From assembly GCF_000189635.1 (NCBI RefSeq), contig NW_002476336.1, forward strand, positions 372,001-436,000: a stretch of DNA of 64,000 nt, in the 5' to 3' direction. This stretch comes from Tetrahymena thermophila SB210 (lineage: Eukaryota > Ciliophora > Oligohymenophorea > Hymenostomatida > Tetrahymenidae). Under the pieces are notes generated by a model that had not been told where the DNA came from, made no database searches, and was given only the letters and a program-made list of their open reading frames with translations. Shown piece after piece: positions 1 through 64,000 of the stretch. Each line of letters starts with the position of its first letter. Within the stretch, counting starts at the first letter, position 1. Made by a program: the position numbers and the translations under genes.

Positions 1-2106
1 AACTTAGATTATAATAGTGAAAGAAATATTGGTTGATATAAATAATACTATTGTAAATTCTTTTTTATTAAAGTTATATTTTAACAAAAATTAAACAAAA
101 AAAGATTAACCCTATTATAAAAACAAAAATTAAAATATTTATCTTTATATAAATTATATATTTGATAAATTACAGTATTTTAAACTCTTTTTTAGAATAT
201 TCAAATATAATATTCAATAAATACCTTTTTAAAATAAAATCTTGAGTGAGTAGCTCACATCATTTTTAATATTTTTATTGAAAATTTGATTTCAATTAAA
301 TAATATAATAATAATCGAGAGAAAAGCAGTTAACTCTTAACAGAATATTAGATAATATTAATTTTTAGAAAATTTAAAAACTAAAAACTCTAAACTGATC
401 ATTAAATAGATGTTTAGCTTTAATATAAAAAGTGTAGATTGAAATTTTCAAAAATAAGAAAGATATTTATCTTTTTATAAAAATACATATTATATAAATC
501 AAATTAATAGCCTAGATTCCTCTTTTTTTTGCATAAATTTGCTTAATTTTTATGAAATAAATTGTCTATTTTTTTAATAAATATTATATATATTTTTTCT
601 AAAAATGTTTGAATTATTTATTGCAAAAGTAATTTGCTCCAAAAAAAATTAAATATGAATATAAAACAAATTTTAAAAATAAAGCAGATTTTTTCAAGAT
701 AATGTCAATGCTTTTATTAAAAGTATAAATATTTATTGAAATAAATCTATTAAAAAATATAGCTTACAAGCGCTTATAAGTTTCATGAATTTTTTATTTA
801 TTTATTATTTATTATTTTTATTTAATTTTATTTAACTTTTATATTATTTTAATTATTTATTTTAAATTATTTAATATATTTGTTTGTTTGTTTGATTTTT
901 TATTTTTTATTTTATTAATTTGTTCTATTAATTTTTTCTCTATGTTCTAATTTTTTTCTTTTATTTTTCAATATTCAATTAATTTTAATTTTAAATTTGT
1001 ATTTTAATTTATTATTTTTTCTCAATCTCTTTTTCTAATTTTCTAAAGCTCATTTTTATTGCCTATCTGTTTTTAAAAAATACTTTTTATATATTTAAAA
1101 AATTAAAATTTGGAGAGAGAATTTATTTATATTTGTTTTGACATTTTGAGGGTCCCATTTGCGTTTCTTTTAAAGTATTTTATTTTTCTTAGATTTTTTA
1201 AAAATTAGTTGCATTATTTTTATTTATATGCTCATAAAAACTAGTGGATTGGCTATAAAATAAGTTAAGAAATGGCTGTAGGGATGAGGTGCACATTTTT
1301 AACTATATTTTACAAGGGAGGTTTTAAAAACTTAAATAGATTGAGAGATTTGTCTGAATAATCTTCTCATCTAATATTATTTCTAAGAAAAATAAAATAT
1401 TGATCTTGTAAAAGCGTTCTCATTCTAAAAATCTTATTTGGTAACTTTAAAAACTTTCGGGATAACTTGGCAAAATTATCATGTCTGTATAGTAGTTCCA
1501 TTTATGGATTTAAAAACTAAGCCGAAGTCGATCCTAGAACGAGATTAACCTTTAGCAAACATCATTTATTTGATTGCTTTTTTAATAGAGTTTTCTTTTT
1601 CAGATTTTTTTTCCTCTATTTCTTAATTTTTAAATTAATTTCAAATTATTTTTTCCTTTGAAAGACTTTGTGATATTTTGCAAAATCACAGATTAGAAAA
1701 AAAAGCTTAAGTAAAACAAAAAATAGAAGCTTTAAATAAAAAATTAACTTTTTTATTGAAATGAACTTTAATATGAATACATATTAGTAAATTAAATACT
1801 TTTCATTTTTTTAATGAAAAAAAAAAATTTTCGCAGATTTTGAAATAGATTAAATGCTAATAATTCAATATAAAAATAATTTATAAAAGAAAAAATTAAG
1901 AAATACTGCTAACAAAAATAACATCAATTTATACAAAAAAATTAATATTTTAATAAAAAATTTATATATATATATATAAATATATTCTATTAATATTCTT
2001 CAAGCTGTCTATAATTAAATGAATATACCTTTAATCAATTCATAATTACTTTATTGTCATTTGGTTTTTATTTTCTTTATTTGATAGTATTTTATTTAAT
2101 TTTTAA
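1..2106. other. AT-rich gene-free stretch
   Basis: No reading frame with coding character was found on either strand, even with TGA as the only stop. The sequence is A/T homopolymer-rich with a short (AT)n run near 1963-1980. The exception is a more complex segment at about 1130-1560, listed separately. The right end is the 3' flank of the vWA-Hint gene. Confidence 0.6.
1130..1560. other. More complex, GC-elevated island; possible non-coding RNA or decayed gene
   Basis: This segment is clearly richer in G and C and less repetitive than the AT-rich DNA on both sides. Examples are the stretches around 1149-1165, 1273-1294, 1457-1475 and 1520-1552. I could not find a convincing protein frame or recognise a tRNA, rRNA, SRP, RNase P, telomerase or spliceosomal RNA core. 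A phrase near 1458 (GGGATAACTTGGC) faintly recalls a large-subunit rRNA peptidyl-transferase helix, but the surrounding sequence does not support it. It may be a structured RNA gene, an exon of an unrecognised gene, or a relic of organellar or rRNA origin. Strand is not determinable. Confidence 0.3.
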
Positions 2107-4149
2107 TCACTGTATAAAAGCTTTAACTTGATTAGTAATCTAATCTCTTACTCTAGATCTAATGATGACTTTGCCTTCTTTCCAACCTTTCATTTATTTT
2201 AAATCTTCAACTACTGCCTAAGAGCCAAGATAAGGATGATAAGCAACTCTTTCTTAAAAGTTATGACCCAAACATATACATTCATAACCACCAATATTCA
2301 TAGTATGACCGGTTTTAAGTACAAACTAGTAAATGTAATCTGATGTCTTTACTACAGTTTGACCTAACTCTTTTGGATATTTCCATTCTCCATTAACTCT
2401 AATAGGATGCTTTGGAGTAATCCATAGATCAGTACCTAGCTATACAAATTCTTTTGTTCCGTCTTCACATTTAGATAATACAACGCATTCGACTTCAACA
2501 CACTAGTTTTCAAGTAAAGGACAAATAACTTTATCTCCTTTTTTAACTTCTTTTACCATTTTAAAGGATGAATCAGAAAGCTATACTAGTGAATCACCAT
2601 GCATGCAACCTCCAGAGCTATAATTATGATAGTCATTCATGTTATAAGCACTACTATAAGATGAAGAACTTTAATTCGATTATTAAGATACTTAGACAGT
2701 TTAGCTCGCCTATTAAATTTAATCGTAATAATTTGCTCTAGAATATGGTTTAGGAGGAGGCATTTTCACAAAGGTTTCATCAGCAACTGCTCTTATTTCT
2801 TTGAAGGTATCTTTACCGTAATGTTAAACACCTGGGTCTTTAAAAGTATTGCATTATTAAATTAAATGGGCTCTCAACAGAGATGTTAAATAATGCTCAC
2901 CCCAACTAGTAAATGTTTTGGCATCCTTAAAAGCTTCGCTGACTGTTCTTACTAAATCTTTATAGATACCATCAAAATGCCTATCATTTTAATCATGAAT
3001 CTCTTCCATTTTTTCTATTAGATTCATTAGTCTATTTTTTATATCACTACTCTATTAGTTTTTTTTGTAAGACTTAATACTTTCATCGATTGCACTTATC
3101 ACTTTATACCTGTAAATGTGATTATCAAAGTCTTATTCATATTCTCTAGAATTTAAAGTTGCCATAACTATTTTGTCTTCAATTTTTTCATTCTTTTACT
3201 TATCGCTTCTAAAGCTTTCTTAATAAATAACTTCTACTTGAGCGTATGGTAGATTTTCATCTTAAGGCATTTCTAAAATATCAAGAATATAATCTCTATT
3301 TTATTGGATGTTAACTACTCCTCCATAGATTATTACATCCTATTATTTTGATATTGATTTTGAAGAAATTGGCTGTTAAGGAGGGACATTAAACTTAAAA
3401 GAGTTAAGAGATTTTACTCTTAATTAGACATAGTTGGCAAAGACAGTAAGTGTATTTGCTAAGGCGTTAGCAAAAGCTGTTGCAATTAAGGTTGCATCAG
3501 GAATAAATGAATACATTCCATTATATTCTCTAGCTATTTCATCAAGAAGTTCACTATCACAGCTACTTCCAAAGCCAAAAGTGCTTATTGTGCATCTAAG
3601 TTAAGGGTTATCTTTCTTGTATTTCTTTAAAAATTACATTACATTTCTATCATCAGGTTATCCGTCTGTTAAGACATACATGGCTTAATTTCTATTTTAG
3701 GATTTACTTTTTGATAGAATATTTAATCCAACTTATATACCATGCTAGAGATTAGTACTACCACTTGCTTCTAGCTTTTCGATTTTATCAATAGCTAATA
3801 TCTTGTTTGCATCATCCATCCTTAGTGTATCAAAAACTTCTATAGCCATAGAACTAAACACTACAAGAGATAAATCATCATCAGGCGTTAAAGTGTTTAC
3901 AATCATTTTAAGAGCATGTTAAACGATATCTAAAATACTGAGACAGTAATTTTCAGATGAAGACACAGAGCTATTTGAATTTGCTTCAGTTCCCATAGAA
4001 CCAGAAACATCAACAACACAGCAAATATTCGAGTTAGTCCTTCTTTTAATAGAAGCAGGAGGAATTAAGGAAATTCTTAATTTATTATCTTTGATAGATT
4101 CCTTAACAGTGAGCTAGTGAGAAATAGGTTTTACAAATTCAGATTCCAT
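2107..4149 (-). CDS. vWA-Hint protein (von Willebrand A domain plus C-terminal Hint self-splicing domain)
   Basis: One uninterrupted frame of 680 codons ending in TGA, with several in-frame TAA/TAG codons read as Gln. Residues 42 to about 215 form a von Willebrand factor A domain. The metal-site motif DVSGS is at 47-51, followed by the LTDGQPDD segment. A linker of about 300 residues ends in a Gln/Ser-rich run. At C515 (context GGCMHGDS) a Hint domain starts; it contains TPKHP (the block-B TxxHP motif) and ends with the paired HN at 629-630. Hint domains catalyse protein cleavage or splicing from an N-terminal Cys and a C-terminal HN. Here the residue after HN is Phe rather than Cys/Ser/Thr, which favours cleavage or ligation over classical splicing. 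About 50 residues follow the Hint core. vWA-Hint proteins are known in ciliates; the substrate is unknown. The start is the first ATG, after an A-rich leader. Confidence 0.88.
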
Positions 4150-5333
4150 TTTTATTAATAAGTTTATTTTAAGATACAATTAATTTTATAAAATACTCGT
4201 TGTTGTTTCTCAAATTTAAAGAATAATTATCTATTATTATTATTATTATTACAAAATTTTAACACAAATTAGAAAATTTCTTATCGTTTCTTATCTTCTT
4301 CAATTTTCACATTTTAAAAAACCTTTTCTATTCTAAAAACTAATTAATTCCTACAAAAGCGTATAATCAATAAGAAATCTTACTTTTATCAAAAATAAAA
4401 TATATTTCTCCTATAAGACAAATAGATTTGTATTTCAATAAGTTAAATGTCAATAATATTATCTATAAACTTTTCATGTGTATAAATGATAAAATTTTAT
4501 TTATTATGTAATATAAAAGTATTATTAATATTACTCTAAAGCTTTTAATAATTTCTACATATAAATAAATGAAACAAATGCTTAGTAGCAATATTAAAAT
4601 TTTACTACTTTTTTTTTAGTTTAAATAATAAATATTGTAAAGCAGTAAATATGAAATAAATTCAATATAATAATTTTAATTTAAAAATATTAAAAAGAAT
4701 AACTATCTATTATTACTATTTTTAATCAAATATATATCTATCTATTATTAATTAGAAAATTTCTTATCGTTTCTTGTCTTTTTGAATTTTTACATTCTTA
4801 AAAAGCTTATCTACTCTAAGAAATAATTAATTCTATTGAAAAAAAACTCATTAGAAAGAAATATTACTTTTATCAAAAATAAAATGTATTTCTCCTAAAA
4901 AGATAGATAGATATTTATTAAAATAAATTGCATGCCAATATTCTATCATTAATATAACTCTAAAGCTTTTATAGTTTCTTAATAGTAAATAAAATAAGTG
5001 CTTAGAGGCTTTTTAAATTTTTTTTTTTCCTTTTTATTTATGAACTAATATTTGTAAAATGAAGGAATATCAAATAAATTCAAAAAATAATTTAAGTTTT
5101 TAATTATTAAAAAATTAGAAAGTAGGTTAAAAATACAGAAATTGCTTAGTTTCACATTGAGTTAGTTTATTTTTTTAATTAGTTTCAAAAATATGTTATA
5201 AAAAATATTTATTTACAATATACACCATAGTAATTAAAAATTATTCATTTTCAAAATAAATAAAAAAGATGATATTTTGTTATCCGTGAAAGAAATACCA
5301 TCCCAAATAATATATTTACTATAATACAGCTTA
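4150..5333. other. AT-rich spacer between the vWA-Hint and C2 genes
   Basis: No coding frame was found. Almost the whole interval is filled by two diverged direct copies of one unit of about 475-480 bp, listed separately. The left end is the presumptive 5' flank of the vWA-Hint gene; the last 200 bases are the 3' flank of the C2 gene. A short ATT trinucleotide run lies near 4230-4251. Confidence 0.6.
4217..5120. repeat. Diverged tandem duplication, unit about 475-480 bp
   Basis: Copy A (about 4217-4691) and copy B (about 4692-5120) share the same series of landmarks in the same order and at similar spacing. These are AATTAGAAAATTTCTTATCG (4267 and 4750), CTTTTATCAAAAATAAAAT (about 4383 and 4868), ATTTCTCCTA, AACTCTAAAGCTTTTA-like sequence (about 4533 and 4955), and a T-rich block followed by AAATAAATTCAA. 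The copies differ by many substitutions and small indels, so the duplication is old. It lies directly upstream of the vWA-Hint start codon. Confidence 0.8.
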
Positions 5334-8076
5334 TCAAAGAGCTGCTGCATAATTATAATTTTAATGGTTATTATTATTATAATTATTATTATTATTCATA
5401 GGATATGGGTTAGGTTGTTATAAATTTAACTAATTCTAAGTCTATTCCAATTTAATTTTCTATAATACTAAAGTAATAATTACTTTTACTATTGCCATAG
5501 TTATCTCCAGAATTAAGAATAAAATCATGTTAAAACCACTAGATGGCATATAATTAAACCAACTAGAAGTAAATAAAGCCATCCATAGGATATCGAAAAA
5601 TAGAGATAAAAGTAATACTATGGATAATCTATTGCAATTTTGGGGATTTAACTTGAAGATATCTGATTGAAGTATTAAAGAAATACAAACCTAAAAATAT
5701 TTATTTGTTATTTAATAAATAATTTAAAAATATTAAATTGAAATTTAAAATATTTACATCAATAAAATTGGGTTTGAAGAAGCAGACTGCGGCAGATAAA
5801 ATGATATAAATATATACAAGCTTGTTTTTAAAATCTATAGCCTCATCTAAATCTGATTATTACTCTTTTTATTTAACATTTAAATCCTATTATTAATTTT
5901 CAAATGCCACTAATCCATGATCTTAGGTTTTTATTTCTTTAAGGGATGCCTTTTTAGGTTCTTCATCTGATTCAAATATTGCCATACAGCTTGTCCAACA
6001 GTTGCCTTCTTCCTCAACATGTTACTCTCCAGGCACTTCTGGTTTAGATCTTTTTTTTGATTTCTTTTTCTTCTCTTACTAGAGATCTTCTTATTCTAAC
6101 CTAAATGCTTCAATATCTCTTTCGAAGGGCTACCTTAATATTTTTAATAACTCAATAGTATCATTAAGCTTTTCCTCTTGATCTTTGATAATTGGTTCGA
6201 AATAATCGTTTTCTCTTAAAATATTTTCATAATATAATCTCTCTGAGTGAACCCATTAAATAGCTATACTAATTTGTTTGGTGATATCACCTAATGCACC
6301 TCCTTAGTCTTCTAAAATATACCATTCATCAATCTTCTTTTGGTGGAAGAATTATTTCAATTTTTAAGTAACATATCCAACTACTTTTCCTGTGGCTGCA
6401 TCAACAAGTGAGAAAGTCAAGATAGAGTTAGGGTTGTTAATTTTTCTTTAAATTAAAATCAGATTAATAATAAGTTAAAATGTAAATTATTTACAATTTG
6501 AATTCCTCATCAAACACAGGGTCAGATGAAAAGTTGCTTCTTCTAGTTTCTGTGTATTGGTTTATGTCGAATTAAATACGGGTAATGTACTAAGATTACC
6601 TATCAAGCCCTTTTGCTTTTTGTATTTCTATGTAAAGAGTTGATTATTGATTATGGTTAGTTTACTCATTTATTCTAGCTTATTCCTAAAGTTATATGAG
6701 TTCATTTAATTTATCCTTTGCTAATTAAATCATTTTTTCTTATTGATCCATTCTATTTTCTAAAACACTGATTGCTTTAATATAAACGTCTAAGAACTAT
6801 CTGACAGTGTAATTATCCTATACATTAGCTTCATCTTTAATTTGTTGTAGTACTTCTAAGTCAAATTAGTTTGAAGGCTTGATTGATTTTGTTAAAATAA
6901 AAATGTTTGATGCAAAAATAAGTTATTGGCAAATAATTCAATGCGTTTAATCAAAAAGAATAAATTTTTATCAATAAAATTTAATTTGATAAATAAATAT
7001 TTATTTATTTATTTATGTTCAGTGAAAAATTTATAATTTGAAATTTTTTATAATTATAAAATCAAACGATGATTAATTACCATATTCAAAATTTATAAAG
7101 TTTGCTCATCTCCAATCTACGAATCGAGCTGGTATCCGCAAGCAAAAAAGAATTATGCATATTAATGAAAAAGACTCTATTACTCTTCAACATTAAATTC
7201 ATTGAAATCAGCAGGTTTAATTTCTTGAAGTAACGCAGAATTATAATAAGATTATGAAGGAGGAAATTTACTTCCTTGCTTGTGATAATCATTACTTTTT
7301 GGGTTATTATTTTCTATATATTCTTATTGGTTTATAATTTAATTCTTTTTTATTTCTGAAGGGGCAGCTGGTACTCTAGCAGTTAAATTTTCTATTTACA
7401 AGTTATTACTGCTAAACTATACATTATTATTTCTTTGAGAATATATACCTTCATTAGCAGTTTGAACTATGCTTTGGTTTGCAATGACAGGATTTTAACC
7501 ATATTGATTAGATTATCTCTCGTAGGGAATGTTACTATCTAAACGAGCTTGTTAGCCTATACCTTAATTACTAGCTGATTAAGGTCTATATTATGAATTA
7601 AGATCTCTCTATTAAATAACTCTGTATTAGCTATTTCCTATTTAATTATCTTAATAAGCTTAATTCTAGTATTAACTCATGTTTGAAGGTTTATATCCTA
7701 CTTACTAAGACTGATTTATCATTTAATTGGCCAAAGGAGCAGGATTGTTTTATGCTAACTAATTTTACGCTGTAGTTTTATTCAATACGGCACTCTAGAA
7801 TTAAGATTGAACTTAAAAAGGAGTTTAGGATTAACTAATATTAGCGACTCCTGGTTAATAAGCTGAGCTGGAAGGCTAAAATGTATCTTACTTGGCAAAT
7901 GACTATGGAGGAGCACTCCTTTTAATTTGATTATTTTCTTATCCCTCGCTTGTTTATATGAAACCATTGTAATTATACTCGCGCTAGTCTATAATTTAAT
8001 TCCCTTTTTTTTATAATTCGGTCTATTAAATTATAAATGGTTGTTAACCAAATCCCTAACTTTTATAGGTTGACAT
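5334..8076 (-). CDS. C2-domain, coiled-coil, multi-pass membrane protein
   Basis: Four exons by phase-consistent GT-AG splicing: 8076-7081, 6877-6495, 6445-5758, 5690-5334 (807 residues, TGA stop). Residues 1-332 are Gln/Asn/Ser-rich and probably disordered. About 340-405 is an amphipathic coiled coil. About 411-530 reads as a C2 domain (STLYIEIQKAKGLD, then DPVFDEEFKLKINNP, then SILTFSLVDAATGKVVGYV), the usual lipid- or Ca-binding beta-sandwich. A second acidic/Lys-rich helical segment follows. From about 668 there are hydrophobic stretches (668-697, 711-729, 742-766) that look like three or four membrane spans. The tail is Asn-rich and ends in AAAL. The organisation suggests a membrane-anchored C2 protein, but I do not recognise a specific orthologue. 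The last intron (5757-5691) is needed to reach the hydrophobic frame; the unspliced frame is also open but ends in a poor tail. Confidence 0.78.
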
Positions 8077-9555
8077 TACTTTTAAAGTGTTAAATTTAGT
8101 TTTAAAGTTGTATATTGCTTTTGAGAATGAATCGAGCTAGATTGCTAATAAGCTTTAGTTATTATTATTTAAATACTAAAGTAATTATATTTTATTTATT
8201 GCTACAAAGATTTGTTTATATTTTTTCAAATAAATTGTTTTGAAGATTCAAATTAAGTCTTTTCTTATAATATGAAAAAAAAAATGACTGAATCACATAT
8301 ATCTTAAACAAAAATGAATTAATTAATTAATCAATCAAAATAAATAAGTAAATTAATAAAATTTGTTTGCCATCAAATAAATAATTTTTTGTTTCATAAA
8401 AATAATCTAAATGTTGTTTTTATTTTGAAAGTTTAAAATTAAAATACTTGCTTGAATTAATTATATTTATTTGCTTATTAACAGAATAAATTAAAAAAAT
8501 TTATTTTTATGAAAGGCTATAAATTTCTTAAGATACTCACTCACTGCTAATATCAATCAAACATATATTTACAATAAATTTAGTTAAATTTGATTGATGA
8601 ACTCATTTTTATAAATAATTTCAATCTATAATAAGTAGATTATTTTTAAGTTAAATAAATAAATCTATTTATTTAGTTTTTACTCTAATTATAAAAATTA
8701 AAATTTTTGAGTAAGATAAACTTAAAAATAAAATTCCTTTCTAATTATAGCTAACTCTTAAAGCATCTTTTGCAAATAAATAAATCTAAAATTAAAGCAT
8801 AAATAAATTCATCTGAAGTATAATATGTTTGAACTCAAAAGAATGAGAACATCATTTTTAGTTTGTTTAAATTGATTTTAGATAATTATTTAAAAATTTG
8901 TAATTTGTATAATTTTTCTCTGAAATATTACTTTAAAAAATAAAAGCTTAAAATATTTTTTGGAAATTAACTTAAATTAATAAAAATAATTATTTCAAGA
9001 GGTCAAATTTATTTTTCAATAAATTTATATAAAATTAATATTTTATAATATATTAACAATTAATACTGTTAAATCTCTTATTTAAGAAAAGTAGGGGGTA
9101 ATATATTATTCAATAATATCTTAGATTAGGAGATATTTTATTTAAATTATTAAAATTTTTTTAAAAATTTTAATATTTTTATTTGTTACCTTCTAATAAA
9201 AGAAATAATTATTTTTGCGTTTTCCTATGCACTCCATTATAATATGATATTAAAAACTTTTGCAGAGTTGTAGTTTCCAATACAAAAAATGAATAATATT
9301 TTGATGGATTTAACAATTGTTAAAATAAATTTTTGGTAAATTAGAATATCATAAATTAATTTAATTTATAAATTTAAATTTAACTGATAAACAAAAAAAA
9401 GTTTGCCTATTTAAGGGAATGAATAACATAAAGTAAAATGTAATTTAATAAAATATAGCTTTATATCATATTTAATTTTGTAATAAATGCATTTATTAAT
9501 TTAATTAATTTAATTTATTTGTTTATTTATTTTGAATAAAATAGTTGCTATTACC
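8077..9555. other. AT-rich gene-free stretch
   Basis: No frame with coding character and no recognisable RNA gene. It should hold the 5' flank of the C2 gene (right of 8076) and the 3' flank of the BTB-MATH gene (left of 9556). Nothing else is visible beyond T/A runs and short ATTT-type repeats. Confidence 0.6.
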
Positions 9556-12500
9556 TCAAAAAATAGAAATATCTTAAAGTTCATTTAGTAAATTTTAATT
9601 GAGAACATATTTCTTTAAATCTAACTCATTAAATAGCTATCTTTTTCTACTTTCTTTTTCAAAATTTTAAGGGTTTTGATCTTATGATTACTATTATGAA
9701 GATGATGGTCTATGTGGAGGTTGAATTTAATTTTATTTAAATGCTGATCCACCTAAGATATTCTATGATCCTATTAATTACTACATTTAAGGAGATCCAT
9801 GAGAGTTAGCTTACACAGATTGTTGTTGGGGGCTTTTTATGAAATTCATGGAATTGTTCTATTAACTTATCTAACTTTAATTTTGCAGATTTGGTTGAAT
9901 AAAGGGGCCTATTTTATTATTTTAAACATTCACACTTGGAGATCCTAATAATTGCATTTTTTGGCTACTGTTGAAATTGCTATTTTCTAAGAAAGAGATA
10001 AAAATTAAAAGTTTTTTATAATCCTTTAAAGTTTTTTACATAATTAAGACATTGATTTATTATCAGAACCCATCGTGTATGTAGGTGGGAAAGGAGATCC
10101 TAGACTTTCAGGGATAGCTTTTGAAATTTAAAAAATGATTTAATTTTTAATTTCTATTCTATTTAAAGATTACAATTATTTGTTGAAGGAGTTTTCTTTA
10201 GTTTATCAAGTTTATTTATTGGCATGTCTTATTAAGAACCTGACCTTTCTTATCCAAACCCAAAGCCTGATGGAGTTTATGAAAAGTTGTACAAGTTTGA
10301 GTTTTAGTCTTCACTAATATTTCTTCTTATTCCAAATTAATCTTGGCTTAAAGTTTTTTTACGAATATCTTAAGAGTCGTTTCTCTGCATATATTGTCTG
10401 AAATTCTTTTTATATTTTAATATTTTATATTAAAATGTTTATTTTTCTTTATTTACATTTTCTGGTCTGTTGAAAGTAAAACCGTCAGAATCAGCTGGTC
10501 CTTCTGTGTCTCTTTTTTGGATTTCGAATGCGTTTGGATTCTAGAAAACTTCGGCATTGCTTTAATCTCTCAAGCTTGTTGCTAAAAAAAATTTATTAAA
10601 TGATATTAATAATTCTAATAATGAAATTCTTACTGTCAAGGTTAATATTAGAAGAAGAAGATATCTGTTGTTTACTTGAAGAACCTCCATTAACTTTTTT
10701 GTTTAATTCTCCATCCATAAATTTTTTTAGCTCTGGTGTAATTCTAAATTTCTTCTAATTTTAAAAGTTGTTTAAGCTTTAAAGAGAAATCGAATTATAA
10801 TCTATCGCTTTGAAAAGCTCTACAACGTTAGTGATGGGATTATTTTACTAAGATACTTGTTTTAATTAAAAATATATATTTCAATATATTTCAGTTTTAT
10901 AAATTTTTATTATCTACCTATTACTTAGGCTATCTGGAAAGCTCTTTCTTAATGAGTTGGAGTAAAAGGTAGAGATTTTACTATAGCGACTATGTCGTCC
11001 TCTGACATCATGTTAAAATTAGGGTTACTTGTAAATGATTCAATTGATTTTGCAATATAATTTAACAAGAGTGAATAAATGTAATCAGTGTTCAAATAAA
11101 CAGTGAATTCTAACTTCTTGTTTTCAAATGATTTTAGCTACTAGCCTTCAAACTCACACAACAAAATTTAAGGTGCTCTTTCTATAATTATGTGCTTAAT
11201 ATTGAAGCTTGTAGAGTATTCTTTATCATTTAATTTTAGTAAAAAGTAAATAGCTATAATTTTCTTGAAAGGATCTTTCGAAGGATCATTATCGCTACTG
11301 GCAGCTGCACTTGCAGATTCTGCTTCTACTGCTTTTTGTCGAGATTTAGATCCGTTTTATCCTGATTGACTATTAGCCGAGCTGCTCTAAATACTTGATT
11401 CTAATTTTAAATAAATTCTTAAAATTTTTCCAGTAATTTTATCATCCTCCATTTTTGCAACTAACTTCCATTAGTATTCATTGAATTTAAAAGGATTTGT
11501 TTCTTTATTAATTATTGAACTTATATTAGAAAGCTTCCAGCTTATGCTAGGGTGATTTTAATCTTAAAAAATAAAAATCAGTTAAATTTATAAAAAGTAA
11601 AAAAATATTTACAATTAATGCGCCTATTTATTATATTCTTTCTCTAAACAAAAAGTAACTCAAAGCAATCCTAAACATTACGTATATAGAGGATCACATC
11701 GACCATATCTTTATAATCAAAATTTTGCTTTTTTTTGAAATACTTAAGTGATCTCTCTATTATTTCTTCCATAATTTTATTATTTATTTTATTTAGTTCC
11801 TAAGGGTTATTTTTGAATATATGAATAAGATTTTTGGCTGTAAAGTTCATTCCTGTATTTAGTAGCATGTACCATATATCGCAGCTATCTTCACATGCTT
11901 TTAATTTCTTAAACGCTTCGTTTAAGAAGAGCAAACAATTATTCACTCTGATCCTTGGAATTAACACATCTGTTATGCATTTGTACTAGAAGTCATCTAT
12001 TTAAAAGTAATCGCCCATCCTTTTTCATAAAATAGATTTATTTTTAATATTTTATATCATGCAATAAGCATATTATTAGTTAAGTATCTATCTATCTAAT
12101 CATTTATAATAATTATTGTTTCAGTTTAATTTCAATTTAAACTTTTAGGTTAAAATTCTAAATTTGATTACCACAACAATCTCTACAGTGTCTAGTCAGT
12201 CAATTATATAGAACGATCACCCCATGAATTTAAATTTTTTTTTCTGATGTAGTCGTTGAATACGCTAAAGACTTCTTGACTTACCCATTTTGGAAGTGTT
12301 ACTGTTAATGGCTTGTTTTAGTTAATAATTATGCTTTACTCATATTAAATAAATAATAAATACATTTTATGGAGAGATTGGGGGATGCTATATGAGAATT
12401 TCTCTTATTAATCCTGATTCTGATAAGCTTTTTAATTCTACAGCTTCTTCTTTTCCATCATAGCAGAAAATGATTTTTTCTAATTGTTTGATTTTGAAAT

Positions 12501-12595
12501 ATGATTAAAACTTAAGACTTACTAATATAATAATCAGTTTGTAAATAGAAAAATTAAGCCAACTATTTTATAAAAACACAACAAATTACCACCAT
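9556..12595 (-). CDS. BTB/Skp1-like, BACK and MATH domain protein
   Basis: Ten exons, all joined in phase: 12595-12523, 12479-12364, 12311-12172, 12019-11613, 11562-10918, 10855-10634, 10581-10457, 10384-10174, 10117-10040, 9986-9556 (815 residues, TGA stop). About 26-130 resembles a Skp1/BTB fold (IIFCYDGKEEAVELKSLSES, then PLTVTLPKWVSQEVF, then YFQIDDFQYKCITDVLI). About 130-240 is a helical BACK-like region. From about 250 a MATH-like segment begins (SISWKLSNIS ... FNEYQWKLVAKM ... GKILRIYLKL). About 405-500 looks like a second BACK-like stretch (MMSEDDIVAIVKSLPF). The C-terminal 300 residues are Gln/Ser/Pro-rich and end in a helical segment. BTB-MATH proteins usually recruit substrates to cullin-3 ubiquitin ligases; that role is inferred from the family. 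The first exon (about 24 residues) is the least certain part, as no other in-frame ATG exists. Confidence 0.75.
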
Positions 12596-13707
12596 TTAGA
12601 AACTAAAATTCCTCTACTTAACTCATTCACCTTAACTTTTAACCTAAATTCTAGCTTTTGTAATTTCCAGCTTTAAAATTTTATATTTATATGCAAACAA
12701 AAAGCAATATTTTTCCTATCCTATTTTTTTTTAGTTTTTTTTATGATAATCACTATTATTTTAAGATTTATAAATCAGTGTAAAAAAATTTTTTTGATTC
12801 GTTTAAGAAAATTTTGAAGAATTAATATTTGAAATAAAAAATTGTATTTTAATGAGAAATTGTTTAAAGCAAACAAAAATTAAACGATAATTAATTGATA
12901 AATAATTAATAGTAGTATTTAAATCTGAATTTAAGTTATAAGTAAAAGATTTCTTTCTTAAGAAGCAAGTATTGTTAGTCCAGTCAATCATATTTTGGAA
13001 AACTAAAGTATTAATTATAGCTAATATTTTTGATTAACATTTTTTAAGATATTTGTTGAATTTAAATACTTTCATTTTAAAATTAATTTTTAAAGAATGA
13101 ATAAGATAGTTTATTAATCAAATAAATTAGATAAAATTAGAGATCTAAAAAACAAATTAAAAAAAAAATTAACGGTAATATATTTTTTTAGGATGATCAT
13201 TTTTTATTTGAATAAAAAAATATTTTAATTTATTAAAATATGAATAATAAAAAGAAGAAAAAAAAATTAATTTCAAACTTGAAGTATTTAGGTTACTTTT
13301 AGGATTTACAGTGAATATCTTGCTTGTGTAAAGCTAAATAAATATATAATATTGTTAAAAGAGATTGATAAGTGTTAATTAATCAAGTTTTATTAACAGA
13401 TGATGATAAAATATCAATATATATATTACATGGTAAATAAGGTAATTAAAAAAGTTAATTATCATAATTATGTTAAAGCAGCTCTATGCTCAGAATATAA
13501 TGTAAAGTAAAATAATTAAATAAGACTATTAAATTTTTATAATATTTTTATAAAATTGATATCAATAGACTATTCAAGTATAGATTATAGCTAAGTTGAA
13601 AAGTGAGTTTTTTTCATTTTTATTTTAATCAAATAATTATATTTCCTGTTAGTAATGATTATTATGATTAAACAAACGTTAGGAATTAAAGAAAATGCTA
13701 AACGTAA
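12596..13707. other. AT-rich spacer between divergent genes
   Basis: It lies between the 5' ends of the BTB-MATH gene (minus) and the Gln/Asn-rich gene (plus), so it should hold both promoters. No coding frame was seen. A short standard-code frame on the minus strand at 12803-12991 has no coding composition and I do not accept it. Confidence 0.6.
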
Positions 13708-16162
13708 ATGGATTCAAATGATGAGGAGGAGTATTCAAATGAAGAAGGGTATTATGGGAGAATATAAAATAACAGTAGAAAGAAGAGTAAAATTAGCTAC
13801 AACCTTAAAAAAAAGTATCTGATACATAAATTATGCATATTAATTTAAGTAAACATAGTTTACAAATAAATGAAAATAGGTTTTTAGATGAAGAAAAAGA
13901 ATCTAATGACGAAACAGATTTTCATTTACCCTAGCTAAAGGATAATAGATATTACAATTCACTACAAAATGAGTAGAGATATAAAAGGAATAAATCCGTC
14001 TAACCACGCAATTAATATTAACCAATTGATTAAAAAGAAAAGTTAATTGTTAAAAACACTTAGTTTGAAGAGTAAGTATCCTAATACATTCCTCATCGAA
14101 ATCATTAAAAATCTTTTGATAATTATTAATATTTCAAAGAATATTATAATGATGAAGAACCCTAACCAATAAGTACTAAAAAACCAAAAACAAGGTAAGT
14201 CTCTTTTTATGATAACAACTAAAGTGCACCTTAAATGAATTTAAAATCTATAAATCCTATAAAATCAAAATCTTAAATCGCATCTCCTTTTATAAACTAA
14301 AATAATTAAAATTATTTAATATTATAAGAATAATATCGAAACAGTATAGATAGTCTTTAATAGATAAAGATTAATTAACTTAAACAAAGATAGTTGGAAA
14401 GGAATTCCTAGAATATTGAAGAGCTAGAAGAAAAAAAAAATTATGAGTTTAATAATAATAATAAAATGAATTTTAACTAATAAGAATAATAATTTAATGA
14501 TGACTCTAGTGAAACTATTAATTATTCATAATTTGAAGAAAAAAAATAAGGAAGCATTATGAAAATTATTAATGACTTTAGTGAGATTGAATTAAAACCA
14601 AACCAACGAAAACCAATCACCACTTCTATTTTGGAAAAAAATTCAAATTTGAATAAAATAGAATATAAATCACCTTAATTATCTCATCTCAAATAAAGAT
14701 CTTTGATAAACAATCCAATAATAGAAATTTCAGCAACAGATTCACTAAAAGCTATCTAAACTAGCAGTTAAGATGAAAAATCATATATTTTCAAAGATCA
14801 GCCAAAGCGCTAATCAATTAATTAAAATAGAATAGAGTTTTAGAGATAACAGAACCTTGATAAATTAAATAATATTTAACTAAGAAATAGATAGTAAAGG
14901 GAACTAGCTTCTTAGCTTGTATCATCTCCATAAAAAATTTCATTTGAAATTCCTGAAACCAACAAATCATCAATAGTAGCAAATTTTAATATGTAAATTT
15001 TAACAAATAATTAGAAAGAATTAATTAATTAATCCATAAAATAATTAGTTTATAATCAAGAAGAGAATAGTCTTCAGCTTATTAATAATATCATAAGTAA
15101 GAGTATTCAAATTAAAGGAATTATACTCCAATTAAAAAACCAAGCAAAACATTTAATTAAAGTCCAAATTAATATCAACCAATTAGCGATTACTCTATAA
15201 TAAAAAAACTAGAATAAAGCTCTCCTGTACTTAAATAGCTGAAGCAATTAGATAAGCATTTTGAATAAGAATAGAAAGAAAATCAAGATCTTATAAGTAA
15301 AATGAATGAATGGTATTTGCTTGAAATGGAAGAAAAAGACTTGGTAAATAAGTCTTAGAAGCCAGTAAAATAATAGTCTAAATCACCAGCATAAATCATA
15401 AATAAACAATATAGGATTAATCACCTAGCTAATTTTTCAAATATAAATAAAATTCAAAAAAGGAAGTCATCCAGAGAAGCATTATAGTTAGATATCCCAA
15501 AAAAAGAACGTAAATTTGTAATTTAACTTAAGAAATATATTTAATTGTTATTGCTTAAAAAAAGAAAAAGAATTAGAGAGCATTCTGCAGCAATTAAAGT
15601 CTTATTCTAAAATTATGAAAAAATAAAAAAAATTTTTAAAAAACTAAGAAAACTTGGATTGAAAGAAAAATTTGAATGTTTAAATAGGAAATTTCTCTAT
15701 CATAAATTTAAAAAAATTTTTAAACAATAAACAATTTTTGTAAATATTAAAACGTTTATTCAAATAATAATAAGTAATATTTAAACTAAAATTTTTAATC
15801 TATAAAGCAATAGACTTTTTGTTTTATATTAAAGTAAGAATCTTAATTCATTTTTTAAATAATTCAAAAACTACTTTCAAAATTTTATAGGTATATTTTA
15901 AGGTTGTATGTGTGTAAAACTAATTGGTTATCATAATCAGTTTTTAGGTGTTGGAAATTATAATATACTAATAGCTCAATATTTTATGAAATGTTATCAT
16001 CAATTAATTTCATTATCATAAATAAAATACCATAATAATGGCTGTGGTAATTTCAAATTGATTGGTTTATTTCTTTTAAACATAGTGGTTTTTAACAGTT
16101 AAAGCAAATAATAACTTACTTTTTGTATGCTTTTATGCAATATCACTTTTAAATACAACTGA
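13708..16162 (+). CDS. Gln/Asn-rich protein with a basic helical C-terminal region, function unknown
   Basis: Exons 13708-13814, 13850-14992 and 15049 onward, with introns of 35 and 56 nt, in phase. The start is MDSNDEEEYSNEEG; an earlier ATG at 13695 hits TGA after eight codons. Residues 1 to about 530 are polar, low-complexity, rich in Gln (mostly TAA/TAG), Asn, Lys and Ser. From about genome position 15490 the protein becomes basic and helical (KFVIQLKKYIQLLLLKKRKR, then EKIKKIFKKLRKLGLKEKFE), possibly a coiled coil or a calmodulin/nucleic-acid contact. I recognise no domain. The 3' end is uncertain: the frame can read to TGA at 16160-16162 (about 787 residues), but after 15735 (GTAAATATT) composition turns intron-like. 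A last exon reaching 16162 or about 16326 through another acceptor is equally possible. Confidence 0.65.
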
Positions 16163-18358
16163 TGAACAATATAGATGATGATCTTTAGAAAGAGTATAAT
16201 TTTCAATAGGCTAATAAATCAATAAATAATTATGATTATTTATATTAACTTTACTCAGAATAATCTGAAACGAAGAAATTGCTCATATATTTTTAATTTT
16301 ATAAAACTTTATCATTAAGTAAATGAAATGAAAATTTATTCATTTAAATTTATATAAATCACATTTATTTTTAAACATTTGAAACTAAGAGTTATAAATT
16401 ATCATTATTCAAAGATAATCCAAAAATCACTCATTATAAACAAATAAAACAAACAAAAACCTTTTTTATATTGTTATCAATATTTAATTCATCATATTTT
16501 TACATTGAGATAATAAAAATCTACTTTCATTTTGTGAATTTATTTTGAATTTATTTTTACACCTGATATTAGTAAAATAGGTGTAAAATTTGATAAATGC
16601 TTTTTTTAAATTAGTTAACACTATTCCAAATTATTTCAATAGAAAATATCATTATTAAAAATCGACAAAATTTATTATACAGAATAATAATTAGGAAACT
16701 ATAATTTTTTAATTTTATTTCATTCATCCATTCATCTTATTTTCTATCATAATTATCAACTCATTTATTTTACTTTTAATATTGAAAATTTAAATAATTT
16801 AGGCTAAAATTTTTTTGCTAAGTGCTAATTACTGAATGATGTAAGAATATAATTTAATCTTTTTGTTTATAGAATATTTTTTTAATCTTATCAAATAAAT
16901 AATTTTCTTTTACATTTGTGGTAGAGGATACTATTTCTTAATAAATAATTTTGAAAGTTATACTGACTGAATCATAGATGGAAATGAATAAATCATAAAT
17001 TTGATAATTAAAAAATGACAAACTTGAATGCAAAAATTACTATATTTATGATCATTTTAATAAACAAAATTATACTTTTACAAAATTATGAAATTTCTGT
17101 TTATATTTAATGCTTGAATTATCTGTAATTGGGTAAAAAGTTCATACTTCTAGTAATTATTTCATAATATTTACCTGAAGATTAAATGTTTTTAAAAGTG
17201 TAATTTTGCTCGAATAATACATAATATTAAGCAAATTATCTATATTCTATATCTGTAAGCATCATTCTGTAAAAATATCTATATTAGATTGATTGATTTT
17301 TATATTTTTCAGTTTGTAACTTAGCAATTGAAATTTATAAAAATGCTATTAGAATATGATTATGTTATAAAATATTTCAGCTTGTATCTAATTTAAAAAA
17401 TATTATAAATCAATAAAAGTTTTAAACAAAAAATGAAGAATCTTTCGAAGAAATTTCAGTATTCAATTTATAAATTTATACCCAATAATACATTTAAAAA
17501 CTTCGAAGATATTAAATAGCAAAGGAAAATTTAATGTTATTAGAAATTAATTTCTATTAAAAAGTTACCTCATTTAATTATTTAGAGTTTTTCAATAAAC
17601 TAAAAAGGATTTATTTATATGCAGTTAATAGATTTAATTTTTTCACCATCTTTAAATAAATTGTCTAGATAAAAAACAATTTAATCACAATCATGAGATA
17701 ATAAGTGTGAAAACATATTAAATACAGAAATCTTTTGTTATTTTTTATATTAAATTTGCTAATATTTTTTCAAGAAAATAAATGTAAACTTAATAGAATA
17801 ATATTACATTTTTTTATTTATTAAAAAAATTTATTTTTGTTTATTTAAAAAATCCAAGTTTTTTAAACAAATTGTAAACTGTATTGAGTTACAATAATTG
17901 TTTATTTAATTTTACAACTTATTTTACAAATTACTCTACTTGTTTACAATCATGCAAATTTTTTATGAAAATAAAACGAAAGTTAATTTTTCTATCCTAC
18001 AGTTTTTTGAAACATGTTTGTTTTTTTGTTTGCTCAGTTTTTGCTGATTACTTAAAAAATAGAATAAATGTGTCTTTTTGAATAATATTTTAATTTTTGG
18101 TGGTAAAATAAGTAAATAAAAGTATGAATTATTTATACAATATTTTTACAATGTAACAAATTAAATGTATCATATTTATATTTAGAGTAGATATTGATTG
18201 ATATTTTTTTTTATTATATTAATTTAGTTGGAATGATAACTCTATTATACCATTTTGTGGTAGTTTATAAATATTTATATATGAAATGGTTTAGTAAATT
18301 TTAATCTATTTTAATGATCATGCTAATATTTGCAAATTACTAACTAATTTTAGTTAGA
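16163..18358. other. AT-rich gene-free stretch
   Basis: The first 160 bases contain a short frame (from the ATG at 16162 to TGA near 16326) with coding-like composition that may be the true last exon of the preceding gene. Beyond it I see no coding frame or RNA gene. The standard-code frame at 17884-18081 on the plus strand is Phe/Leu/Lys-rich with no homology and is probably chance. Confidence 0.55.
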
Positions 18359-19969
18359 TCAAATTAATTTAGGGCGGATGAATTTTTTTCTCTTAGTGCG
18401 GATTAAAGAAAATTAACGTCTCTTACAAATTTCAAAGAACTCGAGCTAGTTGTCAGTATCTTTTATACGAGCCTCTTTCATCCACCAAGAGGGATCAGTT
18501 TAAAGGAATTCAGAAAAGTAAACAGAATAAGGTGAATCAGAGAAGAGCTTCAAAATAAATTCGTTATTTAAAGAAAATGAGTCAAAATATTTTTTGAAAT
18601 CAGAAATGAATTCAAGGTTAGATCCATAATTTTTAATAATTACCCTTCTGAATCCTTTTAGAAGGTTTTTGGTGTAGTTACTATCATTTTAGTACTCTTT
18701 TTTTTGCTTATTTTACTCATCGTCATCATCAAAAGCAACTTGAGCTAAGTATTTTTAATTCATTTCATTTATTTTGAAAATTGTTTAGTTTGAGTTTAAA
18801 GATATTTAGGAAGTTTATGATTGTGGTTTTTATATTTATAAGGATGTGCATAAGGTGGAGGAAATTAAGTTATTTGATTATTATTGTTATTTTTACATGT
18901 CTAGATCGTCGACTTTTTATTCAGATGTATTCAAAAAATATAGTTTCTTTTTGTTAGTAATAACATCTTTACTTTACTTTTAGATACCCTTTTTCAACAA
19001 AGCGTACTAGGCTTACTTTTTCTCAGGGTTTATGATATCTTGAACCTAAGGAGTACTGGCTTGAGTTTATAGTGGACTGACTTCCTTGGCTTCAACTTTA
19101 ATTTATGCATAGAAAGACTGAGTTGAATTACTAGATGCTTTTTCAGCCTAGGAGTTCATCATGTGATTAATATTTTATTAAAGGGTTATTTTGGAATTAG
19201 ACTCTTCTTTACTACAATCTGTATCATTTTCTTGCTCGTCATAGCTTTCTTACTAAAAACCATTAAGTCCTTCAAAGCATTTATTATTAATTTCGTTTGA
19301 AATGGTTGTTCTTTATGATTTAGAGGTAATCGAGTCTCTAAATTTATTTAGATTTTTATCAAATTAAATAACAAGAGTATCCTGATGTCTATTAATTTCA
19401 GACTATTTATCTAATTAACTCTTGTTGTTTTATTATTAATGGGTTATAGATTAATTAGAATGAAATTCCTTTAATGATTATTGTGAGATTTATGTACTTG
19501 ATAAATTAAATAATTTTTCTTTTTCAGCTATCGATTCTTAGTTGCTCTCCAAACAATTTTTATCTGTGAGAGAATTTCTGCAACACATGCAAATGTTATC
19601 CTAAATAAGAGAAATTATTTCTTCAGAAGAAATTTATAAAATTTAGCTCATTAAATTTATTTTTTGTTGTAAATTATTAATAAGTTAGGCTTTTTTTAAT
19701 TGCTATTACTATTTTTATTCATTTTGTTCTAAGATATGAGAAAAATACTATTACTAAAATCCTTATTGTTATTATTAAGAATTGTTTGGAATGCTATTTA
19801 AATTTTAAGGCATGATAATTTGTTATTGAAAGCTTGACTGCATGTTAGGGACCATCAAGTTGTAGTAAAGAGGAATTTATTAATAGTTAATCTAAGGATT
19901 TATTAATTAGTTTGTTGAAAATGTTGGCTCTGGTGCTCTGGACACAGAAGGAAAGGATAAGGCGTTCAT
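18359..19969 (-). CDS. Member 1 of a four-gene paralogous family (SNYTKN/WW C-terminal domain), function unknown
   Basis: A single exon of 536 codons ending in TGA. The start MNALSFPSVSRAP is the first ATG. Residues 1 to about 410 are low-complexity, rich in Gln, Asn and Ser, with a short Cys cluster (NICMCCRNSL). An acidic patch (DDDDE) followed by Lys leads into the conserved domain at about 425-525: NDSNYTKNLLKGFRR (from about 428), LNNEFILKLFSDSPY, FLQTDPSWWMKEARI with the Trp pair at 495-496, then RTKRKKFIRPK. The same domain ends the genes at 22639, 33799 and 38394. The basic, aromatic C-terminus and disordered N-terminus would suit a chromatin or transcription factor. This is inference; I do not recognise the domain. 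Confidence 0.82.
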
Positions 19970-22638
19970 TTAAGTGAGCAAAGAAAAATTATTTTGAAAT
20001 TAAAAACTAAAAGTTTTAGTATTGATTTGTGATTATTTGTTTGATTATCAAACTTTTAGTAAGAGACTTGAAGAATCTATGAGAAGATTAATTTTTTGAA
20101 TTGCTTTTTATCTTTTTAAATTTTTGATATTTAGTTTATGAAAATTAAGTATAAAAAATAATTTATATCTGGAGTGATAAAAATAATATTTAGAAGCTAG
20201 CTAGCTAGTTTATATTGCAACCGTTTTGTTTACATTCTAAGCTCCCCAGCTTTAAAAACAAGAAGAAGATAGCATTTTAGAAAGTTTTTCCTTGTTGTCG
20301 ATTGTTACATCCCGAAAAATTAATTTTTAAGATAGCACCAAAAAGACAGGTGGAAAATATATCAAAAAGTTTAATTACTTATTAACTATTTAATGAATTC
20401 TGGCAAAATAATTTAAATTAGAAAGTACTCGACCTTTTCTATAAGAATTTATTAAAATCAATTATTATGCTTACTAATATATATATAGTTTTTGGAATAA
20501 CCTTGATTATGTATACAATAATCGAGCGAAACTCAAGCTATTAATCATAAATCTATAATCTAAGAAGTATTAAAATTCACCTAAAAATACAGTATTAAGC
20601 TTCTAAGTAAAGTGTAACAACAGTCTTCAATTTAATGAAAGCTTAAATCAATAATCATTTGGGTTTTATAAAATATACTCAAAGTTGAAAAACTAAATAC
20701 CAATTTTTGGAAAAGAATTAATATAATTATATGACTTACATAAAAATTTTACAATCTTTTGTAAATTAAAAAAATTTTTAAACTTATTAAAGTTCTTAAC
20801 TAGAAATGTAGAAATTATTTAACAATAAACTCAAGAATATATTTTATTTTTTACAAAAAATCTCTAATACTCATATAAATTTTCTTGAAAAGTATTTTAG
20901 TGCAGATAATAAAAGTTTGTTAACTTTTTTTAAAAATATTTATTGGAAAGTTTCCATTTTTTAAAGCAAAAATAAAAACGCACAGGTTTTCAAACAATTT
21001 ATTAATCAAATTATAAAAATTACAGTGAAACTTTAATTACTCTGAAATCTAAAAATAAGAAGGAAGTATATTTTTATCATTAATTTAGATTATATACTTT
21101 GTTTAACTGCTTTTTTTTTTTATTTACAGCAAAATGTGTTCATTTAACTGTATATCAATCAAAAACATTATATAATACTCTATTTTATCTAAAGCCAATA
21201 ATATTTTAAAATTGGTTAAAATTTAAAGCTATTATTTTTATTATTGAAAAAATGACCCTTAAAAACACATCTTAAATTTACAATGTTTTATATTTATTTA
21301 TTTATTTGGACAAATACACTGTTTTTGTAATAATTTTATTAATCTATAGATTACACCAACATTTGCAACCTTATCAATAAAATTTGTAACCAGAAACTTT
21401 TTAAATAAGTTTTTATCTTTTAACTGTATGAAAATTATTTAAATAATAAGGAAAGTTTCTAGCAAAAATAGATTGAGTTATATAAATATAGTATATTATG
21501 GTCAATTATTGATAAAAACAAATATAAAAAATTTGAATTAATATTTATAAGTTAGATTTATCATACTATTAAAAATTTCTGAAAAGAATATAATTAATTA
21601 TAAATTATTTTATATTTGTTTAAATAGTGACAATGAGAGTATTATTTTTTTCTCTGAAATTCAGGACAGTAAAATTAAAAGTGAAATTTAATAAAAAAAA
21701 GATCATTTATTCACAAAAAAAGGGCACTTAAATAGTTAAATTTTAAGCAAATAATTCAAAAACTCTTAGAGGCCATTAAAAATTTGGTTAAATAATTATT
21801 TTTATTGTGAAAAAACTCTCTTTATAATATTTAAGTTAAATATTTTTCGAGTATCATTTGATAAAACATCAAGTATCATTTAAAATTTTAGTAAAGATAA
21901 ACTTTATTAGATTTTTTTTATAGTTAATTGTTTAAAAATTTTAGTTTCTAATATTAAATTTAATAATAGCTTCATAAGCTGTGAAGTAAATATTATTGAT
22001 TCCTTTTGTACAATATTTCAGTTTTATTGTTTTATTGATAATGAAGAGTCTTCATAACTATTGGAGGTTCTAATAACAAATATAATTAATAAATTATTCT
22101 TTGAAAACATAAATAATCATTTTTGTGAAAAAAAAGAAGCTTTTAAAAATATGATAGTAAATAATATATTCTGATAAATTTTATAAAGCCAGCTTTTTAA
22201 ATTAGATCTACTAGCCTAATAATTATTCCTATACAAGAACAAGCTCTTACAAAAAAGGATAAATTTATATCTTCCATTATGAATGATATCAATTAAAAAA
22301 CAAATTTATCTGATATGTATTCAAGCTGTTCTAAAAATATCATTTCTTTATATCAATTAAATAAAAAGGTTATAAAAATTAATGATACAATTAATAATAA
22401 ATAAATAAATAAAGCTTTACTTTTTCTTTTAAACTTTTTAATATATATCATACATTATATAAAAATATTTTATATGCTTTCATCAAAACTTTCATAAAAA
22501 AAAGGGGTATTTATTTTTATTTTTTTAAATGACTTGGGTTTTATTAGTAAACAATATTGAATAGTTATTTAAATTAAATACTTTAAAAAGTAAATAAATA
22601 AATTATCATTTATATTTTCAATTAATAATTGATTTGTA
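19970..22638. other. AT-rich spacer between paralogues 1 and 2
   Basis: 2.7 kb with no coding frame. A slightly more complex patch lies at about 20195-20320, beginning with a GCTAGCTAGCTAG palindrome and followed by CTCCCCAGC. It may be part of the 5' region of paralogue 1. The rest is A/T-rich with no recognised element. Confidence 0.55.
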
Positions 22639-24489
22639 TCACATAAAATATATTTAAGGTCTTTCGAAGCTTTTACGCTTAGTTTTTATATGGTTTATCT
22701 TCTTTTATTTACATAGATTGAAAAAATTAATTTATTTTTCAACATCTTTGATTTTTGCTTCTTAGATCCACCAGTGAGGTGGCTGAGATAAGAATTTATT
22801 AAAATAGCTTGAATACTCATTGTCACTAAAGAGTTTTAAAATAAACTCATTATTAAGTTAATTATTTGTGAAATATATTTAAAATTGCTAAAAAATGAGT
22901 TGGTCTGCGGTAAAGCGCTTCATGTAACGACGGAACCCCTTAAGGAGGTTCTTTGTGTAATTTGAATCATTGTAGTAATCCTATTTGCTTTTCTTTATTT
23001 TATCTTTAGGCCTCACTGAACAGATGATAATTACCTCGGACTATTTATTAATCTTTATCATATCTTTTTTATCATCTGGTGATGAATCAGATAAAAATCT
23101 AATTTTACAGTACTTTTTAGTTAGTTGTGGTTCTTAAGAGCTTGAATATTACTTTTACTGCTCAGAGTCGGTTTCAGTAAATTCATTCATTCTACAAGTA
23201 AAGTCAAGTTTACAGTCCGCGCTGGCGCTGGGTGTATTAACTATATTTTAAGCATTTTCACTATTGTTGCTAATTTGGTGGTTATTTAATTAACTTTAAA
23301 ATTTACAAGAAAAATTTTAACTTTGTACTGAAAAGTTATTTATAGATTCGAGCTGGCTATTTTGATTTTCTTATTCTTCGAGTTTTGCTTAAAAAATAGA
23401 TGGCTAAGAATTGATTAAATCTAATTTGTCCTTCGAGCTAGTTTAGTTATCACTATGGATATCTTAAAAATGTTTTTGGATTCTCTTTTTGTTTGCTTTG
23501 CCATTCTTACGATTATCCTGTTTTCCTTTTAAATAGCTATTATCTTGCTATATTTGAGTCATAAATTATGATTCTATGCAATTTTAATTGATGGGTAATT
23601 CAAATTCATTCTTTGTTTAAAACAAGTTGTCTTTCTTTGATTAACTATTATTTTTAGTTGAATTTAAATTTTCAAACTACACCTACTGCTTTTAATTCTT
23701 ACTATTTTGTATCTATTTCCTTTTAATTGTATTGGTATTTTATTATGACTTTTATTAATTTTTTATTTAATTATCATATTCGTTATTTATACTAATCTCT
23801 CTGTTATTTTAAATATAATTAGTTTGTTCATTTTCTTCTGAATTATACTCTTGCTTTTATGTTTAAAACGATGAGCAATTTCCTTTTTATTTAAATTTTT
23901 TTTCAGAATTACAAGTAATTTCATTATCAGGTTTGCTAATTTTTATAGATTTTTAAGATGGTGATTGGCAAGTAATATCTCCAATCTAGCTTTCAGATAT
24001 CAAGCAACTATGGTTATTACTATATTTTACCTATTCGCTTGAATGAGAAAACTTTTTTTTCCTTGATACGCTGTTTTCAGATTGATGCTCTGTTTGAGCT
24101 GGTTATTTTCTTGATTTCATTTAAAATGCTTCATATTAATAAGAAGAATCAGGTTATAAATTTTACTTGAAGGAACCAAATCTATAATTTTATTATTGAT
24201 ATGTAATAGGAAGTTCTTAGTTTTACTAGTTATCCAATTCAATGTTGCTATATATTACTTGTTGGGGAATTGGCTAGTAATTTTACTATGAAAAAATAGG
24301 ATGGTATTAAAGCTTATTTAAAGCTTGAATGTTGATTTAATTTGCTTAAGAGCAAATGTTATTCGGCATTGCTGATTAGAAGCTATTTTGTGGAGTTATT
24401 AGCTTCGAATTATTATTTATATAAAAACACATATTCTAATTTGGGTAAGGTAAGGACATAAGAGATTGCATTTAGTAGGGGTGGTTCAT
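22639..24489 (-). CDS. Member 2 of the four-gene paralogous family (SNYTKN/WW C-terminal domain)
   Basis: A single exon, 616 residues, TGA stop. The start MNHPYQMQSLMSLPYPNQ follows an A/C-rich leader and resembles the proline/glutamine-rich starts of its relatives. Residues 1 to about 500 are Gln/Asn/Ser/Lys-rich, including basic runs such as RKKKKFS. The C-terminal domain (about 510-605) carries NDSNYTKNLLKGFRRYMKRF, LNNEFILKLFSDNEY and PPHWWIQEAKIKD, with the Trp pair at 573-574, then IKTKRKSFERP. Order and spacing match the other three members. It lies 2.7 kb upstream of paralogue 1 in the same orientation, with no gene between, consistent with tandem duplication. Function is unknown. Confidence 0.82.
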
Positions 24490-26756
24490 AGGAATTTTTG
24501 AGGTTTGTTTTCTAATATAAGTTAACTTTAGATAGATTAAAATATTTATTTTTAATTATATTTAATAACCCTTTTGGAATTGTTAAATATACTTACTTAG
24601 TTTTCTATATTTTATTATGAACAAGAAATTTTATTTTACTTTAATGATTATATCAACAATCAATTAAATTAAACAAGTTTTAATCTTTTTCCTTTTTACT
24701 TCTATTTGATTAATCAAACAAACAACCTTTTCTGCAATAACAATATATATAACTAAATATTAATCAATAAAAGGAAACTAGAGTACAAATATGAAAAAAT
24801 TTTTAAAATATACTTCAAATTTACTTTTATTGCAAACATTAATCGCTTTTTTGGCAGTTTAAGTTAAATAAAATCACTCTAAATCCTTCAAAAATCCTTC
24901 TCTCTTCATTGATTTTTGAATTATTATTGGCTTTAATAACTTAAAAAATGTTTGGTTCATTGAACCATATATAACTTTCCTACCCAAATCTATATATCAT
25001 TTACAACCTACTTCTTTATACTTAAATATTCAAAATTTTGTTTGTCTCTTTACCCACTTCAGACTTAGTTAAAAAGAGTACAATAACTAATTATTAAGCT
25101 AGATTTTTCATCATATAATAAACATAAGACTCTATAAATTCCTTAAGTATAAACAGTATGAAATTATTGTAAGATTAATTTATAAACAATACAGATCTAA
25201 CAAGTAAAAATATGAATTAATTTTATTGTTTAGTTTCTTTTTTGCTTGTACTTAAAGTAAATTATATTAAATTCGTAAATGATTTATACTTTGAATTAGT
25301 TTGAGTAAAATTAAGAGAGTGACTGATTGATTGATATATTAAATTATAAAAAATTTGTTAGTTCCTCAAGGAATACTAGATAAAACCTTCTTTTTTACCA
25401 CTCTATTCCTATAGAACTTACAATAAACTAAATTCTATATTACACATATAATTTCTTATAGAGAGAAAAATTTACTTTTCTGCTCGATCTTTTTCATGAT
25501 AAAATTTTTATAGAACTAAAAATTAATAATTTCTACATTGTATTACTTCAGTCAAGAGATTAAAATTCAAAGATAAATTATATATAATTAATTTTTAATA
25601 ACCAGCGTTATAATTTATGAGCCATCTCGTCTATAGAAACAGATATTTTTTTTGGCAAATTAAGAAATTAAGTGTATTTATTTATCATCATTTAAAATAA
25701 ATAAATATAGTAACTCCCTTTTAAATTACAAAAACTTTAAGCTATTTTAAATATATGTTGTCTTTCTATATTAAATTTGTAAGCCTTATCAATGTTTACT
25801 TTTTTTAATTTAAAAAATTTAATGTAAGATAAGTTATTATGTGTTAACAACATTAATGTATTTTTATATGTTATCTGATTAAAATATAAGGTTTTATTTT
25901 TAAATAAAATTCAAAGAAAAAATATGAAATAAGATGGATATCTTATTATGACAATTAGTTAGTTATTCAATTTTTTTATAGGTTTCTAGAAATAACTTTC
26001 AAAACAAGAGAAGGAATTTATTTACATTATTTTAAACTTAAAAAAATGCATTATTAAAAATACAAAATATTGTAAATTTTTATTAGATTAAAAAATTACA
26101 AAAGAACTTTAATTTCACAATAGTCTAGTCAGCCTCAAGCAGCAATTTTAACTCAAGTAAGTCTTTATTAGGGAGTTAGATTGAAGTAAAATTAATATAA
26201 TTGCAACGTAAGAAATTTTCTGATTGTAAAGGAAAAGAGTATTAATTTTATAGTTGTGTAAAAATAAATTATCTATTCGCATTTCTTAATTGCAAAATTG
26301 GGGGTATTTTTCTTTTAAATCAATGTAAAAGTAAAAATAAACGAAATATGAGTGTAATTTAATAAACTAATCACAAATAAATAGTGACTTCGAAAAATTG
26401 ATTTGTAAATTATCTCTGCCTTTGAAATTTTAATTAATAGAACAAAATTTTTTCATAAAATTCTGTTTTCAGACAAGTAAAAATTATCCTTTCTTTATAC
26501 TTCTCATCATTATACTGATAAAAACTAAAAAAATCTTCTATAATCTAAAATAATAGTATTTAATCAAAATTTACTTCAAAAAAGATTGTTTACAATTTTT
26601 TCTATTATTTTTACATTTCTTTGCTTCCTTTATCTATGAGAATTAATTAGCTGTAATTATTTAAAAAATAAAATATTTAATCATCTTAGATACAAAAAGT
26701 ATTTTAGTATTAGCAAAGATAAAACCTAATTTATAAGCTTTATAAAAAATTAAGTG

Positions 26757-26777
26757 ATATATATATATATATATAGA
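26757..26777. repeat. (AT)n dinucleotide run
   Basis: An uninterrupted TA/AT dinucleotide run of about 20 bases inside the gene desert. It is a simple-sequence repeat with no other feature attached. Confidence 0.85.
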
Positions 26778-28350
26778 TTTTTTACCTTCTAGTAAATTAC
26801 ATATTGATTTATTATTATGTATTTACTATTAACTGTATAAAAATAATAGATTACTTATTTCCAAATTAGTTTACAGTTGATTATGTAATACTCTTCACAC
26901 ATGAAAGGAATTTATCTCATATTTAATATAATCATAAATAGAATTCAATAGAAAGTAATGTAAATGAACTATTTCAGTTTACAAAATTTAGAATATATAT
27001 TCATTTTTAAAATAAATATCAAATTAAATGCGCAATAATAATTCTGTTCATTATCAGCTGGTATATTTGAGTACTAAAATAAAAATTTTCATACAAGTGC
27101 TTATTAACATAAAATAATTTAGTCTTAGAATATAATAATATGAATATTTATAAAAATTAATTTATTTATATCTTTCATACAAGTTTTAAGAAATTTTGTT
27201 ATGCTTCCACTTGATTTTTGATACAGCTGATAAATTGTTTATAAATGTAATTTAATTAAGAGAAAAAAAGATTTTTTTATTTCAAGTCATTGCTATTAAG
27301 AAAACTTAAGTTTGGTTCATATCACATAACAGCTGGCTCATTTTTATCTAAATAAGAAGCAAAACCATTAACTAATTAAAATAGATGAAGAAAAATAATA
27401 GAGAAGTTTAAAGTTCTATTTACATTTTTAAAAAATATGTACTAATCTAATCTTAAAGAGTTTCAATTTCTTATTAAAAAAAAATGTTTTAAACATATTT
27501 TAAATTATCTATTAGAATTTATATTTGTTTGGATTTTGAATTAAGCATTATCATATTATTTTAATTATTACAAAAAATATAGATAAAAACTAAAAATATT
27601 TGAAATAGCACTTCTTCAAATTAAAAATATTTTTTAACGAGTATATACTGCTTTTTTTATTTTATTTTCCATTTTAATACATCAGAATTTATAAGACCTT
27701 CATAATTTTTTAATATTTAGCTACCAAAGTTTTTTCTAGTCATGGTATTAGGTATTTCCTTCAGACTTACTTACACTTTTACTCAAATTGAGAAATGAGA
27801 GAAAGATAGAAGGAAAACGTCAATTTTTGATTTTTATCATATGAAATTCACATCCTTCTATTTTATAGAAGAAGAATCTAGGAATATTTTAAAATTCAAT
27901 TATTTATCTCAAAATAAAATTAATTCCTTTCAATGAAAAAAAGTTGAAGTATGTATTAATAAACTGGTTATTTCTGATTTAATCTAAATGAATATTGATT
28001 ATAAAAAAAATTATATTAAATGCAAAAATTGGTTCGTGGAAGTGTTAAGTTTATTCTAAAATTATAAATACTTCAATATAAATCAGTAATTTTGTTTTTG
28101 ATAAATAGATTATAAAGGAAGGAATAGAATTTTCATCTATCTATTTAGATAAATACATGTATTTAAATTAGAGTTTTATTTTATCAAGTGTGTTAAATTC
28201 AAATTTATATTAATTTGAGTAATTATTTTACTAAAATATACAAATTAAGAACTTATTAAATTAAGAAAAATTTCCATTTATTTAAAATTATAAATGATAT
28301 TTAGCAAATAAAATTAGATCTTAAATATAATTTTCCAAAAGGAATTTATT

Positions 28351-28505
28351 AAAAAATTAGAAGTATTTTTAAAATTTTTTTTTACTTTTTATTTAAATAA
28401 GAAAAAATAAATAACTTAAAATAAATTTATAACAAAAAATTAGATGTATTTTTAAATTTTTTGTTACTTTTTACTTAAATAAGAAAAAATAAATAACTTA
28501 AAATT
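28351..28505. repeat. Tandem duplication, unit about 83 bp
   Basis: Two adjacent copies of AAAAAATTAGAAGTATTTTT / AAAAAATTAGATGTATTTTT (starting near 28351 and 28434). Each is followed by TACTTTTTA[TC]TTAAATAAG and AAAAAATAAATAACTTAAAA. The copies are nearly identical apart from a few substitutions and a T-run length difference, so this duplication is younger than the one at 4217-5120. Confidence 0.82.
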
Positions 28506-31500
28506 ATTATCAAGCTATTTATATTTTTTTAGTTTTAATTTCTAGCTCAAACTTTATAACTTTTGATCTTTAAATTACTACATATTTTAATCTCATATTT
28601 TATAATTTCAACATGTTTTATTCTAATTTTTGTGATTCCAAATTCTTTATTCAAAATACTTTTAGTGAATAAATAAATTATTATTTCTTATTTAATATTG
28701 ATAAATATAAATAAAAAAGAAAAATTGTATTATTATTTATTTAATTTTTAAATTTCGATTTTGGAGCTGTAATAACATATCAAGATTTGCTTTGATTAAA
28801 TTTTCATTTATTAACCTTTACTTAATTTATCTAATAAAGCTATATTGTTGAAATCGTAAATAGAAAAAATTATTTGTTTTTGGCAAATCTAAAAATAATA
28901 TGGTGAAAAATGTTTAATTATATTGAAGAAGTCATAATCTTTATTAAAATTAATAATTTATTATAACTAACTTGATAAATAAAGAAGCTATTTTCTAAAA
29001 TAATAACTTAACTTAAAAATAAATTAAACAACTCAAAATCTATTGAAATATATATTGTAAATCCACAATAAGTTTTGTGACCGAGTTCGAGAGGTGGGTC
29101 AAAAAACTCACTTTTCAAAATGAAAACAAAAAATTCAAAAAATTCAAATTCTTATTTGACCTTAATCAATAAGGATCTAGGTTAATAGAGAATATTAAAT
29201 TAAATAAATTGTCTTTTAAAAAGTATAAACTGATAATAAATAAACATATCAATTTTTAGAAAAAAAATTTTAATTTAAGTAATTTAATTAAATTTTTAAA
29301 GCAAGTAACTAAAGCCAAATAAAAAATATTTTAATTAGATTTTGAAAATTTTTAATTAGTAGTATGAAAAAGATAAAAATTTTAAAGATCATATAAAAAA
29401 TGATTAAGTGAAATAAAAAGTAGAGATCTATTATTTTAAAAGCTAAAAATTAACTCAAGTTTAAGGAAAAGATAAAATTAAATATTAAATAACATCAAAT
29501 ATAACCTTTCTTAAATTTATTTTGATACTTTAATACATTTTTTAATAATGAATTAAAATATATAATATTTCCATCATAATTAAAAATTTCAAAAGTAAAT
29601 TAACTAATAAAAATTATTATTACTAAATCTTAAATCAAATTAGTTTTTTTAATTTTAATACTTCTTCTTTCTTAATATTATTACTCAATAAAACAAGAGC
29701 TTTTTAGAGTAAATAAAATGTTTAAATATATTCTATTTCCTTATTTAAAACTTTAAAATATGCTAATAATTATTAAAAAAAGTTTATGATCAAATATATA
29801 TTTTTTGCTTTATAAACTCAATTAAAAGTATATATTAGAAAAATAAGTTAAATTTAACAATCCAAATTTAATCTATTATTTTGTTTAAATAAAGATTAAA
29901 TTATTAATTAAACGATAAATAATATATGGAAGTACAAATATTAAGTCATTTAAATTTGCTTAAAAAAATTTATAAAAAGGCAAAGATTTTAATTTATTTT
30001 TTGATAATAATTATTTTGATAAGAGTATTAATTTTTAATCAACTAATTGAATTAGAAATTAAAATAAATCTGAAAAAAAGTTAAAATGTATTTTTGCTAT
30101 TTTTAAAGATTAATTTTTAAAATAGAAGCAATAAATTAATTTATGATAAAAATATTTATAATATGTTGAGTTTTTGTTAAAGTTTGATTCAATATAATTT
30201 TTTAAAAATATAAAAATAGTTAATTCTAATTTAAACAAACAAACAAACTTAAAAATTATTAATTTTAGACATTTTAATAAATAAAAATATCTATTAAAAT
30301 AAATACTTTCTTTTGTTTCTATAATTATTTAAAATTTGTATAACTTTTCAAATAAGAAGACATATTTTTTAAGAAAAAGACTATTTTGAACCTGAAAATG
30401 TTTTGTTCTTTTTATTCTTCAAATTTTTAATTTAAAAATAGATTAAAATATATGAAATAATTTTTAATCTTAAATAACAATATATTTAAAAAATTAAAAA
30501 TAAAATGAATAAATATATTTAACTAAAGTTTATTTGTTACTTTAAAATATGATAAATAGTTTTGATAAAGCTTATAATAAAAGTTAATAAAGATTTATAT
30601 GTATGAGCAAAATTGCAAGAATCAAACTCTGTCATTCCCTCTTTTTAAGTATTAAAAATTGAAATATTGAGAAAAAATAAATATCTTTAATACCCCTTTG
30701 TTTGAATTACTTTTATATATTATAAATAGTCAAAGTTTTACACTTATACAAACAAAATGATACTCATTCAAAAAAATTAAATTGAAAATCCCCCAACCAT
30801 AAATAAATACCTTCCTTAATTTTTTCTGATTGTTTTTACAATAAAAAAAGGATTTTTGATAAGGAAATTGCAAAGTTTCTTCTAGTATTAGCAAATAAAG
30901 ATTTTATAAATTAATACTAAAAATAATTTTTTGCATTTTTACTAACTAGATAAAAGTTAACTATTCTTTAAAAATGGTAATTTATTCTTATATTTAGATT
31001 TTATTTTTAAAAAAAGTTCTAAGCTTGATGTAATAAATTCATGGATATAAATTAAATCAATTAAACTTTTTAGAATTCTTATTTATTATCAAAAATCGAT
31101 AGAATCCAAATTCCAAAAAAATAGTATTCTGCATTAATAAGTTTCTAATTTTCTAGAAATTAAAAATTTCTCTCAATCTATCTTTCTTAATTGAAGATTT
31201 CTTTTTATAAAGATTTAGATTTTACTTTTAAATAAATTTATAGAAGAGTTTCTAAACTAATTTTTGTTTACTTGCAATTCAAATATTTTTATTACAATTA
31301 TTTTTTTAGTTCATGAGATAGATAGATACAAACTTTTGATAATCGATACCTTTTGTAAAAAGATAAGCAATAATTACATATTAAAAATAAAGCACATTTA
31401 GAACATATAAAATATACAACTATTATATGAATTGACGTAAGAAGAATGAATGAATAAAAATATACTTTTCTAATGTATGGTTTGGAGGAAATTATGAAAG

Positions 31501-33798
31501 TTTTTACTTTGGTAATATTAATTTCAAATAGTGTAAATAAAAAAAGTAAAGCCCATCAAATTTTCCTAACAAAAAATATTAACAAAGTTTATTAATCCTT
31601 TTCAAGTTTATTTGAGTTTACAATTTCCAATATAACTAAATCTTATATAGTAATTAATAGAACTATAAAAAGAATGTTAAGCTGTGTGTATTACCATTAT
31701 TCAAAGCATTTAAATAAAATGCTTCAAACCACATAAATCAATAAAATAAATATATAAATAATTTGAATTTTTATCATTTCGAAGGATAAAATGACCATAA
31801 AAAACTAAAAATTTTGAGTTTTAACTCAAATGAATTTTATTTTTATATTAACTTAAAACTGTTAATTTTATCTGAATCTTTTTATAGCTTAAAGTATTAG
31901 CTTCATTAAGAATTCATTTAATATTTCTATTTATAACAAACAAAGAAGAATAAAATTTTATCATTTTTATAATGAAAATAATTTCTTTATTGAATATCAA
32001 TAGATAATTTTAGGAATTAGTTAACCATTAAATTTTATTTTCACAACCTTATTTAAATATAAGTAGTCTTAAAAATTATTTTGGCCAATTTAATTTAATA
32101 TTCCAAAGAAAAATATGAAGAATAGGTAATTACTCTCTTCAATTATTTTATATATTTGATTTTGAATAGAATTATTATTAATTTTTTTAGGTTACTTCAA
32201 AAAAAAAATTAAATATCAAAAAACCAATTTCCAATTAAAAACTATATCAAAAAAGCAAATTAAATTAAAACATAGAAATTTAAAATCGAAGAGTATGTAT
32301 AAATCTTAATCAATCAAAGTATTCTAAATTAGTTTGTGAATTAATTAAAGAGATAAGAATATTTAATTTATTTGAACTTATCAAAATATTTTTGGTGCAA
32401 TATTTAGAAGATACAAAAACATTATTCTTGTTTTTGTTAAAAACAAAGTAAAGATTAAAAATCTTTCTTTTAATTTATTAAAAATACATTTATTATAATA
32501 TATTCAAAAAAAACTATATTTTGTATCTTAAGATAACAAAATTGATTTTTAAAATTTTGAGTAAAGTACTCAGTTTTTGCGATTTTTCTTATAAAACATA
32601 TGAAAAGAATTAGTTTATTGATTTACTTCTTCTAATGAGTGAATGAATATTTATTAAAATAAATGATAAAAATATGCAAGAAAATATTCTAATTTTGAAT
32701 TATGTAATGAAGAAAGTATAAGTTGAGCTAAAAATTAAATTTTTTGATTTCTTTTGATAACAAAAAAGATCAAAAAGTTTTGCTTCATTTTAATAGGAAA
32801 AAAAGTAATTTATTTTAAAAAAACTACTATTTGTAAGCTAATCTAATTAAATGATAAATAATATATTTTCATTTTATATATTAATTCTGGCTTAAAATTG
32901 CAAATTTAAATTTGAAATTGGAGGAATATGTCAGAAAATTTTAATTCTATTTCATATCTTTTTTGTGTTGAATTCAGGTCAAAAAAGTTAACTTTTAAAG
33001 ATTTAATATTAATTTTTATATTTTGTATTTAAAATCTTGGGGTAGGAATGAAAACTATATTTTTAAAAGAAAAGACAAATTTTTTTCATTCATAAGATAT
33101 TGAATCTAATTTTTAGCCAGAATTGAGAAAAAAAAAATTTAAATAAATCTTTATCCGAAATGGTTAGATTGTTTGCTTTTTACCCAAAAAAAAATACTTT
33201 ATGAACTTAAAATAACGCGTTTTTATGTTTTTTATCATTTGTTATTTGTAAATTTAGTAAAAATAGTTCTGCGATATATTTTCTCTTTTTTTTAGAACAA
33301 ATATTATTTATTATTTGTTCTAAATATAAGCATTTATTTGAAAATAAATTTAACTGTTGACAGATGGTAATAAAGAGAAAATAAATTTACAAAAGGTTCT
33401 ATAAAATAATTAATGAATCTTAACCAATATAAAAATGTTAAGCATTTACTATTACTAAGAATTAATGGCTAATATGCTGAAAGAATTAGCAAATATTTAT
33501 GATTAGTTTGTTACTGATTATGTAAAATGAAATTTTTAGAAGATTTTTTAATTTGTTATAAAAGTATAAACAATATAAATTTATACATTATTGGAAGGAA
33601 GTAATATAATTAAATTTATTAAATAGTTGTTTTCTAAATTTTATATATAATAGGAGTGAAGTTAGTAAGATAATGAGCGAGTTATAGTGTGGATAAGATT
33701 ATTAATTAATTTAATTTTTTTAAATTTGTGGGGAGAGTTTTTTATAATTTTTTTTCAAAATTATCTTTCTATTTTCTTTATTTTCAACACTATCTATT

Positions 33799-35244
33799 TC
33801 ATTAAGCAGTAGTTGTGTTATCAGCCTCAGCCTCAGCTTCAGCTTAGGCTACTACAGTCTAAGTATTTGTGTTTTATTATTCGTTTTATACAATATTTTC
33901 TGTTTATTAGTTTTATTCTTCAGAAGGAGAGCTGCTAGTAGGAGCATTGACTGTATTAGTTTGCTTTCCTTTTCTCTTTGTTCTAATGTCAGCATAATTT
34001 TTATTTTTCACAGTCTCAAAGAACTTTAATTAACGGGTTGGCTCTTTGATTTTAGCTTCTTTAATCCACCATTAAGGATCAGTTTATAAAAAGTCCTCAA
34101 ATTCAGATTAGTAGGGAGAGTTTTCAAGAAGAGTTAAAATGAATTCGTTGCTAAGTGTGTTATTGTAAAAATATTGTTAAAATTTTTCAATAGTATCTTT
34201 GTTGTCCTTATATTTCTTATTCATGTGACGACGGAAACCTTTAAGAAGATTTTTTGTGTAATTACTATCGTTTTAGATTTCTTTCTTGCATCTCTTGTCG
34301 GAATTTTGATTGTCTGAGCTGTTTTAATCTTACAAGTGGTCTTCTTGGATAGTAATTAATTCATTTTTAGCTTCCTTTTTGACCATCAATATATTATTTT
34401 TCATGTGATTTTGCTAATAAACTGAGTTGCTATAATTTTATTCCATTCCGAAGTTATTAATGGAGGGTTAGTTATTTCTGATTGATTGAGTGGAAGAGCA
34501 ATCAGAAATGTTTGAAGGAATACATTTTTAAGCAAATGACTATTATCCATACATTAAGTTCATATTTGGATAGCCACTTAGTTTTTAATGGAGCATGCTT
34601 TATTCAAGTAAAGTTGTAGTGGATTTAAGGTCTTCAGTACATAACTTTTTATGAACAAAGTTTTCATGAGATGGAGAGTCACTTTGATCTTCGATCTTAG
34701 AATATTAGTAATTAATATCATAAGCCCTCTTTCTGTTAAGAGGCATTTAACTTGCATGGTCACCCATATACATGCTCAAGGGCTATTGTTGCAAATTGTA
34801 ATTTTTCAAATTTGTAGGAATATCTTAATTTAAATGTAAAGGTACTCTGCTGAGTTCATTATTTTCAATAACTGGTAGACCCTTGCGTTAATTATAACCA
34901 TTTTATATATTTAAATTTTAGTGACCATATGGAGGAATAATACCATTGATAGCAGCACCTTGATGATAAGGTTGCATAGGAATGGATGGAGTATTTAATT
35001 ATGAGATAAATTATTATTAGCGTAATTTAATCTATAATTAAAGTTATTAAAGTTACTAAATTTCTTGTTAAATTTACTATTCGGCCTCAATAAATTAATT
35101 GTGAATTTAAATATGGGGAGGTGCTTGAGGAGCGAACATTTACTTAGCATACATCAAAGAGTTTTAAGATGGCTAAGGTTATTAGAAAGGAGGTATTTAA
35201 GAAACCATATGTGGTGGAATTTAGTGGTTAATTTAAGTAAACAT
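33799..35244 (-). CDS. Member 3 of the four-gene paralogous family (SNYTKN/WW C-terminal domain)
   Basis: A single exon, 481 residues, TGA stop: the shortest of the four. The start MFTQINHQIPPHMVSQIPPF is Pro/Gln-rich, and the first 310 residues are Gln/Asn/Pro/Ser-rich. The conserved domain (about 325-425) reads NDSNYTKNLLKGFRRHMNKK, LSNEFILTLLENSPY and FLQTDPQWWIKEAKIKEP, with the Trp pair at 392-393, then IRTKRKGKQ. It is followed by a tail of about 50 residues ending in Ala/Glu/Asp repeats (AQAEAEAEADN). Paralogues 1 and 2 have only short basic tails, so the tail is variable. It lies 9.3 kb from paralogue 2 on the same strand. Function is unknown. Confidence 0.82.
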
Positions 35245-38200
35245 TTTTAGTTTGTTACTTCTTTCTTTGAGGATTATGGAATAGTTTGTTTTTGTTTTTT
35301 TGATATAAACTTTTCTTTTTTCTTTTATCTTTATTATTTTTTTTTGTTTTTTATTTATTCTTATTTAATTAGGTCTTCTCATATGAGCTAAATAAATTAT
35401 TCAAACACCGGATTCATTCTATTTTTTTTTTAATAATTTAAATTACATATCTGCCCATTTTAGGGGTAGTCTCAAAATCTTAATTAATACCAATTATCCA
35501 AGCTGATTTTTTATAATCAACTTAACCTGAAATTTAATCTTTCTATTATTTTCTTTTTCAGAAATACTCTATCAAGCAACTATAAACTTACACTTTAAAC
35601 ATTATAAAAACAAATATGAGGCAATTTTATTTCTGTTTAGTTTTAGCTTAATACTAGCTTAGCTAACAATTATAGTGCACTAACTAATAAATATACTTTA
35701 CACATATTATCTGGAAATTTTTTTTATTTCACTATTAAAATTCAAGTCAAGATATTTGATAATTGTAAGAAGCAAAACTAATCCTATATATAATCAATAA
35801 TTTATTTAAAAAATTTATTATCAAGTTTGTAGACCAGCTATCAAATAAATTAAATTAGCTCAATTATCTTTTGCTTTTATTTTAAACATATGAATCATAA
35901 GCAAAATTTTATGTTACTTCTCTTATGAAATAAAATATTATTTATTACATTTATCAAAATTCTGGCTATTAATAATGCTTCTTTTTTGTAAAAATACTTC
36001 TTACACCTCAAATTTACCTGATTTAATTGTCCAAAAAAATACACTCAATAACTCTCTGACAAATTAATTTAGAATTCTCTCCAGCTTTAAAGCTTGTGTA
36101 TTATTTTTAAAAAGATGCTTGTCAGTTTTCTTCGATATCTGCAAAGAAATACCATGAAAAAAATGGTAAGAATTATGAAGTTGTAAGGATTCACAAAAAA
36201 ACAAAAATACAGAAAAAAATGAACAATATATCCTTTAAATAAAATAATCCCATAAAATAAGCTAATTTATCCAATGATGGAATATAAAATAAATGTTTAA
36301 ATTATGATATCAAATTGAATTTAGCAGTGGCTTACGTTCGGGGAAAAGATTACAGTAATTAATATCTAAAAGAGGTAAATTCTTTTTCACAAAACAGAGT
36401 AATACTCAAATTTAAGATTTAATTATAAATTTTTGTCCAGAATTATTAAATTATCTTGAGTTCATATACCTTGCCTGGCTTCTATTTTTTCTTATTACAA
36501 ATTTTGATAATTAAAGTGAAGAATTAAATTTGGAGATTTCTACTCATATGATTTAATTATATCATCATACTATTTCATCACAGTTATAATTTAATCTTAT
36601 TCCTTTTTTTTGTAAGCTACAAACATCTCTGCCCTGCGCTTTAATTTGCAAAAGTCACAATACAAATGATAATTAGCTTACAAATTGCAAAAAAATGGTA
36701 AAGAGTGAGATGTAATCATAAGTAACAATTAAAAATAAGAAAAAGGAGTTTTTTTTAATAATTTTTGATATTTTAGTAATCATGTTAAAACATAAAGATC
36801 ATGTCTACTTTTTGCTTTGGAAAAAGTTTGCAGTAAAATCGCCTTTATATGCTCATTTAAAATCAATATACTTTTTTAAATCGACTGGCATCATAAATTA
36901 TTAGTTGTCAATTTCTTAGATAGGTTTAGCTCAAAATTATAAAATAATTAATTATAATTCAAAGATTGGGTATATTTTCCTCTTTTTCCCCATTAGTTGA
37001 ATTGATAAAAGTTCATTTCTAACACTTAATAATTGAAATTTACAAGTTGATCTATTCCAAGAGAGTTTTTTTTGATATATTTGAAGTGGGATTAATACTT
37101 ATAATTTTATAACAACAATTTATTACAACTTTCTTTAAAAAAAACCCCGGATCATAAGAAACAGAAGTTTTGTAAGGTGACTTTATAAGTTTATTTGAAA
37201 ACATATTTTTCTAATTTTTTATTAATTTTTTTTCGTTTTTTTATCAATTTTAAAAAATATTGATAGTTAGTTAGCTTGTTAGTTAATAGTCAGATAGATA
37301 GCTTCGATCTATTCAAAAATCTTCTATTGGAAAATAAACAATTTTCTCTTTTTATAAATTTTAAAGCAAACATAAGTTTTTGAATAAAAAAATTACATTA
37401 ATTAAAGAAGTTTTTAGCTAGGTTTTCGAAATAACTCCATATAGAATTTCTTAGTGTTTAAATAAAAACAAGCAATTATATAATTTTAAAACTGCTTATT
37501 GATTTCTATGAAATATTTAATGTCTTTATTTTAAATATAAAAGTCATTTTTCATCAAGAAATAATTGAAATATTTATTAAATATGAATTGTAAAAAAAAT
37601 AAAATAATATCAAGATCTCTATTTTACTTTAAACTTTAATCATTAAATAAACAGCAAACTCTAAGAGAATAATAAATGCTAATTTATTAAAAAAGTATGA
37701 ATTTGATTTAATGTATAATACTATTTTTTTGTTTGGAATTTTAAACGAAAGTATAGATTATATTTTCTCTAACAGAGAGAGAAAAAGAAGAAGATTACAA
37801 ATATAAATATATATTGATATCTTAATACATGATCAAAATATTTTTGAAATTTTTTGAGTTTCAAGCTTATTAATTTGTATTTAATTTTCAATTTTCCCCC
37901 TTAAACTTTCTATATTTTTTAAGAATTAAATTATTAGGTAAATAAATTAAATAAATTTATTTGCTTACATAAATTTGAAAGAAATGCTTTCTTTTTACTA
38001 TTTCAGATATTCTACACAAGTCAATAAAAACCTTTTTTTGTAGTCCTATAGAAATGAATAGTAAATTACATGACTTTTAGGAGAAATATAATATTTAAAT
38101 TTTTTATTAATTGGATGGATCTAATAATCCTATTGAAAGTCTATGACGTGATTGAAAATAAATAATATAGAAAGTTTGAAATTAAATAAATACTTAATAT

Positions 38201-38393
38201 ATTACAAATATATTATTAAAATTGAGGTGATTTATTTAAATAATATATAATAATTTGAATTTAAATGAGTAGGGTGAGCTATTTCTAAATTTTGAGTAAA
38301 TTACAATTACAAATAAAAATAAATCAAATGTAAATACTTGTTTATATAAATATAAATTATTCTACTTTCATACTGAGTTTAAAAATGATATTT
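35245..38393. other. AT-rich spacer between paralogues 3 and 4
   Basis: 3.1 kb without an acceptable coding frame. Small patches of higher complexity occur near 36325-36352 (TGGCTTACGTTCGGGGAAAAG), 36460-36485, 36605-36640 and 37140-37180. None forms a protein frame or an RNA I recognise. Confidence 0.5.
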
Positions 38394-40790
38394 TCAAATT
38401 TATTCAGTCATTTCAACTTGAACTAAATCTGAATTTTTATCAGAATTTTATTCTTGTTAACCATTTAGGTCTTGAATGTTGAGGGTAACTTCGGAGTTTA
38501 TTACATCATTTTCTTCTTAGAATTATTAATCTTCGCAAGTTTATTTTTCCTTTCCACCAGATTTTTCTAATTTTCCAATAATCTTTTGGTTAAAGTTTTT
38601 TCTTTTTGTTTTTATTAAAGATATGTCTTGCTTTTAGTATAGGCTGAATATTTAACGTTAACGCTCTTTATTAGTAATTTTAGCCTCGTCCATCCACCAT
38701 TCAGGGTCTTCCTAGAGGAAATCTTTGAAGTAGTTTGCATATGGAGATACAGTGAGTAATTTCAGAATAAATTCATTATTTAAGGAGTTGATACTGTAGT
38801 ATTTTTCAAAGTTGTTCATAAGTTTCTTGTTATTGTAGAAATTTTTGATGAAAAATCTTCTAAATCCCTTTAGAATATTTTTGGTGTAGTTGCTTTCGTT
38901 TTACATGTCTTTTTTCTTTTACATCATCTCTTCGTATTTTTATTACTCTAGTTCTTATTCAAAAGTTATATTTTATTAGTTGCTGTTTTCCTCATGAGAA
39001 GTTTAGGCTTTATCAGTTTGATCTTCGCTTTAAGTTTTATGTTTATCAGGCTATTCCTATTGTCCGTTTCTCTTGGCAAAAGCGCTTCTTATTCCTGAAT
39101 TTTATTTATCTGATTTTTGCTTTTTAAAAGTAGAGAGATAGTATTCTTTTTGGGATCTGCGTTTCTTAGATTTATTTTTACTTTTTTGGAGTGTATTGTT
39201 GCTGATTTCTGAGTTTTTTGATTGGCAAAGGGATTACTTTTCATGAGAAGCTTCTTCCTGCTCTTATCCAAGAAGACTTGCATCTTCATTCTAGTAATTC
39301 TTATTTGAAAGATTAGTTGATTACTCTTGAATTGTTTAAGAGTTAAGTTCTTCTTTCTAATCAAATGATTTTTCGTTTGTCAGAAAATCATTTTTTTAGA
39401 TGGTATTTTCACTTGTTAAATCTTTTTACAATTCCTTTTCTTCTATTTTGCAATTTTGTAGAATTTAAGCATTTTCAGAATTTAATTAATTTTCTTTTGT
39501 GGTTTCATTTTCTCTAGAAACACGAGGATTAGATTGGTTTAAAATGTAGGCTTGTGATTAATCGATTTCCTTCTTTGTATTTATTAATTAATCGTTTGGT
39601 TACTATTTCAAGATTTTTAAAATTTCATCTTTTTAAATTTCTTGTTAGTTGTAAAATGAAACTTAGTGGAATGGTAAACAGTGAGAAGATTAATTTTATT
39701 GAGTAATTTAATTTACTTCTTGCTTGACGATAGGAGTAGATTAAATAGGTGATGTGTTTATCTAAGAATTTTCAAGTTTAACAAAATCAAATTAGTTAGG
39801 TAAGTATTAGTATTTTTAAATATTCTCAGCAAGCTGAATTTTCAAGAGAGCACTGTTTAAGTTGTTATTGTTTTTGTTACTATTATTTAAGTTCTTTAAT
39901 ATATTTAAATTATCTTATTCTTATTATATTTATTTTTATAATTATAAAATATTTTATAAATAATTTTATTAAGTAATATTGTTATGATTGTTAATAAATA
40001 GATTGTTAGAGGTATTTAAGGGAGGTAATTAATTATTAAAGTTTTAATTGAATTATTGTTACATGTTTTATAATAAGTAGCTTTATTAGTTGATATTTAT
40101 ATTCTTTGATAAGTCGTTTGATTAGTTTAATTAGTTATTAAAGATAGATTATTATGGTAGAGGATTTGATAAAGGAGCTTACTAAATTTAGTGTTGATTG
40201 AGAGAGTATTATTTTTATTGTAAAACTTTGCTTTAATTTTAATATTCTCGATTTAAATCAATAAATTATTAATGATTATAATTTTAATTATGAAAATTGT
40301 TACTATTTTAATTTTGTAAATTAAATTAAAGGTTTTGTTATTAAAGCAACTACTTTTACTATTAGGTTAATTAGCTTAAGAGACTGAGTTGATTTTCGCT
40401 CATTTAATTGTTATTATTTTACATCATATAGTTCATACTTCCCATTCTATTATTTGGGACAAAAGTTTATTATTGCATGTTGCTCTCTAGACTTTGTTTA
40501 TTTAAGAAACTTTGTAAATTTAAATTTTCAGATAGAGGTGCATCTTTCATGAGGTTTAAATTTTATATAATTTTGCCATTAGATTATACAAAATTTTAAA
40601 ATGATTAATTTTTATTATCTTCAAGGCTGAGAAGCTATTAATTATAGAAACCACCAAATCTATTTTAGATAAATTAATTGTTTTACTAGTCTCCAGAGGC
40701 CAATTTCTAAGTTTAAATGTTTTACAAGCGAAGGTCTGGTATTCTATTCATAGGAGAAGGCTAAAAGTATTAGTTGAAAGTTGTATCCAT
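38394..40790 (-). CDS. Member 4 of the four-gene paralogous family (SNYTKN/WW C-terminal domain)
   Basis: One open frame of 798 residues ending in TGA, the longest member. An in-frame TGA at 40962-40964 bounds the frame, and the ATG at 40788-40790 (MDTTFNQYFQPSPMNRIPD) is the first good start. The N-terminal 600 residues are Gln/Asn/Ser-rich with long Asn/Gln runs around 39850-40300. Acidic/Lys patches and a basic stretch (KSKNKSKKRRSQKE) precede the domain (about 630-730): NESNYTKNILKGFRRFFIKN, LNNEFILKLLTVSPY and FLQEDPEWWMDEAKI, with the Trp pair at 698-699, then IKTKRKNFNQK. A Gln/Glu-rich tail of about 70 residues follows. Domain divergence and the added tail suggest an older split. An upstream 5' exon cannot be excluded. 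Confidence 0.8.
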
Positions 40791-42600
40791 TTTCTCAGGT
40801 TTTTTATGAAGGAAGATTGGTTATTTAAAATATGTTTTTGTTGAAAGGATTATTATATGATATATTTATGAGAGTGAGTGGCTGACTGCTAAATAAGATG
40901 TTTATTAGCTTTTTGATTTGGATTTTAAAGTTTTTGATTATTAATTAATTATTATATTTCTTCAAAAGATTTTCTTCTTTGAAGCTACTTTTTTGCTTTA
41001 AATATTCAGTCTGCTCAAAAAATCAGATAGAAAAATAGTTTTGATAAGGGTTATCCTTTATTCTCATTAAATCTGATTTAATTTCTGTTTGTTTTTGATT
41101 ATTTTTGATGGAAGCTAAAACTTATTTTTTCTGAATGGGAACACTTGATATTTCTATGATGAGGTATTTATTAGAGGCACTATTTAAAAAGCTAAATTTA
41201 CTTACTGTAAATTAAGAAAATCAGTCTTTGTTCTTCAACATGGTAAAAAAAAGACTTAAATAGCATTCATACTTATAAATTTCATATATTTTTCGATTAT
41301 TAGTAAGCCAAATAATATGAACTCACACGAAAATTTATTAAATTTTTCTATCAAAATAAGAGCAGAAATTTTCTAATTCCTCTCATCTCCCTTAAGTGTA
41401 ATAAGAAAGGCACATAATCAAATGTTAAAAAAATCAACTTAAACTAAAATAAAGTTTAGAATGGATATTCTTTTTTAAAGTTTTTCTTTTTGCTGTGAAT
41501 TCAGAGATTAATCGGCTTTATTATTGTAAGCTAAAAAAATATTGGATTTTCTTATTTAATAGTACAATGATTTCTGTTTGAATTGCATAAGTATTTATTA
41601 TAAATCAAATTAATTATGGATAAATTTTCTCGATTTTATAAACAAGATTTCTTTTATAGGGAAAGATTATTAAATTACTGATGAAATTCTTTTCACAAGA
41701 AATAAAATATAAATTTAAATAAATTTAGCTAGCACTTAATTTCAATATGCGATGCAGGTTACATTCTAAATGCAATATCCAAAAAGCATATCGTTCGATA
41801 GGTCTAGAAATTCAACATTTATTTAGCTGCATAAAAACATTACATTCTCTTATTTTAGTAGCTTTAGGATAGTAAAAATCAAAATATTTTTTTCTTTAGT
41901 TTTTCTTTCTCAATAATAATTACAGATATTTTTATATGTTTTTGAAAAAAAGATTAATTAAACAAACTATATTTGTAAGTTTTTTGTTTATTAACAATTT
42001 TTGTGACGAATTAATTATCAGATAAATTAGTAATCAATTCATTGTTTATTACTTTCCCATTAATCAAGTGAAAATATTATTTTCTTATTAGTTCTAAATT
42101 CATTCGGTGATAAGAAATAGACCTAATCAAGATTTATTTGGTGATCACTCAATGTAAATTACCTCTAATCAATTTCTTAATATGATGAGATTACAATATT
42201 TGATATACTTTTAATTAGAATTGCCAAAACCAATTTTCCGATTGCGATTGATATGAAAAAGTATTAATAAAGTTTGATGGTATCTTAGTGTTTTAAACAT
42301 ACTAAATAGATGAACTATGCTATAATTCAGGAATAATATTATTTTTTTCTAAATTAATCAACATAGTAATTTAAACTTTCTTGAATTTCATGAAGATTTT
42401 CAGAAATAATTTTTTAAGCTTCAAATCACTCTAATTATTAGAAAGCTATCACTAAATATTGTCTAGAGTTCCCGCTATTAATTTGAATTTTTTGCTTGCT
42501 AGCTTTATGAGAACAAATACATTTATTATTACAAAAGTTATTGTTATATTCTTTTATTAAATCTAATACTAAAAGATAGATTTTAAAATTTTATTAAAAA
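40791..42600. other. AT-rich spacer between divergent genes
   Basis: It separates the 5' ends of paralogue 4 (minus) and the next plus-strand gene, so it should contain both promoters. No coding frame or RNA gene was recognised. Confidence 0.55.
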
Positions 42601-44286
42601 ATGAATAAATCAGGATTCCAAAAATTTAGTGTGAGTTCTTCTATTAGACCATTTTAAATCGATGCTCCTACAAACACACCTTTTATAGAAACGAGGAGAG
42701 GAAATATTTATTAAAAAATTGAGATTACAGAAGAATATTAGAAAGAGAGAGAAATAAGAGAAAATATAAAAAATGAGCTAAGGGAATATTTTCAAGATGA
42801 TATGATTCTTAATCCCTAAAAAGTTGACAGCTTGATAAAATAAATTAGAGAGAAAAAATGGGAAAGCTTAGATGAAATAACACCAGATTTTATAATTGAC
42901 ATCGATAAATATGAACTACTTCCGAGGCATATCTAATTATAAAAATTAAAATAAATTTTCTCAACTCAAACTAAAGATGAAATTTAAGAAATTGAAAATT
43001 TTTTGGTCAGAAAGTATAATACATCCATTGAGAGTTTCAAGATAGAAATAAACTATAACATAGCTCCTAAAATAGGTGCATATGAGAAAAAGCTTAAATT
43101 TAAAACTCAATTAGAAAATCCATTTTCTAAAGATAAAAAGCCTTATTGGCATGAATATGATCTAGAGTATGACTTTTGTAATAATGACAGCAGCTAATCT
43201 ATGAGTGAAGAAGAAGAAAATTAAGACCAAATCGAGTCCTAGTAAACTTAGCAATGCACTATTGATAATTTCTACATTCAATTTATTTTAGAAAATGGGT
43301 CTGAAAATGCTAAGAAATCTCAGGAATTATAAAACAGCTCAACAATTTAAGAATGTAGATTATTTATTTAAATATTTTGATAGATTTTTTAAATTTCTCC
43401 ATTAAACATAATCACTGCTTTTGGAATTAAATAGTTTTAAACTATTTTTTTTATCTACAAAATAGGTGAAGAGAATGACTTTCTTGGTAATGCTTAAAAG
43501 AAAGGTACAAAAGTTGATATCAGACTGGATGAATAATAAAGTAAAATTAAATAGTCAAATTAAGCAAACGAAACAACAAACAAACATTCATAATAATCTG
43601 ATTCTAATACATATCAAGCCAAAAAGAATAAATAAAATAATTAACAAGCTCAAATTGAGAAGACAGTGAATTTGAAGGATGATAAAATAAATAAAAAGAG
43701 AAATTTTTCTGAAATTAATAAGAAAGACTTTACTTAACAAGGAAGCAGCAACTCAACTAAAGTTTCTGATTAACATAAAGCGCAAATCGAAAAAAGTTAG
43801 TAAAATCATGAATCTAAATCAAGGCCTGCAAACAAATACAAGGATTTAAAGGAATGTGAGCTTTATTCAAACGAATAGCAGATAAAAGAAATTTTATAAT
43901 TAAAATCTGATAACAAATGCTAGAGTGGAAAGTAATGTTAGTCTAATCCCCAAAAATTATAAGTAAAAGAAATTTTTTAATTAATTTTGTAAATTTTCCC
44001 TTTTCAGTAAGCTGCCTAATTTATTTTTCTCTCCCCAGAATTGCTCAAGACACTTATAAAATCTAAATACAAAATAGACAAACACTTATAAATCCTGAAA
44101 TACTTAAAAACTATTAAAATATTAAACTTTTTTCAAAATAATATATAAAAAAATTATATTTTTTAGTTAACCATTTTTATTTATTATTAGTTTGCTATCA
44201 CTGACATTTAAATTGAGAATAGTAACAAGAAAATTATCAAATTCATAGCTCAACCTTTTTCAAAAAGCAAATAAAATATCATTTGA
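42601..44286 (+). CDS. Acidic, lysine-rich protein, function unknown
   Basis: Three exons in phase: 42601-43354, 43466-43962, 44008-44286 (509 residues, TGA stop). The N-terminal 190 residues look folded and helical (ITEEYQKEREIRENIKNEL, then LIKQIREKKWESLDEITPDF, then IDKYELLPRHIQ). A more beta-like stretch follows, with APKIGAYEKKLKFKTQ and KKPYWHEYDLEYDFCNN. An acidic Ser/Glu segment (SMSEEEENQDQIES) leads to a Lys/Gln/Ser-rich low-complexity middle. The last exon encodes a hydrophobic/basic helix region (LSPELLKTLIKSKYKIDKHL). The first intron (43355-43465) restores a clean frame: TGT split across the junction, then GAA GAG AAT GAC. I do not recognise a family. The 3' 40 codons are less certain than the rest. 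Confidence 0.68.
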
Positions 44287-46110
44287 AGTTAGTTGCCTAT
44301 CAAAAAATTTCTAATATTAAATATTCCTTAGTGCTAATAGCTTTAAGAAGTAAAAAACTCGCATCAATAGAGATATTGAAATAGAAACTAAATCCTCCTT
44401 AATCAACTATCTGTTTCTTTAACGTATTTAGTTTGCATGTCAATCTACATATAATTATGTACATTTATTAATTAAAATTAAAAAGATTTACAAGTTGTTT
44501 ATTTTACACAAAAATAAAAACACAAAAAAGAAATATAACATTATATAATTGAGTTGCATACAAATCTATTTTTTGATTATGAATAATTTTAATTAACTTT
44601 AATGCATATAAAATATCAACTTTATTCAAGATTCTAAAATTATTCATTTATATTTTTATTCTCAGATACTTTATTTTATTAAAGAATAAAAAGAATAATC
44701 TTACCTTTTTTTAAAAAAAGATAATTGATTTCTAATTAATTAAGTATTTCATATTTATTTGTAATTATACGGGGAATTTTATTATTAGCTTTTCCACCAG
44801 AAATCTAATATTTACTCAAAGTGATTAACAAACAAATTGTAATTAAATTCACACTCCTTAAGAATGTTACATGAATTGCCAAAATAGATCAAAATGTTTC
44901 AATACATCACATTTTTTATATCATTTCTTATAGAAAAAAAATTTTTTTGTTATGTTTACCAAATTAATAAATATCATATCAGACCATATCATCAGAAAAA
45001 TTCAATAAAAAAAAGCAAACTTATTTTTCTTATCTAACTTTAGTAAAAGTTTAACATTTCGTCCACACAAAAGATAAAATCTTTACTTTGATCATTTAAA
45101 AAATGTAAATTAGTTGTGTATATATTTTATAATAATTAATTATTTACCAATAAACAAAATATTATAATTAGCCTTAATATTAAATCATCATTTATGACAT
45201 AGTTTAAATTTTTATTTTAAGGATAAATTTTATTTTTAATTAATTTTTTAACACCTTGTTTTCAAAGCTAATAGTAAAAGAAAAATTGTACAATAGATAG
45301 ATATATTTATACTCCAATTGATTTTTTAAATTAAAATATTAGTAAAGATGTCAATTTATCATTTAAAAAGTGTGACTAAATAGTAATTTTTCAAAATTAC
45401 ATTAACTCTATCCAATTTATTTTTGATGTAGAGAATTTTTAATTTATTCTTAAAGCTTTAATTTAGGTAAATTATCTTTTTCAAATCTAATCATCAAAAA
45501 ACCCTAAAACAACAAGTAGAATTCTGACTAATGATTTTTATTTATGCAATATCATTAAATATCTAATAAACTTAATACTTCAAACTCATTTAATAATTTT
45601 AATATGATTAAATATTTATTTGCATTTTGATAAATTAAATTAAATTATTAATAATATTTAAACAATTTAATTTGTTCAGGTAGTTTATTTAAAATAGACT
45701 TTTAATAAAAATATAAAATTACATTTCTTTGTTTTTCTAAACAATTCCAAATCTGAAACAACTTTAATCTTAATATCTATTATTATTTTTTTAAATAATA
45801 CCAATATTTAAAATGAAATTTAAATCATTTAAAATAAATGAAATTTAAATCATTTAGAATTAAATTGAAGTTTTATAATGAAATTTAAATTTAAGCTATT
45901 TATAAATGAAATAAAAATGAATTATTTATTTATATTTAACATGAATTTTAAATTAATTATTAAAAAATAAATTGAAATTGAATTGATTTATATTAAATTG
46001 AGGAAAATAAAAAATAGTTTAACAAAAAATATATTATTTAAATATATATAAAATTAAATATTAATTAAAACTTATTTAAATTGATTAATTATTTCAATAT
46101 GCAAATAGAT
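44287..46110. other. AT-rich gene-free stretch between convergent genes
   Basis: It lies between the 3' ends of the 42601 gene and CBP20. No coding frame or RNA gene was seen. Around 45800-45900 there is a short imperfect repetition of AAATGAAATTTAAATCATTT-type units. Confidence 0.55.
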
Positions 46111-47056
46111 TCAATCATCATTTTCATCATCTTACTATTATCTCTTTTTCTTAGGATATTCTGGAGAACTTGAATTACTTCTTTCTTTCTATTGTATTAT
46201 GATAAAATGATATTAATTAATTTACAATTAAAATATTTATAAATATACTTGTTCATTTCTAAATTAGTTGTAGCTCTTTTTATATCTATTTTAACTATTT
46301 TCATCAAAGTTATGATTGCCCTAATTATTATTAAACCTTCCCTTATAACCTTCTCTTTATCCTTAATTATAGTTGTTGCCCCCTCTAAAGCCACCTCTAC
46401 TATTAGACCTTTCTTAAAATTGCTATTGTTAACGCTCCTTCCATTACTAATGAATATTATGACGTCCAGAGTCATTTTATTATCTGTATTAATCTCTTTT
46501 TTGATATCCATCCATACCTCTTCCAAACTATCTTCCTTCTTTAAAACCATAATCCCAATCTACTCTAATCACTCTATCATTTAGTCTAAGTTTTAATAAA
46601 TTAAAATTTTTCTTAGTAACTAGTTAGATTTTTTTAAATGATAAAATTTAATAACCAACTTTGTCTATGAAATATATTCAACTGCTATTCTAGCTTCTTC
46701 GTGAGTGTGGTAACTTTTTTTAAATAACGAAATTTATATATTTATAGCTATTATATATTTTTACACATTTATTTAAACAAAATTATAAATTTTTCAAAAA
46801 ATAACTTAAATTACACAACAAAACAGAATCCTGCTGATTAACCTTCTTTATTAATACCCATTATAAGATCTTTAATTTATCCTGCACGAGAGAATAATTC
46901 ATAAAGTGCGCTCTCTCTTGTTTGGAAATGTAAATTTCCTACATATACAGTTGTAGTAGTTTCAAGTCTTTTTTTATAATCCTATTCGCTAAGTTCTGAT
47001 TTTTTATCATAATACAAACTCTAAGGTTAAAGACTATCATACAAAAAGGATGCCAT
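46111..47056 (-). CDS. CBP20: Nuclear cap-binding protein subunit 2 (CBP20)
   Basis: Four exons in phase: 47056-46815, 46713-46660, 46585-46249, 46188-46111 (236 residues, TGA stop). The family-specific pattern is unmistakable. An RNA-recognition motif spans about 35-110, with RNP2 VYVGNL (37-42) and RNP1 SAGFCFVV (74-81). It is followed by VIRVDWDYGFKEGRQFGRG (104-122), the C-terminal cap-pocket segment typical of CBP20. Tyr38 and Tyr15 or Tyr16 sit where the two tyrosines that stack on the m7G cap are expected. With CBP80 the protein binds the 5' cap of nuclear RNA-polymerase-II transcripts and aids splicing, export and decay. The tail (about 125-236) is longer than in animals and rich in Arg, Gly, Gln and Asn with an acidic end (DDENDD). 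The intron at 46659-46586 starts at GTTGGT; only this choice gives TKLNDRVIR. Confidence 0.96.
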
Positions 47057-48413
47057 TTCTAAATTATCTATAAATCACTATTATTCTATTTAAAATATCT
47101 TTTTTAACTACTAAAATTTGAATAAAAGATACTAAAATTTTTGTCTAGATATTATATATTTATATGTAATATCAAAGGTTAATTACTTAAGTATATTGAT
47201 TTGATATTTATATCATAATATTAATTAACTTTTTGATTTTAAAATTTTTGCGCTTTAATTTATAAAAAGCTGATCTTATTTAATTAGACTCAAAATAAGT
47301 GAACTTTAATTATTCTATTTGCTTAAAAAACATTTTAATTAACTCAAACTGAGTAAATTTTAATTATCCTTTTTGCATTTAAAAATCTTAAGAAGAATGA
47401 TTCGACTTAATAGTAGATAAATTAAAGTTTTAAAATATTAGTAAATAAGTTGATTATTAACAATAATTATGTTAATTTTCATTTACTTTAAAGATTAGTT
47501 ATTTGAAACAAAAAACTAATAAACATTTTATTTAATTTTATAAATAGTAAATTAACTTACGAAATATAACAATAATTCATTAATTAATCAATTATAATCT
47601 TTAATTATAATGATACTAATTGATAATTTTAGGAAAGAAATAGACCAATTTATAAAATTTAATAAATTATAAATATTTGAGTTATCAATTTTCTTCTTAT
47701 AAGTAAATCTATATCTTAAAAAATGAAAAAGAATAAGTAGTATATAAAAAATAATAATTTTATTTACAGTTTATTTAAAAAAATTATTGCTTTATTTTTA
47801 AAAATAAACATTTTATTTAAAAGATTAAATAATAAATAAACTTAATTAAGAAAAATTAAAATTCATCTATTAATTTATTAATTATGATATTTAGTTGATA
47901 TAAAATTAATTCAATATTAATAAAATAATAAACAGAAAGTAATAAATCTATTTACATGCTTAAATATAATACAAATATTTTAGTTTTTTATATCATTTTT
48001 ATAAATAAATGTTAATGAATTCATTTTTATATTTAATTGATATTTATTTTATCTAATTTTTATAAATATATGATAGATCTATTTATTTATTTATTTTAAA
48101 ATTTACAAAAGTATGAGGTACCGATTGACTTCTGGTCATTTAAAAAATTTTAAAGGAAAATAATTTCAAAAAAGAAATAATATTTTATTTATTATATCAT
48201 GAAAATAAATGAATAAAAATCTATCGATAGTATAATTTTGCTTTAAGTAGTATTTATTATTTAAGAAATATTAAATGTTAATGTTTTACAAAATTAACAA
48301 ATTTTAAAATGAATTTTATGAGTTAAAATTCAATTTTACAGTTTTATAATAGAGCATTGTATAAAAAGATAAAAAATCTAAAATAAAAAAACAAATAAAA
48401 CAGTTTATTACTA
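47057..48413. other. AT-rich gene-free stretch
   Basis: It holds the 5' flank of CBP20 and the 3' flank of the small secreted-protein gene. No coding frame was seen. A loose repetition of an ACTCAAA..TGA.TTTAATTAT..T..TTGC motif occurs near 47288-47380. Confidence 0.55.
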
Positions 48414-48791
48414 TCAAAAATATAATATACACATCAATACCAATAAAAGAATAGATATTAAAGTAAGTTTTTCAGAATAACATTATTTTGCACAAGATAA
48501 ATAATCTTTAAATTACTGCGTAGATCCACTTACAGAGCAAAAATCTATGCAATTCTAAATAGCTTTATAAAATTACTCTTCAGGAACACTTTGATTATTA
48601 CAAATAGAAGCAGTTGATTAGCATTAAGTAAATGCTTTCATATCATTTGTACATGTAGCTGATGCATTTTAACAAGCCAATAATTAATTATTACAATTAT
48701 TTTTAAGGCAATTTTAAAATTACTACCTAACTTATGCCCTAGACAGAGAAATAAATAATGTAAGAGTTATAAGCAAAGCTAATATTTTCAT
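48414..48791 (-). CDS. Small secreted cysteine-rich protein, probably GPI-anchored
   Basis: 125 residues, single exon, TGA stop, missed by standard-code searches because of many TAA/TAG codons. Residues 1-19 (MKILALLITLTLFISLSRA) form a clear signal peptide. The mature part has ten cysteines (28, 33, 40, 47, 57, 64, 81, 85, 100, 104), an even number suited to five disulfides, with spacings that suggest two or three short helical CxnC hairpins. Residues 109-125 are hydrophobic to the very end with no charged tail. This fits a GPI-attachment signal (or a single C-terminal membrane span). It is probably a cell-surface or secretory-compartment protein; ciliates carry many small Cys-rich surface proteins. 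No named family is recognised. Confidence 0.82.
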
Positions 48792-49481
48792 GATAAGGAT
48801 TATACTTTGATCTAAAAAACTTATATTTTAACTTGTCTCTTTATATCTATTTATCTTACTTTATGTGAATAAAAATCTCTAAGCTTTGAATTCAAGAATT
48901 AAATTTTACTTTTACTGAGTTATAAATTAAATTCATTATAAAAATATGTTGTATTATCTTATTAATACACCTGATTTTAATTCAGTCAAACTCTAAAATT
49001 TTTTTTTATTTTAATGTAGATTATTTGACTTTTTAATGGGCTAAAATTTTTTCAAAAACTAACTTTTTAAATGCTTTGAGTAAAAAAAATACTTGCTTAG
49101 AAGATTGTGGTAAAAAATATAATTTATCTTTATTTTTTAAAAGAATAAAAAATAATTTATTTTAGAAATAATTAATTATGTCAAATTTAAAGAATTTTAA
49201 AAATAATTAGTAATTTACTTTACTTATTTATCACAATACAATATTTTTATAATTTTTATTTGTATATAGAATAAAGAGATATCAATAAATATATAGATTA
49301 CTCAAGAGTTTTGATTTAGACTTTATCTAATAAAGCTAAAATAATAAAATTAAAGTATTAAAAAACATTTTTTAAAATGTAAGGATAAATTAATTAATAT
49401 TCATTTAATATAGAATATATTCTAAAATTTATTGTTTTTTTTCTCAAATTTTATTTATAATTTGATTTTTATTTCTCATTC
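48792..49481. other. AT-rich gene-free stretch
   Basis: About 690 bases between the secreted-protein gene and the next minus-strand gene. No coding frame, RNA gene or notable repeat was seen. Confidence 0.55.
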
Positions 49482-50684
49482 TCACATATCTACTCTTTGT
49501 GATTTCCTATCAGGGAAGAATTCTGTTAAATATTTTTCATAATCTTTTTTAACAGAATCATGTTTTGTGTTTCTTTGAGAAGGGAAAAAATGACTAGAAG
49601 ATTATTGTTTTCCTTTCGAACTTTACATATTTTTAGATTTTTAACTGGTTCTTCTACTGCTTCTTTCTTTTGTAAGTACTCCTGGACTTTTTAACTTTCC
49701 ATCATCCTCTTCAACTTTAAGTTTATCTTTGTCAGGAAAATCAATTTACCCAGAACGTATTTTATCTGAAGGAGCAGATTACTCTTCTGGTTCTGAATCA
49801 GATGAAAAGACAGCTCCAAACTAGCTCTACTCAGATTCTGACTAAATAGTAAAGTCAAAGTCCTTATTAAATACTGATTAGAATTTAATTTGAGTTTCAG
49901 TATTTCTGTTTTAGTTTATGGTGTGGTCATCTTTGTTGATGTTATGAATATCTATTTATATTTAAAATAGTTTTGAAATAGTTATTTTTAGAATTATATT
50001 TTAAGCAAATTAAATTATAAAAACGAGTTATTTCTAAAATTAAATTAATTAGATTTATTATTTAATTATTGTGCGTTTTCTAAAGCGTTAAAAATGCAAA
50101 CATATTTTTCATTTCCAAAAATAAAAAGCTAGCTTTAAGTTTAATTGTTTACTTTTTTTGTATTTTTCTTACGAGTTCTATTTACTTAGATTTTTTTGCT
50201 CATTGTAGTTAGCCTCAATTTCATCATCATCACTCATATCTTTAAGCATTTCTTGCTCATGATCTTCCTCTTCTTCGTCTTCATTTGTATTTCCATATAA
50301 ATTATTTATTTTTATAGATTAAAATGGGCGCGAGTATTAACTATTAGGATTAGCCTTGATATTATTTTAACTTATTTAATTGCTATCCTACCTCATAGAG
50401 GAATCTGAACTAATAACACCTTTTTTTTAATGCTGATAATTGGAATCATCAATAGAAAAATCTTCCTCATCATCTTCATCATCATCATCCTCAAGTTCAT
50501 CTTCTTCTTCATCATCTTCTTCTACATTCTCTGTCATAAATTTACTCCGTTGTATACTTTGAGATTAATTTGTGTTTTATTTCTTTCTCATCATTTCTTC
50601 TATAATTTTTTTAATCTTCTCATTTTTTTCAAATTCTTCTTCGCTTTGATGTAAACCTAAATCCCTTGCTACAGTTTAACCCAT
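49482..50684 (-). CDS. Highly acidic protein, function unknown
   Basis: Two exons, 50684-50153 and 49951-49482, joined in phase (333 residues, TGA stop). The start is MGQTVARDLGLHQSEEEF. After a short helical Lys/Glu region (EKIKKIIEEMMRKKQ) come long Asp/Glu runs (about residues 60-90, and again near EDEEEEDHEQEM). Then a Ser/Lys/Arg-rich second half follows (KERSSRRTSQKSKN), ending in a charged helix (KKDYEKYLTEFFPDRKSQRV). The acidic stretches resemble histone-chaperone or nucleolar proteins, but no domain is recognised. Gly2 followed by a small residue at position 6 would allow N-myristoylation; this is weak. The intron (50152-49952) was set by the only acceptor that rejoins the downstream frame; an unspliced frame stops at TGA soon after 50153. 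Confidence 0.72.
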
Positions 50685-51370
50685 TTGATAATAACAAATA
50701 AATAAATATATTTCCTCTACTTTGAAGCAAAATTCAATATATAAATCAACTCATATATACCAAATCAAAATTTTTATAAATAAAAGAAATTAGACAGACA
50801 GACAGACTAATACTGATTCATAAATCTTTTTTATATTTTCATTTTACATTTCTAAAATATTTATTAAATTTTAAAATTCTAAAATAAACAGAAAAAATAC
50901 TATTTTTAATAAGAATTTAATTACTTTATTTTTTTTAATTTAAATTACAATATGAAAATTTACTGTTAATTATGTCTAATTTTCATTATTTAAAATTGTA
51001 CAAAAACACATATTTAATAAGTAGTAAGTAGGAAAAGAAGGATGAATATATACAAATAATTAAGTTAGCTAATAAATTTTAAAATTCTAAAATAAACAGA
51101 AAAAATACTATTTTTAAAAAGAATTCAGTTATTTTAATTTTTTAAAATTTAAATTGGCAATATGAAAATTTACTGTTAATTATGTCTAGTTTTCATGATT
51201 TAAAATTGTACGAAAACACATATTTAATAAGTAGTAAGTAGGAAAAGAAGGGTGGATATATACAAATAATTAAGTTAGCTAATAAATTTTAATATAAGAT
51301 TTAAAATAATAATATTTATTTATTATATTAAATATAAATGAGGGAAAATTTTTTATTGAAGTCAAATTTA
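50685..51370. other. AT-rich spacer dominated by a tandem duplication
   Basis: It lies between the start of the acidic-protein gene and the stop of the coiled-coil gene. More than half of it is the 208-bp tandem repeat listed separately. A CAGA run (AGACAGACAGACAG) lies near 50792-50805. No coding frame was seen. Confidence 0.65.
50866..51283. repeat. Near-exact tandem duplication, unit about 208 bp
   Basis: Two adjacent direct copies (50866-51073 and 51074-51283). Both begin AAATTTTAAAATTCTAAAAT and both contain ATATGAAAATTTACTGTTAA, AACACATATTTAATAAGTAG, TAAGTAGGAAAAGAAGG and a TTAAGTTAGCTAATAAATTT end. By eye only about a dozen positions and a few single-base indels differ. Non-coding AT-rich DNA drifts quickly, so this is a recent event. 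It sits upstream of the acidic-protein gene, where it could duplicate promoter elements. Confidence 0.93.
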
Positions 51371-53205
51371 TCACTAAATTTAAGTTTAATTTGTTTGATC
51401 TTGAAGCCATGCAAATTCATCGAAAGATTCTATTTATTTCCAGTCATGGAAGATTATTTTAGTAAGTTTTTCATAGGATTTAGACATTTTATTTTATTAA
51501 TCAATTATATGCTCTTATCCCTTTTTAATCAATTCTAATCCATCAACAACCTATAAGTTTTTTATTTAAAAAATAAATATAGAAAAATATTAATAATAAA
51601 AATAAAGTAGATATTTATTACGGGTTTCATTAAAGCTTAATTCTTCTATTTTTCAATTTCTTAAATATTTAATTTTTGCTGCTCTTCAATTTTTGAGTAA
51701 ATTATTTTTTGAGGAATAGATAGAGAATTTTACTGAGAGATAAGTCCTGTGATAGTTCTTTTGAGATAATTATATTCCTTACTTTACTCTAACTTCTCAT
51801 CTATTCTTTTAAATTTATCATATTTTTTTAAGTACTTTTCAATCATTTGATTTATCACTCTTTACTTTGATGTTTCCCATTTATTAAATAAACACTCTTT
51901 AACTTTTTACTGCTATTCTATTATCTTTTAAAAAATTAAATATTTAAATTTCTTGATATAAATATGAAGATATTCAATAATAATAAAAATATAAAATCTT
52001 ACTATACTTTTTCTTCTATTTGTAGCTATTTTGGAGAAAGACGTTTTGACAATGTTATTGAGGACGTTTAAATAATATAAAAATTCTGGACACTAAGTAT
52101 ATTCTTATTAAATGGTCTTTTCTGTGTTATCTATTAAATCAAAAAGTAAATGATACAACCTTAATTCTGGGTCAATTTAATTGACTGTTTCAAAGTTAAT
52201 CACTGATGTAATTTGTATCTGCTTTACATACTTTGTATGCACAGTTATTGTAAAACTATCTTGTATTCTATCACCTTTATAGTTAGAAAGCTAAGGGTTA
52301 AAAATTTTATCTTCTACATCCTTATTAACTTGCCCATTTTAAAAATTTTCTTTATCTAAAATTTGATTGTTTTTTACTAATTTACGAATATCAAATTACT
52401 CCTTTTCTAAATCTCTTTCTTAGTATCCTTCATTTATTTCTGCTATACTTTTGTTAATACTTATATCTAATTTACTTTTCTAGCTTGATCTTCTGCGGTT
52501 CTATAGTTTGTATTCAAAAGGAAATTATTAATCATTTTTTGCAATCTCTTTGATAGAATTATCTGCTTTTTTAATATCCAATTTATTGTGCTCATTCAGC
52601 TTTTTTTGTTTGTTATCTTACAATAATTAAAAGCTATCTTTAACTTATCCGTCAGTGCATTGCTTAATGTTTTACTATTTATTAATGCTTTCATAATCTT
52701 TTTTATTATCTTATGTATTTTGATTAGTATTAGCCAAAGGTGCTTTTATTATGTTTACTTTAATTTGATCATTTATATTATTTTTTACCTATAAATCGTT
52801 TGAATTTGAATTATATTCTTTTGGTATCGTATTAGAATTAGCTAAATTAATTTTATTTTCCTATGACTACTACTAAGCACTAGTGCTTTAAATTTATGTA
52901 TTAACTTAATTTGGATTAACTTAATTATTTTATCTTTAAAGACTTTTTCCATTTTACTAATTTAATGGTTGTTATTGCGGATCTTTATGTTAAATATTAT
53001 CTGAATATATCTAAGCTATTCTTAACTTTGACCTCTCTTTCCTACCCTTAAACGGTAAAAAAGATCCTATTTCGCTTTTAGTTTATTAATTCACATTTTA
53101 TTTAAATTCTTATATACCTCCTTACTAAAATTTAGTGTATTAATCCTATTTTTAATTTAACGTTTAAGAACCTATGTTGCTTTATTTCTTTAAAGAGCTT
53201 TTCAT
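51371..53205 (-). CDS. Gln/Asn-rich coiled-coil protein, function unknown
   Basis: Three exons in phase: 53205-52003, 51924-51622, 51550-51371 (561 residues, TGA stop). The start is MKSSLKKQSNIGSQ; no other ATG is close upstream in frame. Residues 1 to about 260 are Gln/Asn/Lys-rich and disordered. Residues about 320-400 appear folded (ITVHTKYVKQIQITSVINFE, then LRLYHLLFDLIDNTEK, then CPEFLYYLNVLNNIV). The rest is charged and helical (KWETSKQRVINQMIEKYLKK, then KIEEQQKLNIQEIEKQK) and looks like a coiled coil. The final exon (VVDGLELIKKGQEH ... FHDWKQIESFDEFAWLQ) shows strongly protein-like composition, which fixes the last intron. No family is recognised; a cytoskeletal or ciliary role is possible but only a guess. 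Confidence 0.75.
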
Positions 53206-53748
53206 TTATTTTTATAAATAAGAATTTTTATTGACAAATTTTTGAATTTGATATTTAAAATTTCCGCTAAAAATATCTTTAATTTTAATTATGAATTAAA
53301 ATTTTGAAAGTTTTATTCAATTAGCAAAGCAAAAAAAAAAAACATCTAAATTTTAGTAAGATCATAAAAAATGATTGATATTCATTTAAGATAATGTTAT
53401 TTATTTATACAACAATAATAAATACCAACTAAAACTTATTCTGACTGATAGTATATCTGATTAAAATTTTTTAATTAGAGATTATTTAAAACAAGTAAGT
53501 AATTAGTAAGTAAGTATATTAATTAGTTTGTTATTAAATCAAATATGTAGAATTTGTTATGGAGAAATAAATTTATTTTGTTTTATGAGCAATGCTTTCT
53601 TTTGATATATAAATGTAAAATACAATTTAAAATATTAGTTATCAACAATAATAATTATACTTTATTTATTTTTAACTGCTTTATTTATTTCATAAATTTT
53701 TAATATGGTTTTATTTATTTTTTTACGTTTTTAATAAATTTAATTGTT
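53206..53748. other. AT-rich spacer
   Basis: It holds the 5' flank of the coiled-coil gene and the 3' flank of the zinc-knuckle gene. There are short AAGTAAGTAATTAGTAAGTAAGTA repeats near 53494-53516 and a 13-base A run near 53330. No coding frame was seen. Confidence 0.55.
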
Positions 53749-54807
53749 TCAAAATTCAGGTTCTTCTTCATTATTGTAAGTTGTATCTTCATTTCTACTT
53801 TTATTTTTATAGTCTTTTTTACCCTTTTTATCTTCTTCGAAATCATCTTATTTTGCTTTTAAAGAATTAACTGGGTTCTTTGGACAGTTGGCTTGAGTAT
53901 GATGAACATCACCACAAATAAAGCAACCACCACCTTTGTAATAAAGACCTTTATCATTTTCAGGACAATCTCTACTAATATGACCTTATTTCTAACAAAC
54001 AAAGCAAAAAGCGAATTTGAGAGCGCCAGTTTTCTTCTTTTTACAATCCTTAAGAGTGTGCTCATTTGAACCACAGTTATAGCATATATTTTACTTGGCC
54101 TTGCTACTTTTAGCATTAGGACAATCAGCAACTAAATGACCAACTTCTCTACATCCTAAACATTACAAGTTAACTATCTAACGTCTCTCTTTTCTCTTAT
54201 CACTTTTCTTTTTGTTTTATTCTTTTTTCTTCTTTTCAATCTTTTTTTAAATTCTCTTTTTCATATCTTGCTTTTTTTTCTTTGCTTCTTCAAAAGGATT
54301 GCGAACATATTTTTCAGGGTTTTAAAGTGCTAAAGAGATCTATTTTAATTCATAAAAGATTCTTTTTCTTTTGTTTTTATTCTCACCACCTGTTAATTGT
54401 TTTAATCTTTCTTATAAATTCATTTCTTTTTCTTTAAGTTAATCAATTGTCAAGAAAAACACTTTGTGTTTATTGCCAGATTTTTCTTCATTTTCGTCAT
54501 CTTAATCATTGCTATCATCATTTTTTTATTTATTATCGCCATTTTTTAAATCATCAACTTCCTCTTCTTGAGAATTATTTTCTTCTTGATCGATTTCATC
54601 TTATTCTTAAGAGTCTACATCTTAATCTATTTCTTCGATATCTTACTATTCTTCTTCTACTTTTTATTTAGCCTCCTTCTTTTGTTTCTTCTCCAACTTG
54701 GATTTTTTTTAAGTTAAATGTTCTGGCTTAGCAGTTTTGCCTTCAGACAACTTTTCTGCTTTAACCTTTGATTTAGGAATAGATTTTGCTTTTTCTGTTG
54801 TTACCAT
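53749..54807 (-). CDS. ZCCHC9-like protein with four CCHC zinc knuckles
   Basis: A single exon, 352 residues, TGA stop. The first 110 residues are Lys/Glu/Asp/Gln-rich and disordered. About 115-180 is helical (KVFFLTIDQLKEKE, then FYELKQISLALQNPEKYVRN). About 180-210 is a very basic Lys/Arg block. Four C-x2-C-x4-H-x4-C knuckles follow at about 216-308: CLGCREVGHLVADC, CYNCGSNEHTLKDC, CFVCQKQGHISRDC, CFICGDVHHTQANC. The third and fourth are separated by PENDKGLYYKGGG, as in eukaryotic ZCCHC9 proteins. The family binds single-stranded RNA or DNA and is linked to nucleolar rRNA processing; that role is inferred from the family. The acidic N-terminus and basic block suit a nucleolar protein. The start ATG is the first after a non-coding A/T leader. 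Confidence 0.9.
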
Positions 54808-55842
54808 CTCCAATAATATGTAATATATATATGATCGATTGATTAATTATCTATCTGTCTATATATTTTAATAATTTTTGTTTAATAAAATATTAAGGAA
54901 TTTAATTTATCTTTAAAAATATATTTAGCCTTGAATCTACTTAAATGAATTATAAAAATCATAAATTCGATTAATAATGAAAATTGCTTATAATTCTTTA
55001 GCTTTTTATTGGTTTTAATAACTAATTCTTTCAATTCTACTTATATGCATTCTACTACTATTTAGACATATTAATATTCTTTTAAAAAATACTTTGCATA
55101 ATTTATTTAAAGACTAATTTATAATTAAATAGAATAGAGAGATATCCAAAGAAATTAATATTATTAAGAACAAAATTAATTTACTTTTTTAAAAAATAAT
55201 TTTAATTGAATTAAAATTTTAAAATAAATGCTATTTTCTGTTGATAAATCTTTTGGAAAATTAATTAAAAATAGAATTTTTTAGTAGTATTTTTTTATTT
55301 ACATAAATATTGTGATTCTAAATAAATTCAGTGTTTATTTCATCATTTATAGATATCTATAATAATATAATTAGGTAATTTATTACTTATTACCATAAAT
55401 TGTTAAAAATTAATTTAATTGAAACTATTTATTTTCTATTGAAAATAGTTCCGATTCAAGTATTTTAATTCTAAAAGGAAGAAAAAATAAAAATTGAAGA
55501 TATTATCTACAAGTCTAGAGTATTTATTCATAAATAAAATCTGTAATAATCTGTAATGAATCGATTATTCTTTTTTTTTTATACATTTTTTATAACTCTA
55601 ATGAGTTTAATCTATCTAATACAAAATTCAAAAAGTAATGTTAAATTTTAATCATCAAAGTAACTTAAATTTTGAGGAAAAATAAATAACAACTGCATAA
55701 AGCATAAAAAAAAACTTATGTATATGATAACTAGATAACCTTCATTAGTAATTAATTGCAAATTATTCTCAAAATTCAATCATAAATTTTAATAAATAAT
55801 ATAAGCATTAATAAAAACAGAAACACGCTAATTACTTTTTTA
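54808..55842. other. AT-rich spacer between divergent genes
   Basis: It is flanked by the 5' ends of the ZCCHC9-like gene (minus) and the 55843 gene (plus) and should carry both promoters. No coding frame or RNA gene was recognised. Confidence 0.55.
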
Positions 55843-57868
55843 ATGATAAAATAGTCATCTTTCCCTAAAACATTAAAAGTAGAGAAAATAAAATTAGAGC
55901 ACATAGCTCTAGAAGATGTCTAAAACTTATTTTTAAAGCCTTTTAACTAGATTTATGTGATAGACTTAAACAGGGCTTACTTATAAACCTAGGATCAATA
56001 AATTGACTCACGCTAACCTAAAGAAGAAATAGTAGAATTTTTATCTCAAATCAATACTAAAGCAAACAATATGATCCAGAGAATTGATATGATAATAAAT
56101 TTATTATTGCATTAGCAAATAAAAAAAAATCCTTTGTTAAAATAGCTTACAATATTTGGAATCAAAGGATAAAATCTTATCTAACTCTTTTAATCTTAAA
56201 ATTTCTAAAAGGATGAAACCACATTTGATTAAATTAAATAAATGATAGTCAAAAATATAACAACAGAAAAGGGAGATGTAGGAAGTGCACTTTATTAATT
56301 TCTTTAAAATATTCTCCCAATTGTAAGAAGTGGGTAGGAAAATAGAAGTTTAGGAAGTGTTTTAGAAGTATTTTTCTTTATGAATGGATCAGAAATTTCC
56401 CAAGAAACAGAAACTAAATGCTTAGAAGAGCTTTCTAAGCTTAAACTTTCTACAGATAAGGTGTCAATATCATATAGAGTCAGTGATTTCTACACAAGCT
56501 AAGTAAAAATTTTAATTTACTAGCTAAATTTCCTTTTATATTATAGACTGAGCATTTTAATTGAATTCTATTTTTACTAACTGACTAATTAGCTAAATAT
56601 TTTTTGCTTCATAGATTAATAAAAATGAAACTTGGTTTTATCATTTTAAATTCTTTAAATTTTTTATTTTTTTTCACAGAAAATGTAAATGATGGAATAA
56701 AAAAATATAAAAAATGGTTCAATCTATTTGTTTCTTAATACAAAAATTTAAATTTATAATATTTTTATTTTAATCATTTTACATATTTATTAGAATAGCA
56801 TTAGAAAAATCTTATCTCTTTAAGCTAAAGATTTATACAGCGAAGACATTGGATAGCTTTAATATTTTAGTTGGTTAGAAGTAAACTTCATAAATCAAAT
56901 GCTTGATATTATTCAAAATAAAAAGATCAATAAATATGAATCGTCTGTTAGACTTTTGAAATAATATCATGAGGAATGTACCATCAAAATAGATTCTCTC
57001 ATTAAGTAGTTTTACTTTTTTAATTCCATTTTTATATAATAAAAAATGTATTTAAAGATATTTTAAGACTTGCTAAGATGTTTCTGGAGAACTCCCAATA
57101 GACGATAATAAAGCTTAAGAAAGAAAAACTTTGGTTGATAAAAATATGAAAATTCTCAAAGAAGTAAATGAATAACTTAGCTAGATATCTATTGTCCATC
57201 CTAAATTGAGTATTTAATAGATTCTCTTTAGAAAAAAAATGATTTTGAGACTTATTCATATTGGAGTTAATTTAGAAGAAGAAAAAAATAAATATTAGCA
57301 TAAAGCTCAAAATTTGATGTTTGAAAAGCATGAAATGGCTAAGCAATTCAGTGAATTTTTATATGATTTAAAATCAGTCGTAGATGGAAAATTAGAAATA
57401 TTTAGTGGCGAGTTATTACTTAATGATGTTACGCAGAACACTATATTTTTATTTGATTACTTGAAGTCTGATTTATAATATACAAAGAAGATTTTTGAAA
57501 CTTGCCAAGAAATAAATGCAAAAATCTTCATCATGAAAAAGAATGTTGAGAAATGTAATCAAAAGGATTTAGTAGAGTCCATAGATGCCCACATTAAATA
57601 AATCTAATCAACTTAATTTAGATTATTAAGGAACATAGAAAATTCTATTGTAAGAGTGTTTATAAGTTTGTAATAGATTTTAGATTGCATGGGGTTCAAA
57701 AACATTAAAATTAATTCAAAGAAAAAGGCAGTCTTTGATGAACTAACTAACTTAGTCAGAGCTAACAGCGATTATCAATCTTATTTGCCTTCAAATTGTG
57801 AAGGAGTTTCTTTAGGAAAATCTTTCAAGATTATAATAGAATCATACTTTAAAGAATTCTTAAAATGA
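55843..57868 (+). CDS. Helical protein of unknown function
   Basis: Exons 55843-56502, 56794-57005 and 57058-57868 join in phase (560 residues, TGA stop). The start is MIKQSSFPKTLKVEKIKLEH. The protein is almost wholly folded-looking and helical, without the Gln/Asn-rich tracts of its neighbours. Landmarks are LFLKPFNQIYVIDLNRAYLQ near the start, GDVGSALYQFLQNILPIVRS in the first exon, and heptad-like helices in the third (MFEKHEMAKQFSEFLYDLKS, then KKIFETCQEINAKIF). Composition and length would suit a tethering, trafficking or cytoskeletal complex subunit, but I recognise no family. The first intron (56503-56793, 291 nt) is long for this window. A small exon just after a CAG acceptor near 56679 (NVNDGIKKYKKWFNLF in one frame) could be hidden in it. 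Confidence 0.72.
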
Positions 57869-58660
57869 ACAATTACTTTTAAACTATTTGTTAGTTAAAA
57901 ATATGTTTAAATAATATTATAAAAAGTTCTATTAAATGTTATTTGCATAGATAAGCACTTCTATGTTTAAAATAAATTACTGCTTTTATGTAATTCATTT
58001 ATAAAGTTATACAATGAGTCTTTTATGTTAAAAAGTTTTGAATTTATGTTTGAGTAAATTTATTATTGAAAACCAAAAAATAAAAATAAGAATATTCTTC
58101 CAGCGAAATGTTTATTTATTTATTTCAACTTTAATCAAAACTAATTTTCTAACTTAAAAACATTAGTGTCCATTAAAAGAAAACACATAAAAAAGTAATT
58201 TTTAAAATTTAAAAAATAATAAAAGCTAATTAATTAGAATCGCTCTCAGAATTTTTTTGCTTATTACTATGATAAGGAGATTTTAAAAGTGAGTTTAATA
58301 AATGTTTAGAAATAAAGTTAAGTGATTAAAAGAGTCTAAAAGCTAAATTTTTTTTTTTGATAAATCAAAGTGAGAGAATAATAAAATATTGTGGTAAATA
58401 ATTATACACAAAGGTAACAAAAAGAGGGTATTATTAGGATAATCCTAAATAAGAAAATTAAATAAAGAAAAAGCTTTTAATTTACAAAGTAAATATTTTT
58501 ATCATAATTTTACAATTTATTTTAAGCAAGTTTCAGTAAAAACTTATAAATTTAGCAATAATTACAGAAAAGTAAGCTTGAAGCTGAATTTACTAAACTA
58601 TAAAATACCATCAAAGAATTATAAGGCTAATTTTAGATTTAAAAAGGCTGTAATAAAGGA
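57869..58660. other. AT-rich spacer; may hold the 5' exon of the next gene
   Basis: The frame of the next gene stays open upstream of 58661 for at least 100 bases (ending ASFSKNLQIQQQLQKSKLEA in one reading). Its true start or a short first exon probably lies within about 58230-58660. No other feature was seen. Confidence 0.5.
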
Positions 58661-61600
58661 ATGTAAAGTAAAGAATATTATTTTTGGAAATATGACATCA
58701 GCTTAATGAACATTATTTCTGCGATATTTTGGTTTTATCTGAATGATTTTAAATTGTTTGAAAAATCGATTGAAGTGAATGCAATCTTAATTATCCATTT
58801 AATTTAATCTGTAGTTCATTTTATCCCTTATATATAAAATAAAGGAAACTCGATATAGCATTGGACTATTGTTTTATTTTTAATTATTACAACTGTTTTA
58901 GCTTTTTAGTTAAAATAATCTGTAAATCATTATGATGATGATATTGATTAGACATAATTTAATAATTAAAATATTTTGTATACTTGGTAAATACAAAGCT
59001 TGATATAGTTATTCATAGTATTAAAACTTAAATATAGAATGCTTCTAGATATGTAGAGGGTTATTGATATCCCATTTTATACTGTTATATTGATAATATT
59101 AATTTAGTAAATTCTTATAGCAGTTCTTTACACAAGTGCGATGCTAATAACAATTGCTTTAGTAGTTTATATAGGTATTTGCTATTAGTAAATTAGCTAT
59201 AAAATTGAGCGAAAGATATTATTAAAGGAATTCAACTTCTACTATATAAATAAATTAGAAAAAAATGCATGTATTCAATATAATTATTCTAGTAAAAAAG
59301 TCTAAACTTAGAAGTAAAAAATTTTATAAAATTTGAATGATATTACTTAATCCACCAGTGAAAAATAAGAAGAGTTTGGTTCTTCAAACATAAGCAGTTA
59401 GTAGAAGAAATCAGGAAGCATAGTCCATAAAAGCGATATAGAAGTTAATTTAAACATAAATAAAGATAATGGAGATTTAGGTATTTATTAATTCAAAACT
59501 TTTTAATATATTCATTAATCAACAGTTTTCAAAAATTCTGCTTTCATCCTTTTTAGCTTACACTTAACAATAAGACTAACTAACTAACTAACTAACTTAC
59601 TTATTTTGATTTTTATATAAAAAAAAATTTAAGAAGGGATTAAAAAGAATTCTTTTGAAATATAATGGCTTCATTATCAAAGATATCAATTAATTTAAAA
59701 GCCAAATTTTTTTTTTTTTTTAAATGTAAAAAATGATTAGATTAATAGCTTTTAAAAGATTTATAATTTGAATAATAACAAGCTTAAAAATAATTTACAT
59801 TTATTTATTATTTTTATTTATTGAATAGGTTCTAAATTAAAAAATAAGTATTAAACAAATAGTAAAAGATTCAATGCTGAATCATTTAAATTTAAGGTAA
59901 AAAATATTTGGCAATTTTGTTAAAAAATAACTTTTATGGAAATTCATTTTTATATTTAATTTAATTTATAATTTTATTATGTATAAAGGATGAGGATATT
60001 AGATTCTTGCAAAATGAATTTGAACAGGCCAAAAATAAATTTAGCATAGAATATAAGAAATAGAAATCATTTTTAAATATAATTAAAGAATAGTTTTGCT
60101 ATGGTAGATAAGTTATAAATAGGGATCTATACAAGAAGTACCAGAGCCTTTAAATAAATAGTGGTATTCACAGATTGAAAGGGAGTTTACACATAATTAA
60201 ATTGCCAGATAACTAGGAGTATGGGATTATTTTGTTTAAGCAATCAGAATAGAGAATAGTCGATTTATATATTTAGCGCATAGAATAGGTTTAGAATCAT
60301 ATTACATTGATAAGTAAAGAACTTAGCTATATGACTGCTAATTCTAGTATGCCTATACCTCATTCATTAGATAAAAGTGATATTGTTATTAATTAAACTA
60401 GAACTCATTAATGTATAGTTGATCTTAATCAAGATAACGGGATAGCTAATTCTAAATCCATTTAACCAACTAAAAATTAAATTGAATCTCCAGGTACCCT
60501 AGCCTCGCATTCAAACATAGAAATGACACCTTACATACAAAAAAGATAGACAGTAAATCATTACCAAAGTTAGAGCTATTTCAATATTTATCATAACAAT
60601 CACTCGTTTACTAACATCAACTGCCTAAACGATATTAATCCATGTATTAGCAAAACCATTTAAACTTAAATGCAAGGAAATTCCTTCTATGCAAAGCATT
60701 TTTCCCTTAATAAAAATTCAACAAACACAAAAAATTTAACATAAATATAACAAGTGTAGCAATAAACTCAAGATTTATGCTAAAATTGTGCAAGCAATTA
60801 GCAGTTTTCTTTGCTTTAATAGTTAATTAAATGTCGCTTTTAAATTTAAATTTTATTAAATGACTTAAGAGAATACTAACTCAGCTGCTTAGAGCTTTAA
60901 TACCCTAGATATAAAAAGTATAAAACAAAGTGGATTTCACATGAAACAAAGTAGAGAGAAAATTATGAAAATGAACATTAAATTAACCAAACAGTTGTTT
61001 ATCAATAATTCCAAAAAGATGTCTACTAACAACAATAATTAATTTACTTTTCAAATTTCGCTTTTTTAGATATTCAAGTCTTAGACTACATCTTTAGTAA
61101 TGATATTTAATTGTAAGCAAATAACAAAAAGTGTAAAGGAGTATATGACTCCGTCGTAAATAGAATTGAAGATATTTATTAATAAAGAACTTCAATTACA
61201 AACCTTAAAATATTGTTAGATTTTTTCATTAAAATTTTATCAGTCGGTGAAAAAAACTTCAACATGTCTCTTGAATAATTTTCATACATAGACTCTGGCT
61301 TATTATAAGAGCAAGAGAAGTAGCAATTTAGATAAGTATATGGGGATTAACTAATTGAAGAAAACAGTGATAAAGTCGCCGCTAATTACTAGAAAACACA
61401 AACTACTGGGGTATTTCATTAAGCCTAATAAGGAATTTCTAATTAAACATCTCCACTAATCAGTAAAACTGAAAGAACTAATTTTTTATTTTAAGAAGAA
61501 GACTTAGAAACTTACAAAGATATGATATTGTCAATTATTTAGCAAATATTTTATCTCTACAAAGATAATTCAAGTGCTATTTCAATGCAAGTGCATAGAT

Positions 61601-64000
61601 TTTATTCAAAGGAAGGTATTTTTAATCCTTAATTAATGTTCAGAAAGCGCTACCTAAAAGAGGTGATAAAGTCATATTTAATTTTAGAATAAAATAGATA
61701 AAATTAAAAGAATAATTAGAATTAAATAGGAAATTAGTAACTCAGTTAGCAATTTTATGGAGCTAAGAATTTAAATATCTAAAATGTCAACTAAAAGTCT
61801 CCTTAATATATAGCGTAAAAAAGAAACTCATTTCAAATGTAGCATGATAAAAAATAAAATGAAATTTAACTCCCAAGTATATCTAATATTTAGCACGCTA
61901 GTAGTAGAATCTAGCCTTATAAACAAATAAACTTTCAAAATCCTAGTTAATATAATGAATAAACTTATAATAATTAAGGTGCATTAGATACTCCTTTAAA
62001 AAACTAGTTAAATTAACAAGATAGCCAAGATATAATTGACAATATCTCATATTAGAAACAACAATAAACTTTAAATGGTGCAAATAAAAATTTATTAATA
62101 AATTAAATGTCTGTTTAAGTTTCATAAGCAATGAGTAATTCTTACTAGAACAATACTCACTAAGAAAAAAATAATGGAAACTACAATCAGAATAGTATCC
62201 AACCTTTTTTTGCCCAAATGTAATAGTAAATAACTGGAAAACACGCGTTTTAAGTGACGAGCATGAATGACATAAATTAATAGTCAATAATACAAAGTGG
62301 TATTTAGAATTAAGAAATAAAAAACAACAACACTAATAATACCTAGCAAATAGCAAATGACTAAAGCATAAATTTTAATGCAATAGGAAGCTCAAGGGAG
62401 GCTTAATAAATTGATAACTAATATATTGAAGAAATTATAGAATAAGAAAAATATAGAAAATTGAAACTTGTTAGAGTGAGTATCAAAATAGACTAGAGTA
62501 TACCAAATGATGAATTGACATCGTAGATATCAAAAGAAACGAATTGCTTAACTCAAATAGAAGAATATGTTTAATATTTATCTCCTTTGCCATTATTTTA
62601 TAGCAAAGAAAAGAAAGATGCAACAATTATACATACTTATAGCTTTTACATTTAAAATTATTTGTATTTAAATAACTTAATGAGTGAAAACGATAATTAA
62701 AATCAAAGATCTTTGATGAATTTAGATTAAAAGATGGATTAAAATAATAATCAAGATATTGTCAGCTTAGATGGTTAGCCTTTTGAGTAAAATCAAATAA
62801 GCTAACCTGCTTTTGAAAAAAAATAAACTTAAAATTTAAGGGAAGATAACAATTTACCCATTACCATAACCTAAGCTGTTAAAGAAGGCTAAATTAAATT
62901 AAATTAATAAACTCTTTTTTAGAGCTCTAGACAAAATTTTAATGATGAACTATTTCAAAATGCTAATAATCGTGCTTCAAATACTATAAGTTTCTAGTAA
63001 AGTCATGACAACATTGAATCAGCAACTGATAGAAAATTCTTGTAGAGCCATAATAATTTATAAATCCGAGATTAATAAATATCATTCAATGGTAAATATG
63101 GTGGAGTATAAACGCCATTCTAAGAAATTAATTAAGATTACACATAAATTGAAATTTATCCAAAAGATTATGAAAATAAAATGTATTCTAACATCAATAT
63201 TAATGGGCATAATGATATAAGCAATATAGGATTCACTGATAGATAAGTGGAAGAGCCCTCAGCTGAAAGAAAACTTTCCAAAAATATGGAAAAACTTTCA
63301 GCCAAATAAGAATATAATGCAAGCTAAAACCTTTTGTTGTTGGGAGATAGATAAAAATATCACAAAAATATTTAGAATTTTGATAATTTAAATAAAAATG
63401 TTTTGTATTAACTGCATGATGAGAACGACACATGCATTTAAGAAAATATAAGAGAAAGAGAAAAATCATCCGATAACTTTGTTAACTAAGTGAGAGATTC
63501 GAAAAGCTTAATTAAAAATAATCAAGTTTAAGAAAATTAGAGCTAATGCTCAGATTTAGAGTACAATAAAGATGTTATGGATGAAAGAGATGAAAAAGAA
63601 CTCTCAGTCATCATAGAGAGAAGTGAATAAAATTATTCAAATATAAATCATTATAGAAATTAGCTGAGCAAGCAAACATCTTCTAAAATTAATGATTTTC
63701 GTAATTTTAATACATTTTTTATTTTTAAATGCAATAATATTAATTATAATTTTAAATAATATTAGCTTTTCTAAATCAAAATCCTGTATATAGTTTCTTA
63801 AATTAGAAGTCTTAATTTTAAAGTTAGCTACTTCCAGAAGATCATAAATAGACTTTTTCAAATAACTTTTCTAAAAACAATTATGGCATTGAAAGTGAGA
63901 ACAGGAGCATAATTCACCCTAATATTATAGGGAGTGTATCTCAATAATATATTTAATAATTAAATAGCAACATATCAAAAGAGGGTAATTTGATAAATTT
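58661..64000 (+). CDS. Large multi-pass membrane protein with Gln/Asn-rich cytoplasmic region (3' truncated by window)
   Basis: Exons (start uncertain) 58661-59480, 59829-59896, 59989-63700 and 63766 to the window end, all in phase. No TGA is met, so at least 1,600 residues with the end outside. The first exon encodes five or six membrane spans (MNIISAIFWFYL, VNAILIIHLIQSVVHFIPYI, WTIVLFLIITTVLAF, and two closely spaced spans at VILIILIQQILIAVLYTSAM). A PAS-like stretch may follow (SLHIIKLPDNQEYGIILFK). LISKELSYMTANSS lies where a histidine-kinase dimerisation helix would place its SHELRTP motif, and LLDFFIKILSVGEKNFNMS resembles the second helix. If so, the phosphoacceptor His is replaced by Lys. 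The remaining 1,000 residues are Gln/Asn/Ser-rich. Ciliates have many large sensory membrane proteins of this build. The kinase-like reading is weak. Confidence 0.7.
59577..59604 (+). repeat. (TAAC)n tetranucleotide run inside an intron
   Basis: About six tandem TAAC/CTAA units (ACTAACTAACTAACTAAC) within the 348-nt first intron of the large membrane-protein gene. CTAAC matches the consensus of a splice branch site, but the run is far from the 3' splice site, so it is probably only simple sequence. Confidence 0.75.

Follow-up and report, generated by a model that had tools for sequence, protein, structure and literature searches.

A tandem array of Tetrahymena thermophila genes carries a compact form of the catalogued DUF4441 domain

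Results

Four tandem genes with Q/N-rich arms and a common C-terminal domain

The window analysed here is the whole 64,000-nucleotide stretch of the T. thermophila genome to which all positions refer. Under NCBI code 6, in which TAA and TAG encode Gln, it holds four single-frame genes on the minus strand, as the preliminary description had it (Table 1). Their starts are likely ATGs, picked by eye. Genes 1, 2, 3 and 4 contain 60, 61, 55 and 106 in-frame TAA/TAG codons, respectively, with no internal TGA in any of them; with code 11, no ORF of at least 150 aa overlaps 16-44 kb of the window.

Table 1 Genes, domains and candidate motifs in the window, with three other genes
Feature	Position	Strand	Remarks
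Gene 1	18359-19969	minus	536 aa, single frame, code 6
Gene 2	22639-24489	minus	616 aa, single frame, code 6
Gene 3	33799-35244	minus	481 aa, single frame, code 6
Gene 4	38394-40790	minus	798 aa, single frame, code 6
Compact DUF4441 domain, gene 1 (NDSNYTKN...TKRK)	18386-18688	minus	PF14536 38.6 bits, E 1.3e-9
Compact DUF4441 domain, gene 2	22672-22971	minus	PF14536 40.6 bits, E 3.2e-10
Compact DUF4441 domain, gene 3	33970-34272	minus	PF14536 38.2 bits, E 1.8e-9
Compact DUF4441 domain, gene 4	38598-38900	minus	PF14536 34.0 bits, E 3.7e-8
SUMO-acceptor-like IKVE, disordered arm of gene 1	19091-19102	minus	candidate; enrichment is at family level
SUMO-acceptor-like VKKE, arm of gene 3	34372-34383	minus	candidate
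SUMO-acceptor-like VKQE, arm of gene 4	39717-39728	minus	candidate
SUMO-acceptor-like VKLE, arm of gene 4	39771-39782	minus	candidate
VWA + Vwaint + Vint (Hint-type, intein-like) protein	2119-4152	minus	Pfam Vint 163.6 bits, Vwaint 87.1
RRM protein fragment	46826-47059	minus	
Protein with two CCHC zinc-knuckle stretches	53755-54813	minus	

All four proteins share a C-terminal domain of ~100 residues, with 48-54% identity in the six pairs and 40 invariant columns out of 111 in the alignment. The fixed motif order reported earlier is real, with the exception of the last motif, which reads I-[RK]-TKRK. After TKRK, genes 1 and 2 continue for 8-10 residues; genes 3 and 4 add another low-complexity stretch, 56-67 residues long, as a tail. 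The domain bears a net charge of +7 to +10 over 105 residues, largely due to Lys in a Lys-rich setting. The N-terminal arms consist of 15-19% Gln and 10-16% Asn, and the earlier portrayal of tandem paralogues combining a basic domain with a Gln-rich arm is correct. Beyond composition, the arms are little alike: for the six pairs, 1, 14, 2, 3, 15 and 4 shuffles per 100 reach the observed score, which is barely above shuffled sequence and bears out their description as unrelated low-complexity halves.

A codon-usage scan (cut 22 bits; short exons can escape detection) returned no segment at 20.4-22.6, 24.6-33.7 and 35.3-38.4 kb. It did score a weak coding segment (35.7 bits, positions 19827-20354) that overlaps the gene 1 start. 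In line with the claim that no other gene lies between the four, no confident one was scored there. Genes 2 and 3 are separated by ~9 kb without coding signal (24600-33700), a long gap, since the mean intergenic region of the T. thermophila genome is given as 1 kb in the text available of PMC4780704. Between genes 3 and 4, positions 36001-37000 have a GC content of 0.24-0.25, near coding level, yet not a single coding segment was scored there.

The shared domain is DUF4441

When cut out with short flanks, all four domains score above the curated Pfam cut-off of PF14536 (34.0-40.6 bits against 24 bits). The domain of genes 1-4 is DUF4441, already catalogued, and the view that it is unrecognised must be abandoned; the outcome that the preliminary description had named as refuting it, a profile search pointing to a known family, has been obtained. 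As full-length frames, only gene 1 passes the cut-off (30.5 bits), gene 3 reaches 8.1 bits, and genes 2 and 4 are unlisted. The likeliest cause is the composition correction of HMMER acting on the Q/N-rich arm. Full-length searches miss DUF4441 here, while isolated domains reveal the membership.

Comparison with family members elsewhere in the genome gave the same result. A profile made with 30 loci of other contigs, themselves chosen with Pfam's PF14536 model, ranks genes 1-4 first among 1183 window frames (E 1.4e-7 to 3.9e-5, the fifth frame being at 0.012). Aligned by hhalign to 25 of those 30 loci, the four domains yield a probability of 96.8 and an E of 2.5e-10 over 83 columns. The Lys-Asn of helix 1, the NN motif, the Trp and the basic end are all held in common with DUF4441. 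No other Pfam family of note was matched by the domain. The family had also been suggested to be lineage-specific; pattern scans of viral and prokaryotic collections found no relative. DUF4441 or PF14536 is named in no paper of the literature searched: the window domain moves from unknown to catalogued, with its function undescribed in that literature.

A large family with a compact subfamily

We searched the genome (101 Mb in 445 contigs) with PF14536. At least 150 places scored, all above cut-off, among 176 candidates. Not among these listed places are the four window copies and another five members of the compact type; given alone, all nine pass the cut-off, so the genome holds at least 159 DUF4441 places. 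Among the 150 listed, 104 fall into 23 clusters (neighbours within 25 kb, strand ignored) and 46 are single. Big clusters among them number 13, 12, 10, 8, 6 and 6 places on contigs C91, C115, C114, C187, C381 and C262, respectively; those of C187 and C381 lie close to a contig end.

We built a tree of 81 distinct domains, obtained from 90 hits in 85 loci plus the window after merging duplicates. The four window copies form one clade (99/94), nested in a nine-row clade (98/97) with the dispersed loci L036, L038, L037, L040 and L039. Within the latter, support is low at some forks (91/34 where L036 joins the four), and the branch of L039 is long. The spacing from helix 1 to the NN motif is 34-35 residues in all nine clade members and 45-79 in each of the other 72 rows, one of which (L006b) is an odd second frame. 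Compared with the usual form, this segment is short by at least 10 residues; its whole form is a common feature of DUF4441, non-defining. As the score and all other parts of the domain agree with DUF4441, the short segment marks a subfamily: the four window genes and their five dispersed paralogues are a compact form of the family. In addition, the His that follows the Trp helix in 62 of the 72 usual domains is replaced by Gln in six of the nine, namely the four window genes, L036 and L038.

The domain is predicted to be helical

AlphaFold2 confidently models the domain of gene 3 as helical, with a pLDDT of 86.3, a pTM of 0.79 and ten-residue means of 92-96 across residues 21-100. Computation establishes that the window domains belong to DUF4441, as well as their predicted fold class. 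In a second look at 43 Foldseek chains, neither a helix-turn-helix nor an HMG-box was matched. RbcX, a Rubisco assembly chaperone, was the sole entry listed; its identity is 6-15% and its Z lies in the chance range for helical bundles, and we claim no kinship.

The window array is old

Over the six pairs of window domains, pS is 0.69-0.92 and dN is 0.38-0.50; dS is beyond correction in five pairs and equals 1.84 in the sixth. With synonymous sites near or past saturation, the duplications are old, and the dN values set against such pS speak for purifying selection acting on the domain. The family had been called young, which these values do not support, far closer copies being present in other DUF4441 arrays. 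In the 81-row tree, L006/L010 and L017/L023 are near-identical copies from another array: it is arrays such as these, rather than that of the window, that appear young.

SUMO-acceptor motifs are enriched in the family

[VIL]-K-x-E is the SUMO-acceptor consensus, and in well-studied eukaryotes most targets of SUMO reside in the nucleus. Taken by themselves, the four window proteins show a weak excess of the motif (4 against 1.5 expected, reached in 54 of 1000 shuffles), with none in gene 2. For the whole family, we took as flanks up to 200 residues before and up to 150 after the domain; as flank starts were guessed, they may include untranslated sequence. In 80 proteins the flanks contain 30 motifs against 14.2 expected (z 4.3), six control motifs ranging from z -0.9 to 1.1; only 22 of the 80 members have one in the sampled flank. 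Among 45 proteins with less than 50% domain identity, and with the 12 residues preceding the domain excluded, the enrichment is about threefold: 20 motifs against 6.6 expected, a count reached in none of 1000 shuffles, with five control motifs at z -0.3 to 1.4. Other window genes (20 coding segments, 5790 residues, composition unmatched) have 7 motifs against 8.5 expected. A basic cluster ends the domain in 56 of the 80 members and is absent in 24.

One family member is assigned to mitochondrial complex IV

In a PDB search, chain U5 of entry 7W5Z was the sole DUF4441 match below E 0.18. The entry is the T. thermophila complex IV dimer according to the accessible text of two later papers, PMC10060162 and PMC10227065. 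U5 is encoded in the same genome as the window genes, at locus L067 on contig C127 (match 231283-231627), with all 115 residues compared being identical; with phmmer, the whole ORF aligns to U5 from 1 to 172. On the strength of this one gene, the genome is that of T. thermophila or of something very close to it. Unlike the window proteins, this DUF4441 protein is short (172 aa), belongs to the long-spacing group, lacks a long Q/N-rich arm and has a mitochondrial assignment. Its sequence was found in one entry alone of the PDB copy searched, deposited as 'Uncharacterized protein', and its N-terminus, judged by eye, is unlike a mitochondrial presequence. U5 is either a mitochondrial member of DUF4441 or a doubtful assignment: the single solved structure in which the family is represented, or an assignment to re-examine.

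Discussion

Genes 1-4 are further members of a large catalogued family without described function, in a model organism: an unremarkable find that makes a useful lead, with the remaining interest lying in the size of the family and in SUMO. We tentatively propose, giving it somewhat less than an even chance, that they are old tandem duplicates of compact DUF4441 genes whose products would be nuclear adaptors for chromatin or transcription, regulated by SUMO. In these proteins, a long Q/N-rich arm precedes the predicted helical domain of ~100 residues with its basic TKRK end; the folded domain may serve as a docking surface, and the disordered arm may bear SUMO-acceptor lysines. The duplicates would have diversified through change of the arm as the docking domain stayed under selection. 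This reading is drawn from the enrichment of SUMO motifs in the family flanks, the basic character of the domain and the basic cluster at its end. The earlier suggestion of a transcription or chromatin factor gains some support from the motif enrichment, and we keep it as a hypothesis.

If the assignment of U5 is right, it argues against a purely nuclear family. DUF4441 could be a generic helical module for protein-protein interaction that works in various compartments, mitochondrial complex IV among them, and a nuclear role of the window genes would not be required; we judge this unlikely, if worth keeping in mind. Direct binding of DNA by the domain, which would make the family a numerous group of transcription factors in ciliates, agrees with the net positive charge, the TKRK end, the Q/N-rich arm, the many paralogues and the retention, by 78 of 81 domains, of Lys in the Lys-Asn of helix 1. 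However, no known DNA-binding fold appeared among the 43 Foldseek chains, nor any notable Pfam family other than DUF4441, and the charge is mostly Lys where Lys abounds, which makes this reading quite improbable in our eyes. Tandem duplication might also have left the array as a decaying or neutral by-product with no distinct function, in line with arms almost devoid of similarity and with the ~9 kb from gene 2 to gene 3, where no coding signal was seen. Yet the frames of 481-798 aa are open and 40 columns are invariant despite near- or past-saturated synonymous sites, so we regard such decay as very improbable.

Extended to the whole family, the proposal of nuclear adaptors would place DUF4441 among the largest still undescribed families of nuclear regulators in ciliates, in which more than 150 T. 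thermophila genes would join a helical chromatin- or DNA-docking domain to fast-evolving, SUMO-switched disordered arms, the window array being a compact ancient subfamily; taken as a whole, this is rather doubtful. Lia3 and Ltl1, which bind DNA at IES boundaries in T. thermophila, also have a shared region of ~100 residues in the portions available of PMC4780704 and PMC6698652. By those descriptions, on which the comparison is based, the region is central and found in Lia3 and three paralogues, in contrast to the at least 150 places of DUF4441. PMC10830130 reports a build-up of SUMOylated proteins during conjugation of T. thermophila and states that the SUMO proteomics of such cells are deposited (MassIVE MSV000092977), a cheap source in which to look for DUF4441 proteins.
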